64,000 nt of DNA from Victivallaceae bacterium (GCA_021647315.1 JAKIUY010000005.1:1-64000); one strand, 5' to 3'; counted from the first letter of the stretch, positions 1 through 64,000 are shown. Numbers and translations: made by a program. Notes: a model not told the origin generated them from the sequence alone.

Positions 1-268
1 ATAGCGAGCCTGCGAGCGGTTTATGCTGATTTTCCGCTTGAATTATGACTGCGAAATGATACTCAACATCATTTAAAAGACACCAGAAAAACTTTCATCT
101 TTTTTCATGCCGCTTTTGACACTACCTTATTGTTGGTTCGTTTTCAGTAATTCATATTTCCAAACAAACTTATTTTACATGCAATCCATAGTAAATCAAG
201 AAGCTTAAGCCACGAATGCCATGAATTGTCACTAATAAATTTACGAAAACAGCAAAAGACAGTGAAAT

Positions 269-1063
269 TCATTCAATAAGTTTTCTGCTCTGCTGTTCGC
301 CGGTCGTCTGTTGTTCACTCAACAAACGCTTCATTGAACGATTAGTAGCATTAATCAGCTTCTGGTCGTAGGGTATTGAATGTTCATCACGGGAAGAATT
401 GAATAGTGATCCAAGGCGATAAGCCAATGGGTGATGGCACTGACTGACAAGCTTAAGTTCCTGTATTATCCGTCCCAGATGTTGTGCCGGAATACGCAAC
501 TTACCCAACTTCAGTGCCGCCCGGTATTGGGCTTTTGCCTTGGAATATTTGCGCAGTACCACAAGCGTCCTGGCAAAATAAACCCGATAAAGAATATTCC
601 CCGGCGATATATCTACAGATCTTTCCATGAAAGTAAATGCCGCTCGGTAACGTTTCTGAAAAAAATAATTCTTGCCCTCACGGAAAGTAATGAATATTTC
701 AGTACGTGCAATATCAAGCATTAAAGTCGCTAAACTAGTATCATTTGGAATGGTATTGCCGCTGATTAATTCTTCAAGAATATCATCTGCCGGTGTATCC
801 ATGATTGATGAAGTCGCAATAATCGCTTCATCACGCCCCACGCGATAAGCGGCAGATTTGAGTTTCCCATCATAAATCAGCCGTTTTTCCGGGTCGGAAA
901 GCACATCAAATGCACAAACCAGTTGTTTGAATTCCTCGGTCTTGATCGGGGAGTTGTTAAACAGGTCAGGATGGCAATGTTTAACTTTACGATAATATGC
1001 CTTCTTCAACACCTGAAAGCCACAATCGCGTTCAACTCCGAGCATGGTATAGTAGTCAGTCAC
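269..1063 (-). CDS. J-domain (DnaJ-like) protein with TPR-like C-terminus
   Basis: The first ~70 residues form a J domain: YYTMLGVERD, then a helix with the HPD tripeptide (in KHCHPDLF) that stimulates Hsp70 ATPase, then FDVLSDPEKRLIYD. There is no G/F region or zinc finger, so it is not a canonical DnaJ. Residues ~130-190 look like one or two TPR helix pairs (YFFQKRYRAAFTFMERSV; YSKAKAQYRAALKLG), suggesting a cytoplasmic co-chaperone with a protein-binding arm. I chose a GTG start because AGGAAAA lies 8 nt upstream. It stands alone; the next feature upstream on the same strand is a tRNA. The client is unknown. Confidence 0.85.
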   Translation of the reverse strand: MTDYYTMLGVERDCGFQVLKKAYYRKVKHCHPDLFNNSPIKTEEFKQLVCAFDVLSDPEKRLIYDGKLKSAAYRVGRDEAIIATSSIMDTPADDILEELISGNTIPNDTSLATLMLDIARTEIFITFREGKNYFFQKRYRAAFTFMERSVDISPGNILYRVYFARTLVVLRKYSKAKAQYRAALKLGKLRIPAQHLGRIIQELKLVSQCHHPLAYRLGSLFNSSRDEHSIPYDQKLINATNRSMKRLLSEQQTTGEQQSRKLIE

Positions 1064-1511
1064 TAAACTTTTCCTGTTTTGGGTATTTACCTGTAACCAT
1101 ATATTTTGCTAATTTAACATTTTTACAATATTATTCAACTTCAAACCCGCAACTTTCGCTACCGGTGCCCGTTTCCCAAATTGTAGAGCTGAATAGTGAG
1201 CACATGAAAATGCCCGGTCTTAACGAGACCGGATGTCACAGGCGGGACGCCTATGCTACTTTTTAGCTTAACTCTCTATTGAGGCAATTTTAAAAGTCTC
1301 CACGGCAGATTTTTGATTTTGGACGGCATCTTTTTATTTTTGAGCTCATTCACATACCCACGGGTATGATTAATCGCTAAAAAGTCAAAATCTATTCGCC
1401 CAAAACAGTAAAAATCATGCTCGCGTTGGACTTTTGAAATTACCTCTATTACATTCCCTAGTAGTCAATACATTATATATTCAGGTTCGTAGCGAAGCGG
1501 AGAAGATGAAT
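1064..1511. other. Gene-free spacer with hairpins and a dispersed repeat
   Basis: No convincing ORF. It holds a perfect 7-bp stem with 5-nt loop at 1214-1232 (CCGGTCT/AGACCGG), which could act as a weak terminator, and a 157-bp dispersed repeat copy at 1279-1435 listed separately. Confidence 0.6.
1279..1435 (+). repeat. Dispersed ~150-bp repeat, copy A
   Basis: The outer parts match the reverse complement of 52580-52714. Shared blocks include TTGAGGCAATT, TTGGACGGCATCTTTT, AAAAATCATGC and TTGGACTTTT. The middle differs between copies, but each middle carries its own hairpin: here CATACCC-AC-GGGTATG. Conserved ends with a variable central hairpin suggest a small non-autonomous element or a structured intergenic RNA. 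Confidence 0.7.
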
Positions 1512-1589
1512 TGGTCGGAGTGAGAGGATTCGAACCTCCGACTTCTGCGTCCCGAACGCAGCGCTCTAACCAGGCTGAGCCACACTCCG
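1512..1589 (-). tRNA. tRNA-Pro (anticodon CGG)
   Basis: On the minus strand the acceptor stem CGGAGTG pairs with CACTCCG, followed by discriminator A and an encoded CCA. The anticodon stem is CTGCG/CGCAG around loop TTCGGGA, giving anticodon CGG (reads CCG). The T arm GGAGGTTCGAATCCTC has the usual TTCGAAT loop. All arms pair well. Confidence 0.95.
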
Positions 1590-1698
1590 ACATCATGATT
1601 ACCGACAATTTCCATCATTCAGTAAATTGAAGTGATAAATTAGACCGAAATTACTGTTTTTCAATCCCGAAATGATAAATTTCCAAATACTCATGCCT

Positions 1699-1757
1699 GG
1701 GAACGCTGAGCCCCAGCTCAGTACTATACTATATCCGGGAACGCTGAGCCCCAGCTC
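1699..1757 (+). repeat. Two tandem copies of a GC-rich hairpin repeat
   Basis: An identical 21-nt unit (starting GGGAACGCTGAG, ending CCCCAGCTC) occurs at 1699-1719 and 1737-1757. Each unit can fold GCTGAG with CTC plus the following bases. It is GC-rich compared with the AT-rich surroundings. Confidence 0.75.
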
Positions 1758-1930
1758 GGCATATCACAAACCCGAATTGGGTTGAACAATAGTAAAAGTG
1801 TAAAGTATTTTATACTACAATAACCGTCATTTTCTTGTTTTTTATGCATGTTTTTATTTTCGCACCAAAGTTAACTTGTTGACCAATAAAATATTATATT
1901 TTATTTTTCAACAGTAGAATATTTATAAAA

Positions 1931-1975
1931 AATCATTCTGCTGTTAATTATTCTGCAAAAAAATGATTCTGTCAT
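1931..1975 (+). repeat. ATCATTCTG-type dispersed repeat, copy 1
   Basis: The sequence begins AATCATTCTGCTGTT and ends AATGATTCTGTCAT. It matches 19208-19256 closely and 33303-33371 more loosely. AATCATT and AATGATT are complementary, so each copy can fold. Confidence 0.65.
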
Positions 1976-2059
1976 GTTTTGGGTTGCCACTTTGCTGCTC
2001 TGCGAAATATGCCAAAAATTAAACTGTTTTTTTTACTTTTACCAGTTGTAATATATTTT

Positions 2060-2245
2060 TCCCGCGATAAATTTTTAACTGTTACAACTTCAGTGATGAA
2101 TCCTGTTAAATCCAGGAGCTGTCGCGCAACTGTAAAACGGTTTGTTTCAACCGTGAGCCAGAACTTGCTGAATATTGTAGTCGGCGGCGTTTCCGCGTAG
2201 AAACACATGACCACGGCTGAGATAATCTCACCACTCTGTTTCTAC
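2060..2245 (+). promoter_or_regulatory. Probable cobalamin riboswitch with expression platform
   Basis: The core matches the B12 riboswitch consensus in order: CCTG-TTAAATC-CAGG (P4-like), GCGCAACTGTAA at 2123-2134, a hairpin ACGGTT/AACCGT at 2137-2154, and the B12 box GAGCCAGAACTTGCT at 2154-2168. Downstream, GTAGAAACA (2197-2205) pairs perfectly with TGTTTCTAC (2237-2245). A competing stem GTTTC/GAAAC (2189-2204) overlaps the first arm, which is the arrangement expected of a switch. No covariance model was run. It precedes the pseudopilin at 2294. Confidence 0.7.
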
Positions 2246-2293
2246 CGAAAATTCCGCATAGTGCGCGAAACACAAACAAAGGAAACAGACAAA

Positions 2294-3154
2294 ATGTCTC
2301 AACTGCGCTCAAACATGTTCTCAGAGCATAATATTGTTACTGCCTCCAGGCAGTATATCGTCAGTAACCGCAAGCTTCGCCAACGCAACAAAAAGAGTAA
2401 TTTTACCCTCATTGAATTATTGGTGGTCGTGGCTATTATCGCCATCCTGGCCGGCATGTTATTACCGGCACTTGGTCAGGCAAAAGACAAGGCAAAATCG
2501 ATCAATTGTGTCAGTAATCTAAAACAACTGGGTACAGCACTGAATAATTATACCGGAGACAATGACGGGTTTTTCTCCCCGCATGCTTATTCAGGGAATT
2601 TAATAGCCTGGTGTGGGTCGCGTAGTAGCACAAGTAATCCATTTGAACCGGAGGGCGGATTATTGACCGGTTACTTAGGCAACAGTAAAGATGCCAAATC
2701 ATGTCCTACTTCACCACAAGTATCTAAAACAGGCGGCATGAGTTTTTCAACCAATGCAGGGACTGGCGGTTACGGCTATAATGGTACTTATCTAGGCAAA
2801 CAGACTACCGACTGGACAGATTCTGCATACTACTATCCAGCGCGAGTTTCTATGGTCAGAAAAAGTTCAAAAACGATCGCATTTGCCGATTCAGCCGGGC
2901 TTGATACCAATAAAAAACATGTTCAGGTCTATTCAGTAACACCACCTAAAGCCGGCACATGGCTGATGTCGCCGGACATGCATTTCCGCCACGCTGACCG
3001 CGCAAACGTCAATTGGGTTGACGGTCATGTTTCTTCTGAAGCAATGACATTTTCCCATAATCACTACGCAGGTCCGAGTGCAGGTGATTGTATGAATATT
3101 CTAAAACTAGGTTGGTTCGGGGCAGACAACAACGACCTGTTCGACCGTCAATAG
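2294..3154 (+). CDS. DUF1559-like pseudopilin (prepilin N-methylation signal)
   Basis: It encodes 286 aa if started at 2294, where AAAGGAAACAGACAAA gives a good Shine-Dalgarno. An in-frame ATG at 2207 lies inside the riboswitch platform and is unlikely. Residues ~37-60 carry the type IV prepilin leader and helix [19 protein letters not shown], cleaved by a PilD-type peptidase with Glu5 present. The helix is followed by the family-typical [12 protein letters not shown] segment. The C-terminus has the H-X9-DG type ending ([13 protein letters not shown]). These proteins are abundant in Lentisphaerae and Planctomycetes and presumably sit in the envelope; their role is unknown. The upstream cobalamin riboswitch sets it apart from the other pseudopilins here. 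Confidence 0.9.
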
Positions 3155-3206
3155 TAAACATAACATCTCCTGTTCCCTGGAAAGATAATGCGACAACAAG
3201 ATCTTT

Positions 3207-4262
3207 TCAGGGAGCTTTTATTTGATGCGGGCGGGTGGATTCCCGGATGATAAGTTTTTGCGGTAACATATAGGTCTCGTCTAATTTCCTCTGAAAAATC
3301 ATCTTAACGGCCATTTCTGCACCGGCGACATAGCCTAATTCAACTGTCGTCAAGGCTGGATGAAATAGGTCGGCACCGGGAATATTATCAAATCCGACAA
3401 TAGAAAAATCTTCAGGAATCGCAAAACCTGCCTCCCGCAATGCCCGCATGCCACCCAGTGCTCTGGCATCGTTGGAAAAAACTATGGCTGTAGGTTGATC
3501 AGGAAGTGCTAAGATTTCATCAACCAAATGCCGGCCGATAGCCTGATAATCGGGAAAATCCCCTAAGGGGGCATCTTCAATAATGGTTGAACATTTTACA
3601 TCACTGCCTTTGAATTTTTCCTCTATCGCGTCAAACTGCTCGCTGGCACTACCGGCACAGACAATATGCTGATGCGCTTTATTTATAAGCATATCAGCCA
3701 TCTTGAAGCCTGCTGCTCGCGGATCTTTGATCAGTTGATTATATTTTCTTCTACGGTCAAGTGTACTAACTAATCTAACCAATGGAATTTTACGAGAGCG
3801 AGCGAAATTTATCACCCTTTCAGGCATTTCTCCGACGATGCCACCCCACTCCTGTTCACATATTCTTTTAAACATTGTATCATCATGCATAAAATGAGTC
3901 AATATTGATTCGACCAGAATTCCATGTTCGAAAAACTTCCTTTCCAAAGTCTCCTGAAAAAGTGAAAAAATCGGGTTGGTATAGTTAGGAATGACCAATA
4001 ACACTTTCGACAACATTTTGTAAGCGTGAACCTTTTCGCTATTGGCGACGAATGACCCTCTACCGACAAAACGGTGAATGATATTATCATTTTCCAGTTC
4101 GCGCATCGCCACCTCCGCGACGCGTTGACTGACATCAAGCCGCCGGGCAATCTCACGTTGCGGTGGCAGTTTATCCCCCTCCTGCATCTCATTTTCACGA
4201 ATTAAAGCGCAAATATATTCCTGCACTTTACTCTTTAAAGTTTTTTTCCCATTACTTTGCAT
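3207..4262 (-). CDS. GntR/LacI-type transcriptional regulator (AraR-like layout)
   Basis: 351 aa. Residues ~8-75 are a GntR winged helix-turn-helix (GDKLPPQREIARRLDVSQR, then HRFVGRGSFVA). Residues ~85-345 form a LacI/periplasmic-binding-protein sugar sensor (LLVIPNYTNPIFSLFQETLE; AIVFSNDARALGGMRALREA; FSIVGFDNIPGADLFHPALTTV). This layout is known from AraR-like repressors that respond to a sugar. AAGGAT lies upstream of the ATG. Its own promoter has the TGACTCA operator pattern seen at five other promoters in this window, so autoregulation and control of the neighbouring carbohydrate genes is a reasonable inference. The ligand is unknown. Confidence 0.9.
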   Translation of the reverse strand: MQSNGKKTLKSKVQEYICALIRENEMQEGDKLPPQREIARRLDVSQRVAEVAMRELENDNIIHRFVGRGSFVANSEKVHAYKMLSKVLLVIPNYTNPIFSLFQETLERKFFEHGILVESILTHFMHDDTMFKRICEQEWGGIVGEMPERVINFARSRKIPLVRLVSTLDRRRKYNQLIKDPRAAGFKMADMLINKAHQHIVCAGSASEQFDAIEEKFKGSDVKCSTIIEDAPLGDFPDYQAIGRHLVDEILALPDQPTAIVFSNDARALGGMRALREAGFAIPEDFSIVGFDNIPGADLFHPALTTVELGYVAGAEMAVKMIFQRKLDETYMLPQKLIIRESTRPHQIKAP

Positions 4263-4291
4263 ATATATGATTATCCTTGAATTACAGATCT

Positions 4292-4344
4292 TTGACTTAT
4301 TGACTCATTGAGTCAATTATACCACAAACAAAGTCAATTGTCAA
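4292..4344 (-). promoter_or_regulatory. Promoter/operator of the GntR/LacI regulator
   Basis: On the minus strand: -35 TTGACA (4339-4344), 17-nt spacer, -10 TATAAT (4316-4321), then an operator at 4292-4316. The operator contains the perfect palindrome TTGACTCATTGAGTCAA (4300-4316) next to a further TTGACTTA half-site. Its position over the start site fits repression. Confidence 0.8.
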
Positions 4345-4477
4345 CTATTTTTCAAGATATTTTCACTTTCTTTTTGAAGTAAATTTAGTTGGTCTCCTGG
4401 ATGCTAGTCACCCTGTATACGTCCAGCGTTTTAACATAAACGAGACGTTTAGCTCGATAAGAACCCACAAAAAACAG

Positions 4478-4596
4478 GTTGGATTTTTCGCTTGATTGCA
4501 AACAGCTGCTCTGCGTTACGAAAATATTTATAAGTTCTACTATGTAAAGACTTTCGTGCCTTAATCAGCAGTCCGCATCCTATGCGAAAAATCCAA
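4478..4596. repeat. Inverted-repeat-bounded segment
   Basis: Perfect 13-bp inverted repeats TTGGATTTTTCGC (4478-4490) and GCGAAAAATCCAA (4584-4596) enclose ~93 bp and end 1 nt from the stop codon of the phosphoesterase gene. Part of the left arm (ACAGGTTGGATTT) recurs near 54985. No ORF inside. The rest of the 4345-4597 spacer shows nothing clear. Confidence 0.6.
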
Positions 4597-4597
4597 T

Positions 4598-5674
4598 TTA
4601 TTTTTGAGCGGATACTAAAACAACATTCCAGTGTTCGAAGCTGAATTTGTCGCGATATTGATTGGTGGTGTCTGCGGTGTTTCGGTCCAGTGAGCCGGTA
4701 CGGGAATATTCGTTGAGAATTTCGCTTGCTATCGGCATGAAGGTGTGATAAAAACCATTCTTGTAACAACGCACCCAGAGGTATCCGCAGGGGAAATGGG
4801 TTATCTGCGGCACATTGAGCTGAACACAGTTGCCAATATCTACCCGAGCGGCAACATTTTTATGCCCAATATAGATAATACCATGTTTGGCTGACAGTTG
4901 ATCCAGCAATTCATGTTGTTCCGCATGATCACTGACCTGTTTATCTGTTCCGATAATATGGTCGTCGGCAAACAGTTGATAATGGGATAGCATAATGAAT
5001 GGTTGAACTGAACTTATCGCCTTGATCAGTTTGATATTCTCCGCCGTGCCAATTTTACCCTGAGCGGTATTGCAGCCGATAACCGGCATGTTTTTCAGGT
5101 TTGCTTGCCAACTGAATGTGCCAAAAATATTCAGCCAAGCGGTTATTGATGGTTTGCCATGTGCCAGATCATGATTACCGGGCACGGTCAGCAATGGACA
5201 ATTGAGTGAAGCAAAGATCTCAGCCGCCCGCTGGTATTCCTGCGGACTGCCGGTATCAACGATATCCCCCGGAATCAATAGGCAGTCAACATTTAAATCA
5301 TTAATCTGCTTGATTACCTGCTGTAAGATTGTGGGGCTTTCAATATGCAGACGGCCAAAACGATTCTCATATTTCATCGCCAGGTGGGGGTCGCCGATCA
5401 CAGCGTATTGGAACAGCAGTTCACCTTCAGGTTGCGGCAATGTATGAAACTGGATAATTTTTTCCCGGTCATGCCACTGGACCTGCATGGTATAGTCGCA
5501 GTCAGCCTGAAGTCCAGTTAGATTGATACGGCCAATACGGTTGAGCTCACGCGTCGCTTTTTCTAGAGTATGTGTCGCCGATGAGACCGTTACCTTAACA
5601 ATTGCGCTGGCACTGATACTATACCGCACCAACACGCTATCCCATGTAACATCAACAATCGAGATGTAGTCCAT
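4598..5674 (-). CDS. Calcineurin-type metallophosphoesterase
   Basis: 358 aa from the ATG at 5674, which has AGGAAAAATTTAGTT upstream; an earlier ATG at 5707 has no site. The N-terminal ~85 residues look like a fibronectin-III/purple-acid-phosphatase N-domain (LTGLQADCDYTMQVQW). The metal-ligand blocks follow in order: GDPH, LLIPGDIVD, PGNHD, LSHYQLF and YIGHKNV, so the bimetal site appears complete. No signal peptide, so probably cytoplasmic. It is the last gene of the minus-strand series starting near 21 kb, but ~260 bp of repeat separate it from the gene upstream. The substrate (phosphomonoester or diester) cannot be read from the sequence. Confidence 0.85.
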   Translation of the reverse strand: MDYISIVDVTWDSVLVRYSISASAIVKVTVSSATHTLEKATRELNRIGRINLTGLQADCDYTMQVQWHDREKIIQFHTLPQPEGELLFQYAVIGDPHLAMKYENRFGRLHIESPTILQQVIKQINDLNVDCLLIPGDIVDTGSPQEYQRAAEIFASLNCPLLTVPGNHDLAHGKPSITAWLNIFGTFSWQANLKNMPVIGCNTAQGKIGTAENIKLIKAISSVQPFIMLSHYQLFADDHIIGTDKQVSDHAEQHELLDQLSAKHGIIYIGHKNVAARVDIGNCVQLNVPQITHFPCGYLWVRCYKNGFYHTFMPIASEILNEYSRTGSLDRNTADTTNQYRDKFSFEHWNVVLVSAQK

Positions 5675-5758
5675 AACTAAATTTTTCCTGTTTTTCATGA
5701 CAACCAATTGTTAGGTTATGGCTTGCCATAAGGTAACAATTAAATTTCGTGTCTTTCG

Positions 5759-5910
5759 TACTACTAACCGTCATTTTCGTATTTTTCATGCACGTTTTTC
5801 TGAAATATAGCATTTAAGTTTTTGCTCCGCAAATACTTAAATATTTGTAGTTTTTTCGTGTTTTTCGTGGTTAAAAATCTTTTTATTTGCGGCTATGCAA
5901 CTCTGCGCTT
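5759..5910. repeat. Dispersed ~150-bp intergenic repeat
   Basis: Closely matches 25401-25543 and, in split form, 1813-1856 plus 1977-2009. All start near ACCGTCATT and share a stretch TTTTTCATGCACGTTTTTCT. The interior has a stem ATTTAAGT/ACTTAAAT, here enclosing TTTGC-TCC-GCAAA. No coding potential. Confidence 0.75.
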
Positions 5911-5933
5911 TTCATGATAAAAAAAACATTTTG

Positions 5934-7064
5934 TTATAAACTAATTTCTAAATTGGGTAATCGGGTTGCTTCATATATTCTAGCGGCTAAAACCATGGGG
6001 TCTTCCGTCGCCTTGTCCAGCAACTTTGTCTCATGATTAAAACAGCGTTTCAATTGTTCTGAACACCATTGCTGCATGCTGTCTGAGACGTCAAAATCAT
6101 AATGATCGCTAAAGGCGTGCAGGGTATATGCAGTCTCAAATCCGGTTACGTTATAGGGAAAACCAAACCGGTTATGCGGCAGATTTTGCTGATTGGCCGG
6201 CGCGCCACTGACTGCATTTTCATATTGGGTATCTAACAACACATTGTAATATTCGTCATCAAGAATATAATTCAACGCTGATTTGAATCTTGAATCTTTG
6301 AATATTGCCAGCTCCGGTCTTAACTGTCTGATCACCCCATAAGCATAGAGACTGAACCCATGATATGGGATCTCTTTATGCGCCATCGCCGGGTTATGCT
6401 GAACACGTTCCTGTTCCCAGTAAACCCGGTGACAGATACAGCCTGAATCATATACTTTAAAATAATTTGGGATATTATCAAGAAAACAATCAACTTTTTC
6501 CAGGATATGATCGTGGGTAGGAGTTACAAGCAAAAGGCCTGCCAGAGCAAACCAGAGCAGGTGATTATAGGTATCAGTGATATGAATATGGCAAGCTTTC
6601 GGTTGATAGAAAATATCCTGAATATGCTCAGATGAGCCGGCCGCGTTTATCGCAGTCCACAGACCGGTTTTAAAATCAAATGGATAGAGGTTGAAAACTT
6701 CAATTGCCGTATCACGATACTTGGATTCGCCAAAGGTTGTTGTTGCCAGTGCCAGTGCTTCCATCACCCATGCCGGAGCGATCAGACCATTGGGGTTGCC
6801 GACAGTACAGAGGAAACCTTTGCCATAAGGACGCGCTGCATTGCTGATCAGATAATCACAGCAACGCAGTGCCGCATCACGGAAGCGAGGAATTTCGGTA
6901 ATTTGCCAAACCTTCATAAATAGAATTGCCCAATGAGCAGTGGCGCGCAGCGGAGTATCCTGATGTTGGTAAGGGCCGTTATGACCGGCAGGCATTGCGC
7001 CATTTTTACTTTGCAAAGTTAAGGCCTGTTCTGCACTTTGGCACAAAATATCATAAAGCATCAT
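5934..7064 (-). CDS. Six-hairpin (alpha/alpha)6-like protein, function unknown
   Basis: 376 aa, no signal peptide. It is rich in Trp, Tyr and His, with repeated helical segments (ATAHWAILFMKVWQI; WVMEALALATTTFGESKYRD; TDTYNHLLWFALAGLLLV; HGFSLYAYGVIRQLRPELA). These resemble the (alpha/alpha)6 barrels of unsaturated glucuronyl hydrolases, GH88/GH105 and similar enzymes. I cannot assign a family or identify catalytic residues. Its ATG overlaps the TGA of the MBL gene upstream by 4 bp (ATGA), so the two are translationally coupled. Context suggests carbohydrate metabolism. Confidence 0.65.
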   Translation of the reverse strand: MMLYDILCQSAEQALTLQSKNGAMPAGHNGPYQHQDTPLRATAHWAILFMKVWQITEIPRFRDAALRCCDYLISNAARPYGKGFLCTVGNPNGLIAPAWVMEALALATTTFGESKYRDTAIEVFNLYPFDFKTGLWTAINAAGSSEHIQDIFYQPKACHIHITDTYNHLLWFALAGLLLVTPTHDHILEKVDCFLDNIPNYFKVYDSGCICHRVYWEQERVQHNPAMAHKEIPYHGFSLYAYGVIRQLRPELAIFKDSRFKSALNYILDDEYYNVLLDTQYENAVSGAPANQQNLPHNRFGFPYNVTGFETAYTLHAFSDHYDFDVSDSMQQWCSEQLKRCFNHETKLLDKATEDPMVLAARIYEATRLPNLEISL

Positions 7065-7834
7065 ATTTCAATCCTAGTTCCTACTGATGGCGTAATGGTA
7101 TTGGCAAATAGATTTTTTGCGCTGGCAAGTATTTCCTGTTGCTGTTCATCAATATAATGCACTAGTGCCAATTGTTTAACTTTAGCTTGTTTGGCAACCA
7201 ACGCGGCATCCGGGGCACCTGAATGGTCTTCATGCATAGAAAAGCTATCGCCACACGAAGCTTCATGGACTAAAAGGTCTGCTCCATGGGCATTAATGAC
7301 CAGATTTTCACATGGTCCGGTATCGCCGGAATAGACAATTTTCTTTTTACTGCCATTATCCTGAAATATATAACCCAACGAAGGTACTGGATGCTGGGTT
7401 GCAAATGCTTTAATCATAACATCCTCAGTTTCGATAATATCCCCATCAGTAAGCGGGATAATTTTAACTTTTAAGCTTTTTGAAAATTTCTCCGTTCCTT
7501 CGTGATCCAGATAATTATATGCAAGGTTAACAATTTTCTCAATACTCTGTTGAGGCCCAACAATTTTCATTGGCGCTCTTTCGGAATATTGTTTCATACT
7601 CATCGCCAGATAAAATAGGTATTGCGCCAACCCGAGATAGTGATCGGGATGAGAATGGGTAATAAACAGGTAATCAAGCTCCAGCGGAGATACTCCAAAC
7701 TGCAACATATTGACCGCTGAATACCACCCGGTATCAACCATATATCTATTATTAATCAAAGCACAGGCTGTATCATTATTTTTTCCCGGCTTTACCGCCG
7801 AGGTACCTAAAAACAGCATATTTAAATCATTCAT
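7061..7834 (-). CDS. MBL-fold metallo-hydrolase (RNase Z/Lactonase-like)
   Basis: 257 aa from the ATG at 7834, supported by AAGGAG 6-7 nt upstream; a longer frame to 7864 has none. The metallo-beta-lactamase motif is THSHPDH (residues 59-65). Further ligand blocks are VYSGDTGPC, VHEAS and a late LVHYIDEQQ. Layout and length match RNase Z-like or phosphodiesterase MBL proteins. There is no long substrate-binding exosite arm, so tRNA maturation is not assured. It is cytoplasmic. It follows the golvesin-domain gene by 26 nt and overlaps the next gene by 4 bp, so it is part of one operon. A role in processing a sugar phosphate or lactone is plausible but unproved. Confidence 0.85.
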   Translation of the reverse strand: MNDLNMLFLGTSAVKPGKNNDTACALINNRYMVDTGWYSAVNMLQFGVSPLELDYLFITHSHPDHYLGLAQYLFYLAMSMKQYSERAPMKIVGPQQSIEKIVNLAYNYLDHEGTEKFSKSLKVKIIPLTDGDIIETEDVMIKAFATQHPVPSLGYIFQDNGSKKKIVYSGDTGPCENLVINAHGADLLVHEASCGDSFSMHEDHSGAPDAALVAKQAKVKQLALVHYIDEQQQEILASAKNLFANTITPSVGTRIEI

Positions 7835-7860
7835 TATAACTCCTTGCTTATATAATTGCC

Positions 7861-10800
7861 TCAATCGGCAATCGGTTTCCAGTTTTTTTTACCAAATGAC
7901 TGAAGAATAGCCAATTCACGTTTAATTACCTTAAAAAGATTTTTTCTAACCAGCTTTCTTTTATAATAGGCCTCAATCGCAGTCCTGTCGGGCTGTTTTA
8001 AATGCAGATAATGCATCAGCGTCAGCGGGTCATAGACAGATTTAAGGTAGACGCTGATATTATAACGATTCTCTGCCGGCCATATTTGAGAATAGGGGCG
8101 CATTGCTTCAGGGAAAGCTGAAAGAATATAGGAATGTATCTGATAAGGAGTACTTCTTAGCAGAATAAGATTTTGGGAGAACCCGGCAAATTCATTAAAT
8201 TCAATATACTTCATTTTCAAATCTTTTTCTGTATAGGCCAATGGCACTGAATTTCGATGAGTAAAGCTCCACGGGCGTTGGGCTCTGACATATTTAAAGC
8301 CGGTTACGGCGGCATTGCAGCCAATTAACTGCATCACGGCGAGATAACTGGCATAAGAATAGAGATTTTCATCTTTCATTGACTTAGCCATTCTGGCAAA
8401 TGCGACCAGGCCGGCATAGATTGCGGTCGACTCCTGAAGCCCATTGCCAACTCGGATGCCGCTATATGAATCCCAACAGATACCGATTGCCCAGTCATGA
8501 CTATGCGGAAAAGTATTAAAGAACTTCTTAATCATCGGCCAGTTATTTTTTATATCCTGTGAGCCATCAAGGTAATAGCTATGTTGCCATAGGGCATACA
8601 ACCGTAAAGACATCCAATAGAGAATATCAATACCGTAATAGGCACTACGAGTCGATAACATCATTTTTAAATTATTATTCTGCTCGGTAACTTCAGTAAT
8701 CTGGGGGTTATTCAAATGTTTAGTGAAATTTTTCTTCATCGCCGTTGTCGGGTAACCTTTGTAGAGCAGCGAATCTGTCACCTCTTTTTTAAGTGCTTTA
8801 AGGTATTTGCTTTTCAACGGTTCTTTCATGTAAGGCAGACATAAAACCAAATCAGAAAATTTGTCTTCATAATTAACCTGTGAAGCCAGAAAATCCTGCT
8901 TGCGTTTATAGGCTAATGACCACGGGTGCTGATCGAATTTATATTTAACAAAAGTTGCTTCCAGAGCAATATTTAATTTATCAACGGCAGTCTGGTAACG
9001 CAAATTTGTTATCGGGAAATCGGAATACTGCTGTTCTTCATTAATATAATTCAGGAGATTTTTTATCTGAAAAATATAGGCATCACCTGTAGTAAAACAG
9101 TATGGGCCATGCAGCGTCGTAATTGCCGGATCTATGACCTGACGGTCAAAAGTAATATCAACATTATTGCTGAATGCCGCAGAAAGTAATAAAGTAGGGG
9201 AATGAGGTGCAATTTTCATTCCCTGCGTTCCCCAGTCATCAACTATTGTTCTATACTGAAATTTATCTCTTACCGTCAATAGGTTATTAACAAAATCGGT
9301 TTCAAAAGTTCGTTTTGCAAACAGCGGAAACTCTAACAATGCTTTAGAGAACAATCGACATTTTGCAATCACCGTTTCCGGCAGATTATTTTCCCAATTA
9401 TCAGTATCGTACAATGATATAAGTTTAACCCCCGACAGCGGCATGCCCAATAACGTTCCAGCTCCATTTTTGTTTTTATAACTGAAGACCAAAGCATCCC
9501 GCGTGGTTTTGACCGTTTCGGGTTTATGCTGTAAAACAAACAGCCATGGCACATCAAAACTCTGCCAGTTTTTACTCCCGTTAAACCAGACCAACACCCA
9601 GTTTTCAGCCATATCCCGGCCACTTAAACCAATATCGGCATCAACAATTTTTATTCCTAACTTAGTGGCAAAAGCCATTTTTTCAGGTTGTCCGAGCCCC
9701 CATTCAGCAAGACCTTTAAAAACCTGCAAAGTGGTGGCGGTAGTGTTAACCAGATAAGCCGGCGACAGCGTGCTGATAATAAACTCCAGATTGCTGTCGT
9801 TGTTATAGGTGAATTTATATTGTCTGCTACTCCAATCAGCCTTTTCAACTTTAATCGATTTAAGCTGGTAGTTATCCCCGGCTGATATTGAACCGAATGA
9901 CCATAAATCATTAAATCCATCATATACTCCACCAGCTATTGGTGCACATGACATAGTTCTGAAAGGTTTTTTAGGTGTTGCGCAAACATTATTCTGATAG
10001 ATTAAAATATCGGGTTTATTTTGAAAAATTGTCGCAACGTAGGTTAAAGCCCCCCTGGTATCAAACCGGCCGATTGTATTCGCCAACACCCGCTTTTTAT
10101 TGGGCAGACGGGCCCCGAAATGCCCAAGAGAATCTTTGCTGATATCGTTTTGAACTCTAGACCTTACCGTTCTGCCCGCTAATTCAGGATTGACTTTTAC
10201 TTTTATCTTTTGCGGAGTGCTGGAATATTTAAATTTCACCTTTTGCTGCCAGACAATTTGCTGAGCTTTTTTGATTGTCAACAGAGCACTATAATCACCG
10301 CTTAAGAGTTCAGTGATCATAATTGCCGGTAGCACCGTCCACTCCAGATATTTAAGCTGCCCCGGTTGTTGTGCTTTAAATACCACCTGACGGTTTTTAT
10401 CGGTAACTTTAACCGTAAACACAAACGATTTATTGGCATTTACTAATCCCAAAAACTTAGGTTCTATTCTGATCGGCAAGCGGTCAAACTCATTAAGATG
10501 TTCTGCATCGGTAAAATTGCGATTAACAGCATTTTTCCCAGCACTGTTTATCTGAAAGTCAATTACCGTATCCGCGATTTTAGAAATCATATAGGGGCCA
10601 GCATAGAGCCCCCCCCACGAACCAGGATAAATTTTAATAGCCAAAAGATTTTCCTGGTCAAATTTGATATCTTTGGGATCAACCAAATAGCGCCGTCTGG
10701 TAAAAGAAGAACCCTTAATTGGCTTTCCCGGCGGATGTTTGCCGTAGGTCCCTACCTCTTTACCATTGATAAATACTTTATCGTAAAAAGAGATCGTTCC

Positions 10801-11637
10801 AATATCCAACAAGAGTAAATTTGAAATTTGCCAATCATCAGGAATATTAAATTTAACCCGATACCAATAAAATTCCCGTTTATGGTAGCCCTGTAGAAAC
10901 AGTGATTCGCCAACTTTTATTGAACTCCAATCCGCATCATTAAAATCAACATCTTTCCAGCTATTGCTATCTCCCGGTTTGACTTTCCAACTGTTTTGAG
11001 AAAAATCAATACTTTTTTCAATCCTAAAATCAAGTTTGAAAAGATCAAGCATATTTATCTTGCTTTTTAGATTACCGGCGGCACCATTATTAGGTCTGGC
11101 TCGGCCTACTTTATCTAATGTTTTAGCAACCGTTTTTGTGGTAAAAACAGCTTCAAATTTAACCGCATCAGCAATAACAAATCCTTTCGTCCCCTTAGGC
11201 ATTATTGTTACAGAGTTTTTATTGCCACTATTTAATTTATACCGCCCTAAAAATACCCATTTACCACCGTTTTTAGTCTGATCGACATAAACGATGCTCT
11301 TGCCCTTGGCATGAGCAATTTCAATCGGTATTTTTTTTGCTCTATTTCTACCGCTAGTCCACTGCAAGTAAATATTGTAATTCCCCGCCTCAGACATAGC
11401 TGGACTGAATTTTACCTGTTTATGCTGTTTATCTTTATTATTATCGGTCAGATAATTTTTCCCGACAAATCCTTTAGTGTAGGAGCTACTATTCCAGACT
11501 CCGGAAATTTTAACATTATTACGGTCTAAGTTATCAACAACTATACTGGATTTATCCTGAGCTGCTGTTTTTACACTGGAGAGTAGTAAAATACTAACAG
11601 CCACAATATTTAATAATTTAATCATCCTGTTCTTCAT
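7861..11637 (-). CDS. Large secreted multidomain protein (golvesin/Xly-like CBD, GH2-like jelly roll, helical C-terminus)
   Basis: 1258 aa with a Sec signal peptide (residues ~5-25). Residues ~30-165 look like a golvesin/Xly carbohydrate-binding domain (YNIYLQWTSGRNRAKKIPI; GFVIADAVKFEAV). Residues ~200-350 are a galactose-binding jelly roll of the GH2 N-domain type (WKDVDFNDADW; YWYRVKFNIPDDW; DKVFINGKEVG). More beta sandwiches follow. The last ~450 residues look alpha-helical (WSLAYKRKQDFL; DILYWMSLRLYALWQHSYYL), as in (alpha/alpha)6 hydrolases or lyases. I recognise no catalytic motif. The start overlaps the PHP gene by 20 bp. Probably an envelope or secreted polysaccharide-active protein. 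Confidence 0.7.
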   Translation of the reverse strand: MKNRMIKLLNIVAVSILLLSSVKTAAQDKSSIVVDNLDRNNVKISGVWNSSSYTKGFVGKNYLTDNNKDKQHKQVKFSPAMSEAGNYNIYLQWTSGRNRAKKIPIEIAHAKGKSIVYVDQTKNGGKWVFLGRYKLNSGNKNSVTIMPKGTKGFVIADAVKFEAVFTTKTVAKTLDKVGRARPNNGAAGNLKSKINMLDLFKLDFRIEKSIDFSQNSWKVKPGDSNSWKDVDFNDADWSSIKVGESLFLQGYHKREFYWYRVKFNIPDDWQISNLLLLDIGTISFYDKVFINGKEVGTYGKHPPGKPIKGSSFTRRRYLVDPKDIKFDQENLLAIKIYPGSWGGLYAGPYMISKIADTVIDFQINSAGKNAVNRNFTDAEHLNEFDRLPIRIEPKFLGLVNANKSFVFTVKVTDKNRQVVFKAQQPGQLKYLEWTVLPAIMITELLSGDYSALLTIKKAQQIVWQQKVKFKYSSTPQKIKVKVNPELAGRTVRSRVQNDISKDSLGHFGARLPNKKRVLANTIGRFDTRGALTYVATIFQNKPDILIYQNNVCATPKKPFRTMSCAPIAGGVYDGFNDLWSFGSISAGDNYQLKSIKVEKADWSSRQYKFTYNNDSNLEFIISTLSPAYLVNTTATTLQVFKGLAEWGLGQPEKMAFATKLGIKIVDADIGLSGRDMAENWVLVWFNGSKNWQSFDVPWLFVLQHKPETVKTTRDALVFSYKNKNGAGTLLGMPLSGVKLISLYDTDNWENNLPETVIAKCRLFSKALLEFPLFAKRTFETDFVNNLLTVRDKFQYRTIVDDWGTQGMKIAPHSPTLLLSAAFSNNVDITFDRQVIDPAITTLHGPYCFTTGDAYIFQIKNLLNYINEEQQYSDFPITNLRYQTAVDKLNIALEATFVKYKFDQHPWSLAYKRKQDFLASQVNYEDKFSDLVLCLPYMKEPLKSKYLKALKKEVTDSLLYKGYPTTAMKKNFTKHLNNPQITEVTEQNNNLKMMLSTRSAYYGIDILYWMSLRLYALWQHSYYLDGSQDIKNNWPMIKKFFNTFPHSHDWAIGICWDSYSGIRVGNGLQESTAIYAGLVAFARMAKSMKDENLYSYASYLAVMQLIGCNAAVTGFKYVRAQRPWSFTHRNSVPLAYTEKDLKMKYIEFNEFAGFSQNLILLRSTPYQIHSYILSAFPEAMRPYSQIWPAENRYNISVYLKSVYDPLTLMHYLHLKQPDRTAIEAYYKRKLVRKNLFKVIKRELAILQSFGKKNWKPIAD

Positions 11638-13198
11638 CGGAAACCTCTATTTTTACTTTAAATTCTAATGGTGCCTGTGGAGTTAAGATCACTTCATGGA
11701 ACATTATTTCACAGGAAAACTCTCGTAAACCTTGATAACAGACAAATGATGCCGGGGTATTGCTCATTACGGCAAATGAAAGTTGGTGGTGGTGACTATT
11801 TTCAAATACAACTCTGCCTACTTTGTCGACTGCTATTGCAGTACCGAACCGGTGCGGTAATTTGTTAGCTTTTTTATCAAAATATGCGAATTCACTCAAG
11901 GTTGAATCCTTCTCAATACTGGAATGAATCCAACACTTAAACGGCACCTCCCCTTGAGGTGAAACTATTTTATACTCCACCTCAAATATGGCAGAATCAT
12001 GGTAAAAGATATAACGTTTTGCAATATAAACTCCAGGCTGCCGTGAACTTTCACAACTCCTGAATAAAATTTCAGTGCGAGTAGCGGCAACCGTCACCTC
12101 ATATTCATAGGTTCCTTCACTGAATTCACTGATAAACTCGCCTGGCACCAAATCCTTGAACATTCCACTGTAATAACTGGTGATATTATTATCTGATTGG
12201 CGAGACTGCAACATAACAATTCTGCCGCAACGACTCTGGTCAAAAACTACCTGTAGCTGTTCATTGGCAAAAGTTAAAAATGTTTTCCCGTTTAAACTGA
12301 TCTCGCCAATACCGTCAGCACTTGGAGGCGAATTAGCCCCGACTCGAAATGGGTTCTCGCTTGACCTGATAGCTGTTTGTTGACTTCGTCTCTCTGCGAG
12401 TGTCGCTCGGAGATCGCAAACTACTGGTTTTGCCTCTTTTTCGAGTATCATCAAATTAGTGAAGTCATAATTACCTTTTCGGTAGTTTCCAGAACTAAAT
12501 TCATCCGGTGAACGGTCAAATGTCGAGTTATGCTTGCCGGCAAGCCATTGTTCTGCTAATGCCCCTCCCCCGGAGATTAGCTGAACTTGTTCATTGACCA
12601 CATAATGAGCCACAGTATTACCAGCCAGCAAAGCTGCTTTCAGGGCTGCTTCACTTCGGTCAGGTACAATAACCAGAGTATATTGGCGATAGATATAAAA
12701 ATAATCACCATGCAGGTCAGAATTTGCGATAGGAATCAACTTTTCAGCCTGCAAATAATCAATCAACCTATTTAATTCACCTGGGTTTGTTTCCAGTTGT
12801 TTGCCCAGTTCGATGAACCGAATTCCCTCGTTTTTACTCGTTTCTATCCGCCAATAGGGATCGACACCTTTGTATCTGAACGGATGACATAGCATACAAA
12901 TCCGTTCACCGTTAATATCAAGCCACAACTCTTCGTGTTTGTCGGCAAATTTATGTTCATATCCCACCAACAGGGTCAGCGCATAACCTTTGCTTTTTAT
13001 ATATTTACCGCCCTCAGCAAAGCTCTCTTTTGACGAATCCGCATGATGTTCAGTAATTGCCAGAAAATCATAATCCTCTTCGGCAAATTTATCAATCAGG
13101 TCCCGATAGTAGAATCCATCATAATGAGGGTATGAATAATCCCCAGCCTGTTCGCTGGTGTGCGTATGAAAATTCGCTTTTAATACTTGATATTGCAT
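11618..13198 (-). CDS. PHP-domain metal-dependent hydrolase with C-terminal beta domain
   Basis: 526 aa, no signal peptide. The PHP metal motifs are in place: FHTHT (residues ~10-14), ITEHHADS (~49), MLCHPF (~101) and NSDLHGD (~160). The C-terminal half (from ~285) is beta-rich and unassigned. Residues ~250-290 look foreign: 12402-12425 is a copy of a dispersed palindromic repeat that is otherwise intergenic, read in frame as part of KPVVCDLRATLAER. The gene is thus either interrupted in frame by a tolerated element or carries a low-complexity linker born from one. The TCAGGTGGCACCTGA palindrome lies ~17 nt upstream of the ATG. Confidence 0.85.
   Translation of the reverse strand: MQYQVLKANFHTHTSEQAGDYSYPHYDGFYYRDLIDKFAEEDYDFLAITEHHADSSKESFAEGGKYIKSKGYALTLLVGYEHKFADKHEELWLDINGERICMLCHPFRYKGVDPYWRIETSKNEGIRFIELGKQLETNPGELNRLIDYLQAEKLIPIANSDLHGDYFYIYRQYTLVIVPDRSEAALKAALLAGNTVAHYVVNEQVQLISGGGALAEQWLAGKHNSTFDRSPDEFSSGNYRKGNYDFTNLMILEKEAKPVVCDLRATLAERRSQQTAIRSSENPFRVGANSPPSADGIGEISLNGKTFLTFANEQLQVVFDQSRCGRIVMLQSRQSDNNITSYYSGMFKDLVPGEFISEFSEGTYEYEVTVAATRTEILFRSCESSRQPGVYIAKRYIFYHDSAIFEVEYKIVSPQGEVPFKCWIHSSIEKDSTLSEFAYFDKKANKLPHRFGTAIAVDKVGRVVFENSHHHQLSFAVMSNTPASFVCYQGLREFSCEIMFHEVILTPQAPLEFKVKIEVSDEEQDD
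12402..12425 (+). repeat. REP-like palindromic repeat inside the PHP gene
   Basis: The sequence CGCTCGGAGATCGCAAACT, flanked by GT and ACT, matches repeat copies at 40708-40756, 44952-44976, 45260-45286 and 48828-48851. It preserves the reading frame (residues ~258-266). Confidence 0.8.
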
Positions 13199-13215
13199 AT
13201 TATAATTATTCCTAA

Positions 13216-13230
13216 TCAGGTGGCACCTGA
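13216..13230. promoter_or_regulatory. Palindrome in a 5' untranslated region, copy 1
   Basis: TCAGGTGGCACCTGA is a 7-bp perfect inverted repeat around one base. The same 15-mer occurs at 24988-25002, also just upstream of a ribosome-binding site. It could be an operator or an RNA hairpin affecting translation; the spacing to the start codons is similar (17 and 19 nt). Confidence 0.55.
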
Positions 13231-13403
13231 GGGCAGATGCCGCTTCAAACTCCGCGCCTACGTCGCTACGGAAGCGGAAAAGAAAACTGTTAATTCGTCT
13301 TTCGTTTCACGCAAGTGTCATTAAATGACAAGACTATGCGACTAATGGGCTATTATTGTTCAACCCGGGTTACCGATGTCGCATGACCGTCTCGGTTGTA
13401 TTT

Positions 13404-15836
13404 TTATTTTTTTATCAAATATAACGCGGTTGATGCACCTTTTATTCCGGGTCGCCAATTATTAATTGTCACAGTTTTGCCACTAACAGAGCCGACGGTT
13501 TTATTAGTTGCCGGATCAACAATTTTACCGCTGACAGCTTCCGGCAGGGTGATAGTTAATTTACCTGAAAATTTCTGTTTAGCATAATCACTGGTCAATA
13601 TAACCCAACTGTTTTTATAACGCAACGCAGATGCCGTTACAACCGAGTTAACTGTTTTCAGTTTATAGGTCTTGTCAACCTTACTTAACATCTTAGCAAT
13701 AGGAGTAATAGACTGCATGGCTTTGGCATAATAGTAGAGATCTGAACCCTCACTTTTACCAGCATTAAACCAATAGATGCCTTTACAACCGGAACCAAGT
13801 GCTTCAAGTGTATAATCATAAACCCATTCAGTAGGATATTCAATACTCTCATTACGCGTGCCAACAATGTAGCCCATGGTCACCCATGGAATAAGACTGT
13901 CCTTGGGCTTCATAATAGTGCGAAGCCGGCGCATTTTGATGCCGAAGCCTTTAGCGTTATTGGACGAATAGCGAACTGGATGGACAAATTCGATGCCAAT
14001 CTTGGACAATTTATCAAATTTAAACAATTCAGAATAGACAAATGCGCCGGGTTCAGTATGATAGAGCCCGATCTTGGTTGTATCGAGTTCTTTTAATGCT
14101 TTTTTGAAACGAACCACCAATTCAGCACCGAGATCTTCCAACCCCGCTTCAGTTACACCGCCACGGTTTTTGAAGTATTCTGTGCAACGTTGACATTTAC
14201 CGATTCTAGCCGCATGCGCCCCCTTATGAAAAGATTCGATATCAAGATTATATAAATCAGGTTTGATCAGTTTAGCAAAAGTCCGTACTCGAGCAAAACC
14301 ATTGTCTCGCAGATAGCTAAATGAAGTTGGACAATGATCGTATGGTTTATATCTCTTACCATTTTTGTCCGTGCTTGAGCTCCATGGCTGCTTTCCCCTG
14401 CCGCCTAATGAGCTGCCGGTATACATAATATTCAGGCCTGCTTTACGGCATTTGTCCGCAAATTTCGCTAAATCAGCATGCGGAATAACCCTGCCGTCAA
14501 AGGCTTCATGGAAAGAGACAGTATTGAAACCGAGTTTTTTATATGAGTCTATAAAGTCCGGCCAGCCCATAGTCACTTTTGCAAACATCCAGGCGATGGA
14601 TAGAATCAACTCTTCCGGCATCCCGGGTTCAGGAAATGTTTTAGTAATAAGTTCAACTTTAGCCAGCTCCTGAGTATAATTTTTGTTTTGTGAAAAATAA
14701 TAGATAAAACTTGAACTGTTATCCGGCAGACTTGACTTCATATAGAGCGGGCCGACAATTTTAGATGCATTGCGATGAAGTTTTAAAGGAACAACCTCAT
14801 AGCGCTGATAATCCACCCCGTCATGTTTAATACTCTTAACCTTTTTCCAGCGATAAACGCCTTCACCACCACCAGTGTTTCTTTTCTTCGTATCACGTCT
14901 GCCGACCCAGAATAACTTAATCCCCTGCGGCAAATCGAAGTAATGACGTGTTTTCTCTTTCAACAGTTTTGCCCCCGGCTGCAGGCAGACAAAGGTGTTA
15001 GGCAACACCATATTATTTGCCACAAACATCTGATCATGAATTGTCATCAGAGCCGATTTGTTTTTCGGGGGCTTATAGTTAAATTTATATTTTTCGCGTT
15101 TATCATTAATCACAGATAACTCATCAGCACTATAATCCGGTGGCGTAAAGCCACGGACAACTTTGAATAATTTCATATCGTGGAACCCGTTACCACGTTT
15201 GGGATTTTCAACTCTTCCCCAAGTAGAATAGCGATCAACAATGCTCTTATCCTTACGCACAGATCGACAAATATTCATCTGCCAATTGCCTTTGTTCAAC
15301 AACAACATTTCACTGAAAGGGATCGCAATTTCGACAGTCCACGATTTTTTACCGATATCTACCGCGGAATTCCACTTCATGGTAAAATCAGTTATTTTGC
15401 TCGTAGCAAAGTCCATTACCCGTTGTTGAAAACGATCATTTGCCGCATTAACGGCAAAATGAATATAATGGTCTCCGCTATTATCGGCATCAACAAAAAA
15501 CTCAACCAGGTCATTCGACCAATTAAATTCACCATTATTATTTTTGGCTGATAAAAGATTTTTAATATTGTTATCAAAACAGCGAATCGCCAGATAGATA
15601 TTTTTATCATCCTGCGCTAAAGCAAACTCTGTTTGAGGATTAGCTTTTTTGGGCTTATTGACATAGCTGAAATCTGTATAAAAGCGATTATTCTGCCATA
15701 CTTTATCATCAAGTTTACCATCAATGATCGGCGTTCCAGTAAGCGGTGATGGAAGTTTTTTTACCTCTTTTACCGATGCATTAAGGGTCGCAACTAACAG
15801 TAAACAATAACATCCCAACATAAATGTTTTTTTCAT
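13404..15836 (-). CDS. Secreted CBM9 + TIM-barrel-like putative glycoside hydrolase (paralogue A)
   Basis: 810 aa with a signal peptide (MKKTFMLGCYCLLLVATLNA). Residues ~30-230 are a CBM9/DOMON-like domain (IDGKLDDKVWQ; YLAIRCFDNN; WTVEIAIPFSEM). Residues ~420-740 look like a TIM barrel, with blocks shared by three paralogues in this window: YNLDIESFH (Glu534), CQRC, YHTEPGAFVYSE, HPVRYSS, PWVTMGYI and EGSDLYYYAKAM. The Glu of DIE and of EGSD are candidate catalytic acids. The C-terminus is a short beta domain. Unlike the others it has no LamG domain. It lies 63 bp after paralogue B and is probably co-transcribed with it. Confidence 0.75.
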   Translation of the reverse strand: MKKTFMLGCYCLLLVATLNASVKEVKKLPSPLTGTPIIDGKLDDKVWQNNRFYTDFSYVNKPKKANPQTEFALAQDDKNIYLAIRCFDNNIKNLLSAKNNNGEFNWSNDLVEFFVDADNSGDHYIHFAVNAANDRFQQRVMDFATSKITDFTMKWNSAVDIGKKSWTVEIAIPFSEMLLLNKGNWQMNICRSVRKDKSIVDRYSTWGRVENPKRGNGFHDMKLFKVVRGFTPPDYSADELSVINDKREKYKFNYKPPKNKSALMTIHDQMFVANNMVLPNTFVCLQPGAKLLKEKTRHYFDLPQGIKLFWVGRRDTKKRNTGGGEGVYRWKKVKSIKHDGVDYQRYEVVPLKLHRNASKIVGPLYMKSSLPDNSSSFIYYFSQNKNYTQELAKVELITKTFPEPGMPEELILSIAWMFAKVTMGWPDFIDSYKKLGFNTVSFHEAFDGRVIPHADLAKFADKCRKAGLNIMYTGSSLGGRGKQPWSSSTDKNGKRYKPYDHCPTSFSYLRDNGFARVRTFAKLIKPDLYNLDIESFHKGAHAARIGKCQRCTEYFKNRGGVTEAGLEDLGAELVVRFKKALKELDTTKIGLYHTEPGAFVYSELFKFDKLSKIGIEFVHPVRYSSNNAKGFGIKMRRLRTIMKPKDSLIPWVTMGYIVGTRNESIEYPTEWVYDYTLEALGSGCKGIYWFNAGKSEGSDLYYYAKAMQSITPIAKMLSKVDKTYKLKTVNSVVTASALRYKNSWVILTSDYAKQKFSGKLTITLPEAVSGKIVDPATNKTVGSVSGKTVTINNWRPGIKGASTALYLIKK

Positions 15837-15899
15837 AAAATTAAACCTTTATTTTCGTTTTCAATAACATTATTTAATATTTTCGTAATTCGTAATTAA

Positions 15900-18800
15900 T
15901 TATTTAAAGCTCCTGTTCCCGATATAATACATTGCGGTATCGGTATTTTTTTCTATCGGCTGAAAATTATTGATGGTGATCCTGTTCCCGATAATTTCTC
16001 CACCGATACGTTTACGAGCCAGATCCCATACTTTACCGCTCGGCACTTCCGACAACGTTACAGTAAGCGGTCCGAAAGCCGGTTTTTTTGTATAATCTGA
16101 CAACAGAATGATATAACTGTCGCCGGATTTGAGAGCCGTGGCACTTACGCCGACCTTACTACAGGTAACCCCTTTGACTGGTTGACTGTCCCAAATCAAA
16201 TCGGCGACCGGCACTACAGACTCCATGGCTTTGGCAAAATAGTACATGTCAGAACCTTCATACTTGGTAAAGTCAAACCAATAGGTGCCACGCAGCCCTG
16301 AACCGAAAGTTTCTAAGACATAATTATAAACCCATTCAGTGGGAAATTCAATCGAACCATTAGGGACAATATAACCGGCGGTAACCCAGGGAATAATATT
16401 ACCATCTTTCATCATGGCTCTGAATTTACGCATTTCTCGACCATAATCGTCAGCATTTTTTGAGGCATATCTGACCGGATGACAGAAATCTACCCCCTTT
16501 TTAGCCATTTTATCAAAATCAAATATTTCTGAATAGACAAAGCCCCCCGGTTTAGTATGGTAAGTTCCTAAATAAGGGGCTGGACGATTTTCCTCTTTAC
16601 TCATTTTTAACAGAGCTTTTTTAATATCAGCCATAATCTCGGTACCCATATCGGTTAAAGCCGCTTTAGTACTTTTACCACTCTTTTTAATATAGGCCTG
16701 GCAACGGGTACATTGCCCCGTTTTGCCTTGAAATGCTCCTTGATGAAAAGATTCGATGTCAAGGTTGTAAATTTCTGTATTTATACTACGACCAAATTCA
16801 ACAAGGTTTTGGATCTCTTGCTGATAAAGTTTGCCCCGATATGAGGGACAGCGATCATTACGATTTTTAGCTGGCTGCCCCGTTGCCGGATCAACAGAAC
16901 GCGATTCAGGACGGCTCAAATTTAAAAAGGTATTTTCAGTCTGCATTATTTTGAGGCCGGCTTGTTTGGCACGTTTTAAAAATGTTTTAACCTTGCCCGG
17001 TTCAATAACCGCATCAAACTGACGATGTGTCTGGATTGTATTAAAGCCCAAGTTGGGGTAACTTTCCAGAATCTGCGGCCAGGCCAGCGAGGTCTGGGCA
17101 TGCATCCAGGCAATTGAGGTTATCAGTTTTTCAGGCATGCCCGGTGTAGGAAATATTCTGGTAATCAAATCGAGTTTTTCTAATTTTTGCGCCCCGGTAT
17201 CGCTGACTGACTGGTAATACATCAAACTCCTGGTCTTATCCGGCAAAGTTGAACGCATGTAAAATGGACCAACCACAGCACTAGCTGTCGGATGGATAAC
17301 TTTAGGGGTAATTTTATAACGGGTATATTTTTTCCCCGCATGGGTTACCGTTTTCAAAACTTTCATATCATAAAGCGCAGCCCCGCCACCGCGTTGTTTT
17401 TTTGTAAAAACACGTCCGACAGCAAGTAATTCTACTCCCTTGGGCAGATCAATAATATGATAGGTTTTAGTCTGCATCAGTTCTTTGCCCGGTGCCAGAC
17501 AGAGAAACCAGTTGGGTACCGTCATATTGTTCGGCACAAACATAAAATCTCTGATTTTCAGCATTGCCGTAGACTTGCCGGATGGTTTTTCATCTAATTT
17601 CCATTTTTTCCGTCTAGCTGCGACCCGTTTTTTAGTTTTCCGTTCATAAACAGGCTGCGGAAAGCCGGTCACCGTATTGAAAAGTTTTATATTATGAAAC
17701 CCTTGATTCTTCTCGCCACGATTTAATCCACCCCAGGTGGTCCATTTAAGACGATTATTATCCAATGTTTGATTTGCACGACCAACATTAATCTGCCAAT
17801 TACCCAGATTCTCTGGCTTAACCATTAATTCACTATAGGGAATCGCAATTTCCGCCGTCCATGAATTTTTATCGATAAAAACAGCGGAGTCCCAGTTCAT
17901 ATTGAAATCAGAACGTTTTCTGGTGCCAAAATGAGTTACAACCTGTTGAAACTGAAAATTACCGGCAGTGAGTGCCAGGTGGATGTAGTGATTACCGCTA
18001 GAGTCCGGGTCAATAAAAAGTTCGACTAGGTCATCGTTAAATGCCATATCGCCGGGCTGATGTTTGGGTGCGACCAATTTCTTAATATTCGGTTCAAAAC
18101 AGCGAATTGCGAAATAGACCTTATCCCGCCCGGGAATAATAGCGACCTCTGTTTGCGGCGAGGCGGTCTTTCCTTTATAAAAATAGACAAAATCGCCAAA
18201 AAAGTTGGCATTTTGCCACACCGCATCATCAAGTTTACCGTCAATTATTGGCACCCCGGTATTCTTAGCTCTGAAGACCCCTTCAACCTTATCTGATAAT
18301 TCAGGCACCTCAAATTTAACATTGCGAATGCTGCCGGGAAAACTTTGACCATTGAACAGATAGCCGCCAATCATCATACTGCCGGCTGGAGCTAACTGAA
18401 CTTTTTTCAGCGGCATACTGCCGACAACCTTATCATCAATAGATACTGTCAGCAGTGCACCATTATAAAGCACGGTTATATTTGCCCACTTGTCCATCGG
18501 TATTTTTTTCTTCAGCTTGCAGATAAGTTGATACTTCTTCAGACCATCAGAAAAATTAAAGATAAGTTTTCTGCCGCCCGGCCAATAGTAGAGCAGGAAA
18601 CCGCCTCTTTTAGTCGACATCGCTTTACTTGACAGGATATATCCCGCCTCTTTATTATCATTAGGTTTTACTTCCACCCTTATCTTAAAGAAAGCACCAA
18701 AGAGTAGTTTCCCCGCACCAGCAATTTTTACTTTTCCACCCTTTTTCCCACCTTTGAAAACCAATTCATTCCCCACCCAGGCCGGTTCATTGCCGGCAAC

Positions 18801-18971
18801 CTCTTTAAAGCCGCCATTAAGATCGCTAACCTGAGCTTTGACTATTTTTCCCGAACCGTCATTCAACGGCCAAAACCCAACAACCCGTCCCGAGGCGACA
18901 GCTTCATTTGCAAAGCCAGTGATAAGCCCCAACACCAATAAAGCCATCATCGACAACCAATTTTTCTTCAT
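15900..18971 (-). CDS. Secreted LamG + CBM9 + TIM-barrel-like putative glycoside hydrolase (paralogue B)
   Basis: 1023 aa from the ATG at 18971 (AAGGAAGATTATT upstream). An extended frame to 19040 reads through a CCGGC hairpin repeat and is rejected. After the signal peptide (to ~30), residues ~30-230 are a LamG/concanavalin-like domain (RVVGFWPLNDGSG ... GSIRNVKFEVPE) and ~240-440 a CBM9-like domain. Residues ~600-960 are the barrel, with DIE (Glu740), CTRC (754-757), YHTKPGGFVYSE, HPVRYAS, PWVTAGYI and EGSD (Glu905). It is the third gene of a pseudopilin-PHP-hydrolase cassette that is repeated at 30-35 kb. Presumably extracellular; substrate unknown. Confidence 0.8.
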   Translation of the reverse strand: MKKNWLSMMALLVLGLITGFANEAVASGRVVGFWPLNDGSGKIVKAQVSDLNGGFKEVAGNEPAWVGNELVFKGGKKGGKVKIAGAGKLLFGAFFKIRVEVKPNDNKEAGYILSSKAMSTKRGGFLLYYWPGGRKLIFNFSDGLKKYQLICKLKKKIPMDKWANITVLYNGALLTVSIDDKVVGSMPLKKVQLAPAGSMMIGGYLFNGQSFPGSIRNVKFEVPELSDKVEGVFRAKNTGVPIIDGKLDDAVWQNANFFGDFVYFYKGKTASPQTEVAIIPGRDKVYFAIRCFEPNIKKLVAPKHQPGDMAFNDDLVELFIDPDSSGNHYIHLALTAGNFQFQQVVTHFGTRKRSDFNMNWDSAVFIDKNSWTAEIAIPYSELMVKPENLGNWQINVGRANQTLDNNRLKWTTWGGLNRGEKNQGFHNIKLFNTVTGFPQPVYERKTKKRVAARRKKWKLDEKPSGKSTAMLKIRDFMFVPNNMTVPNWFLCLAPGKELMQTKTYHIIDLPKGVELLAVGRVFTKKQRGGGAALYDMKVLKTVTHAGKKYTRYKITPKVIHPTASAVVGPFYMRSTLPDKTRSLMYYQSVSDTGAQKLEKLDLITRIFPTPGMPEKLITSIAWMHAQTSLAWPQILESYPNLGFNTIQTHRQFDAVIEPGKVKTFLKRAKQAGLKIMQTENTFLNLSRPESRSVDPATGQPAKNRNDRCPSYRGKLYQQEIQNLVEFGRSINTEIYNLDIESFHQGAFQGKTGQCTRCQAYIKKSGKSTKAALTDMGTEIMADIKKALLKMSKEENRPAPYLGTYHTKPGGFVYSEIFDFDKMAKKGVDFCHPVRYASKNADDYGREMRKFRAMMKDGNIIPWVTAGYIVPNGSIEFPTEWVYNYVLETFGSGLRGTYWFDFTKYEGSDMYYFAKAMESVVPVADLIWDSQPVKGVTCSKVGVSATALKSGDSYIILLSDYTKKPAFGPLTVTLSEVPSGKVWDLARKRIGGEIIGNRITINNFQPIEKNTDTAMYYIGNRSFK

Positions 18972-18995
18972 AATAATCTTCCTTGTTTTGTTTAA

Positions 18996-19020
18996 GAACA
19001 TAACCGGCTTTGCCGGAACT
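18996..19020 (+). repeat. CCGGC hairpin repeat
   Basis: GAACATAACCGGCTTTGCCG followed by GAACT, a CCGGC-TTT-GCCGG hairpin. Near-identical copies occur at 21778-21801, 25009-25032 and 63735-63759. Confidence 0.8.
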
Positions 19021-19207
19021 TTTTCAGACAGGATTAGCAAGATTGACGGGATTTTTATTTTATCCTGTTCTGCCCTGTCAAAAATACCTACCCGAACGCA
19101 GTAACAGATGGAGCGCAGCGTAATTGAGATAAAAAAAAACTAGCCACGAATGCACGATTTTTCAAAATCAGCACCTTCATGGCAAAAATATAATTTAGAT
19201 AAAAAAA

Positions 19208-19256
19208 AATCATTCTGCTGTTCATTATTCTGCAAATAAAAAAATGATTCTGTCAT
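19208..19256 (+). repeat. ATCATTCTG-type dispersed repeat, copy 2
   Basis: Matches 1931-1975 closely. It lies between the PHP and hydrolase genes of the first cassette, the same place as the looser copy at 33303-33371 in the second. The 19041-19207 stretch holds no other clear signal. Confidence 0.65.
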
Positions 19257-19270
19257 AAAAGTCTTTAGGC

Positions 19271-20044
19271 TTACCCAGTAGCCAGCCACTGACGCTTGGC
19301 GAACATTTCACGCGGATTAATCAGTAATTTTTCAATCTCGGCGGTGGCAATTATTCTTTCACTCCACTTGATATTACCCACTCCACAGCACGAATGAGCA
19401 TCAGAACCTACTGAAAATCTAACATCGTGTGCCTTAAATACCTCAACAATATGCAGATATTCGGTGCTAACCTGTTCAACTGAAAGTTCAGGAAACCAGA
19501 AGGTCATGGTATTCATTATCTCAAATACCGTGCCGGTTTCAGCAAAAGCTACCGCAATGTCATGCAGCATGCTATCAGGAATATCACCGGGGGTGAGCGG
19601 AATAGGAATTCGACCGAAATTAAATGGGTGAGCTACAATATCAACTAACGGATTTTCACACAGGCTAATCATGGCGCGTTTAATATCACGCAACAACTGT
19701 TCCTTGCCGGTACAATTTTTGGCAATCCGATCAGTATGATAACCAAAATCAACCAAAAGAATATCCAGTTTATCCCGCATTTCAGCATCGACAGAAATAT
19801 CCCCTTCTGGATTAAGAATGCAACCTTCACCGCCAACTAATATCAACAGATCATCTTTATAGCTGTCTACCGCCTGCCGGTACTCATCAAGCCAGCCAAG
19901 TTCACAACCGGGAAAAATATGGTCCGTCAGCGCGATACAGTCCAAGCCATTTGCAATGGCGGCGCGCACCACATCTTCCAACGGCGACTTTCCATCGGAA
20001 AAGGTGGTATGCATATGTAAATCATAATTTACTGTTTTATTCAT
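19271..20044 (-). CDS. PHP-domain phosphoesterase-like protein (cassette 1)
   Basis: 257 aa, cytoplasmic. PHP motifs: YDLHMHTTFSDG (residues ~7-18), IALTDHIFPG (~39), VGGEGC (~70), IVAHPFNFG (~135) and VGSDAHSCCGVG (~210). These give the full set of metal ligands of YcdX/histidinol-phosphatase-like hydrolases. It is ~90% identical to the protein at 33384-34157. It follows a pseudopilin gene and precedes a secreted LamG/CBM9 protein; no good Shine-Dalgarno is visible, so translation may be coupled. A phosphatase acting on a product of the nearby hydrolase is conceivable but unproved. Confidence 0.85.
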   Translation of the reverse strand: MNKTVNYDLHMHTTFSDGKSPLEDVVRAAIANGLDCIALTDHIFPGCELGWLDEYRQAVDSYKDDLLILVGGEGCILNPEGDISVDAEMRDKLDILLVDFGYHTDRIAKNCTGKEQLLRDIKRAMISLCENPLVDIVAHPFNFGRIPIPLTPGDIPDSMLHDIAVAFAETGTVFEIMNTMTFWFPELSVEQVSTEYLHIVEVFKAHDVRFSVGSDAHSCCGVGNIKWSERIIATAEIEKLLINPREMFAKRQWLATG

Positions 20045-20153
20045 AATAATATTTTTTATTTATATCCATTCATCAAAAAAATATGACATTGAGCAGACAG
20101 AAGCTACTATTAGACAAATAACTCAACCAGGGCAATAGCGCAATCAATATCTT

Positions 20154-20864
20154 TTAAATTCCGGTAAACTCTTTTTTAGTGACTTCCGTCCGTTTTTTTG
20201 CTTTTACGTGCAAATCAGTATATAACAGGTTGGCACTACCACTCGCTAACTTGCTATCTGGATGAGGTGTTTTCAACGCCGCAGTCTGCCCCGGTGCTTC
20301 AAGCCCAGGGTTATAGAAACGTTGAAAATAATTTGAAAACGCCGAAGTTACAAGAAACCTACTTGATGCCTCTGCCATAATTACTGAACCGCTTGGAATA
20401 TGGTTGAATTTCTTGGGAGCACCAGTTGTTCTTTTAGAGAATACTTCATTAAGTCCATAATTAATTTGACCATAACTCGTATAATTATCAAGATTTGATG
20501 GACAATCCAGAATATTACCTTGCTTAGTTTTTATTTTCATCTGATATTTCAAATATGCAAACCAGTATCTCCCATTACCACTAGTGTTAGCACTTAAAAA
20601 TTCCTGTTTGATTAAATAATTATCATTATCAATAGAATAGATACCGAGTTGAATACCAAGCTGTTTCAAATTACTCATACAACTGATCTTCTTCGCCGTC
20701 TCCCTAGCCTGATTCAACGCCGGCAACAACATACTGGCGAGGATCGCGATAATCGCGATCACCACGAGGAGCTCGATAAGGGTGAATTTAAGTTTGATTT
20801 TTAATTTGTGAGTGATGATTTCCAGTGCAGTTCCGACATTTTGCTCGCTGTTATTTGCTTTCAT
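20154..20864 (-). CDS. Pseudopilin (prepilin-type, DUF1559-like), cassette 1
   Basis: 236 aa from the ATG at 20864 with AGGAGAAGTAGAA upstream. The frame is open to 20981 but without a start signal. Residues ~26-45 carry [19 protein letters not shown], a type IV prepilin leader with Glu5, then [20 protein letters not shown]. The C-terminus ends with a [22 protein letters not shown] block equivalent to the family's H-X-DG ending. The 5' ~490 bp are almost identical to the copy at 34170 (3 differences), whereas the 3' part diverges. It is the first gene after the promoter at 21014-21065, with a ~165-nt leader. Confidence 0.9.
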
Positions 20865-20988
20865 TTCTACTTCTCCTGTTTGGGGTTGTTTGGTTAATTT
20901 TGTTTCATATAAATTAAAAATTCTATTTTCAGCTTTGAGTCTTGAGCCGAATAGGTCATATATGCTGCCCCCCTTTGTCATATTTTGA
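20497..20988. repeat. 492-bp near-identical tract shared with 34516-35007
   Basis: Base-by-base comparison finds 3 differences and no gap against 34516-35007, covering the 5' half of the pseudopilin gene and most of its leader. The flanking 3' part of the gene is clearly more diverged. This points to recent gene conversion or duplication. Confidence 0.9.
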
Positions 20989-21013
20989 CGTTAATTAGAT
21001 ATTATAAAATAAC

Positions 21014-21065
21014 TGACTCATTGACTCAATACTTATATTATAACATATTTCCATCAACTTGTCAA
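21014..21065 (-). promoter_or_regulatory. Promoter/operator of cassette 1
   Basis: On the minus strand: -35 TTGACA (21060-21065), 17-nt spacer, -10 TATAAT (21037-21042), then TGACTCATTGACTCAAT (21014-21030) over the likely start. Same layout as at 4.3, 26.3, 35.2, 39.1 and 44.0 kb. Confidence 0.85.
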
Positions 21066-21072
21066 GTCTTTT

Positions 21073-21732
21073 TTATAAAATTAATTTTATTAATTTAAGA
21101 TTGCGAATGCTGCAATTAATCGAAGCAGGGCCTGAGAATAAATAACCACCAATGCATAATGGGCCTCTGGTCGGTGCCAAGGTTATATTTTCCAACTCCA
21201 TAGTGCCCATGATGGTATCATCAAAAGCGACAGTTAATTTTTTACCATCATACATGATTGCAATTGTCGTCCATTTGTCTTTCGGCAGCCTTTTTTTCAA
21301 TTTTATATCAAATTGATACTTTTTTTTGCCATCGGAAAAATTAAAAAAGAATTTACGACCGCTCCCCCAGTAAAAGACGGTAAAACCACCGGTCTTAGTC
21401 GACATCGCCTTGGATGACAATAGGTAACCACCATCGTTTGGATTCAAGATCTTAAGCTCAAATTTAACTTCAAATTTCTTTCCGAACAGGAGCATTCCGC
21501 CTTTTTTGATTTTTATCTTCCCGACCTTTTTACCGCCGGGAAAAACAATTTCATTGCCAACCCATTTTGGCATTCCAGCAGTACCAGACAAAATAGTTCC
21601 AGTTAGCTTACCATCAACTGATTTCACCACCGTCCCCTGCCCTTCATTTAAAGGCATATCCAGAACAACTTTATCGACTGAAAAAACTGTTACACTGAAG
21701 AGAACTGAAAGCGATAAGAGCAAAAATTTCAT
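21073..21732 (-). CDS. Secreted solo LamG/concanavalin-like domain protein
   Basis: 219 aa with a signal peptide (MKFLLLSLSVLFSVTVFS). The whole mature part equals the N-terminal LamG domain of the large paralogues (DMPLNEGQGTVVK; GGYLLSSKAMSTKTGGFTVFYW; GGYLFSG; IRNLKL) and stops there, so the CBM9 and barrel domains are absent. It may be a free-standing binding module or a truncation product; the clean stop and intact signal peptide favour a functional gene. It lies downstream of the hydrolase at 21945, and its stop is only 8 bp from the cassette 1 promoter. Confidence 0.8.
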   Translation of the reverse strand: MKFLLLSLSVLFSVTVFSVDKVVLDMPLNEGQGTVVKSVDGKLTGTILSGTAGMPKWVGNEIVFPGGKKVGKIKIKKGGMLLFGKKFEVKFELKILNPNDGGYLLSSKAMSTKTGGFTVFYWGSGRKFFFNFSDGKKKYQFDIKLKKRLPKDKWTTIAIMYDGKKLTVAFDDTIMGTMELENITLAPTRGPLCIGGYLFSGPASINCSIRNLKLIKLIL

Positions 21733-21777
21733 AATGACCTAACCTTTTTAAAATTTGTTATACATTTAAGTGAAAAT

Positions 21778-21922
21778 AACAAAGCCGGCTATGCCGGAAC
21801 TCCAGTAGTGCCAGGCTTTGATGAAGCCGGCAGTTGTCGCACCAGCGACAAGGCATCGAGCACTTAAATCTGAACTATTGCTAAAAGTAAACCATTCGCG
21901 ACAGGGATGTCGCTCCAACATT
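21778..21922. repeat. Cluster of palindromic repeats
   Basis: Contains a CCGGC-TAT-GCCGG hairpin (21778-21801), TTGTCGC-ACCA-GCGACAA (21833-21850) and GCGAC-AGGGAT-GTCGC (~21897-21912), the last in a context TTCGCGAC...GTCGCTCCAACAT that recurs inverted near 45051-45080. No ORF. Confidence 0.7.
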
Positions 21923-21944
21923 TTAATAATATCGCTCCACTATT

Positions 21945-24900
21945 TTATTTCCCAGGCGGAGTTGTGCCAATATAATACAATGCGGCTCTAGTGCCCTTTA
22001 CTGCTGGGGTAAAAATGAAAGTTGCTTTGCCTGAATGGATTTTGGCAACTGCTTGCCGTGCCGGCAATGACCAGATAGTGCCGGCTAACTTTGCGGGTAG
22101 TGTTACTGTTACCTGCCCGCCTGGAGTCTGTTTTTTCCCGCATGCGACTAATAATACCGCATTATTACCTGAACGCAGTCCGGAGACTGATACTCCTGCC
22201 GAAGCTGAAAAATCCAATTTGAACGGTGTGCTTTTAGCTAACATTGCTGAAACTGGATTAACCGCTTCCATTGCTTTTGCGTAATAGTAAAAATCAGCAC
22301 CTTCAATCCGTTCGATGCCATACCAGTACATGCCGCCGGCACCGGAACCATAGACGTTAAGTGTCATATCATAGTTCAGCTCCGGTGGTGCTGAACTGTT
22401 ATAACCATTCGTCACCCAGGGATATACTTTATTATTTTTGAATAGTTTGCGGTATTTTCTCGTAGTTCTGCCCGCGTCAATCGGTCTGGTATTATAATAA
22501 ACTGGATGAGCCAACTGCATCGCATCGGCCTTTTTCAGTTTATCCAGATTAAAAACCCCTTCGTAGACAAAGCCACCGGGCTTGGTATGATAGATACCGC
22601 AATCTGGGATGGGGTTTTGAGTAACCCCTGCCGCCACGCTTTTTCGGAGATCCAGGGCTATCTGCACCCCCAGATCAGTCATCACTTCCGCTGGCTGTTT
22701 ACCGGATGCTTTGATTACGGCAAGACAGCGATAACAGTTGCCGGTCTCGCCATTATGTGCTCCCAATGTATATTTTTCAATATCAAACTGAACATAATCC
22801 GGTTTAAGTAATTTAGTGAAGGCTGTAATCCGCTTCAGGTTATCCTGATAAATTTTGCCGCGATATGCGGGACAGGCATCTTTGATGCCGAGTAAAGGTT
22901 TACCATTCGCACCAGTTGAATTGCCGGCAACTTTCATTTTAATCCCGTAAAAAGGACTGATTACCGCTATGATTTTCATATTATATCGCCGCGCTTCGGC
23001 AGCCATATTTTTTATCTCTTCAGTAGAAAATTTAGGTGAAAATCTCTGAAAAGGAAAAGTGTTGAATCCCAACTTGGCGAGGGTGGCAATGCAGTCAGGC
23101 CAACTATCCGCGACCGGCATTGGCAACCAGGTATAAGATGCCAAAATCCCGCGTGGCATGCCCGGTTCAGGAAATTTCATGATTTTTAACTTAATCGGTT
23201 GCCAGGGTTGACTGCCACCCTGCCATTTTGAACTGAAATACATTGTGCGTTCACTAGCGTTCGGCAGAGATGATTTCAGATAAAGATGAATGGTTGAGCA
23301 TGCCCAATGAACATATAATGGCGCAAGTTCATAGCGGCTGTATTTTTTCCCGTTACGCATGACCGACTGTTGCTGTTTGATGATTTTATAGTAACCGTAG
23401 GTATGACCTTTTTTAGTGCCGGCGGTTAACAGTTCAACTCCAGCCGGCAGGTCAAACCTGAATCTGACATTGTTTTTCTCCCGCATAATAACTTTGCCGT
23501 TACTGCTGGTTAAAATTGAATTAGGCACCGTCATATTATTCGGAACAAACATCGTCGGCGCGGCCGCGATCATCGAAAATGGTGAGGTTGCGGTTAATTT
23601 ATCAACGCCCCAGCGACGAATGGCTGAAATCACCTTTTTCTGCTGTTTTTTTGAATAACTCGGAGCCGGGACGCCAGCGAGTGATGAAAACAGCTTTGCA
23701 TCCGCAAAGCCTTTGTACTTTGCTCCTGCCGGTATCTGTCCCCAGCTGCTGTAACGGGTTAATATAGGTTGCGACTGATCCGTACGACAGACATTGAATT
23801 TCCAGCCGTTACTGCCTTGTGGCGGCACCATGATTTGATCATATGGAATGGCAATTTCCGCTATCCACTGTTTTTTGCCGACTGTGGTGGCAACCTGCCA
23901 TTTAGGGTTGAAATTCTGCTGCTGACGCGTCATCTGGTATTGCAATAACAGATCTTGACGGCTGCCGCCGGGATTTACTGCTAGTTGAATGCAATGATCC
24001 GTGCCCCACGGCGAGAGAAACAGTTCAACAGTATCATCCTGCCAGAAGCTTTTAGCATCACGTTCGTTTTTACCACTTTTCAGCGGTTTATTCGGGTCAA
24101 TATTGCTGATGATTGCCACATACAAGTTTTTTTTATCCGCGGCAAGCGCGAAAGATGTCTGATTCTTCGCCAGTCGCGTCTTGTCACAGTTAATGACAAA
24201 TCCACCCATAAATTTTGATTTTTCCCACACCGCGTCATCAAGTTTGCCATCCAGCTTCGGGGTGCCTTGAGTCGCTGAAACAAAGCCCTTGACATTTCTG
24301 GCTGCTTCCGGCAACCATAGTTTAACATTGCGGATACTTCCGGTAAACATACTTTTCAAAGGGCGTACGTAATTGCCGATATAGAGCGGAGTTTTATCTG
24401 TACCCATAATCAGACCGGGAATCTTTTTTTCGAGAACCACTTTCCCGTTCACGGTCATGGTAAACCGCTCACCATTGTATTCGGCCTTGAAAGTGCTCCA
24501 CACTCCAACCTTCAGACGTTTTTTTAGAGTGGCAGAGAAAACATGCCTTTTTCGGCCATCCGCAAAGCCGAAGGACAATTTTTTAGCGGCATTCCAGTAA
24601 TGAACATAAAACCCGCCATCTTTAGTTGAAGAATGTTTGCAGCAGATAAAATGCCCAGCGAATTTATCTGTTGCAGGTTTAACCTCAAACCCGACTCCGA
24701 AAACCGGTCCGGATAAAATTTTACCGCCACCGGGAATTTTCACCGCGCCATAACCTTTGTTACCAAAGAAATTAAGTTCAGCCCCCTGCCATTTCGGCAC
24801 CGCATCGCCTTTGCCTTCAAACAGCCCCTTGTAATCTGTCGGTTTACTATGGACAATGTTGCCACTCCCTTCATTCAGCGGCCAGAAAGCCTTAATCTGC

Positions 24901-24968
24901 TCTGCGTCAGCGACGGATGACATGGCGGATAAAAACAATACTGCAATAAAACATCTGATAAATTTCAT
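21945..24968 (-). CDS. Secreted LamG + CBM9 + TIM-barrel-like putative glycoside hydrolase (paralogue C)
   Basis: 1007 aa with signal peptide (cleavage near ADA, ~23); AAAGGAATCT precedes the ATG. LamG domain ~25-225 (IKAFWPLNEGSG), CBM9-like ~230-425 (PKLDGKLDDAVWEKS; WIAEIAIPYDQI), barrel ~610-950. It is the most diverged paralogue: DIEKYTL replaces DIESFH (Glu731), with CYRC, YHTKPGGFVYEG, HPVYYNT, PWVTNGYN and EGADFYYYAKAM. The conserved DIE and EG-D acids support their catalytic role. It lies 575 bp downstream of a pseudopilin gene. The TCAGGTGGCACCTGA palindrome is 19 nt upstream of the start. Confidence 0.78.
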   Translation of the reverse strand: MKFIRCFIAVLFLSAMSSVADAEQIKAFWPLNEGSGNIVHSKPTDYKGLFEGKGDAVPKWQGAELNFFGNKGYGAVKIPGGGKILSGPVFGVGFEVKPATDKFAGHFICCKHSSTKDGGFYVHYWNAAKKLSFGFADGRKRHVFSATLKKRLKVGVWSTFKAEYNGERFTMTVNGKVVLEKKIPGLIMGTDKTPLYIGNYVRPLKSMFTGSIRNVKLWLPEAARNVKGFVSATQGTPKLDGKLDDAVWEKSKFMGGFVINCDKTRLAKNQTSFALAADKKNLYVAIISNIDPNKPLKSGKNERDAKSFWQDDTVELFLSPWGTDHCIQLAVNPGGSRQDLLLQYQMTRQQQNFNPKWQVATTVGKKQWIAEIAIPYDQIMVPPQGSNGWKFNVCRTDQSQPILTRYSSWGQIPAGAKYKGFADAKLFSSLAGVPAPSYSKKQQKKVISAIRRWGVDKLTATSPFSMIAAAPTMFVPNNMTVPNSILTSSNGKVIMREKNNVRFRFDLPAGVELLTAGTKKGHTYGYYKIIKQQQSVMRNGKKYSRYELAPLYVHWACSTIHLYLKSSLPNASERTMYFSSKWQGGSQPWQPIKLKIMKFPEPGMPRGILASYTWLPMPVADSWPDCIATLAKLGFNTFPFQRFSPKFSTEEIKNMAAEARRYNMKIIAVISPFYGIKMKVAGNSTGANGKPLLGIKDACPAYRGKIYQDNLKRITAFTKLLKPDYVQFDIEKYTLGAHNGETGNCYRCLAVIKASGKQPAEVMTDLGVQIALDLRKSVAAGVTQNPIPDCGIYHTKPGGFVYEGVFNLDKLKKADAMQLAHPVYYNTRPIDAGRTTRKYRKLFKNNKVYPWVTNGYNSSAPPELNYDMTLNVYGSGAGGMYWYGIERIEGADFYYYAKAMEAVNPVSAMLAKSTPFKLDFSASAGVSVSGLRSGNNAVLLVACGKKQTPGGQVTVTLPAKLAGTIWSLPARQAVAKIHSGKATFIFTPAVKGTRAALYYIGTTPPGK

Positions 24969-24987
24969 AGATTCCTTTCATTTCTAG

Positions 24988-25002
24988 TCAGGTGGCACCT
25001 GA
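24988..25002. promoter_or_regulatory. Palindrome in a 5' untranslated region, copy 2
   Basis: TCAGGTGGCACCTGA, identical to 13216-13230, located 19 nt upstream of the paralogue C start codon. Confidence 0.55.
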
Positions 25003-25008
25003 TTAAGT

Positions 25009-25032
25009 GAACATAACCGGCTGCGCCGGAAC
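25009..25032 (+). repeat. CCGGC hairpin repeat
   Basis: GAACATAACCGGCTGCGCCG plus GAAC; the loop is TGC rather than TTT, but the stem and flanks match 18996 and 63735. The following AATGCACGAAT words also recur at 63785. Confidence 0.8.
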
Positions 25033-25400
25033 TAATAAAAATAAAAACTTTCAGCGCGAATGCACGAATTAAAAAAACTCTTAACTATTAATGTTTATAT
25101 TTATTCGACAAGGATTTCGATCCCACGTTGAAAGGGAATACTGTTTGGACTTTTTATTTTACCGCCAAGCAGGGAAGAAGTGAATTCTCCATGTCAGGGG
25201 GGCAAGCACATAATCGGAAATAAGTCTTGCATAAAAGCGAAAAAGAATTTTCGCATCCAAAAATGGCGTAGACCAACGAATTAAGATCTTTTGGAAAGCG
25301 AAGCGTGAGTGCCCGAACGACCCAAACGAAGCACCGGGACTTCAACCCGAAACCCGAGTGTGGTTTCACCGCTTTTGACGCGAACTATAACATAACTGTA

Positions 25401-25543
25401 TACTACTAACCGTCATTCCCTTGTTTTTCATGCACGTTTTTCTGAAATATGGCATTTAAGTATTTGCGGAGCAAGAACTTAAATATTTGTAGTTTTTCGT
25501 GGTTTTAAAAATCTTTTGGGTTGCGGCTTTGCTGCTCTGTGTT
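25401..25543. repeat. Dispersed ~150-bp intergenic repeat, second copy
   Basis: Aligns along its length to 5759-5910, including the ATTTAAGT/ACTTAAAT stem. It ends right at the stop codon of the pseudopilin at 25544. Confidence 0.75.
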
Positions 25544-26224
25544 TTAAATTCCGGTAAACATTTTTTTAGTCAACTCCGGACGTTTTTTGGAACTTACATG
25601 CAGATCTACGTATAATAAATTGGCACTGCCACTTGGCAGTTTAGTATCTGGATGCGGTGTTTTCAACGCGGCAGCCTGAGTCGGTGCTTCAAGCCCGGGA
25701 TTAAAGAAACGTTGATAGTAAGTTGAAAATGCCGAAGTAATGAGAATTCTGTTTGAAGTCTCACCAACAATTACCGAACCGCTGGGAATATGATTGAATT
25801 TCCGTGGGACTCCAGTTGCTCCATTGGCGGAAAACACTTGATTAACTCCATAATTCAGATGATATTTCGACGAACTATAGGTTTCAAGATTTGACGGACA
25901 ATCCAAGATTGAACCCTTATAATAGGGTTTGCCAAGTTTAGCTTTCATCTTATAATGCATATATGCAAACCAGTATCTACCTTTATAGCTAGGGGTAGTA
26001 TTTAAAAACTCCTGCCTGATCAGATAATTATTATTGTCACCGGCATAAAAATTCAGCTGCAATCCAATCTGTTTCATATTGCTCATACAACTGATCTTCT
26101 TCGCCGTTTCTCTGGCCTGATTCAGTGCCGGCAATAACATACTGGCGAGGATGGCGATAATAGCTATCACCACGAGGAGTTCGATGAGGGTAAAACTGTC
26201 TCTTGATTTTGATTTTGCTGTCAT
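25544..26224 (-). CDS. Pseudopilin (prepilin-type, DUF1559-like), third minus-strand copy
   Basis: 226 aa; AGGAGAAAAGTT precedes the ATG. The prepilin leader is close to the N-terminus ([20 protein letters not shown], residues ~10-29), followed by [20 protein letters not shown] and a C-terminal [20 protein letters not shown] block. It is similar to the copies at 20154 and 34170 throughout, but its leader is shorter and no PHP gene follows; the next gene downstream is paralogue C. It has its own promoter/operator at 26320-26371. Probably an exported, envelope-anchored subunit; the function is unknown. Confidence 0.9.
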
Positions 26225-26319
26225 AACTTTTCTCCTGTTTTGTTGTTTAATTTTTAGGTTTGTCTAAAATTCAAACGGTCTGAATTATGATATACTGCCA
26301 TTTTAAATTCCAAACGAAC

Positions 26320-26371
26320 CGACTCATTGACCCACTATTTAGATTATAGCGTATTCAAACCCATTTGTCAA
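26320..26371 (-). promoter_or_regulatory. Promoter/operator of the 25.5-kb pseudopilin operon
   Basis: Minus strand: -35 TTGACA (26366-26371), 17-nt spacer, -10 TATAAT (26343-26348), operator CGACTCATTGACCCACT (26320-26336), which is slightly degenerate compared with the other sites. Confidence 0.8.
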
Positions 26372-26460
26372 GTCTTTTTTCTGAATATTTATTTTAAATG
26401 CCCCAAAAATCATAATATCAGTGAGATGACTGCAAAAGACTCCAGTTAAAAGAGGTAATT

Positions 26461-27177
26461 TCAAAAGAAGATATATTTTATACCGAGTATCAACAATAGT
26501 GCCGTTATTATACGCTGCAACTGTTTTCCTGGAATTTTATTCATAACTTTCAATCCGATATATGCTCCGCTAACTGCAGCCAGCATTCCTGCCGTTCCGA
26601 CAATAAACATTTCTTGAGAAAAAGATCCGATAGCACCCAAAAATATCAGCCTGATGACAGCACAGCTTCCTAAGATAAATTGTATGGATGCCGAGTAGCG
26701 AAACTTCTCAAAATTATGACTGCCAATATATGCGACTACCAAAGGGCCGCCAGTGCCAAAAGCTCCAGCCAGTACACCGGAAAAAAGACCACAGGGAACT
26801 CCAAGCCAATATGGATGCCATCTTTTGACATTTAAACCGTAAATCATTCGTTGTATAACCACAATGACTAAAATTATTCCTAAAATATTTCTCAGTAATG
26901 TTGCATCAGTATTAAGCAACAACAATGTCCCCAACGGCACTCCCGGCAAAGCACTGATAGTTATCGGCAGAATTTTTTCAAATTTAAATTTTCGGCGCAA
27001 CCGAATAAAGATAAAAATATTTAGGCAAAGCCCTGCCAGCACCAACATGATAGAGGCATCTTTTATGTTCACGACGAGGGATAACAGTGAAATCGCAATA
27101 AGACCAAACCCGAATCCGACCCCGCCCTGGACAAAACCCGCCATTGCCACTATCAGTAAAATAATAGTAATATCCAT
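26461..27177 (-). CDS. TauE/SafE-family membrane transporter
   Basis: 238 aa from the ATG at 27177, preceded by AGGGGTGATGTC; the frame extends to 27201 without a site. It has about eight hydrophobic helices and the two glycine-rich half-signatures of the family (GFVQGGVGFGFGLIAI near the N-terminus; GVLAGAFGTGGPLVVAYIG in the middle). Characterised members export sulfite, sulfoacetate or other small organic anions across the inner membrane. It is third in a probable operon with a fumarase-superfamily lyase and an MmgE/PrpD protein, 39 bp downstream of the latter. It may move a substrate or product of those two enzymes. A fragment of its 3' end is duplicated at 35264-35418. Confidence 0.88.
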   Translation of the reverse strand: MDITIILLIVAMAGFVQGGVGFGFGLIAISLLSLVVNIKDASIMLVLAGLCLNIFIFIRLRRKFKFEKILPITISALPGVPLGTLLLLNTDATLLRNILGIILVIVVIQRMIYGLNVKRWHPYWLGVPCGLFSGVLAGAFGTGGPLVVAYIGSHNFEKFRYSASIQFILGSCAVIRLIFLGAIGSFSQEMFIVGTAGMLAAVSGAYIGLKVMNKIPGKQLQRIITALLLILGIKYIFF

Positions 27178-27216
27178 GACATCACCCCTAATATGTTGCA
27201 AATAGTTATTTTTTAT

Positions 27217-28632
27217 TTACCTGCAAGCAGGAACCTTAACCAGTTGCTGCATTAAATTTTTAATTGATGGTGCAGAGTTCAGGTTCAAAACTGTTTCGAT
27301 GATGTTTTCAGCTTGGAGATGTTTTTTCAATCCTGAAAACGTTACGCATTCCTTAAACTTCCCAACCGCATTTTCAAGGGTACTCAGTGCAGGATTAAAC
27401 GTTTGCCATGGACATTGGGCACTTTGCAGTTTTCGACCGTTTTTTGTATGAACAATTATCCCCTGATACATAGATGAGTATCCCGGAAAATCTGCTGGGC
27501 ATGCGATTTTTTCCGGCAGTCCATCAGGTTCCTTTGTGAATGAAATTTTTTTACTGAACTCCAGAACCGCTTGATCTTCGCCTATCTTTTCGTCAGTGTA
27601 ATCTTCAAGTTTTGCCGGTCCATTGACAAAAGTATGCGCAACAGCCCAGATCACGCTGAACTGGGCATCCACCTGTGGGTTTTTGCCCGGCTTGAACGGC
27701 TTGCTGACGAAACCGCCGGGGCCGCAATTGAATATTTCAATTTTTTCAATTTCATCGCAATGCAGGTATTCTGCATTCATCAGACGTTCGGCGGCAATCT
27801 GGACGTTATGACAGGCTCCGCAGGATGGATATTTTTTCATGGAAACTTTGTCTATTTGCAAGTTATATAAATCAAGCTTGAATTCTTCTGGTCTGAAAAT
27901 ATCATCATTAAGATAAGTCCGGCAATACCCTGCTTCGCCTTCAAAAGTTCTGGTGGGTCCGGTAATACCCCGTTTCGCCAACTCAAAAGCCCAGACTGCC
28001 GAGCGTCCTGCGAATGACGGTTGAATGCGTTTCGCCAAAGTCATATCAAGAAGTGCCTGCCGGTTTCCTGAGATTTGAGTGTAATTAATGCCCATAGCGT
28101 TAACAGTTGCTTCAACTGTCATTTTGAATAAACGGGCTGCACTGATGATTGCTCCGAATCCATTAAGCATTGAACTCGGCAGCAATGCCATCGCAGGATT
28201 CCGCCTATGTTGGGCAATGCCCAATTGCCCAGCAATTTCAATGCCCATGATTAATGAGCTCAAGCAGTCCATACCGGATGCAGCTGTTTTTTCTGCAACG
28301 CCAAGTACGACCGGAACAATGGTAGAAGTAAGATGCAGGGTTCCCGGCAAATAAACATCATCAAAATCAAGTGCATGAATCATGGCACCGTTTAGGAAAA
28401 CGGCGTTGGGCAAAGGTACTTTCCCGCCTGAAATGAATAAGCTCGCTTCTGCCTTGCCGCCCCAGTCACAAATTTGTTCTTGGAGTGCATGAATTCCCGG
28501 CATATTATGACCGGCAATGGCGCAACCGAGAGCATCAAGCAATAATATTTTGGCTTTATCATATGACTTATCTGGGATGCTATCTGCAATAACACTTAAC
28601 CCCATTTGAGATAATTTTTGAGAAATTGTCAT
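27217..28632 (-). CDS. MmgE/PrpD-family protein
   Basis: 471 aa, cytoplasmic. Family blocks: LLLDALGCAIAG (residues ~30-41), FLNGAMIHALDFDDVYLPG (~78-96), HLTSTIVPVVLG, a central helical GMNYTQISG-like segment and KKYPSCGACHNVQIAAERL (~265-285). The family includes 2-methylcitrate dehydratase (PrpD), itaconate/aconitate-type enzymes and many uncharacterised dehydratases or isomerases. Its ATG overlaps the stop of the upstream lyase by 4 bp (ATGA). No 2-methylcitrate genes are nearby, so a propionate role is not indicated; a dehydration or isomerisation step in organic-acid catabolism is inferred. Confidence 0.88.
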   Translation of the reverse strand: MTISQKLSQMGLSVIADSIPDKSYDKAKILLLDALGCAIAGHNMPGIHALQEQICDWGGKAEASLFISGGKVPLPNAVFLNGAMIHALDFDDVYLPGTLHLTSTIVPVVLGVAEKTAASGMDCLSSLIMGIEIAGQLGIAQHRRNPAMALLPSSMLNGFGAIISAARLFKMTVEATVNAMGINYTQISGNRQALLDMTLAKRIQPSFAGRSAVWAFELAKRGITGPTRTFEGEAGYCRTYLNDDIFRPEEFKLDLYNLQIDKVSMKKYPSCGACHNVQIAAERLMNAEYLHCDEIEKIEIFNCGPGGFVSKPFKPGKNPQVDAQFSVIWAVAHTFVNGPAKLEDYTDEKIGEDQAVLEFSKKISFTKEPDGLPEKIACPADFPGYSSMYQGIIVHTKNGRKLQSAQCPWQTFNPALSTLENAVGKFKECVTFSGLKKHLQAENIIETVLNLNSAPSIKNLMQQLVKVPACR

Positions 28633-30146
28633 TTAAATACCGCATTTTTTGTAATATCGGTAAGTTTTTCAACGCTCTGTTTAACTTTGTTTTTTCTGAT
28701 CGTATGGCGTTGCGCTGCGGCATCAAGCCAGCCTTGCCGCTTAATCAATAAACGTCTGTTTTCCGCTGGTGCCGTACCGCCAAGCTGGTCATGTTTTTTT
28801 ATAAACTCTTCAGGATCCAAACATATCTGTAGAGTCGCGGTGTCAATATTCGGTTTATTCACATCAAGAAATACAGCAGCGTCATCCAGCATAGCTCCAG
28901 TGCATTGATAACTTTTCAACCCCTGCATGCGGGCATCGCGAACCATTGTCGCGACAATACTATGGGCGAGACGTCCACCATAACCGCGCTCCTGGATAAG
29001 ATATGTCGCCACTTCAGTGGCACAACTGTAACCAGCTTTGACCATTTTCAGCATACGATCTTTTTGTAAGATCGTATGGTTGAGCATGCTAGTAAATAAG
29101 GTTATAGATTCCTGACTGTCAATCATCGCTTCTATTGCATAACCGGGCAATTGCGCGGCCTGCAGTACATCACCATGAAGCTCACTTTTCAACTGTAGCA
29201 TACTTTTGACTGTTTCACCCATAACATCGGCTGCTTTTATCCGCACCCGCTCATAATTAGAGCCAGAATCACATTTCTGCGGCATGTATGAACTGACCCC
29301 GCACATGGAAGGATGAGTTCGTATCATATCAAGTTCATCTAATGCCCAAATATTATGGGTTATGGAATAACGGCTAAGGTGAATTCCCATATTTGATAAC
29401 GCAAACATGATAGCCATGGAATGATCCTGCGAAGCTTCGCAATCATAAGTCGGTTCCACTACTCCATCCATCCCTAATAAATCAGCCATTAATTCACGAT
29501 CAACTTTCCAAGTAGTACCTGAACAGGAACCGCAGCCACCTGAATTTAAGTTGGTAAATCGATAGGCCATTTCAAGTTGTTCCAAACTGCGAAAAATTCC
29601 ATCAAAAACAGAAATCATAAAATGCGCATAAGTAATGGGTTGACCATGGTTCATATGCGTATGACCAATCATGATTGTCTCAAGATTTTCCATTGCAAGC
29701 TTATGAACGACATTGAGCAACTTGAAGGTATCATCAAAAACATCAAGCAATTTATCTCTTAACTTCATTCGAGTCATTGGTTCCTGCAAAGTTCTACCAA
29801 AATTAACCGTACTGGCTAAATCCATCTCTCCAGCAAAAACTTTAAACAGCCGTTCCTCTCCAGAAACTCCACTATTATCATCCCAGATTTGATTTAAGCC
29901 TCTGAAAAGTGTTGTCGCTTTCGCTGAATCAATTGCTCCACCACGCAACAGACAGGCAACCCAAGCAACATCAACCTGTGTAGACCAAGGCTGAGTGCCG
30001 CCCATGCGTTGCCGTTCACTATTGGCTTTGCGGGTGGCACCAAACATTTCCGGTGACATTTCACAGCCCAGCGCATGAAACCTGTGGTTTGTCTGTTTGG
30101 CAAAATGTTCATCTACAAATTTATTCATACCTTTGAAATCACGCAT
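28629..30146 (-). CDS. Fumarase/aspartase-superfamily lyase (argininosuccinate-lyase-like) with atypical signature
   Basis: 505 aa; AAGGTTTTTTTTA precedes the ATG. The three conserved regions of the superfamily are present: region 1 near GGTQPWST, region 2 IGHTHMNHGQPITYAHF (catalytic His, as in the T-x-x-Q-x-A-q segment), and region 3 GVSSYMPQKCDSGSN. Region 3 normally reads GSSxMPxKxNP; here the Asn-Pro is replaced by DSGS, so the mobile loop is unusual. The superfamily does beta-elimination releasing fumarate. A role in cleaving an N- or O-substituted succinate is inferred; arginine synthesis is unlikely given the MmgE/PrpD and TauE partners. It lies 48 bp downstream of paralogue D. Confidence 0.82.
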   Translation of the reverse strand: MRDFKGMNKFVDEHFAKQTNHRFHALGCEMSPEMFGATRKANSERQRMGGTQPWSTQVDVAWVACLLRGGAIDSAKATTLFRGLNQIWDDNSGVSGEERLFKVFAGEMDLASTVNFGRTLQEPMTRMKLRDKLLDVFDDTFKLLNVVHKLAMENLETIMIGHTHMNHGQPITYAHFMISVFDGIFRSLEQLEMAYRFTNLNSGGCGSCSGTTWKVDRELMADLLGMDGVVEPTYDCEASQDHSMAIMFALSNMGIHLSRYSITHNIWALDELDMIRTHPSMCGVSSYMPQKCDSGSNYERVRIKAADVMGETVKSMLQLKSELHGDVLQAAQLPGYAIEAMIDSQESITLFTSMLNHTILQKDRMLKMVKAGYSCATEVATYLIQERGYGGRLAHSIVATMVRDARMQGLKSYQCTGAMLDDAAVFLDVNKPNIDTATLQICLDPEEFIKKHDQLGGTAPAENRRLLIKRQGWLDAAAQRHTIRKNKVKQSVEKLTDITKNAVFK

Positions 30147-30194
30147 TAAAAAAAACCTTAGTTATAATGTTTGCATCCTCAACTTACCTGCTAC

Positions 30195-33100
30195 TCAAAG
30201 TATAAATTTCCGTGTTCCAACATAATATAGAGCAGTATCAGTATTTTTTTCTATCGGCTGAAATTCATTGATGATTATTTTATTGCCCACTATTTTTCCG
30301 CCTGATGTTTTACGGGCTAAATCCCATACTTTGCCTGCCGGTGCTTCAGGTAAGGTTAGAGTCAGAGAACCGAAACTCGGGTTTTTAGAATAATCTGACA
30401 ATAAAATTATGTAGCTGCCGCCGGATTCAAGAACTGTAGCACTTACTGACGGCTGATCACATTTAACCCCCTTGACCGGTTTACTATTCCAGATCAAATC
30501 AGCAACCGGCACCACTGATTCCATAGCTTTAGCAAAATAGTACATGTCCGAGCCTTCGAACTTGGTAAAATCAAACCAGTAAGTACCGCGCAGACCGGAG
30601 CCGAAGGTCTCTAAGACATAATTATAAACCCATTCCGTCGGATACTCCCTTGATTCGCCTTTTATGATATATCCGGCCGTCAGCCAGGGGATAATATTTC
30701 CATCAACCAGATAACTTCTTAACTTGCGCATTTTACGTCCGTAGCTGCCGGCATTGCCGGATGAATACCTGACCGGATGGGCAAAATCCACGCCCTGTTT
30801 AGACATTTTATCGAAATTAAATATCTCGGAATAGACAAATTCGCCCGGTTCAGTATGATAAGTTCCCAAATATGGAGCTGGACGTTTTTCAGCCCGGCTC
30901 ATGTTCAAGAGTGCTTTTTTAATATCAGCCATAATTTCGGTTCCCATGCTCTTCAAAGCCGCTTTGGGTAATTTGCCGCTTTGCTTAAAATAGGCCTGAC
31001 AGCGACTGCATTGACCGGTTTTGCCTTGAAAAGCACCTGTATGAAAAGATTCAATATCAAGATTATAAATTTCTGCATTGATTGCTCGGCCGAACTCTAC
31101 AAGTCGTTTGATCTCCTCACGATACAGTGGACCGCGATAAGCGGGGCAGCGATCGCCGCGGATTTTTGACGGTTTACCGGTTGCGGGATCTACAGAACGA
31201 GATTTAACGTTAGCCAGATTCAAAAAAGTGTTTTCAGTCTGCATAATTTTCATTCCGGCACGGCGGCATTTATTTAAAAATTGTTTTATTTTTTCGAAAT
31301 CCACCACTTTATCAAATTGACGGTGAGCTTGAACCGTATTAAAGCCCAGTTTTGGGTAACTGGATAAAAAATCAGGCCAGGCCATCGCGTATTTCACATG
31401 CATCCAGGCAATGGAGGTGATAAGTTTATTCGGCATCCCCGGAGTCGGAAACTTGCGGGTGATCAGCTTAATATTTTCCAGCGGCTGCGTTTCAGTATCA
31501 CTGACCGATTGGTAATAGATTTTACTGACGGTCTTATCCGCCAGCGATGAACGCATATAGAGCGGGCCGACAACGGAGGTTGCGTCGCGATGAATTTTAA
31601 CCGGCGTTATTTTATAACGGATATATGGTTGACCTTGATGCTTTACCTGTTTTAAAACTTTAAAATCATAGACCGCGGCTCCGCCGCCGGTCTGTTTTTT
31701 TGTCGGCAGGCGACCGACATAGAGCAATTCAACCCCTTTGGGCAGGTCAACGATATGATAAGTTTTACTTTGTATAACTTCACGTCCAGGTGCCAGACAG
31801 ATAAACCAGTTGGGCACCACCAGATTATTGGCGACAAACATATAATCTCTGATTTTCAGCATGGCGGTAGATTGCCCGGACGGTCTTTCATTAAGTTTCC
31901 ATTTTCTTCGCCTGACGACAACTTGCCGCCGCTGCTTTTGAGTATAAACCGGTTTTGGGAAACCGGTTACAGTATTAAACAGTTTTATATTGTGAAAGCC
32001 GCGGCCGTACTCGTCGGGCTTCAATGCTCCCCAGGTACTCCATTTTTTCTTTTTATCTTCAACTGTCTGATTCGTCCGGCAGACATTAAGATACCAGGAT
32101 CCGGAACTGTTCGGCTTGACCATTAACTCACTATAGGGAATGGCTATTTCCGCCGTCCAGACATTTTTGCCAATATTGACGGCAGACTGCCATTTCAGGC
32201 GAAAATCCGCCCGTTTATTGTTGCCGAACTGGGTTGCCAACTGCTGAAACTGGAAATTGCCGGCGGTAAGTGCCAGCTGAATATAATGATCACCGCTGAT
32301 GTCCGGGTCAATAAACAGTTCAATTGAATCATCACTGGAAGCCATATCCCCCGCCTGGTGTCGCGGAGCCACCAGTTTTTTAATATTCGGCTCAAAACAG
32401 CGGATGGCAAAATAGACCTTGTCCTTACCGGCAGAGATAGCGAACTCAGTCTGCGGCGCGGCGGTTTTACCCTGGTTAAAATAGACAAAATCACTGAAAA
32501 AGTCGGCCTGCTGCCAGACTGCGTCATCAAGTTTACCGTCAATCTTGGGTGCTCCGAGATTTTTCACGGTGAAAACACCTGCAATATCATCAGATATTTC
32601 AGGGATCTCAAGTCTGACATTACGAATACTGCCAGGAAAACTTTGCCCATTGAACAGGTAGCCGCCAATCATCAGATTACCGGCCGGGGCTAATTGACTT
32701 TTTTTCAGCTTCATACTGCCGACAATCTGGTCATCAACTGTCACCGTCAACAGTACACCATTATAGAGCACCGTTATCCGGCTCCATTTATTTAACGGTA
32801 ATTTTTTCTTCAGTTTGCATTCCAGCCGATATTTCTTCACCCCATCGGCAAAATCAAAAAGCAGTTTCCTGCCGCCAGGCCAATAATAAATCAAGAACCC
32901 CCCCTTTTGCTTAGACATTGCTTTACTTGACAGAATATAACCGGCCTCTTTATTATCATTTGGTTTAACCTCCGCAATTATCTTGAAGAAGGGACCGAAC
33001 AGTAATTTACCGCCACCGGTAACTTTGATTTTACCGCCTTTTCTACCGCCTTTAAACTGCATTTCCTGACCGACCCAGGTCGGTTCATTACCGGCAACTT

Positions 33101-33272
33101 CAACAAATCCACCATTGATGCCGCCAGCTTCAGCCTTGACTATTTTACCGCTGCCTTCATTCAACGGCCAATAACCGACAACGCGGCCAGTAGCTCCAAG
33201 CACATTAGCAGCAAAAAAACTACTTAAGCCAAACACGAATAAAGCCAACAACATCAAACCATTTTTCTTCAT
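30195..33272 (-). CDS. Secreted LamG + CBM9 + TIM-barrel-like putative glycoside hydrolase (paralogue D)
   Basis: 1025 aa from the ATG at 33272 (AAGGGAAATTATT upstream); the longer frame to 33296 is rejected. The closest relative is paralogue B, with the same layout: signal peptide to ~34, LamG ~35-235, CBM9-like ~240-440, barrel ~600-965. DIE (Glu741), CSRC, YHTEPGEFVYSE, HPVRYSS, PWLTAGYI and EGSDMYYFAKAM are conserved. It is third in the second pseudopilin-PHP-hydrolase cassette. The lyase, MmgE/PrpD and TauE genes follow closely, so secreted depolymerisation may be linked to catabolism of the released acid. A 3' fragment of this gene is found at 35445-35736. Confidence 0.8.
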   Translation of the reverse strand: MKKNGLMLLALFVFGLSSFFAANVLGATGRVVGYWPLNEGSGKIVKAEAGGINGGFVEVAGNEPTWVGQEMQFKGGRKGGKIKVTGGGKLLFGPFFKIIAEVKPNDNKEAGYILSSKAMSKQKGGFLIYYWPGGRKLLFDFADGVKKYRLECKLKKKLPLNKWSRITVLYNGVLLTVTVDDQIVGSMKLKKSQLAPAGNLMIGGYLFNGQSFPGSIRNVRLEIPEISDDIAGVFTVKNLGAPKIDGKLDDAVWQQADFFSDFVYFNQGKTAAPQTEFAISAGKDKVYFAIRCFEPNIKKLVAPRHQAGDMASSDDSIELFIDPDISGDHYIQLALTAGNFQFQQLATQFGNNKRADFRLKWQSAVNIGKNVWTAEIAIPYSELMVKPNSSGSWYLNVCRTNQTVEDKKKKWSTWGALKPDEYGRGFHNIKLFNTVTGFPKPVYTQKQRRQVVVRRRKWKLNERPSGQSTAMLKIRDYMFVANNLVVPNWFICLAPGREVIQSKTYHIVDLPKGVELLYVGRLPTKKQTGGGAAVYDFKVLKQVKHQGQPYIRYKITPVKIHRDATSVVGPLYMRSSLADKTVSKIYYQSVSDTETQPLENIKLITRKFPTPGMPNKLITSIAWMHVKYAMAWPDFLSSYPKLGFNTVQAHRQFDKVVDFEKIKQFLNKCRRAGMKIMQTENTFLNLANVKSRSVDPATGKPSKIRGDRCPAYRGPLYREEIKRLVEFGRAINAEIYNLDIESFHTGAFQGKTGQCSRCQAYFKQSGKLPKAALKSMGTEIMADIKKALLNMSRAEKRPAPYLGTYHTEPGEFVYSEIFNFDKMSKQGVDFAHPVRYSSGNAGSYGRKMRKLRSYLVDGNIIPWLTAGYIIKGESREYPTEWVYNYVLETFGSGLRGTYWFDFTKFEGSDMYYFAKAMESVVPVADLIWNSKPVKGVKCDQPSVSATVLESGGSYIILLSDYSKNPSFGSLTLTLPEAPAGKVWDLARKTSGGKIVGNKIIINEFQPIEKNTDTALYYVGTRKFIL

Positions 33273-33302
33273 AATAATTTCCCTTGTTTTAATCAATAAA
33301 AA

Positions 33303-33371
33303 TAATGACAGAATAATTTTGGACAGAATAATTATAAAAAAATGGTTCTGTCCAAAATGATTCTGTCATAA
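33303..33371. repeat. ATCATTCTG-type dispersed repeat, copy 3
   Basis: Looser copy containing GACAGAATAATTTTGGACAG and AATGATTCTGTCAT, in the same position in cassette 2 as 19208-19256 in cassette 1. Confidence 0.55.
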
Positions 33372-33383
33372 AAGCCTTTTCTC

Positions 33384-34157
33384 TTATCCAGCGGCCAACC
33401 ATTGACGTTTGGCGAACAATTCACGTGTCACAATCAGTAAATCCTTAATACCGGCGGCTGAAATTATTCGTTCACACCATTTTATATTACCGACTCCGCA
33501 ACATGAATGGGCATCCGAGCCGACTGAAAATCTGACCGCATGTTCCTTGAAAATATTGATAATATGCAGATATTCGGCGGTAACCTGTTCAACTGACAGT
33601 TCCGGGAACCAGAATGTCATAGTATTCATGATCTCGAATACCGTACCGGTTTTGGCAAAAGCTACCGCGATATCATGCAGCATGCGGTCAGGAAAATCGC
33701 CAGGCGTAAGCGGAATAGGGATTCTGCCGAAATTAAAGGGGTGCGCGACAATATCAACTAATGGATTTTCGCAGAGGCTGATCATTGCACGCTTGATATC
33801 ATGCAACAGTTGCTTCTTAGTTGTGCAGTTTTTGGCAATTCTGTCGGTATGATAGCCAAAATCAACCAGCAGGATATCCAGTTTAGCACGTATTTCAGCA
33901 TCGACAGAAATATCCCCTTCAGGATTAAGAATACACCCTTCTCCACCAACTAACATCAACAGATCATCTTTATAGCTGTCTACCGCCTGCCGGTATTCAT
34001 CAAGCCAGCCAAGTTCACTGCCGGGAAAAATATGATCCGTCAGCGCAATGCAATCCAAGCCGTTTGAGACCGCAGCACGCACCACATCTTCTAATGGCGA
34101 CTTCCCGTCGGAAAAGGTTGTATGCATATGCAAGTCATAATTTATTGTTTTATTCAT
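33384..34157 (-). CDS. PHP-domain phosphoesterase-like protein (cassette 2)
   Basis: 257 aa, the same length as the cassette 1 copy, with only scattered substitutions. All PHP ligands are retained: YDLHMHTTFSDG, IALTDHIFPG, VGGEGC, IVAHPFNFG and VGSDAHSCCGVG. It starts 12 bp after the pseudopilin stop and is followed by paralogue D. Retention of the complete active site in both copies indicates selection on both. Cytoplasmic; substrate unknown. Confidence 0.85.
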   Translation of the reverse strand: MNKTINYDLHMHTTFSDGKSPLEDVVRAAVSNGLDCIALTDHIFPGSELGWLDEYRQAVDSYKDDLLMLVGGEGCILNPEGDISVDAEIRAKLDILLVDFGYHTDRIAKNCTTKKQLLHDIKRAMISLCENPLVDIVAHPFNFGRIPIPLTPGDFPDRMLHDIAVAFAKTGTVFEIMNTMTFWFPELSVEQVTAEYLHIINIFKEHAVRFSVGSDAHSCCGVGNIKWCERIISAAGIKDLLIVTRELFAKRQWLAAG

Positions 34158-34169
34158 AACAGTACTTTA

Positions 34170-34883
34170 TTAGATACCAGTAAACTCTTTTTTAGTGACT
34201 GCTGTCCGTTTTTTTGCTTTTACATGCAAATCCGTGTACAATAAGTTGGCACTACCGCTCGCCAGTTTACTATCCGGGTGAGGTGTTTTCAATGCTGCCG
34301 CCTGCCCCGGTGCTTCAAGTCCAGGATTATAGAAACGTTGAAAATAGTTTGAAAAAGCCGCTGTTACAAGACTTCTACTTGAGGCATCTGCCATAATCAC
34401 CGAACCGTTGGGAATATGATTAAACTTCTTGGGCACCCCAGTCACTCCGTTGCCGGAAAATAGAGTATTAAGACCATAATTAATTTGACCATAAACTGAA
34501 TAGTTATCAAGGTTCGATGGACAATCCAGAATATTACCTTGCTTAGTTTTTATTTTCATCTGATATTTCAAATATGCAAACCAGTATCTCCCATTACCAC
34601 TAGTGTTAGCACTTAAATATTCCTGTTTGATTAAATAATTATCATTATCAATAGAATAGATACCGAGTTGAATACCAAGCTGTTTCAAATTACTCATACA
34701 ACTGATCTTCTTCGCCGTCTCCCTAGCCTGATTCAACGCCGGCAACAACATACTGGCGAGGATCGCGATAATCGCGATCACCACGAGGAGCTCGATAAGG
34801 GTGAATTTAAGTTTGATTTTTAATTTGTGAGTGATGATTTCCAGTGCAGTTCCGACATTTTGCTCGCTGTTATTTGCTTTCAT
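34170..34883 (-). CDS. Pseudopilin (prepilin-type, DUF1559-like), cassette 2
   Basis: 237 aa from the ATG at 34883 with AGGAGAAGTAGAA upstream. The frame runs open to 35027, but only because a MITE-like insertion extended it. It has the same prepilin leader ([19 protein letters not shown]) as the cassette 1 copy, and the first ~120 residues differ from that copy at only one position. Divergence rises towards the C-terminus, where the [20 protein letters not shown] block is still present. The promoter at 35173-35224 is now ~130 bp further from the gene because of the insertion. Confidence 0.9.
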
Positions 34884-35007
34884 TTCTACTTCTCCTGTTT
34901 GGGGTTGTTTGGTTAATTTTGTTTCATATAAATTAAAAATTCTATTTTCAGCTTTGAGTCTTGAGCCGAATAGGTCATATACGCTGCCCTCCTTTGTCAT
35001 ATTTTGA

Positions 35008-35139
35008 TAGAGACGTGCGAAATGCATAAAACCTGTCGGAGTTCACAGCTTCAGCGTCTCTTTTTGAGCGTATTGATTGCACGCTGAAGCTGTGAACTCC
35101 GACAAAAACGCATAATAAGTAGCATTTCGCACGAGTCTA
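35008..35139. mobile_element. 132-bp MITE-like insertion with target-site duplication
   Basis: The ends are inverted repeats of 18 bp with two mismatches (TAGAGACGTGCGAAATGC and, reversed, TAGACTCGTGCGAAATGC). The interior holds a second perfect inverted repeat (TGTCGGAGTTCACAGCTTCA plus GCGT, and its complement). It is flanked by a 9-bp direct repeat ATATTTTGA (34999-35007 and 35140-35148). The paralogous leader at 20980-20988 has the single empty site. No ORF, so it must be mobilised in trans. Confidence 0.9.
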
Positions 35140-35172
35140 ATATTTTGACGTTGTTAGATATTACAAAACAAC

Positions 35173-35224
35173 TGACTCATTGACTCAACATTTACATTAT
35201 ATCATATTCCCAATGATTTGTCAA
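35173..35224 (-). promoter_or_regulatory. Promoter/operator of cassette 2
   Basis: Minus strand: -35 TTGACA (35219-35224), 17-nt spacer, -10 TATAAT (35196-35201), operator TGACTCATTGACTCAA (35173-35188). The MITE-like element lies between this promoter and its gene, so the leader RNA carries the element's hairpins. Confidence 0.85.
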
Positions 35225-35263
35225 GTCTTTTTATAAAATTACCTTTAAATTTTCAACTAGCAT

Positions 35264-35418
35264 TTAAAAGAAAATATATTTTATACCAAGAACCAGTAAT
35301 AGTGCCGTTATTATACGCTACAACTGTTTTTCTGGAATTTTATTCATAACTTTCAATCCGATATATGCTCCGCTAACTACAGCCAGCATTCCTGATGTTC
35401 CAACCATAAACATTTTTT
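35264..35418 (-). pseudogene. 3' fragment of a TauE/SafE gene
   Basis: About 150 bp matching 26461-26610 with few changes, including the KYIFF-stop end of the transporter. No start or upstream part. It is joined to a short segment also found at 1861-1892. Confidence 0.85.
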
Positions 35419-35419
35419 T

Positions 35420-35451
35420 CGCACTAAAGTTAACTTGTTGACCAATAAAAT
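35420..35451 (+). repeat. Short segment shared with 1861-1892
   Basis: 32 bp (CGCACTAAAG...ACCAATAAAAT) with one difference from 1861-1892. It sits at the junction between two gene fragments; its end AATAAAAT is also present in the next fragment's parent gene, so the joint has 8 bp of microhomology. Confidence 0.75.
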
Positions 35452-35736
35452 TATGTAGCGACCGCCGGATTCAAGAACTGTAGCACTTATTGACGGCTGA
35501 TCACATTTAACCCCCTTGACCGGTTTACTATTCCAGATAAAATCAGCAACCGGCACCACTGATTCCATTGCTTTAGCAAAATAGTACATGTCCGAGCCTT
35601 CGAACTTGGTAAAATCAAACAAGTAAGTACCGCGCAGACCGGAGCCGAAGGTCTCTAAGACATAATTCCGTCGAATAATCCCTTGATTCGCCTTTTATGA
35701 TATATCCAGCAGTCAGCCAGGGGATAATATTTCCCT
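35445..35736 (-). pseudogene. 3' internal fragment of a LamG/CBM9/TIM-barrel gene
   Basis: Matches 30404-30690 of paralogue D closely (FDFTKFEGSDMYYFAKAMES is readable) but has a ~10-bp deletion near 35665 and no ends. It is a decayed piece, not a gene. Confidence 0.88.
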
Positions 35737-35761
35737 TATTTAGTTTCCGTTCAGGCACTAT

Positions 35762-38700
35762 TTATTTAACTTCCAGTTTAACCCAGTCCAGGTCAACCGT
35801 TTTACCGATCATTTCACTGCCGGAACCTGCCTGAACCCGAAAATAATCAACCGTTCCCTGCCAATTTGCTTCAGTTGACAGGTCAATTTCATAAGTGTAC
35901 CAGCCATTAACAACATCCAGTCGCTGTATACTGCTGTAATATTTGCCTCCGGTGCGCCAGGTCACCCAGGTACCGTTGGTATCAGCCGCATTAATATTCA
36001 TGCGGTACTTTATTTTTGTAAAGCGCGAAGTGTCAATATCATTATTTTCAGTTAAAATAATATATGGGGTGGAATTGGTGATACTACTGCTTAATATGCC
36101 AGCGGTAAATGTTGCCGCAGTCATGTGGCTGTTGGCTGTGGCATCAGCTGACTCATTCATATCCCAGGCGTCGCCTCTTATATCAGCCGCATATTCCAGT
36201 GGGGCATACAGGTTCGCCCAGTCAAGGTCAACCGTTTTACCGATCATTTCACTGCCTGAACCTGCCTGAACCCGAAAATAATCTACAGTGCCCTGCCAGT
36301 TGGCTTCAGCTGACAGATCAATTTCATAAGTGTGCCAGCCATTGACAACATCCAGTCTCTGCACACTGCTGTAATATACTCCGCCGGTACGCCAGGTCAC
36401 CCAGGTGCCGTTGGTATCAGCCGCGTTAATATTCATGCGATATGTCAGTTTGGTAAAGCGTGTCGTGTCAATATCATTATTTTCGGTTAAAATAATATAG
36501 GGCGTGGAATTGGTGATGGTACTGCTTAAGATTCCATTGGCAAACGTTGCCGGGGTCATATGGCTATTAGCCGTGGCATCAGTTGACTCATTCATATCCC
36601 ATATATTGCCTCGAATCAAAGCCGCGTAATCATTGCCGAATGACTCAAGATGAAGAAATTTTCCATCACCGGCCGGAACATTGTTGAGTTGTAACGTCCA
36701 GTTGCTGCCGACAATGGCAGGGGTAAAAATATCACCAGTGCCAAGATCTTTGACCTGCCTGATGGCATAATTCAAACTGCTGCCCGGAATTGTAACGCTC
36801 ATATTGTCGGTTCCAGTAACATTACGATTGACAATGGCAATAAACAGCTCACCAGTAGTATCGTCCTGCAAAGTCTGGCGGACGCCACGGTCGTAGGGGT
36901 AAATATCAGGATTTGCCGGATCACCGCCACCAGGGGTGCCGCCGCCGCTTAACTGGATCAGGTTGTTTACTACAGTTGTATATTTAATAACCGGTAAAAT
37001 CTGCTTAAGTTTGCCCGTCAAACTCTGTACCTCAAAATAGTTGTCTCTTTTGTTATCATTGATATCAACCAACCCTTCCAGTGCTAGGCTTGGAGCGTCT
37101 TTGTAGAGGAAAAAGAGAATACTGCTAACTCCATGAGCGACAGCAGTATAGGTCATACAGCGAATCTCTTCAGGATCCGGTAACGATAAAGATGTACTAT
37201 ATGAGTGAGCCTGAATCCAGTACCACAATTTTTTACCGGCTGAAGCCACTTGATGTTCGTCCAGAACTGCGGAAAAATCAATATTACCGCCGACAGAACT
37301 CGTCCCGTAGAGCGTAAAATCACCCAGCAGGTTTTGATTACTGAGTGGGTAACAATGACTGAGATTTATCTGTGGATTAATAGTCGCAACCATATTGCTC
37401 ATATTCCATCTATTATTCAGAGCCACAAATCCGGGATGCTTGGGATCAAGCTCTTCCAAGACTCTTTTAAATACCTGAATATTTTTACCCCATTTTTCAT
37501 CCGGCTCATCAATGATATAATATCCAAACAGCGCACTGTTATTTTTTACTTCATTGACAAAATCAATTAAGTCCGCATAAACGGCGGCTTCAGTAATAAT
37601 CGGTGCAGTATCGGTAAGATTTTGCGGATTAACTTTAACATTGATGCCAGAACCGATTAAAATTACTTTGAGATTATGAGTGCCGGCGGCCGCTAAAATA
37701 TCATTCCGCAAAGCAGTAGTATTGCCTCTGACGACAATAACCTCAATCCCCAGGTCACTAATCCGCGTAAAATCACTATTTAACAAGGTCTGCCTTTCAG
37801 TTTGAGTAATTGTACTGAAATTTGCCGGAATGTTATACCAAAGTACAACCGGGGACATTTGCGGTGCAATTAATGGAGCTTTGAGCCATGTACCGTTCCC
37901 CACAGGGTTGGCATTGTTATTAACTGTTATAGCAATAGAATCTGAAACGGCAGGCGTGGTTATACTAAAGGTATAGGTGCCATTCGCGACAACGGTGCCA
38001 TTATTATCCTTACCATCCCAATCGACGATCACCTTGCCCTGTGATTGAAGTTCATCATTTTTTAACGTTTTTACCAGCGCGCCACCACTGTTAAGGACTT
38101 CCAGGGTTACATAACTGTCTGCCGGCAAGGCATAAAACAGTGAGGTAATATCATTCACTCCGTCATTATTCGGCGAGAACTCAGTTGGATTGACAAAAGA
38201 TGCTTTATTGGTCGAGAGTGAAAATTGGTCAAAATAGACCGTTGAGCTATGGACGGCAGCTTCCTGGTTAGCGATTTCGATGATAACTTTTGTCACATTG
38301 GTAAAGTCAAAAGTCTGCTTAGAAGGTAATACGACCGGGTCGTCATTGAAAAAATTGACCGTAAATTGTTGCCAGCTGTCACTCTTCAAACTGAAATCAT
38401 CATTATCACTGCTACTCTGTGGTCCATATTTTATAATATTACCGTTACTGTCCTCGAACCCTACCCAGACAAAATCATCATTACTGCTGTCGCCTTTAAC
38501 CCAAAAGTTAAAGTTTTCCCATTTAGACAAATTCCAGTTGCCGGTATTGCTGGTCAGTCGAAAAACTCCGACAGTATCATTAAAAGTATAATCAATTTTC
38601 ATTGAAGAAGGTGCAATATAATAAGTTGAAGTGCTGCGGACGATTACACTTGAACTGCTTTTCCAGGTTTGTAAAAAAGAGTATAATTCACTGTCGACAT

Positions 38701-38845
38701 CAAAACCGTTCACCAATTTTTCAGGATCACTGCTGCTGAGGGCAGCACTAAGAGGTAGCGCGGTGAAATAGACCATACAAACCAGAGCAAATACCAGATT
38801 GTAAAAAGTAGTCCCAGATACGTTATTTCTAGCTGTTTTTTTCAT
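35762..38845 (-). CDS. Secreted multidomain glycosidase-like protein with duplicated C-terminal domain
   Basis: 1027 aa; AGGAGTACAAAAA precedes the ATG; signal peptide to ~35. Residues ~45-210 resemble a carbohydrate-binding jelly roll (WENFNFWVKGDSSND; STVYFDQFSLS). Residues ~215-310 are a FlgD/CHU_C-like Ig domain (FSPNNDGVNDI; VVDWDGKDNNGTVVANGTY). Residues ~320-660 look like a TIM barrel with a probable acid in YYIIDEPDEKWG, followed by KLWYWIQAHSY. The C-terminus has two ~110-residue beta domains that are nearly identical to each other (DMNESTDATANSHMTPATF / DMNESADATANSHMTAATF), a recent tandem duplication. The enzyme family is unassigned. A truncated pseudopilin frame precedes it under a regulon-type promoter. 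Confidence 0.75.
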   Translation of the reverse strand: MKKTARNNVSGTTFYNLVFALVCMVYFTALPLSAALSSSDPEKLVNGFDVDSELYSFLQTWKSSSSVIVRSTSTYYIAPSSMKIDYTFNDTVGVFRLTSNTGNWNLSKWENFNFWVKGDSSNDDFVWVGFEDSNGNIIKYGPQSSSDNDDFSLKSDSWQQFTVNFFNDDPVVLPSKQTFDFTNVTKVIIEIANQEAAVHSSTVYFDQFSLSTNKASFVNPTEFSPNNDGVNDITSLFYALPADSYVTLEVLNSGGALVKTLKNDELQSQGKVIVDWDGKDNNGTVVANGTYTFSITTPAVSDSIAITVNNNANPVGNGTWLKAPLIAPQMSPVVLWYNIPANFSTITQTERQTLLNSDFTRISDLGIEVIVVRGNTTALRNDILAAAGTHNLKVILIGSGINVKVNPQNLTDTAPIITEAAVYADLIDFVNEVKNNSALFGYYIIDEPDEKWGKNIQVFKRVLEELDPKHPGFVALNNRWNMSNMVATINPQINLSHCYPLSNQNLLGDFTLYGTSSVGGNIDFSAVLDEHQVASAGKKLWYWIQAHSYSTSLSLPDPEEIRCMTYTAVAHGVSSILFFLYKDAPSLALEGLVDINDNKRDNYFEVQSLTGKLKQILPVIKYTTVVNNLIQLSGGGTPGGGDPANPDIYPYDRGVRQTLQDDTTGELFIAIVNRNVTGTDNMSVTIPGSSLNYAIRQVKDLGTGDIFTPAIVGSNWTLQLNNVPAGDGKFLHLESFGNDYAALIRGNIWDMNESTDATANSHMTPATFANGILSSTITNSTPYIILTENNDIDTTRFTKLTYRMNINAADTNGTWVTWRTGGVYYSSVQRLDVVNGWHTYEIDLSAEANWQGTVDYFRVQAGSGSEMIGKTVDLDWANLYAPLEYAADIRGDAWDMNESADATANSHMTAATFTAGILSSSITNSTPYIILTENNDIDTSRFTKIKYRMNINAADTNGTWVTWRTGGKYYSSIQRLDVVNGWYTYEIDLSTEANWQGTVDYFRVQAGSGSEMIGKTVDLDWVKLEVK

Positions 38846-38898
38846 TTTTTGTACTCCTGTTTAAAAAATTATTAGCGTAAAAGTTTAGTTCTCAAAAG

Positions 38899-39018
38899 TT
38901 ACCGCAATAACATACTTTCAAGAATAGCAATAATTGCTATAACTACGAGAAATTGAATTAATGTAAAACAGTATCCGGGTTTTGATTTGTAAGTGATGAT
39001 TTTCCTAACATTGTGCAT
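38899..39018 (-). pseudogene. 39-codon pseudopilin remnant or leader peptide
   Basis: An intact short frame (stop TAA at 38899) reads MHNVRKIITYKSKPGYCF, then [20 protein letters not shown] and R. It is plainly a prepilin leader, but the conserved Glu5 is Gln, the [13 protein letters not shown] segment is lost and the frame stops right after the helix. A strong AGGAGG precedes the ATG. It lies 53 bp upstream of the 1027-aa gene. It is either a decayed pseudopilin or a small peptide retained for translation of the next gene. Confidence 0.8.
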
Positions 39019-39062
39019 TACCTCCTTTTGCTGCAGTAGAGAAAATTCCGTTCAAATTAAAC

Positions 39063-39114
39063 TGACTCATTGACTCAATGTTTACAGTATAACACATTTG
39101 AAATCATTTGTCAA
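39063..39114 (-). promoter_or_regulatory. Promoter/operator of the 1027-aa protein operon
   Basis: Minus strand: -35 TTGACA (39109-39114), 17-nt spacer, -10 TATACT (39086-39091), operator TGACTCATTGACTCAAT (39063-39079), same as at cassette 1. Confidence 0.83.
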
Positions 39115-39132
39115 GTCCTTTTTATATAAAAA

Positions 39133-40671
39133 TTAGATATAATTATTCTTCGGGGTTCCGATTGATGCATCAATCGCTGCCAGCTGCCTGATATAATCAT
39201 GATGGATTTTACCATCTGCGTTAACGGTGTTTTTATAATGATGCTTTTGCTGGGAACTTTCAGTTAAAACTTTGGGAATCAGGGTTCGTGGCCGTGAAGT
39301 GGTCACCAACCAGTCAAAAAGATCCTGTTTCAACTCTGCCACTATTGATTGAAATTCTTTGTCGAAATATAAATTTTTCATTTCCCATGGGTCATTTTCC
39401 AAATCATACAATTCGCCGAAGCCGTCAGGATACTCAGCAGCGAACATTTCTACTGGATAATAGACTAGCCGATAGTTACCTTTACGAACACTTTTAGACC
39501 AACTGAATTCAGTCACCGCAATCTTGTGAATTTCCTGTTTTTCCCCCTGCAAGAGTGGGCTTAAATCTTTGCCGTCACTGGTCTCAAGCACTTCAATCCC
39601 GATTAAATTGAAGAGTGTTGTGGTCAAATCAACCGCTTCGACCAGCTCTTCAGCCTCATAACCGGCGTTAAAATGTCCAGGCCAACGCCAGATAAAAGGA
39701 ATGCGGGTAATCGCGTCAGCACATATTCCCGGCGCCTTTTCCGGCAAACCGTGTTCACAGGCATAATCGCCGTGATCAGCTGAATAGACCAGAATGGTAT
39801 TATCTGCTAAATCATTATCCTTGAGATAACTCAGCAGTTTGCCCAAATTACTGTCCATTTCAGAAATATTGCCCAGATAACCGCGCATTTTACGTTTCAT
39901 TCCTGCTTCATAAGATGATGGTTCAAATTCTGTCCAGCGATTATTTTTATAATAATCTACAGTTTGACGCAAATGCGGTGCTTTATCAGTCATATCATAA
40001 CTGAAATTGGGTGGCATCTCCAGCGTTTCTTCAGGATACATATCCCAAAAAGGGCTGCTCGGCATATACAATTGATGCGGCATATTAAAACTAAGATGGA
40101 GAAAAAACGGTTCCTGATTAGTTTGGCAGTCTCCGATAAATTCAATGCCTTTTCTTACCGCCCAGGCATCAGGTTGGTCTTCGGCAGCTAAGTTCGACGC
40201 CCGTCCATCAAGACTTTGACCACCAGTCGGCGAAACTCCTTTGTCTTTTTTGTCCAGGAGATTACGTTCAGCAAGATATTCTGTATATTCAGGATTACCC
40301 CCGACACTGCAATTCATCGTTTCCAGGAAAAGGTCACAATCAGCTTCAACCCAGTTCGCAGGACAGTGAATTTTACCAATTGCCGCAGTGCGATAGCCAT
40401 TGCGTTTAAGTTGTCCAGGCAAAGATGGCAGCCCTTGAGGATTCGGTCCTTCCAACCCATAATAACCATGATTGTGGCAATACTGACCGGAAAGGAAACT
40501 GACTCGACTGGGCGTGCAGATAGGATTTTGCGTCACCGCATTGGAAAAACGCACCCCTTCCCGGGTCAATTGATCAATGTTCGGTGTCTTTACTACCAAA
40601 TGTCCATTATAGCCACTAACTTTAGCATTATGCTGATCCGATAAAATAAAAATTATGTTTGGTCTGTTCAT
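39133..40671 (-). CDS. Type I (formylglycine) sulfatase
   Basis: 512 aa from the ATG at 40671 (RPNIIFILSDQHNA); an upstream ATG at 40725 is fed by a palindromic repeat and is rejected. The maturation motif CTPSR (Cys52) is present, to be oxidised to formylglycine. Metal ligands are likely D11-Q12-type residues in ILSDQH and the late SADHGDYACEHG. Closest in character to S1-family choline-sulfatase or mucin/heparan-type sulfatases; the substrate cannot be told. There is no signal peptide, so it may be cytoplasmic and act on imported sulfated sugars. It is third in an operon after GH65 and beta-phosphoglucomutase, separated by a 131-bp repeat-bearing gap. No maturase is seen in the window. Confidence 0.9.
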   Translation of the reverse strand: MNRPNIIFILSDQHNAKVSGYNGHLVVKTPNIDQLTREGVRFSNAVTQNPICTPSRVSFLSGQYCHNHGYYGLEGPNPQGLPSLPGQLKRNGYRTAAIGKIHCPANWVEADCDLFLETMNCSVGGNPEYTEYLAERNLLDKKDKGVSPTGGQSLDGRASNLAAEDQPDAWAVRKGIEFIGDCQTNQEPFFLHLSFNMPHQLYMPSSPFWDMYPEETLEMPPNFSYDMTDKAPHLRQTVDYYKNNRWTEFEPSSYEAGMKRKMRGYLGNISEMDSNLGKLLSYLKDNDLADNTILVYSADHGDYACEHGLPEKAPGICADAITRIPFIWRWPGHFNAGYEAEELVEAVDLTTTLFNLIGIEVLETSDGKDLSPLLQGEKQEIHKIAVTEFSWSKSVRKGNYRLVYYPVEMFAAEYPDGFGELYDLENDPWEMKNLYFDKEFQSIVAELKQDLFDWLVTTSRPRTLIPKVLTESSQQKHHYKNTVNADGKIHHDYIRQLAAIDASIGTPKNNYI

Positions 40672-40707
40672 TATATTACCACTATTCCATTTATAAATCT
40701 GTTTTAA

Positions 40708-40756
40708 TGCGTTTGGAAAACGCATACTACTGGTAGTTTGTGATCTCCGAGCGCAA
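40708..40756. repeat. Inverted pair of REP-like palindromes
   Basis: A forward unit (TGCGTTTGGAAAACGCA + TACTACT, 40708-40731) is followed by a reverse unit (TAGTTTGTGATCTCCGAGCG + CAA, 40734-40756), making one long imperfect palindrome between the phosphoglucomutase and sulfatase genes. Confidence 0.8.
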
Positions 40757-40802
40757 AAAATAAAATATAATAACTACTCATCTGACTGCAAATTAGTGTT
40801 TC

Positions 40803-41450
40803 TCAACAGTTAAGTAGTTGTTCGACACTAACGTGACTCATATCTGGCGCACTGAACGTTGCATCGGGGTCATTTGCTGCTGCACCAACTGCTAATACTT
40901 TCATTCCGCCAGCAAGCCCAGCCTGAACTCCCGCCTGGGCATCTTCAACTACAAGACATGCTGCTGGTTTTAAGCCCAAACGACTAGCAGCAAGTAAAAA
41001 GACTTCCGGGTCAGGTTTGCTCTTTTTGATGTCATTGCCATCAGCAGTCGCATCAAAGTATGCACCAAGGCCTATTTGTGCTAAAATTGTTGGAGAATTA
41101 CGACTGGAAGAACCTATCGCAACTTTTATATTTTTTTCTTTAAGCTCCTTAAGTAAACTTACTACTCCTGGAAGAATGTCATTAGGACTAATTTTTTTTA
41201 ATAGATCGCGGTAGATATCATTTTTTGTTTCGGCTAATCTCATCTTCTCATCTAAAGAATAATTTTTCTTTGCCTTTTCTAAAATAATGTCAAGGCTCTC
41301 CATTCTGCTTACCCCTCTGAGCCTGTCATTCATTGCTCTATCAAAAAAAATATTTTCCTGATCTGCAAGCCGTTGCCAGCCTTGATAATGAAATTCATCT
41401 GTTGAAACAATAACCCCATCTAAGTCAAAAATAACACCTTTAATACTCAT
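40803..41450 (-). CDS. pgmB: Beta-phosphoglucomutase (HAD superfamily)
   Basis: 215 aa, cytoplasmic. HAD motif I is FDLDGVIVSTDEFH (nucleophile Asp and acid Asp), with a helical cap (RLRGVSRMESLDIILEKA, as in the R-G-x-S-R substrate loop of the family). Motif II is AIGSSSRNS, Lys in SKPDPEVF, and motif III VVEDAQAGVQA. This matches beta-phosphoglucomutase, which converts beta-glucose 1-phosphate to glucose 6-phosphate. It starts 2 bp after the GH65 stop, the usual partner that produces beta-glucose 1-phosphate. Expression is expected from the promoter near 44.0 kb. Confidence 0.92.
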   Translation of the reverse strand: MSIKGVIFDLDGVIVSTDEFHYQGWQRLADQENIFFDRAMNDRLRGVSRMESLDIILEKAKKNYSLDEKMRLAETKNDIYRDLLKKISPNDILPGVVSLLKELKEKNIKVAIGSSSRNSPTILAQIGLGAYFDATADGNDIKKSKPDPEVFLLAASRLGLKPAACLVVEDAQAGVQAGLAGGMKVLAVGAAANDPDATFSAPDMSHVSVEQLLNC

Positions 41451-41452
41451 AA

Positions 41453-43801
41453 TTAATACTCAACTTTTACTAACTTATCTTTTACCAGTGCGACTGAGTT
41501 ATTTTGGATTTTCAGCTCAATATCTTGACCTTTTTTTAATTTCAAGCTAATCGTTTTTCCATTATACGCAACCTCAATAATTCGACCTTGCCACCTGAAG
41601 TTATACTTGAAACTTGTCCATTCTTTAGGCAGTACAGGGCGCAGTTCCAGTTCCATATCTTTATTCAGATAAATACCGCCAAAACCATAAACTGCACCAA
41701 TCCAGGTGCCGCCAATAGCGGCATAATGCAGACCTTTATGAACATTGCTTTGTCTGTTATACATATCTATTTCAGCTGAAAGCTTAAAGTAAAAATAGGA
41801 ATATTCGTCCTGTTTCAGACGTGTTGCAACAACACTGGAGATACATGGGCTTAAGCTTGATTGATGCACCGTCTGAGGCTCATAATAGTCCCAGTTGGCA
41901 GTAACAATCTCCTCATCATAAAGATCAGGCTTTACAAACAATAATTGAATGATATCTGCCTGTTTGACAACCTGAGCATTGTGCCTAGAGTCAATATCAA
42001 TATTACTAAGAAAGATATCTTCTCCCAAAGCATTTGGAATATGTTGGCCACCACCATTATTCAGTCGTGATAAAAGCTCAGGCACCGAGTAGTCGCCACG
42101 CCCATAGGGCTTGAGATTGAACCAGCCATCTTGCTGCTCAATAACACTGTTTGCCTGTGGTTGTGGCAAATAAAGGGTTTCCATTTTACTTTGCCACAGA
42201 GTTAGCTCTGCTTTGGTTAAATTTAGTTTATCTCTAACCGCAGACATTTCATCTTTTAAGGTATTGCATAATCGCAGAATATAATTCAGGTTACCCCAAG
42301 CCATATAATTAGTATAAGCATTATTGTTGCTGTTATGGTGGTACTCATCGGCTCCCATAACTTTGAGAATCTCATATCTTTTAGTTTTTTCATTCCATTC
42401 CATTCTATCACACCAATAACGGGCGATTTCAATAAGCATCTCCAGCCCGTAGTCTAACATAAAACTTCTGTCACCGCTTGCCTGGTAATAAAGTTCAATG
42501 CCATAGGCCACCGAAGAACCCACATGGATTTCCTGCATTGTGATCGGATTGTTGATTACACCAACATCTTTAGAATAATCATCCCCTGCCGGATTTTTAT
42601 CAAACATCGCTTCGATTCCGGTATCTGTTGAGCAAACCGGATAGAGTGCTCCTCTACAGTGGGCTGCTCTGGCGTTTGCTCTGGCACCATCAAGGGTATG
42701 ATAGCGGTACATAAGGATATTTTTTGCAATTTGCGGAGCAGTAAAAACATAATAAGGGAGCATAAACATTTCAGTATCCCAGTAGATCCAACCACCATAG
42801 TGAGTACCACTAAGTCCCCTTGCCCCAATACTTGCAAGCTCGGAATGACGCGGACCCGCAAAAATCATCATACAAATATTGTAACGTAAAACTTTCTGCA
42901 TTTCATCGTCACCGGTGATTTCAAAATTGGCAATCTCCCATTCTTTTGCCAAAAAACCGATATTTTGCTGTAGCAGTTCATCAAAACCACTGTTTTGTGC
43001 TCTATCCAGGGTCGCAATTGACTGACTGACAACTTGCTCGCGAGCGTCTGCGGTTTTAAGCCGTTCAGACTGTAATGTCATATAGCGATCAAACGTTAGG
43101 CTGCTGCTAGTGATATCTTTCTGGTAAGTTGCAATAATATTCCTGTCTTTCGTGTTTGATTTAAGTTCCCCTAGCCCAATAAGTCTACTAGCAGAAACAA
43201 TGGGGTATCTTGAGTCATCAAGTTTGGCACTCACCAAAATATCAGTGTCAGTCGCATCATAAGCAAGGTTGTTAAAATGCTCATATTTTTTATAGCCAAA
43301 GGAATCCCACATGGAACAGTTAGCATCGATGCTTGATTCAATTTTTATTTCACCACTAAAATTTTCAGCAAAGAGTCTGTGCCGTTCCGCACAAAGAAAA
43401 GGATCAAGCAAAGAAACAAGTCGCCATGATTCCCAGACAAGAATATTCCCATCAGTAGATTTAAGGCGCGAGCGACGATATAAAAAACCTTGTTTCATAT
43501 CTAATGCCCGGTAATGTTCAAGAACTTCGCTATTTTGAATATCAAAAACCTGGCCGCCTATTGATATTTCAAGACCTAGAAAATTGGGTAAGCTAACCAT
43601 TTCACTGGCAAAAGCTTCTCCTCTATCATAGACTCCTCCAAGGTAGATTCCTGACATATTGTCAGTAGGCATTTCGGAGAGAGTACCACGAACACCTAGT
43701 GATCCATTAGATAAAGCAAAGAGAGTTTCATTTGCATTGCCCTGAGCGGAGTCCCATGTTTTTTCTTCCAGAAGCCAGTTATTTGAACTTAAATTAGTCA
43801 T
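41453..43801 (-). CDS. GH65 glycoside phosphorylase (maltose/kojibiose/trehalose phosphorylase type)
   Basis: 782 aa, cytoplasmic; AAAGGTACTA precedes the ATG. The N-terminal beta sandwich (NGSLGVRGTLSE; SGIYLGGVYDRGE) is followed by the (alpha/alpha)6 catalytic domain. The catalytic acid is Glu486 in MGADEYHHNSNNNAYTN, matching the GPDEYH block of maltose phosphorylase. GGWIYWDTEMFMLPYY and HVGSSVAYGI complete the site. GH65 enzymes cleave alpha-glucosidic disaccharides with inorganic phosphate to give beta-glucose 1-phosphate and a sugar. The specific disaccharide cannot be read. The pgmB gene follows by 2 bp, giving a complete phosphorolytic route. The regulon-type promoter is at 44002-44054. 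Confidence 0.93.
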   Translation of the reverse strand: MTNLSSNNWLLEEKTWDSAQGNANETLFALSNGSLGVRGTLSEMPTDNMSGIYLGGVYDRGEAFASEMVSLPNFLGLEISIGGQVFDIQNSEVLEHYRALDMKQGFLYRRSRLKSTDGNILVWESWRLVSLLDPFLCAERHRLFAENFSGEIKIESSIDANCSMWDSFGYKKYEHFNNLAYDATDTDILVSAKLDDSRYPIVSASRLIGLGELKSNTKDRNIIATYQKDITSSSLTFDRYMTLQSERLKTADAREQVVSQSIATLDRAQNSGFDELLQQNIGFLAKEWEIANFEITGDDEMQKVLRYNICMMIFAGPRHSELASIGARGLSGTHYGGWIYWDTEMFMLPYYVFTAPQIAKNILMYRYHTLDGARANARAAHCRGALYPVCSTDTGIEAMFDKNPAGDDYSKDVGVINNPITMQEIHVGSSVAYGIELYYQASGDRSFMLDYGLEMLIEIARYWCDRMEWNEKTKRYEILKVMGADEYHHNSNNNAYTNYMAWGNLNYILRLCNTLKDEMSAVRDKLNLTKAELTLWQSKMETLYLPQPQANSVIEQQDGWFNLKPYGRGDYSVPELLSRLNNGGGQHIPNALGEDIFLSNIDIDSRHNAQVVKQADIIQLLFVKPDLYDEEIVTANWDYYEPQTVHQSSLSPCISSVVATRLKQDEYSYFYFKLSAEIDMYNRQSNVHKGLHYAAIGGTWIGAVYGFGGIYLNKDMELELRPVLPKEWTSFKYNFRWQGRIIEVAYNGKTISLKLKKGQDIELKIQNNSVALVKDKLVKVEY

Positions 43802-44001
43802 TAGTACCTTTTTATATTTTATGGGGTTTTAATTTTACAAGTTATAGTACAAGTTATAGAAAATTCTATTTTCTGTTAATATTTTGTGCCAAGGATGTCG
43901 CCTGTCGAAAAACACATAGTGAATTTAAAAATCTAATAGAAAACGGTTTTTTCCTGTTCATTCGACGTGCCGGTATAGCCGGATTTGTTTATAATGGTTT
44001 A

Positions 44002-44054
44002 TTGACTTATTGACTCAGTGCTTTTAAAATAGCTTCATTTCAGTTATTTGTCAA
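44002..44054 (-). promoter_or_regulatory. Promoter/operator of the GH65-pgmB-sulfatase operon
   Basis: Minus strand: -35 TTGACA (44049-44054), 17-nt spacer, weak -10 TATTTT (44026-44031), operator TTGACTTATTGACTCAGT (44002-44019), which resembles the GntR gene's own TTGACTTATTGACTCA. The 5' leader is ~200 nt; a CCGG hairpin lies within it (43971-43982). Confidence 0.72.
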
Positions 44055-44092
44055 CCTGATTTAATGTTTTTTTCAAAAAAATCCTTTTTTAT

Positions 44093-44159
44093 TTGACATA
44101 CCCAATTTTTCATGGTATAATATTCAACATAAATGAATAGTATTCAATAATATGGAATA
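44093..44159 (+). promoter_or_regulatory. Promoter and tandem inverted repeats of the IclR gene
   Basis: -35 TTGACA (44093-44098), 17-nt spacer, -10 TATAAT (44116-44121). Just downstream are two inverted repeats, TATTCA-N7-TGAATA (44121-44139) and TATTC-N9-GAATA (44141-44159), plausible IclR-type operators for autoregulation. Confidence 0.8.
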
Positions 44160-44165
44160 TACAAA

Positions 44166-44942
44166 ATGAATAGCAAGCCAAAAGGTGTACCCGTAAAGTC
44201 GGTTAAGAAGGCATTAGACATCCTTGATATACTGCTGTTTGATGACTTCACCCATCATGGGCTCGGGTTGTTTGAAATTGCAAAACAGATGGACCTTCAG
44301 CCTAACACCACCCATAATCTACTGAAAACCCTCTCCGCCTGCGGCTATATCGCCCAGAACGCCGATTCAAAATATACCATTGGACATAAATGTCACCAAA
44401 TTGGCATAAATAATTTTTTCGCGTCAGAAACAAAACTGGAAAATCAGATTTTTCCAATTCTCCAAAACGCCAACAAGACAATTCAGGAATCAATTGTTCT
44501 GGCAACCCTGTCTAATGGCAGACGAATTCCGGTACTGCGAGCCGAACATTCACATCTGATTAAACTTGATTATGATGCTATCAACAATGCAAATATCTTC
44601 AGTCTGTCGACAGGCAGAATTCTGACCGCATTCGCTGACGACAATGAACTGGCTGAGATTATTAACACTAATGGATTTCCAAAAGAGCAATGGGATAATA
44701 TTGGCAATATGCAACAGCTGACAAAAACCATTAAACCGATAAAGCAAGATGGTTATATTGTCGTCGAAGATCAGGAACTGGGACTTGTCACATTTGCCTA
44801 TCCAATTTTAACTACGTCAGGAAGATTAATCGGTGCCATCGGCTGTTACGCTCCGCTATTCCGGTGTCCCAAAACGAAATACAACACAATAATAACAAAA
44901 TTAAAACAGGCAGCAAATAAAATAATCCTGGAACTGCGATGA
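44166..44942 (+). CDS. IclR-family transcriptional regulator
   Basis: 258 aa. The N-terminal winged helix (residues ~10-70: SVKKALDILDILL; GLGLFEIAKQMDLQPNTTHN; LLKTLSACGYIAQ) is followed by a GAF-like effector domain (~80-255; FSLSTGRILTAFADD; GLVTFAYPILTTSGRLIGAIGC). Family members bind small organic or aromatic acids and often regulate themselves and a neighbouring catabolic operon. The Shine-Dalgarno is weak (GGAATATACAAA). It diverges from the GH65 operon and is followed after ~410 bp of repeats by the tandem 4Fe-4S protein, the only obvious nearby target. Confidence 0.9.
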   Translation: MNSKPKGVPVKSVKKALDILDILLFDDFTHHGLGLFEIAKQMDLQPNTTHNLLKTLSACGYIAQNADSKYTIGHKCHQIGINNFFASETKLENQIFPILQNANKTIQESIVLATLSNGRRIPVLRAEHSHLIKLDYDAINNANIFSLSTGRILTAFADDNELAEIINTNGFPKEQWDNIGNMQQLTKTIKPIKQDGYIVVEDQELGLVTFAYPILTTSGRLIGAIGCYAPLFRCPKTKYNTIITKLKQAANKIILELR

Positions 44943-44951
44943 CCGCAAACA

Positions 44952-44976
44952 AGTAGTTTGCGATCTCCGAGCGCAA
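44952..44976 (-). repeat. REP-like palindrome, reverse orientation
   Basis: AGTAGTTTGCGATCTCCGAG plus CGCAA; the same family as 12402, 40708, 45260 and 48828. Confidence 0.8.
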
Positions 44977-45259
44977 CTAACAGGCATAGATTGCCAGAGC
45001 TCACATTTAGTAAAACAAAAGTCCCAAATAAATTCCTACGGGAACGGGCTACAATGTTGGAGCGACGTCCTCGTCGCGAACTTAAGCTTTATTTGCAAGC
45101 TACAGTTCTATTCCCGGCAGGGATGCCGGTTCCACATTTAAAAGGGAATTTTATTGGGATTTTTTATTTACTGCCCGAGTAAGAACGATATGAGTTGTAG
45201 ATTGCAGCAAAGGTGTCAGAAAAGACGTTAATATTCTAGGTTTGTCCTGACATTGCTTT

Positions 45260-45286
45260 TTGCGTTCGGAGAACGCAAGCTACTAC
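45260..45286 (+). repeat. REP-like palindrome, forward orientation
   Basis: TTGCGTTC-GGA-GAACGCAA stem-loop followed by GCTACTAC. Confidence 0.8.
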
Positions 45287-45354
45287 GTGTTTCCCGGGAT
45301 CACACCCAGCAATAAAGGCATCCTTTGGATGCAATAAAAAAAAGGAAAATAACT

Positions 45355-47658
45355 ATGAAGAATGTTATTGATTCACCGCTAACTATGTCAATTAAAAACT
45401 ATGGGATTAATCAGGTTAATGCCGATTTAATCGGGATTGCTAATATTGAAAGATTTGAACACGCCCCGCTGAAAATGAGTCCGCAGGGCATTATGCCAAC
45501 CGCTAAATCAGTTATCGTCATGGCAATTCACCATCCCGATGCCAATATCGAATTAGATGGTCTGACTCATCCGCAGGATAAAGATGGACCATATCGTATT
45601 CAAGGCGTAATGAATGAACGTCTGGATGAGATGTCATTCCGTATGGCTAATTTTATCGAAGCAAAAGGTTACACCGCAGTACCGATCACCTCATCAAATA
45701 TCTGGCGTTATAAAGGTTATAAAGATCTGAAAGAAAACTTCGCGCCGGATGTCTCCCACATGCACATGGCTGTCGCCGCCGGACTCGCGGACTTTGGCAT
45801 TAACGGTCTGGCAATTACCCCTGAATATGGGGCGCGCAATCGTTTTGTCACCATTATTACCGATGCTGAACTAAGTATCACACCGCTCCTTGAACCCGGT
45901 TCTGTCTGTGATAACTGCCGCCTATGTGTCAAACAATGTATGACTAATGCGCTCGACACCGAAATTGACGGCTGGAATATTATCGAAATTGAAGATAAAA
46001 AATATCGTTACCTTAATAAAAATCTTTGGCGTTGTTCATGGGCCGAACATTTTCAGCTTGACCTTGATCTTGATCTCCCGGCAGTAGTCAACGAACAGAC
46101 TATTGTTGAAACCGCTGAATGTCATGGTACCCGTGGTCAGGAAATGGGCAGTTGCCTGAGATATTGTGTCCCTAAGCCACTGCGCTATTTTGATAAAAGT
46201 TACACAAATGCCCCTAGACGCAAAAAATTGTCTGTTCAATCAGCAACAATGCTCGACCGAAGAATGTATGACACCATGATAACTGATGCCAGCAACCATC
46301 AGATCGAGACGGTGCTGGTCAGCGATGCAGCTGAACTGAACAAACTGGGTATCGATATTACTCAATACCTGCCGGATGGCAAAGTGGCGATAGTTGTCGG
46401 TATCCAGACAAGAAAACCCTATTTGGATGATCTCGAACTCAACCCCCAACTCTCCCCGGGCTATGGACGAACAGTTGAATACCGCACTTTCCAGGCAGCT
46501 TATGATATGTCACGGACTTTGGAACGTTTTGGTTTCAGTGCCTTGACCCTGTCCCACTTTCCAGAAGCAAAACTTATTGCCGAAGTTAAAAATATTGAAT
46601 CGGGAAAAAGATTGGCAGCTCAGGTTCTGCTTACCAATGCGCCACTTGCCGCTACAGGTTTAGTCCTACCTGACTCGCCAGTCAATAAAACTAAAAACAT
46701 TGCTGACTTCACCCGTGAAATACTTAATGCTCTAGGTGAAACTGAAGTAAACCTCGTCGGTATTGCCACTGCTGCGGTTTTTGATGAGGTGGCTGAACAG
46801 CTTAAACCTTATTACGATGGGGAAAAAACCTTCATTGCCAAAGATCAAGCTGACCGTTTCCATCACTATGATGCTGAAATTGTCGAAAAAAACAATGGTG
46901 TCTGGCGACCTGAAGATTATGTCAAAGGCGCGAAGTCAGTAATTGTGCTTGGGGTGAAAATTCCACATGGTTCACTTGAAACCGCGGCTCGTAATCCTGC
47001 TGAAGCCGTCGGTTCATTGATGCTGTCAGCCTTTGAAGCTAATCGACAGTTGAAAATCCTTGCCTATAAAACCAGTAAAATACTGGAAAATGCCGGTTAC
47101 AGCGCTGAATACACCCATGATCTGCTGGGCACCGCGTCATTCAACAACGGTCCTCAAGGCGAAACCAATGACATCTTTTCCAATAAATTTGCCGCAGTCG
47201 CTGCCGGTCTGGGCAGAATATCAAAATGTGGGTTTGTGGTTAACAAAGAGTATGGCGCGAATATTCGTTACGTTGCAATTGTTACCGATGCTGAACTAGA
47301 GTATGACAACATCACCCAGGATAAAACTTTAACCGACGCGTGCGACAATTGTGAGCTTTGCCTTAAAGCCTGTAAAACAAATGCATTCGAGCAGCCGATT
47401 GAAATAAAAATTGGTGAAGTTGTCGAAAACTTCCAGACTATTAAAAGGGTTAATTGTGATTGGGCAAAACGCCATTCATTAATCGGTGCCTCAGGCAACG
47501 AATTCCAGGGCTGGAATGTTGACGTTGCAGTACCGGAGGTTATTACCAAAGAAAATCTGAAAGCCGCCATGGAAAATATTCCGGCAGTAATTAAATTCCG
47601 CCCGTGTAATATGGAAATGTGTGCCATGGTCTGTCCATACACCAGAACGCAGGAATAA
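45355..47658 (+). CDS. Tandem-duplicated 4Fe-4S protein (QueG / reductive-dehalogenase-like ferredoxin fold)
   Basis: 767 aa from the ATG at 45355 (AAAGGAAAATAACT); no signal peptide. Two homologous halves. Each has an N-terminal alpha/beta region (AKSVIVMAIHHPDAN in half 1; AKSVIVLGVKIPHGS in half 2) and a ferredoxin-type cluster site: VCDNCRLCVKQCMTNAL (~182-198) and ACDNCELCLKACKTNAF (~663-679). Each is followed by an extra Cys group (CLRYC; CNMEMCAMVCP) that could complete a second cluster. The arrangement resembles epoxyqueuosine reductase (QueG) and the C-terminal part of reductive dehalogenases. Normal QueG has one such unit in ~350 aa and no fusion. The reaction is unknown; the IclR gene upstream hints at inducible catabolism. 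Confidence 0.8.
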   Translation: MKNVIDSPLTMSIKNYGINQVNADLIGIANIERFEHAPLKMSPQGIMPTAKSVIVMAIHHPDANIELDGLTHPQDKDGPYRIQGVMNERLDEMSFRMANFIEAKGYTAVPITSSNIWRYKGYKDLKENFAPDVSHMHMAVAAGLADFGINGLAITPEYGARNRFVTIITDAELSITPLLEPGSVCDNCRLCVKQCMTNALDTEIDGWNIIEIEDKKYRYLNKNLWRCSWAEHFQLDLDLDLPAVVNEQTIVETAECHGTRGQEMGSCLRYCVPKPLRYFDKSYTNAPRRKKLSVQSATMLDRRMYDTMITDASNHQIETVLVSDAAELNKLGIDITQYLPDGKVAIVVGIQTRKPYLDDLELNPQLSPGYGRTVEYRTFQAAYDMSRTLERFGFSALTLSHFPEAKLIAEVKNIESGKRLAAQVLLTNAPLAATGLVLPDSPVNKTKNIADFTREILNALGETEVNLVGIATAAVFDEVAEQLKPYYDGEKTFIAKDQADRFHHYDAEIVEKNNGVWRPEDYVKGAKSVIVLGVKIPHGSLETAARNPAEAVGSLMLSAFEANRQLKILAYKTSKILENAGYSAEYTHDLLGTASFNNGPQGETNDIFSNKFAAVAAGLGRISKCGFVVNKEYGANIRYVAIVTDAELEYDNITQDKTLTDACDNCELCLKACKTNAFEQPIEIKIGEVVENFQTIKRVNCDWAKRHSLIGASGNEFQGWNVDVAVPEVITKENLKAAMENIPAVIKFRPCNMEMCAMVCPYTRTQE

Positions 47659-48221
47659 TTATGAATTATGATTGCAGATTTTTAAAAGTAGGGTGCATCC
47701 GCCCGGTGACGAATTCGCAGCCGGGAGGCTGCTCCCACATTGAGATAACGATAGAACCGACACGATGAATTACACAGCAAATCAGTACAGCACAAATAAT
47801 ATTTTGAAACCAGAACACTCCTTAAATTATAGAATTAAGGAGTAAATATAATGCTGAGTTATGCTGAGTTCTACAAGATGAATTTAAACTTTCTCTGTTT
47901 TTAACAAAGCAATGGAACTTATTTTATAATCATCGGTCAATAGAGAAATAAGATGCTAAATAGATGGTACTCGAAAAACCTTTTAAATTTTCCGCATCGC
48001 GAAAATTAAAGGCTTTTCTCCGCTCCGTTTGTATTAATTTCAAAGAATTTTATTTGAAATCTGGGCATTAAAAATATAGTTCTTACTAGTTTTTAGGCAG
48101 TAATTGGTAAAATAACATGAGAAGTATTTTTAAACTAAAATATTTCTAAAAAAAACAGCCGCAAAATTTTAATTTTAAGCAGCGTCTAAATAGTAAATAA
48201 ATATTGATAAGGAATAGTCAC
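47659..48221. other. Gene-free spacer with several hairpins
   Basis: No ORF supported in ~560 bp. Visible structures: GCAGCC-GGGA-GGCTGC (~47719-47734), ACTCCTTAA/TTAAGGAGT with a 9-nt loop (47817-47843), and a long AT-rich stem around 47980-48015 (AAATTTTC/GAAAATT). Any of them could terminate the upstream gene. Confidence 0.55.
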
Positions 48222-48656
48222 TTGAGCTTCAAGAAAAAAATTATATCTGTCATAATGATGGGACTTTATCTATTGCTATCGACCTATACGTTTGGGAACG
48301 ATACATTTTTGTGTATCAGTAACAGCAGTGTTTCTATTGAAACATCAGTGAATGGTAATTGCGGAATAGATACTTTTAATGCTGTTCCCAATATCGCGAC
48401 CCCGATGACCTATAATAGCTCTACTGACAATTGTGGTCTGTGCATAGATTCCTCCCTGCCCGGCGTCAATAGTAATAATAAAATCGTTAAATACTCAAAA
48501 AAACGGTCTATGGCGGTAAACGCATCGCCCGTTTACGTCTCGCAGCCATATTTTATCTCCCTTGATTTAAAATCAACTGCGAGCAATTTTAAAAGAACAG
48601 CAGCAATAAACCGACTCACCTTAAAAATGCTACGGACTACTGTACTTATCGTCTAA
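48222..48656 (+). CDS. Small secreted Cys-containing protein, unknown
   Basis: 144 aa from a TTG at 48222 that has AAGGAA 7 nt upstream; an in-frame TTG at 48204 overlaps that site. The N-terminus is a signal peptide (KKKIISVIMMGLYLLLSTYTF). The mature part has four Cys, two in CGLCIDSSLPG, and is otherwise Ser/Asn-rich with a basic C-terminus. I recognise no family. Codon use is poor and AT-rich, so it is a weak gene call. Its position ahead of the metal-transport cluster and the CxxC pair would suit a periplasmic metal-binding accessory, but that is guesswork. Confidence 0.5.
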   Translation: MSFKKKIISVIMMGLYLLLSTYTFGNDTFLCISNSSVSIETSVNGNCGIDTFNAVPNIATPMTYNSSTDNCGLCIDSSLPGVNSNNKIVKYSKKRSMAVNASPVYVSQPYFISLDLKSTASNFKRTAAINRLTLKMLRTTVLIV

Positions 48657-48827
48657 AGGCTCGAACCAGCCACGAACAGGGGATAATCAGACGCTGTTCG
48701 AAAAGGTAACCTACTTACATAGCGTTCTCATTCCGACACTAATTAGATGGTGCTCGAAAAGGGTTTCAGGTTCTTTAAAATCAACTGAATAACTCTATCC
48801 TTTGAGCTTGATCTAACCTTTGCTATA

Positions 48828-48851
48828 TGCGCTCGGAGATCGCATGCTACT
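48828..48851 (+). repeat. REP-like palindrome, forward orientation
   Basis: TGCGCTCGGAGATCGCATGC plus TACT, upstream of the parvulin gene. The surrounding 48657-48933 spacer also has a TAGATGGTGCTCGAAAAGG word that recurs near 47961. Confidence 0.8.
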
Positions 48852-48933
48852 TGACTGCCCACTTAAAGTATACTTCATCAAAATCACAGGTTTGGGATTT
48901 TAAAACAAGTTCAATAGGACTATCAGGAATAAA

Positions 48934-51006
48934 ATGACTCACAAATTTACAATTTTTATAATAGTTTCGGCACTGTTACTTTTAATATCCGGGCTTATCG
49001 TGCTTGCTCTCAAAGAAGAGCAGCAGGCAAAACAGCGGGTTGACGTGATAGCCAAACGGATTGGCGATGACGTTGTCGCCACCTATGCGGGTGGTGAAAT
49101 AACCGCCCAGGAACTGCGTGGTTATATAAACAAAATCATGCCGCGTCAAGCTAAACATACCACCTGTAAAAAACATGGTTCCGACCATAAGAAATGCTCC
49201 AGGGATGAAGGCTGCGAAAGCCATCCACTTGATTCCCCGGAGACCTATCGGCTGCTTCTGCAGCGGTTGGTGACGGAGAAGATGCTGAAGCGCTGGATAA
49301 GCGAAAAAGGGATGCTTTCACGCAAAGATGTCACCCACAAGCTTAAACATCTGGTGGAAGAGATCAACCTCAATGTCCTGTCCGGTGAAATGCACTCCGA
49401 CAAGCTCAAGCCGGATCAGGTTGAGATGCGGCAATATTATGAGCAGCGTCGAGATGAATATCAGTCACGTTCGTTTGCTGAAGTTGAGCAGGAGATTGAG
49501 CAGACCCTGATAGCGCAGAAACAGGCGGAGTATATTCCCAAATACATTGAGGAATTAAAGAAGAACGCTGTTATTGAACGCAATTACGAGTTGCTGAAAG
49601 TAGTGCCGCCTACAGACAGTGAAATCAAGAGTTATTACGCTGAAAACCAACGTAAATATACCCGTGCTGAACTGTTGCGGATTAACTATATGGTTTTCCA
49701 GAACGGGGCAGATAAAAAAGTTCAGGCACGGGCCCAAAAAGCACTTGTCAAGATTCGCGCCGGTGGCGACTTCAAGAAGATTGCCGATAAACTGGCAGAC
49801 AGTTCAGCCAAAAGCGAATCTGTAGAGCGGAACAGCCGCACCAAAAGCACCAAGTTTATTGAAACGATGTTTCGTTATCAACAAGGTGAAACGACACCGG
49901 TATTCAAAGATGGCAAGACGCTTTATATTGCGGAAATTGTTGAGCGTCAGGGGAGTGAGATCAAATCGCTTGACGAAGTACGCGGTGAAGTTAAAAAGGT
50001 GGTTTACCTGGCAAAAGAGCGGCAGAAAATGGAACAGAATAAGTATGACGCGCTGTTTTCCATTCAGGGTAAACGTTTCACGGTTGAACAATTCATGGAG
50101 GAGTTTGATGAGCTGACTCCGCAGCAGCAGCAACAATTTGCCAGTTTCAAGGCTAAAAAAAATCTCCTTGACCAACTTGTCGTCAAGGAACTGCTGATCG
50201 AAAAGGCTGAAGATAAAAGTCAGAATAATGAGGCCAGAGCCTATCGTGAAAAGATGAAGCTGACCGCACTCAAGCAGATGCTCCATAAAGAGGAGGTGGA
50301 TGAAGAAATCACCATCTCTGACAAACAGGTCAAAGAGTTTTACGATGATTATAAAAGTCGCCTGATTGAGCCGCAAAAAGCTCAGATAAGCATCATTCGG
50401 GTCGGGATCGGTTTCAGCGAAGATGAACGTAAACGCGGGCGTGCCAAAATTGAGGCGGCGCAGGGAAAACTGCGTACCGGAGCAGACTTTGCAGCGACAG
50501 CCAAAAAATACTCGGAAGACTGGAGTGCCAGCCGCGGGGGTAAACTTGACCGGTGGATTCTTGAAGGCGGCGGTCATCTGGCAGAACGCTATGAGCATGG
50601 GTTCCACCGTTATGTGTTCGCCCTGACACCCGGTGCGGTGAGTGATTTCTTTGAATTTCAGAATAATTACTGGATCATCAAAATGCGTCAGCTGATCGCG
50701 GCGACACCGCAGACCCTGGAACAGGCAAAACCGCAGATCGTCAAGCTACTGCGGGCAGTTCGCCATCAGCAACGGACGAATGAGATGCAGAACAAACTGC
50801 TGGAAAAATCACAGCTGGTCATCCGTGATTTTGTTTTAACGCAGCTGATGGGAGTTGAAGCCCGGGCGCATGCGCAGGAAAAAAACAGTCTTCATCCATC
50901 GGGCTGTTCCCATCAGCAGGCGAGTGGTGGGCATAAACATGGTGCCGGGTGCGGTCATCAGCAGCAGAACGGCGGGTATCTGCATGATGCCGGCTGCGGA
51001 CATTAA
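48934..51006 (+). CDS. Membrane-anchored two-domain parvulin (SurA/PpiD-like) with metal-binding tail
   Basis: 690 aa; AGGAATAAA precedes the ATG. An uncleaved N-terminal helix (FTIFIIVSALLLLISGLIVLAL) anchors it with the rest in the periplasm. A SurA-like N-region contains a Cys/His knot (KHTTCKKHGSDHKKCSRDEGC, ~73-95). Two rotamase-type segments follow: ~225-345 (AELLRINYMVFQNG ... FKKIADKLADSS) and ~470-590 (AQISIIRVGIGFSED ... FAATAKKYSEDWSASRGGKL). The last ~35 residues are a His/Cys/Gly tail with repeated AGCGH-type units, a probable Zn or Cu/Ni binder. The combination of periplasmic chaperone and metal tail, with CDF and P-type ATPase genes downstream, is distinctive. A decayed paralogue is at 55435-56213. 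Confidence 0.83.
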   Translation: MTHKFTIFIIVSALLLLISGLIVLALKEEQQAKQRVDVIAKRIGDDVVATYAGGEITAQELRGYINKIMPRQAKHTTCKKHGSDHKKCSRDEGCESHPLDSPETYRLLLQRLVTEKMLKRWISEKGMLSRKDVTHKLKHLVEEINLNVLSGEMHSDKLKPDQVEMRQYYEQRRDEYQSRSFAEVEQEIEQTLIAQKQAEYIPKYIEELKKNAVIERNYELLKVVPPTDSEIKSYYAENQRKYTRAELLRINYMVFQNGADKKVQARAQKALVKIRAGGDFKKIADKLADSSAKSESVERNSRTKSTKFIETMFRYQQGETTPVFKDGKTLYIAEIVERQGSEIKSLDEVRGEVKKVVYLAKERQKMEQNKYDALFSIQGKRFTVEQFMEEFDELTPQQQQQFASFKAKKNLLDQLVVKELLIEKAEDKSQNNEARAYREKMKLTALKQMLHKEEVDEEITISDKQVKEFYDDYKSRLIEPQKAQISIIRVGIGFSEDERKRGRAKIEAAQGKLRTGADFAATAKKYSEDWSASRGGKLDRWILEGGGHLAERYEHGFHRYVFALTPGAVSDFFEFQNNYWIIKMRQLIAATPQTLEQAKPQIVKLLRAVRHQQRTNEMQNKLLEKSQLVIRDFVLTQLMGVEARAHAQEKNSLHPSGCSHQQASGGHKHGAGCGHQQQNGGYLHDAGCGH

Positions 51007-51030
51007 AACCAACAAGGATAGAGGTATTAA

Positions 51031-52575
51031 ATGAACAGAAAAGAACAAACTCTTATTGTCAGTATCGGTGCGAATTGTGTGCTGATTGCGCTGCGCTTTC
51101 TCCTGGCGTTCATCTCCGGCAGTCTGGCACTCAAAGCCAACGCCTGGCATTCAATGGCGGATATGATTGTCCTTGGGATTGTGCTGACAGGCTTGATTAT
51201 CGCATCGCAGACCAATAATCGTTTCAGAGGGATCATGGCACGGGCGGAACATATTGTGGCAATGATAGTTGCTGTTTTTATTCTCTATATGGGGATTGAT
51301 CTCTTTTTCGAATCACTTTCCGGGGAGATGATTGAATTACGCTATCTCACCTGGGCGGCTCTGGGAGCATTTTTCGGGGTATGCATCACCTACTTCATGG
51401 GGCGTTATATGCTCTATGTGGGACAGAAAGAAAATTCCCCGAGTCTGATTGCGGCCGGTTATCACGCCCGAATGGATATGCTCTGTTCCAGTGCCGTCCT
51501 GATCGGCCTGCTCGGTTCTATATTCGGCATGTCGGGACTGGATAAAATAGCAGCATCAATTGTGGTGATTTTCATCTTTATCGCCGCCATTGAAATATTC
51601 ACGGTAAACCTGAAGGCACTGCGTTCCGGGAAAATTTCGGTGACGGAGCATAATCATCAACATGGTATCGGCAAACCGGGCTGGACAGTAGTGGCAGCAT
51701 TGTCTGCCATCTGTCTCGCCGGTTACTTTGCCTCCGGCATCTATTTTGTTCAGCCTGACGAACAGGCAATTGTCCGCCGATTGGGCAAAATATCCGATAA
51801 GCTGATGGAGCCGGGCATTCACTACCGCTGGCCCTACCCTGTTGAGAGTGTCGATAAGGTAAGTACTTCAACCATTCGTCAGGTGGTCACTCCGCGACGG
51901 CTTATTCTTACCGGCGATGAAACTTTGACCGCAGCCAGTATCGCGGTTCATTTCAGAGTGAAAGATGCCAAACGTTACCTGTTGAGCTCCAGTGCGCCTG
52001 ATCGGATTGTCAAAAATGCCGCTGAATCTGGTCTTCGTGCCGTTATCGGTCGTAATGTTATTGACATTCTGTTGACCACTGGACGGGAAATGGTTGCGAA
52101 TGAAACCCGCGAGGCGCTGCAGCAGGAGCTTGACCGCAATGGGATCGGCGTAGAGGTCATCGGCGTACTAATTCGCGATTTAGCACCGCCGAATGAGGTT
52201 AAGTCGGCATTTCAGGATGTTGCGAGTGCCAGAGAAGACCGGATTACCTATATCAATGAGGCCTACTCTTTTTTTAACGCGCTGGTGCCGGATGCCCGCG
52301 CCAAAGCAGCAGCCCGGCTGCTGTCCGCCGAGGCCTACCGTGATGCTAAAATAGATCGTACCAAAGGTGAATCGGCACGTTTTCTGAAAAAAGTCGAAGC
52401 CTATAGCAAAGGGCGCGATATTACCCGGGTGCGGCTCTATATCGAGGCAATGGAAAAGATATTACCCAATGTCAGAAAGTTTCTGGTCGGATCAAATGTT
52501 GAGACGACCGGAACAGATCTGTGGTTCATCAACAGTAAAACAAAAACACCGTTTAATTTTAATCAACAAAGGTAA
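51031..52575 (+). CDS. Fusion of a CDF cation transporter and an SPFH/HflK-like domain
   Basis: 514 aa; AAGGATAGAGGTATTAA precedes the ATG. Residues ~1-195 are a six-helix cation diffusion facilitator with the two metal motifs HSMAD (in ALKANAWHSMADM) and HARMD (in GYHARMDMLC), matching the HxxxD sites of Zn/Cd/Fe transporters. The usual cytoplasmic CDF C-domain is missing. Instead, after a seventh helix (TVVAALSAICLAGYFASGIYF), residues ~230-500 are an SPFH/band-7 domain of HflK type (FVQPDEQAIVRRLGKISDKL; EPGIHYRWPYP; VASAREDRITYINEAYSFFN). HflK/HflC normally regulate FtsH. Fusion to a metal exporter is unusual. The following two genes are also SPFH proteins. Confidence 0.85.
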   Translation: MNRKEQTLIVSIGANCVLIALRFLLAFISGSLALKANAWHSMADMIVLGIVLTGLIIASQTNNRFRGIMARAEHIVAMIVAVFILYMGIDLFFESLSGEMIELRYLTWAALGAFFGVCITYFMGRYMLYVGQKENSPSLIAAGYHARMDMLCSSAVLIGLLGSIFGMSGLDKIAASIVVIFIFIAAIEIFTVNLKALRSGKISVTEHNHQHGIGKPGWTVVAALSAICLAGYFASGIYFVQPDEQAIVRRLGKISDKLMEPGIHYRWPYPVESVDKVSTSTIRQVVTPRRLILTGDETLTAASIAVHFRVKDAKRYLLSSSAPDRIVKNAAESGLRAVIGRNVIDILLTTGREMVANETREALQQELDRNGIGVEVIGVLIRDLAPPNEVKSAFQDVASAREDRITYINEAYSFFNALVPDARAKAAARLLSAEAYRDAKIDRTKGESARFLKKVEAYSKGRDITRVRLYIEAMEKILPNVRKFLVGSNVETTGTDLWFINSKTKTPFNFNQQR

Positions 52576-52579
52576 TGGC

Positions 52580-52714
52580 AAAAGTCCAATGCGGGCATGA
52601 TTTTTAGAGTTCTGAGCGAGTAACTCCGCACCTAAATGTTCTCATTTAGGTGCGGGGCAAAAGATGCCGTCCAACATTAAAAATCTATCGTAGAAACTTT
52701 TGCAATTGCCTCAA
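52580..52714 (-). repeat. Dispersed ~150-bp repeat, copy B
   Basis: Reverse-orientation match to 1279-1435. Its centre is a very strong hairpin at 52626-52655: a 13-bp perfect stem CCGCACCTAAATG with loop TTCT. It lies inside the cluster between the CDF-SPFH and HflC-like genes and could attenuate or process the transcript. Confidence 0.75.
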
Positions 52715-52743
52715 CAACAACACCATCAAGGAGATGATTTATT

Positions 52744-53685
52744 ATGGAAACAAAACAACATGGCTGGATAAAATGGGTATTGGGTATTGGATTTTTAACC
52801 TTGGTTTTCATTATGAGCAATTTGGTATTGTTTATAGTTGACACTACGCAGTATGCCGTGGTTACGCAGTTTGGCAAACCGGTGAAAACCATTCTCACGC
52901 CGGGGCTGCATTTAAAGTTGCCGGAACCGGTGCAAAGTGTGCAGTTTTATGATAATCGGCTGCACGTTTATGAAGCAGGTGAAGTAGAATTTTTGACCAA
53001 AGACAAGAAGAGTGTAGTGATTGATTACTATGGAGCCTGGAAAATCAAGGAGCCACTGGAATTCATGAAAACGGTTAAGGACAAAGTCGGCGCGGAGTCA
53101 AGACTGGCAGATATTTTCAGTTCTGCAATCGGCGTCTATATCGGACGCTACGAGCTGGCGGAACTGGTTAATACGGACGCAGCGAAAATGAAGCTGCATA
53201 AAATGCTGGTTGAGATTATGAATGAATGCAACCGCCGGACTGCAGGCTACGGTATTGAGGTGGTAAATGTCGAAATGAGACGGCTCAATTTCCCGGAGAA
53301 AAACAAACTCTCCGTCTTCAGGCGCATGAAAGCTGAACGTGAACAGATTGCCCGTAAATACCGTTCAGAAGGCAGTGAAGAGGCGGTTAAAATCAGGGCG
53401 GCAGCCAAGAAAGAGCAGAAACTGATTTTGTCTGAAGCATATAAACAGGCGGAAATTATCCGCGGTGAAGGTGACGCAGAGGCGATCCGACTCTACGCCG
53501 AAGCATTTCAGAAAGATCCCGGTTTTTATAAATTTATCCGTACGCTGGCGGCCTATGAAAAAATAATTGATGATAAAACAACCGCGATATTGCCGGCGGA
53601 CTCGCAGCTGATGCGACTCTTCGGTGAAGGATCAGGTTCAGCTGGTGTCCTGCTGCCCGCAACTCGCAAGGAGGTGACTAAATGA
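52744..53685 (+). CDS. SPFH/band-7 protein, HflC-like
   Basis: 313 aa with AAGGAGATGATTTATT before the ATG. One N-terminal helix (~10-35, WVLGIGFLTLVFIMSNLVLFIV) then a band-7 domain (YAVVTQFGKPVKTILTPGLHLKLPEPVQSV), as in HflC, followed by an alpha-helical segment (KLSVFRRMKAEREQIARKYRS; EGDAEAIRLYAEAFQKDPGF), the HflC-type C-terminal signature. Size and motifs match E. coli HflC. Topology is N-in with the bulk periplasmic. It overlaps the next gene by 4 bp (ATGA). No ftsH is nearby, so this copy may serve the metal cluster rather than the housekeeping FtsH complex. Confidence 0.88.
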   Translation: METKQHGWIKWVLGIGFLTLVFIMSNLVLFIVDTTQYAVVTQFGKPVKTILTPGLHLKLPEPVQSVQFYDNRLHVYEAGEVEFLTKDKKSVVIDYYGAWKIKEPLEFMKTVKDKVGAESRLADIFSSAIGVYIGRYELAELVNTDAAKMKLHKMLVEIMNECNRRTAGYGIEVVNVEMRRLNFPEKNKLSVFRRMKAEREQIARKYRSEGSEEAVKIRAAAKKEQKLILSEAYKQAEIIRGEGDAEAIRLYAEAFQKDPGFYKFIRTLAAYEKIIDDKTTAILPADSQLMRLFGEGSGSAGVLLPATRKEVTK

Positions 53686-54659
53686 GCGATGGCCATAAAA
53701 GTATTTTAAGTGACATCGGCAACGCGTTCGGCCACCTCAATTTCGGGCTGATTTGCTCCCTGCTGCTGATTGTTGGAATCGGGTTGTATCTGATGACCGG
53801 ATTTTATACCGTTGCTCCCGGCGAACAGGGGGTGGTTAAACGTCTGGGGAAGGTGGTTAAAACGGTTGATTCCGGAGCCAATTATCGGCTTCCATGGCCG
53901 TTTGAGTCAGTGGAAGTTGTCAATGTGGGAAAAATACGCCGCGCGGAGGTGGGCTTACTGCTTGAAGAGCATGATCATCAGGCATTCATGCAGGAAAACA
54001 TCCAGTTGATGACCGGGGACGAAAATGTCATCAATGTCGAGGCCATTGTGCATTATAAAATAAAAGATGCCGCCCGTTATCTCTATCAAGTGAATTTCAG
54101 CGAAGAACGCCTGCTGCACAATGCGGTTGCCTCTTCATTGGTTGAACTCATCGGTCAGGTGGGTGTCGATGACATCCTGACCACCCGGAAAATTGCGGCG
54201 CAGGGGAAAATTCTCCAGGAGGCGCAGCGGGTGCTGGATAAATATGACAGCGGTCTCCAGATCACAGCATTCAATATTAAAGCCATTGTGCCGCCGCGCG
54301 AAGTGGCTGATGCCTTTCGGGATGTGATGACAGCCCGGGAGGACAAGGAGCAGTCTATAAACCAGGCCATGGGGTATCGTAACAGCGTAATTCCTGAAGC
54401 CAGAGGCAAGGCGCGAGAAATGGTCAGTGAAGCTGAAGGTTACCGTACTGAAGTAGAAAATGAGGCAACAGGCGATTCGACCCGGTTTGAGAGTATGCTG
54501 GCTGAATACCGCAGGAATTCAAAAATTTATTCTGAAGATGTGACGCGTTACCGGCTTTATCTGGAAACCATGGAAAGAATCCTGCCACGGGTCAGAAAAT
54601 ATGTTTTACGCGCGACTGATAATAAAAAGATAAATTTGAAATTTGTCGAAAATCAATAG
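53682..54659 (+). CDS. SPFH/band-7 protein, HflK-like
   Basis: 325 aa; AAGGAGGTGACTAA sits inside the end of the HflC-like gene. One N-terminal helix (~20-45, GLICSLLLIVGIGLYLMTGFYT), then band-7 (VAPGEQGVVKRLGKVVKTVD; YRLPWPFESVEVVNVGKIRR), ending in the HflK-type helical tail (FRDVMTAREDKEQSINQAMG; YRLYLETMERILPRVRKYVL). It is similar to the SPFH half of the CDF fusion at 51031, so the cluster has two HflK-type and one HflC-type subunit. They probably assemble into a membrane cage, as HflKC does. Confidence 0.88.
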   Translation: MSDGHKSILSDIGNAFGHLNFGLICSLLLIVGIGLYLMTGFYTVAPGEQGVVKRLGKVVKTVDSGANYRLPWPFESVEVVNVGKIRRAEVGLLLEEHDHQAFMQENIQLMTGDENVINVEAIVHYKIKDAARYLYQVNFSEERLLHNAVASSLVELIGQVGVDDILTTRKIAAQGKILQEAQRVLDKYDSGLQITAFNIKAIVPPREVADAFRDVMTAREDKEQSINQAMGYRNSVIPEARGKAREMVSEAEGYRTEVENEATGDSTRFESMLAEYRRNSKIYSEDVTRYRLYLETMERILPRVRKYVLRATDNKKINLKFVENQ

Positions 54660-54668
54660 GAGGCATTA

Positions 54669-54833
54669 ATGTTACAGATTTTTCAAATGTTACTCTGGGG
54701 ATTTTCAACTTTTATGTTCGTGGCTTCGCTGATTTTACTGGTCAAGTCAATCCGGCTGCTCAGACGTGTCGAACAGATGCGTGAGTTACAATATAAACAG
54801 TTAACCAGTTCAAAGGAGGTGAATGATGGATAA
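54669..54833 (+). CDS. Small single-helix membrane protein (54 aa)
   Basis: Reads MLQIFQMLLWGFSTFMFVAS then LILLVKSIRLLRRVEQMR and a polar tail ending VNDG. AGGAGGCATTA, beginning just after the HflK-like stop, is a strong Shine-Dalgarno. One hydrophobic helix (~5-25) is followed by a basic amphipathic stretch. Its end overlaps the next small gene by 8 bp. It is a previously unannotated-looking subunit of the SPFH cluster; no family recognised. Confidence 0.7.
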   Translation: MLQIFQMLLWGFSTFMFVASLILLVKSIRLLRRVEQMRELQYKQLTSSKEVNDG

Positions 54834-54969
54834 AGTCGGTGCTATTTTAACCGGTATCGGAGCTTTAATCGTTGGTGTCGGAGTACTCGTCGTTATGTTA
54901 CGCACGGGTAGTCTGATTGATTCGATTTCGGAGAGCTTAAGCGTTTCGCGGAACGCTGAATCTGAATAA
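54826..54969 (+). CDS. Small single-helix membrane protein (47 aa)
   Basis: Reads MDKVGAILTGIGALIVGVGV then LVVMLRTGSLIDSISESL and a polar tail. AAGGAGGTGAATG precedes it inside the previous gene. A Gly-rich helix (~5-24) plus an amphipathic tail resembles the small protein at 55112, suggesting a related pair. Confidence 0.7.
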   Translation: MDKVGAILTGIGALIVGVGVLVVMLRTGSLIDSISESLSVSRNAESE

Positions 54970-55111
54970 GGATTTACTCAAAAACAGGTTGGATTTATTT
55001 TTGCGTGAGCCCTGAGATCTATAAAAAAACGATGTTTTTTTATATTAATAATCCGTACGAAATATGGCCAAATGGCATTTCGTGCAAACTAGACTTAATA
55101 GGAGAAATATT

Positions 55112-55243
55112 ATGTCAAATATTCCTGATATTCTTAACAGCATAGCTTCGCTGTTAGTCGCTGTAGGTGCGGTCGTTCTGTTGCTTAAAACCAGTACCTT
55201 GATTACAACGCTGTCTGAACAGATTAAAAAATGGAAGGATTAA
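55112..55243 (+). CDS. Small single-helix membrane protein (43 aa)
   Basis: Reads MSNIPDILNSIASLLVAVGA then VVLLLKTSTLITTLSEQI and a KKWKD end. AGGAGAAATATT precedes the ATG. The pattern LL(V)AVGAVVLLLKTSTLI is like GVGVLVVMLRTGSLI of the 47-aa protein, so the two are probably paralogues. The 142-bp gap before it holds a word (ACAGGTTGGATTT) shared with the 4478 inverted repeat. Confidence 0.7.
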   Translation: MSNIPDILNSIASLLVAVGAVVLLLKTSTLITTLSEQIKKWKD

Positions 55244-55434
55244 ATTCAGTCAAGCAGTGTCTGGACGGCTCACGTTCCGTAGCGTTTCACAACGCAATCA
55301 ACTGTTCGGTCTTGACCGTTCAGGCACAAATTAATTAGACCCTATTTGAAAAGGTCGCTAGATAATGTTTTTTTCTTAGTCCAATGTCATGTGTTCAAGG
55401 ACTAGAGCTACAATGACAAAACTCGAATTGAATA

Positions 55435-56213
55435 ATGAACATTGAAAATAATAGTAAAGCAGGCTGGCTCGCCAGAACAATAAAGGGCGGTTATGTTAGA
55501 ACCGCAGTAGTGCTGCTCATCGGGCTGGCTTTTTACTGGACGGTGATCAGGCTGCCCCGTCCGCCGGCAGATAATATTGTGGCTACTTATCGTGGCGGCA
55601 ATGTTACAACCGAAGAGTTGCGAGTCTATATACATGATTTCATAGCATGCTGCTCAAAACATACCAGCTGCAGCCGTCACGGCGAAAACCATGAAGAATG
55701 CAGCAGCAGTTAAAGCTGTTAAATGGACTGATAGACCGCATGGTATTAGTGTCAAAGGCCGACGAAAAAGTGCCAGGCAAAAAACAGCGCAGGCAGTATG
55801 AAGGTATCCGCCGCACTGTACTGCGACAACTGTTGCATCAGGAGGATGTAGATGCCCGGGATGTCGCAAAAACGGGGGGGAAAGTAGAACCGTGGATAAG
55901 CGAAACCGATGATGCCTTGCGTGAAATGCTGTCCCACGGATTTCATAAAAATACCCTTAAACTTAAAAAAGGTGAACTCAGTAAGGTCTTTCAGATTGAC
56001 AATGACTTTTATATCGTTATGGTACGACAAAGAGAAGCCGCCAAGAATAAAACATTTCAAGCAGTACGCAATAAAGCAAGAGCGGATCTTGAAGCCAGCC
56101 GCCATGAGAAGTTGACCTATAAAATGGAAACAGCTCTGCTGAAACAGGCGAAAGTTAAAATATATAATTACACTATTATAAATATGGTTAAAGCCGACAA
56201 ATCTACCGGTTAA
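55435..56213 (+). pseudogene. Frameshifted, internally deleted parvulin (paralogue of 48934)
   Basis: Frame 1 (55435-55713) encodes a membrane helix and a segment matching the intact protein: NIVATYRGGNVTTEELRVYI, then CCSKHTSCSRHGENHEEC, against VVATYAGGEITAQELRGYI and the TCKKHGSDHKKC knot. It stops at CSSS. Frame 2 (55698-56213) resumes with LLNGLIDRMVL and LRQLLHQEDVD, then jumps to the end of the second rotamase domain (EPWISETDDALREMLSHGFH; FYIVMVRQREA). The first rotamase domain, part of the second and the His tail are missing. There is no Shine-Dalgarno at 55435. The frame-2 part could still be expressed from 55698, but no complete domain remains. Confidence 0.75.
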
Positions 56214-56229
56214 AAATAAGGAATGAGCA

Positions 56230-58629
56230 GTGAAACATCAACATAACCACAATTGTAAACACGAACATCAGCCGTCTGATGGAGTAGCTGATACCGGACA
56301 TCAACATACCGCAGACTGCAATCATGACCACGCCGCGCCTAAACAGAACAGCGGCTGCACCCACGACCATGGCGCGCATAAACACGGTAGTAGCTGTAAT
56401 CATGACCACAGCGCAGTCGCCAGCTCCAGCAGTGAACCTTTATCGTCCAATCAAACAGCATATAAAGTTTTTGGTCTGGATTGTCCCGAGGAGATTGCGA
56501 TCCTGAATAAAGAGGTCGGAAAAAAACCGGGAATTGTAAAACTTGATTTTGATATCCTCAACGCCAAGATGACCGTTACCATCGAACCGGGCACCAGCGG
56601 CAATGATGATATAATCGCCGCCGTCGCCGCCGGTGGCATGCGGGCGGTACTTTGGGACGAATGGCTCTCAAATGATGATCAGGAGACTTTTTGGCAGCAA
56701 CACGGGCGAACGATTACGACGATAATAAGCGGGATGTTGCTGGTCACCGGATTCGGCATTCACTGGTATCTGCACGGTAGTTTCATGGAGGCATTTGTCG
56801 CCGGCGATGATGGCAAAGAACATATCTTCCCGCTCAGTTCAATTGTCCTCTACTGCATTGCGATTATTGCTGGCGGCTGGTTTGTCGCCCCTAAGGCACT
56901 GGGTGCATTACGCAGACTACGGCTGGATATGAATTTCCTCATGGTGGTGGCGGTGGTCGGTGCTATTATAATCGGTGAATGGTTTGAAGCCACAACAGTT
57001 ACCTTTCTCTTTTCGCTTTCACTCTTACTCGAACATTGGAGTATCGGCCGCGCCCAGCGCGCCGTTACCGCACTCATGGATTTAGCCCCGGCGGTTGCTC
57101 GTTATCGCTGTCCCCATGATGGCGACATTATGGAAGTTCCAGTTGCAGAGGTACCCCTTGGGGTCAACGTGCTGGTGCGCCCCGGCGAAAAAATACCGCT
57201 TGACGGTGAAGTTACCACCGGCAGTTCCGGCGTCAATCAGGCACCGATTACCGGTGAATCCGTTCCCGTATTCAAAGAGGCGGGGGATGAGGTTTTTGCC
57301 GGAACCATCAATGAAAACGGCTCTTTTGAGTTTAAAGTTACCAAACTGGCAACCGACACCACACTGGCGCGGATAATTCAGATGATTCAGGAGGCGCGTT
57401 CCCGCCGTGCAAGCAGTGAACAATGGGTCGAGACGTTCGCCAAGTATTATACCCCGGCCATGATTCTGTTTTCTCTGCTTATCATGCTCGTACCACCATT
57501 ACTGTTTTCCGCCTTATGGGTGGAGTGGATTTATCGCGGCCTGGTTATTCTGGTCATCGCCTGTCCCTGCGCCTTGGTTATATCCACCCCGGTCAGTATC
57601 GTTTCCGGCTTGACTGCAGCCGCAAGAAACGGCGTGCTGATCAAAGGCGGAATGTATCTTGAACTGATTGGCCAAATCCGTGCCCTGGCAATGGACAAAA
57701 CCGGCACCTTGACCTTCGGACACCCCGAAGTTCAAACTATTATTCCCCTGAATGGACATTCACGTCAAGAGCTGCTTGAACGGGCTGCCGCGCTTGAGGC
57801 GCATAGTGAACATCCACTGGCACGAGCTGTATTGCGCTGTGCGGAAACGGAACAGGTTGAGGTGAAAATGGTGGCGGAAAACTTTCAGGCCGTCAAAGGC
57901 AAGGGAGCTGAAGCTGATATTGACGGGCGGAAATTCTGGATCGGCAGCCATCGTTTTATGGAGGAAAAAGGTGAGGAGACACCGGAAATTCATCAACGGG
58001 CACAACTGCTTGAAGATGAAGCTCATTCGGTGATCGCTATCGGTAATGAGGATCATGTCTGCGGTCTGATCAGTGTCGCTGACGGGGTTCGCCCGGCGGC
58101 GAGTGTGGCCGTCGCCAATATGAAACGGCTGGGATTGGAACGGCTAACGGTTTTAACCGGCGATAATGCCGGAACCGGCAATGCGGTCGGCGCAGTTGTC
58201 GGCATTGAAGACATCCGGACGGAACTGTTACCGGAAGATAAGGTAGCGGGAGTAGAAGAGCTGGTCGAAAAATATGAGAAGGTGGCAATGATCGGCGACG
58301 GCGTCAATGATGCTCCAGCGATGGCGGTCGCCAGCCTGGGAATTGCCATGGGGGCTATCGGCTCCGACGTCGCTATCGAAACCGCTGACATCGCGCTGAT
58401 GGCGGATGACCTGAATACGCTGCCGTGGCTGATTAGCCATTCACGCCGGACGTTGAATATCATTAAACAGAATATCTGGTTCGCCCTCGGTCTGAAAGTT
58501 GTCTTTATGGCGTTGGCGATGACAGGCATGGCAACATTGTGGATGGCCATAGTCGCCGATACCGGAGCTTCGTTGTTAGTCATTTTCAACGCGTTACGTC
58601 TCTTAAAATCATCTCACAACAAGGAATAA
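56230..58629 (+). CDS. P1B-2-type Zn/Cd/Pb-translocating ATPase with His-rich N-terminus
   Basis: 799 aa from a GTG with AAGGAATGAGCA upstream. Residues 1-60 have repeated His/Cys metal-binding clusters (HNHNCKHEHQ; CTHDHGAHKHGSSCNHDH). Residues ~75-140 are an HMA fold whose usual CxxC is DCPEE (GLDCPEEIAILNKEVG), a known variant. The ion-binding CPC is at 445-447 (ACPCALVISTPVS), the phosphorylated Asp489 in MDKTGTLTFG, with HSEHPLA and GDGVNDAPA present. The last helix has DTGASLLVIFNALRLL, the Asp typical of the Zn/Cd/Pb subgroup. It exports divalent soft metals across the inner membrane. The M16 peptidase gene starts 1 bp after its stop. Confidence 0.93.
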   Translation: MKHQHNHNCKHEHQPSDGVADTGHQHTADCNHDHAAPKQNSGCTHDHGAHKHGSSCNHDHSAVASSSSEPLSSNQTAYKVFGLDCPEEIAILNKEVGKKPGIVKLDFDILNAKMTVTIEPGTSGNDDIIAAVAAGGMRAVLWDEWLSNDDQETFWQQHGRTITTIISGMLLVTGFGIHWYLHGSFMEAFVAGDDGKEHIFPLSSIVLYCIAIIAGGWFVAPKALGALRRLRLDMNFLMVVAVVGAIIIGEWFEATTVTFLFSLSLLLEHWSIGRAQRAVTALMDLAPAVARYRCPHDGDIMEVPVAEVPLGVNVLVRPGEKIPLDGEVTTGSSGVNQAPITGESVPVFKEAGDEVFAGTINENGSFEFKVTKLATDTTLARIIQMIQEARSRRASSEQWVETFAKYYTPAMILFSLLIMLVPPLLFSALWVEWIYRGLVILVIACPCALVISTPVSIVSGLTAAARNGVLIKGGMYLELIGQIRALAMDKTGTLTFGHPEVQTIIPLNGHSRQELLERAAALEAHSEHPLARAVLRCAETEQVEVKMVAENFQAVKGKGAEADIDGRKFWIGSHRFMEEKGEETPEIHQRAQLLEDEAHSVIAIGNEDHVCGLISVADGVRPAASVAVANMKRLGLERLTVLTGDNAGTGNAVGAVVGIEDIRTELLPEDKVAGVEELVEKYEKVAMIGDGVNDAPAMAVASLGIAMGAIGSDVAIETADIALMADDLNTLPWLISHSRRTLNIIKQNIWFALGLKVVFMALAMTGMATLWMAIVADTGASLLVIFNALRLLKSSHNKE

Positions 58630-58630
58630 T

Positions 58631-61546
58631 ATGTTGATAAAAAAGATGCCAGTAATGCTGCTTGCTCTGCTGTTCGCCAGTGCCATTCAGCCAAAACTTC
58701 AGGCACAGGCGTGGTTTAAACCGACTGATGCGGTAAAAAAAGATCCAACCAAAACCATTATTCATACGCTGAAGAATGGACTTAAAGTATATATAAGCGT
58801 TAATAAAACCCAACCGCGGATTCAGACGATGATCGCAGTTCGCGCGGGCTCTAAATATGACCCCGCCGCAACCACCGGTCTGGCACATTATCTCGAACAT
58901 CTGATGTTTAAGGGGACGCGTCGCATCGGCACCAAAAACTGGCAGGCTGAAAAAAAATATCTTGATAAAATTGCCGTTAAGTTTGAAGAGCATAAGAATG
59001 CCAAATCGCCGGCGGCAAAAAAACAGCTCTATAAAACTATTGATAAACTCTCCTACGCGGCATCAAAGTTTGCCATCGCCAATGAATATGATAAGATGGT
59101 CTCATCATTGGGTGCCAAAGGTACCAATGCCTTTACCGCTAATGATATGACGGTTTACATGAATGATATCCCGGCCAACGAACTGAAAAAATGGCTGATG
59201 CTTGAACGGGAACGTTTCAGCACCCTGGTACTTAGACTGTTTCATACTGAACTGGAAACCGTCTATGAGGAATTTAACCGCACCCAGGATAATGATCGAC
59301 GCAAGGTCTTTAATAACGTGTTGAAAGGGCTCTTCCCGAACCATCCCTACGGCATGCAGACAACTATCGGCAAAGGTGAACACCTCAAAAACCCTTCAAT
59401 GTATAATATTCAACAGTATTTCGCGACCTATTACCGGCCGAATAATATTGCCATCTGCCTCTCCGGCGACCTTGAACCGGATAAAACCATTGCCTTGGTC
59501 GAACAGTATTTCGGTGACTGGCAAGCTGCTCCGCTACCGGCGTTCAAACAGCCGCAAGACAGTCCGTTGACGAAACCGGTTATCATGAAAAGTTATGGAC
59601 CGCAACCGGCGATGGTCTATATCGGTTATAAATTCAAGGGGGCGGGGAGTAAAGAGGCGCTGATGCTTGAAGTAATTGACATGCTGTTGGCCAACTCACA
59701 GGCAGGCTTGATTGACCTAGATCTGAATTTGACCCAGAAAGTTCTGGCGGCTGGCTCTTTTCCCTATATTCTGGATGATTATTCAGTGCATTTTCTTTAT
59801 GGCATGCCCAAACGGAACCAAACTGTTGAAACGGTGAAAGCGTTACTGCTGCAAGAAATCGAGAAGATAAAAAATGGTGAATTTGATGATTGGCTGGTCG
59901 AGGCGGTGATAAATAATCTGAAACTTGAGCGGATTAAAACTATAGAGAAGAATCGCGGCCGGGGATTTTTAATGGTCAATGCATTTATTTTCAACTTGAA
60001 CTGGAATGATTATATTAATAAATATGAACACCTGGAGCAGTTGACGAAAAAAGATATTCTCGATTTCGCCAATAAATACTATCAGGATAACTACGTTGTA
60101 TCCTATAAATTGCGGGGCAAAGGCAGCAAATATACCATGCCTAAACCTGAAATCACCCAGCTTGAACTGGATCGGAAATCAACCTCCGTGTTTTTTAATG
60201 AATTTGCCCAAATAGACTCAGCCCCGATTAAACCACAGTTTACCGATTTCGCTAAAGATATTACCAGGACTGAAATCAACAAGGTCGCATTTTCTGCAAT
60301 CAAAAACCGCCAGAATGAGCTGTTCAGTTTAACCTACATTTTCCCGATGGGAACTGATAACGGCAAACTGCTGCCGCTGGCGATAACCTACCTGCCATAT
60401 TTAGGCACCGCAAAATACAGTGCCAGACAACTTAAACAGCAGTTTTTCAGATTAGGCTTGAAATTCAGCGTCAGCATCTCCAGAGATCAACTATATGTGA
60501 AACTGTCAGGCTTGAACAAAAACCTTAAACCGGGCGTTAAGCTGTTGGAACATCTATTGGCAAATGTCGTTCCTGATGCTAAAGCTTATAAAAATTTGGT
60601 CGGCACTATTCTGAAGTCACGCGCCAATGCAAAACTGAATAAATCGACGATTTTAAGGCAGGGTTTGATCAGTATGGCTAAATACGGCATGGAGAGTCCA
60701 TTCAGAGACAAATTGAGCACAAAACAGTTAGCAGCTATGGATATAAATAAGCTCACCGCATCAATACGACAGTTGACCAAATTTAAGCACCAGATATTTT
60801 ATTACGGTCCTGATGCGACTGGAATCGTTGCGAAAACATTAACCGCCGAGCATGCTGTCCACGCCGCCTGGTTGCCGGTACCGTCAAAGAAAATTTACCC
60901 CAAGCAGCAATTCGTCGCCCCGAAAGTATACTATGTCCCTTATGACATGCAGCAGGTTGAGATATTCTTTCTCGCTTCAGATATAAAATTTGATCCTGAA
61001 CTCCTGGCTGTATCGCAGCTGTTTAACGAATATTTCGGTGCCGGTTTATCCTCTATCACCTTTCAGGAAATAAGAGAAAAACGTGCCCTTGCCTATAGTG
61101 CCTACTCCTGGTACTCAAATGCAAGAAAAAAAGAGGATGAAAATTATCTGCTGGCCTATGTCGGGACTCAAAGTGACAAATTGCCAAATGCCGTTGCGGC
61201 GATGATGACTGTTTTGAATAAGATGCCGCAGGCCGAGCTACAATTTAATGCCGCCAAAGCAGCCCTGCTGAAAAAAATTGCCTCATCCAGGGTGACCGGC
61301 GAAGCGATATTCTGGCAGTATGAGGCCGCGAAGAAACGGGGCTTGGATTATGACATCAACCGCAAAGTTTATGAGCGGGTCAAGACCCTGGCGCTGACTG
61401 ACTTGAATGATTTTTTTCAAACCCATATCAAAGGCAAAAAATATGCGCTTTGCGTCATGGGCAATGAGCGCAATATCAAACTTGAAACATTGAAAAAAAT
61501 GGGCAAATTCAAAAAATTCACCCTGCGTGAACTGTTCGGTTATTAA
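58631..61546 (+). CDS. Secreted M16-family zinc metallopeptidase
   Basis: 971 aa; AAGGAATAAT bridges the ATPase stop. Signal peptide to ~28 (LLALLFASAIQPKLQAQA). The inverted zinc motif HYLEH gives His86, Glu89 and His90, and the distal Glu is in ELETVYEEFNRTQDND. Two M16 repeats: residues ~40-260 and ~300-500, then an inactive second half (~530-960; TYIFPMGTDNGKLLP; EIREKRALAYSAYSWYSN). This is the ~100-kDa single-chain (pitrilysin-like or BamD-region) size class. An insertion after the zinc motif (KYLDKIAVKFEEHKNAKSP) is rich in Lys. Periplasmic proteolysis of peptides or of metal-damaged proteins is plausible. It is followed by a strong hairpin. Confidence 0.9.
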   Translation: MLIKKMPVMLLALLFASAIQPKLQAQAWFKPTDAVKKDPTKTIIHTLKNGLKVYISVNKTQPRIQTMIAVRAGSKYDPAATTGLAHYLEHLMFKGTRRIGTKNWQAEKKYLDKIAVKFEEHKNAKSPAAKKQLYKTIDKLSYAASKFAIANEYDKMVSSLGAKGTNAFTANDMTVYMNDIPANELKKWLMLERERFSTLVLRLFHTELETVYEEFNRTQDNDRRKVFNNVLKGLFPNHPYGMQTTIGKGEHLKNPSMYNIQQYFATYYRPNNIAICLSGDLEPDKTIALVEQYFGDWQAAPLPAFKQPQDSPLTKPVIMKSYGPQPAMVYIGYKFKGAGSKEALMLEVIDMLLANSQAGLIDLDLNLTQKVLAAGSFPYILDDYSVHFLYGMPKRNQTVETVKALLLQEIEKIKNGEFDDWLVEAVINNLKLERIKTIEKNRGRGFLMVNAFIFNLNWNDYINKYEHLEQLTKKDILDFANKYYQDNYVVSYKLRGKGSKYTMPKPEITQLELDRKSTSVFFNEFAQIDSAPIKPQFTDFAKDITRTEINKVAFSAIKNRQNELFSLTYIFPMGTDNGKLLPLAITYLPYLGTAKYSARQLKQQFFRLGLKFSVSISRDQLYVKLSGLNKNLKPGVKLLEHLLANVVPDAKAYKNLVGTILKSRANAKLNKSTILRQGLISMAKYGMESPFRDKLSTKQLAAMDINKLTASIRQLTKFKHQIFYYGPDATGIVAKTLTAEHAVHAAWLPVPSKKIYPKQQFVAPKVYYVPYDMQQVEIFFLASDIKFDPELLAVSQLFNEYFGAGLSSITFQEIREKRALAYSAYSWYSNARKKEDENYLLAYVGTQSDKLPNAVAAMMTVLNKMPQAELQFNAAKAALLKKIASSRVTGEAIFWQYEAAKKRGLDYDINRKVYERVKTLALTDLNDFFQTHIKGKKYALCVMGNERNIKLETLKKMGKFKKFTLRELFGY

Positions 61547-61554
61547 ATCCAAAC

Positions 61555-61579
61555 CCCAAACCGGCGATGCCGGTTTGGG
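61555..61579 (+). terminator. Strong hairpin after the metal/SPFH cluster
   Basis: CCCAAACCGGC-GAT-GCCGGTTTGGG, an 11-bp perfect stem starting 9 bp after the M16 stop, followed by A-rich rather than T-rich DNA on this strand. It probably ends the transcript or protects the 3' end. Its core is the CCGGC repeat family. Confidence 0.7.
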
Positions 61580-61819
61580 AAAGCAAAAAAAACACGCCCG
61601 GAGGACGGAGCATTGAAAATGGCTCCCTAAAAGGGAGTAATACCATCCTGCTAAAATTAATAGTTACAGTGCTCCAGAGCTCAGCATCGCTGTCTACTTG
61701 AACGCCCTGTTTAGGACTGAAAGTCCGATATATATTAGCCCAGAGCAATGCCCTGGGAACCCGTCCACCAAAGAAAACAGCTCTGAAAGAGCGCCCCGAG
61801 GTGTCCTCCCGCCAAAATC
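61580..61819. repeat. Array of short hairpins in a GC-rich intergenic element
   Basis: Four compact stems in ~170 bp: CTCCCT-AAA-AGGGAG (61623-61637), GGACT-GAA-AGTCC (61714-61726), CCCAG-N9-CTGGG (61739-61757) and GCTCT-GAA-AGAGC (61780-61792). The spacing and GAA triloops look organised rather than random. No ORF. Confidence 0.75.
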
Positions 61820-62110
61820 TTATCCGTTCTTCTTTGCTCCTTTTATTTCTTCGCCTTTTACAATATCTCTGTAAAGTGCAGCCATTAATTGACGTGCCAT
61901 AGCAACGATTGCCGTTTTTCGTTGCCGTCCTTTCTGTTTTAGCTGCTTCGACCATTTTTTTGTTATTTCAGAATCCGGCTGCCAGTGATACCACAGCCAG
62001 GCTAATTAAATTGCTAATCGGCGTAACTCAGTATTTCCTTGATCAATTCCTACGGTAAGGTGGTTTGACAGTTGACTTTCATACGTAATTGCGTTAGTGT
62101 TTAATAACAT
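61820..62110 (-). pseudogene. Decayed IS110-family-like transposase, C-terminal part
   Basis: One minus-strand frame reads LTVGIDQGNTELRRLAI, an in-frame TAA, LAWLWYHWQPDSEITKKWSK and then GRQRKTAIVAMARQLMAALY to a stop at 61820. This is the typical C-terminal helix set of IS110/IS116-type transposases. No N-terminal DEDD domain is found and a stop interrupts it, so it is inactive. The rest to 62429 shows no gene. Confidence 0.75.
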
Positions 62111-62429
62111 GAGCTTTCCCTTTGTATGTTGCCAGTGCATATGACGTTGAATGTGGGTTTGCAGGAGTAGCTGATCTCCCGCATCAAAAAAAGATTTTCA
62201 ACAATACCCTGCCTTGCAATTATAGATTCAAAGGTTATTTTTAACTATGAAATCGCAACTCTCTAGATAAAAGCATTTAAACTAATATTATTTTAGAGCC
62301 AAAGTAGCTTTACAGTGGTGGTTTTATTATAATCGTTGGAGTTAATATTTAGCCGTTAAAGTTTTTGAGTTTAATCGGCATTTAAAATAAATAAATTTTA
62401 CCTGCTACGGGCATAGAGGAGAAAACGTT

Positions 62430-63734
62430 TTGAGTAGTGATAATATATATATTGCACCAGACTTTATTACAGTGCCATCATTCTCTGTAGCGGCAGAAAC
62501 CGTTACACCAGAAGCTATCGCGATTGCACCCATAGTACAACAGCAACCAGAACAACCTCCTGTCTATGGCAATGTTCCTGACATCCCAACACAAGATGCA
62601 ACTGAAGGTATTAAATTTGACTTCAATGATGGAATAAGAGTCCAGTTCCCCGCATCCGGCAGTTACCGCGTCTGTTTTTCCGATATTGATACCGGAATAA
62701 TTCTCTACAACGCGGACGTTGAGCCCAACGCCATGGTGACTAGTGTCAAGAAGTTTTTCATTCGGTTTCGGCTGGAAATTTTTCATCAGGGCGAGATAGA
62801 AGCAATTTTCACTCATGATTATTGTGCTGAAAACAGAGAAATAATGATTCAACTGCCGGTTGGGACCATTGGTGATTCAATCGGCTGGTTCTCCTATGTT
62901 GAACGATTTCAGCATAAACACAACTGCAAAGTATTATGTGTCATGACCCCGTGGATTGCTGATTTAGTGCGTGATCAGTATCCTGAACTCAACTTTATTA
63001 CTGCCAAAGAGACTTTGAATTATAAACCATACGCATGTTACTATATGGGGCTGTTTTTTAATGGCAATGTGGATAATCAGCCGACTGACTTCCGTTATAT
63101 CGGACTGCACCGGACTGCAGGCTATATTCTCGGTGTCGATTCCAGCGATATTAAACCACGTCTGAAACTTGACGCACCGCGCAGTATCAAAGAACCTTAT
63201 GTCTGTATTGCTGTCCAAAGCAGCACCCAGGCAAAATACTGGAACAATCCGGACGGCTGGCGTGAGACGGTTGAGTTTTTAAAAATTAACGGCTACCGAG
63301 TGCTCTGTATCGACAAGGCTCCGGCTAACGGCAATGGCATTGTCTGGAATCATATTCCTAATGGTGCGGAAGATTTCACTGGCGACATTCCGCTCCAGGA
63401 ACGGGTTGATCTATTAGTACATGCCGATTTTTTTATCGGACTTTCAAGCGGCCTCGCCTGGATTGCCTGGTGCTGTAAGATTCCGGTGGTGATGATTAGC
63501 GGGTTCACACATCCGACCAATGAATTCCATACTCCATACCGAGTCATAAATTATCATACATGCCATAGTTGCTGGAATGATATGCGCATTGATTTTGACC
63601 ATTTTGACTATCTATGGTGTCCACGACATAAAAATACCGAGCGGCATTTTGAATGTTCCCGGCTGATCGCGACAGAACAGGTCATCAATACTATCCGTCA
63701 GATTCCGGAATTTAAAAAGCAGAAGCAAAAATAA
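62430..63734 (+). CDS. Autotransporter strand-loop-strand O-heptosyltransferase (TibC/Aah-like)
   Basis: 434 aa from a TTG with AGAGGAGAAAACGTT upstream. After a low-complexity start (~1-65), residues ~65-140 are a beta domain and ~140-420 a GT9-like glycosyltransferase fold (LPVGTIGDSIGWFSYVERFQ; ADFFIGLSSGLAWIAWCCKI). Four Cys form the iron-finger of the BAHT family: C378, C381 (CHSC), C397 (WCPRH) and C409 (FECS). Characterised members move heptose from ADP-heptose to Ser on autotransporter repeats in the cytoplasm. The next gene encodes such repeats, giving an enzyme-substrate pair. A CCGGC hairpin repeat separates them. Confidence 0.9.
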   Translation: MSSDNIYIAPDFITVPSFSVAAETVTPEAIAIAPIVQQQPEQPPVYGNVPDIPTQDATEGIKFDFNDGIRVQFPASGSYRVCFSDIDTGIILYNADVEPNAMVTSVKKFFIRFRLEIFHQGEIEAIFTHDYCAENREIMIQLPVGTIGDSIGWFSYVERFQHKHNCKVLCVMTPWIADLVRDQYPELNFITAKETLNYKPYACYYMGLFFNGNVDNQPTDFRYIGLHRTAGYILGVDSSDIKPRLKLDAPRSIKEPYVCIAVQSSTQAKYWNNPDGWRETVEFLKINGYRVLCIDKAPANGNGIVWNHIPNGAEDFTGDIPLQERVDLLVHADFFIGLSSGLAWIAWCCKIPVVMISGFTHPTNEFHTPYRVINYHTCHSCWNDMRIDFDHFDYLWCPRHKNTERHFECSRLIATEQVINTIRQIPEFKKQKQK

Positions 63735-63759
63735 GAACATAACCGGCTTTGCCGGAACT
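63735..63759 (+). repeat. CCGGC hairpin repeat
   Basis: GAACATAACCGGCTTTGCCG plus GAACT, identical to 18996-19020 over 25 bp, here just after the heptosyltransferase stop. Confidence 0.82.
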
Positions 63760-63860
63760 AATAAAAACAAAAAACGTCAGCCGCAAATGCACGAATAAAA
63801 AACAAAAATAGTTAGTCAGCGAATTTTACAAATGAAATAATTACGCAGGAGAGGAGAATT

Positions 63861-64000
63861 ATGAGTTTTACTCGCATAGTCAGTGGAGGAGTAATCGCTA
63901 ATAATGAAACTGTTGCAGACGGTACGCAGATGGTTTCATCCGGTGGAATGACAAACAATATCACTATCAATTACCTAGGATTGCAAAACATTGCAGCCAA
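63861..64000 (+). CDS. AIDA/strand-loop-strand repeat protein, N-terminus only (runs off the window)
   Basis: 46 codons are visible before the window ends; AGGAGAGGAGAATT precedes the ATG. The sequence MSFTRIVSGGVIANNETVAD leads straight into GTQMVSSGGMTNN, the Gly-Gly/Asn-Thr pattern of AIDA-type strand-loop-strand repeats that are O-heptosylated on Ser/Thr. No signal peptide is seen at this start. It is the probable acceptor of the upstream heptosyltransferase. Confidence 0.75.
   Translation, partial: MSFTRIVSGGVIANNETVADGTQMVSSGGMTNNITINYLGLQNIAA

Follow-up and report, generated by a model that had tools for sequence, protein, structure and literature searches.

A conserved gene cassette with a CDF transporter fused to HflK in a Victivallaceae bacterium, and related fusions of metal exporters to HflK

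Gene content and organization of the cassette

The analysed window is a stretch of 64,000 nucleotides from a Victivallaceae bacterium, located on contig C11 of a 4.86-Mb genome bin that is 94% complete. All genes of the cassette lie on the plus strand, and every gene named in an earlier note on this DNA was confirmed in the order described there. The first conserved gene, parvA (48934..51006), encodes a two-domain membrane-anchored parvulin with matches to the Rotamase_2, Rotamase and Rotamase_3 families. It is preceded by a gene for a putative secreted Cys-rich small protein (48204..48656), which belongs to no Pfam family and appears to be an optional member. The product has weak homology (E 2e-4) to ORFs found immediately 5' of parvA in two other cassettes (L057 and L058), and all three end in a similar C-terminal LRTT(V/I)LxV sequence.

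Downstream of parvA are a gene for a cation diffusion facilitator (CDF) domain fused to HflK (51031..52575; Pfam Cation_efflux and Band_7, NCBIfam hflK), an HflC gene (52744..53685) and a gene for a second, unfused HflK (53682..54659). HflC and the second HflK, each with one transmembrane (TM) anchor, scored 205 bits with TIGR01932 (cut-off 134.4) and 235 bits with TIGR01933 (cut-off 159.4), respectively, in agreement with their first description as HflC- and HflK-like. The earlier note deduced partial co-translation from overlapping genes and 1-bp spacings. HflC and HflK overlap by 4 bp, which is kept in all four loci in which it was measured; the 1-bp spacing separates the ATPase and M16 peptidase genes and is not conserved. 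Intergenic spacing is otherwise short, apart from gaps of 142 bp (s2 to s3), 191 bp (s3 to the broken parvulin gene) and 168 bp (fusion gene to HflC gene). The last of these gaps, which measures 25-41 bp in relatives, contains a strong hairpin (52624..52658; -26.9 kcal/mol). A related copy of this hairpin is present on contig C68 of the same genome.

Three tiny proteins, each with a single TM segment, are encoded next: s1 (54669..54833; 54 aa), s2 (54823..54969; approximately 47 aa) and s3 (55112..55243; 43 aa). The start of s3 is the ATG at 55112, which corrects the earlier assignment to 55064. Both s1 and s3 are in place in all eight tight cassettes, with s3 sharing 49-79% identity with its orthologues; s2, a paralogue of s3 according to the alignment, was recognised in seven of the eight. 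None of the three has a Pfam match above the cut-off, and a relationship to DUF2065 was rejected, as no match to this family was obtained even at E 10.

A parvB pseudogene (55435..56213) follows, in which an N-terminal fragment (55435-55713) and a C-terminal fragment (55698-56213) are out of frame and the middle has been lost. These fragments match the corresponding parts of full-length ParvB proteins encoded in three other cassettes (665, 666 and 673 aa). Judged by sequence, the window gene is the remnant of a second parvulin that is conserved, as its description as a decayed parvulin had anticipated. In another cassette (L054), its place is taken by a SurA-like parvulin.

The next gene (56230..58629) encodes an ATPase with a His/Cys-rich N-terminus, which was correctly placed in the P1B-2 (Zn/Cd/Pb-type) group: its TIGR01512 score is 506 bits (cut-off 313.5), and it has the CPC motif (IACPCAL) in the ion path as well as the K and D residues of the last TM helices. 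ATPases with 58-63% identity to this protein follow the cassette in four other loci. Two contigs end before the ATPase position, and one cassette (L058) has no ATPase beside it, indicating that the ATPase, although part of the module in most copies, is not obligatory. The M16 peptidase gene (58631..61546; Pfam Peptidase_M16) starts 1 bp after the ATPase gene, and a hairpin (61555..61580; -21.2 kcal/mol) closes the unit, as first described. An ATPase gene was located with five other cassettes, and in none of them does the peptidase, which had been regarded as a member of the module, lie alongside. At E 1e-20, no homologue was obtained from six of the seven other cassette genomes, and the single one found is weak (32%). 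The M16 gene was therefore rejected as a core member and is treated here as a local addition.

ParvA has a TM segment at residues 7-25, and its exported or anchored topology and parvulin domains fit chaperones of the SurA/PpiD type; its fold matches SurA, PrsA and CBF2. The protein shares 56-64% identity with six orthologues. Of the Cys/His motifs initially noticed at both of its ends, the N-terminal one (H-x2-C-x2-H-x3-H-x2-C-x5-C-x2-H) is invariant in seven orthologues (H75, C78, H81, H85, C88, C94 and H97) and a similar one is carried by ParvB, whereas the C-terminal His/Cys tail was found only in the window genome.

The CDF::HflK fusion protein

Residues 8-197 of the fusion protein match Cation_efflux over the full length of the family (101 bits, cut-off 26.6), and residues 237-489 match HflK (TIGR01933, 219 bits versus an equivalog cut-off of 159.4), in line with the CDF-SPFH fusion described from the sequence. 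The metal site of zinc-type CDF proteins is formed by HxxxD motifs on TM2 and TM5. In the fusion, the corresponding residues H40xxxD44 and H145xxxD149 are invariant across seven orthologues. The CDF C-terminal domain (ZT_dimer) is absent, with Cation_efflux and Band_7 being the only Pfam domains detected. Hydropathy and an AlphaFold model indicate a layout of six TM helices, a His-bearing linker, TM7 and an SPFH fold. Since six CDF helices precede the SPFH anchor, the protein breaks the rule of a single N-terminal TM anchor in HflK and HflC. Foldseek searches with the AF2 model, which is of low confidence (pLDDT 57), matched E. coli HflK/C (E 8e-16) and YiiP (E 1.8e-5), so both halves are recognised by fold in this weak model. 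The topology would also be consistent, as the C-terminus of a CDF domain is expected in the cytosol and one extra helix would place the SPFH domain in the periplasm, as in HflK.

Distribution and horizontal transfer

A neighbourhood search anchored on the CDF::HflK fusion, which had been proposed as a check of the original claim, revealed that exporters, SPFH proteins, parvulins and tiny membrane proteins co-occur across phyla. The full fusion was present in three of 289 sampled genomes of the phylum. A narrow-pattern scan of 84,980 species genomes yielded six tight orthologues, from a Lentisphaerae, a Kiritimatiellota, three Planctomycetota and a Nitrospiraceae genome. One further orthologue was found in a Planctomycetota sample (G461) and none in a Nitrospirota sample. 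The order ParvA, CDF::HflK, HflC, HflK and tiny TM proteins, followed in part by ParvB and the P1B-2 ATPase, recurs at 55-76% identity. This core order was found in Lentisphaerae/Kiritimatiellota, four Planctomycetota and one Nitrospiraceae, the last with two unrelated genes between ParvA and the fusion. Its retention across phyla excludes a chance cluster. The original proposal of one module of metal export, SPFH proteins, a parvulin and a peptidase can therefore be kept for several phyla with the M16 peptidase left out.

A divergent copy is carried by the conjugative plasmid NZ_CP018172.1 of Aquibium oceanicum, with a fusion protein 40.6% identical over 97% of its length together with HflC, HflK, a parvulin and a P1B ATPase, and it adjoins copper genes and a two-component system. 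The plasmid parvulin has no Cys/His motif and its frame is broken, so the module does not depend on the motif. Two other genomes (G331 and G732) contain more divergent CDF::HflK trios.

The FtsH protein of the window genome shares 65% identity with that of an order relative (G230), 57% with that of G114, and 46-54% with those of Planctomycetota and Nitrospirota. For the cassette HflC, the corresponding values are 71% and 66%, with 71-76% to Planctomycetota and 68% to Nitrospiraceae; across all cassette orthologues HflC identity is 66-76%. From these two patterns, the cassette has most likely moved between phyla. The cassette genes also have a GC3 of 0.50-0.55, compared with a mean of 0.408 (SD 0.027, maximum 0.456) for 19 other genes of the window, and the M16 gene (0.50) falls in the same higher range. 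Together, the identity patterns and GC3 indicate horizontal transfer, for which the conjugative plasmid copy shows a vehicle.

Fusion of HflK to other metal exporters

When two genes are fused, this strongly indicates that their products also work together where they are encoded separately. Inspection of HflK-like proteins with long N-terminal extensions revealed partners from at least three unrelated metal-exporter superfamilies, namely CDF proteins, P1B ATPases and SO_0444 Cu/Zn permeases. P1B ATPase::HflK fusions were found in six loci, and fusions of HflK to an ArsP_1-type permease in nine. The six permease fusions tested all scored above the NCBIfam cut-off for SO_0444 Cu/Zn efflux proteins, and in three of the permease loci the gene immediately upstream encodes a ZIP zinc transporter. 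A fourth type of extension, the six-TM domain X, is fused to HflK in the window genome and in ten other loci, most of which adjoin a P1B ATPase gene. On contig C20 of the window genome, the order is X::HflK, HflC, HflK and a His-rich P1B ATPase. Profile comparison gave a possible relationship of X to CDF proteins a probability of 80-92%, but the alignment leans on hydrophobic helices and the shared TM segment before the SPFH domain, and X has no HxxxD motif.

In every complete locus, the fusion gene opens a trio and is followed by HflC and HflK. At least 55 of 145 sampled genomes of the phylum contain open frames of 580 aa or more that match HflK, a minority of which were inspected individually. 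A tree of 79 SPFH sequences clusters by trio type, requiring 16 changes versus 59 with shuffled labels. A single origin of all fusions was rejected, tentatively, as on the tree (a short search with SH-aLRT support only) the SO_0444 fusions must have arisen or been swapped at least twice. No paper on transporter-HflK fusions was found in a search of the open-licence literature, and the repeated fusion of unrelated metal exporters to HflK is new to us; this main generalisation had been missed by the earlier note. P1B ATPases occur both fused to HflK and as neighbours of trios with another HflK-fused domain, so the ATPase of the cassette most likely works with the SPFH ring.

Proposed assembly and alternative explanations

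We propose that the cassette is a transferred metal-export unit that builds an SPFH membrane microcompartment of the HflK/HflC type with metal exporters as cargo, a reading to which we assign a probability of about 0.55. The CDF domain would be a covalent part of one HflK subunit seated in the ring wall, with its usual cytosolic C-terminal domain replaced by the His-bearing linker, TM7 and the periplasmic SPFH domain, and the ring would be completed by HflC and the second HflK. Through its 2His-2Asp site, the fused CDF may export Zn2+ into the space beneath a periplasmic dome. The tiny TM proteins are probably packed in the ring or in ring lipid, and the ring probably also holds the P1B-2 ATPase, within it or at its side, like the relatives of this enzyme that are fused to HflK. 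At the exit side, the two membrane-anchored Cys/His parvulins could serve as chaperones that respond to metal or as buffers for it. Stomatin encapsulates aquaporin-1 and UT-B (PMC12407830) and HflK/C encloses FtsH (PMC13220708), so there is precedent for transporters as SPFH cargo.

A wider reading, to which we give somewhat less than even odds, is that SPFH rings serve generally as the framework of metal-export nanocompartments. Members of at least three exporter superfamilies would then act as covalent wall subunits of HflK cages and discharge metal under a periplasmic dome that is closed, perhaps to sequester it or to load clients, and the cassettes would spread horizontally, including on conjugative plasmids.

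The best surviving alternative, which we nevertheless regard as improbable, combines metal export with control of FtsH: the trio would be the HflKC of the organism, still caging FtsH, and the exporter would supply or remove Zn2+ for this zinc protease or make the cage metal-responsive. The window genome has a single FtsH and no unfused HflK-HflC pair besides its two trios, as such a role would lead one to expect. However, the only ftsH gene is on contig C35 and none occurs in any cassette, in agreement with its reported absence from the cluster, and FtsH could be served by the second trio. The residues of E. coli HflK that contact FtsH (R141, E142 and R185) are partly kept in the trio HflKs, R141 and R185 often being conserved. 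Their presence says little, as canonical HflKs of the phylum also have no more than part of the set; with two of the three missing there, these residues were rejected as a test of FtsH binding.

Slightly less probable still is a simple metal-resistance island, in which the CDF protein and the P1B-2 ATPase act independently, as do CdfX and CadA of Cupriavidus (PMC11580412), and the SPFH domain is a mere dimerisation or stability tag in place of the CDF C-terminal domain. The foreign GC3 and horizontal transfer agree with this explanation, and the function of CdfX demonstrates that a CDF protein can work without a cytosolic domain, but it leaves unexplained why HflC and the second HflK are constantly retained and why the same HflK tail is found on P1B ATPases and SO_0444 permeases in the same trio. 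We consider it quite unlikely that the cassette is an envelope quality-control module, as proposed in the earlier note, in which the parvulins and SPFH proteins repair metal-damaged periplasmic and membrane proteins, with export as one arm. The two Cys/His parvulins of several cassettes and the SurA-like protein in L054 favour this reading, but there is no conserved protease, the M16 gene is local, and inspection of the other transporter::HflK trios revealed no conserved parvulin next to them. A coupling of export to protein quality control as such is made plausible by the parvulins, but the plasmid copy is without the Cys/His motif.

The cargo of only a minority of bacterial SPFH cages is known, with FtsH as the best-known example. 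Under the preferred reading of a microcompartment for metal exporters, the HflK-exporter fusions would name a second class of cargo without a binding assay, suggesting that these cages can hold metal exporters besides the known protein-degrading enzyme. They also contradict the published statement that all SPFH proteins possess just one membrane segment (PMC12407830). Release of metal into an enclosed periplasmic dome, if true, would represent a novel way of handling metals. The cassettes are compact systems, one of them plasmid-borne in a named strain, and allow the function of the cage to be probed through metal tolerance and structural work.

Comparison with known systems

Like the E. coli HflK/HflC-FtsH system, the cassette encodes proteins that score as HflK and HflC equivalogs with a periplasmic SPFH domain after a TM helix, and a gene for a small membrane protein (DUF2065) is also present downstream of E. 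coli hflKC. Unlike that system, the cassette has three SPFH genes, its first HflK is extended by the six TM helices of a zinc-type exporter, and the operon includes a metal exporter and parvulins and has no ftsH. The predicted cage resembles stomatin cages in being an SPFH oligomer that encloses transport proteins (PMC12407830). In stomatin, however, the cargo is non-covalent and the dome cytosolic, whereas the cassette transporter is fused and its dome would be periplasmic.

With YiiP, ZnT and CdfX the CDF domain shares six TM helices and HxxxD motifs on TM2 and TM5, and CdfX likewise has no cytosolic domain; the cassette protein differs in having TM7 and SPFH for the C-terminal domain and in belonging to an SPFH trio. 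The ATPase has the CPC motif, the K and D of the last TM helices and the metal-binding N-terminus of the P1B-2 enzymes ZntA and CadA, but it is encoded with an SPFH trio, and HflK fusions exist for relatives that belong to a different P1B subtype. ParvA has the two parvulin domains and membrane anchor of the SurA/PpiD/PrsA group, from which it is distinguished by its conserved N-terminal Cys/His motif and by sharing an operon with a metal exporter.

Genes and elements around the cassette

In three of the cassettes, parvA is preceded by a gene for a small, putatively secreted Cys-containing protein (window 48204-48656; L057 6047-6709; L058 7098-7835), which matched no Pfam family. One Planctomycetota copy (L053) carries directly 5' of parvA a gene for an M56/BlaR1-type protein (6710-7909), which is a candidate regulator. 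The window also encodes a 777-aa protein (45325-47658) that by eye comprises two similar halves, both with a ferredoxin-like Cys cluster, and its sole family match is a weak one to Fer4_16. The 3' end of the cluster adjoins minus-strand reading frames (61830-62140), which, judged by eye only, resemble the leftover C-terminal part of a transposase of the IS110 type.

A strong hairpin lies between the CDF::HflK and HflC genes of the window (52600-52662), with none in this gap in the relatives. This hairpin may be a small repeat element, because contig C68 of the same genome holds a related copy. In the divergent cassette of the Aquibium oceanicum plasmid (L060), the reading frame of the parvulin gene (17649-18140) breaks after VVATFEG, close to a G run.

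Other transporters beside SPFH trios

In three Planctomycetota loci, a ZIP zinc transporter gene is located directly 5' of the SO_0444::HflK fusion gene (L133 655-1545; L138 3-770; L139 8004-8861), pairing two kinds of metal transporter beside a single SPFH trio. The window genome has a second SPFH trio (L071; G000:C20:5100-11275), in which an unnamed six-TM domain (X) is fused to HflK, followed by HflC, HflK and a P1B ATPase. This ATPase has a His-rich N-terminus, and its last-TM motif, LHTLST, differs from that of the cassette ATPase.
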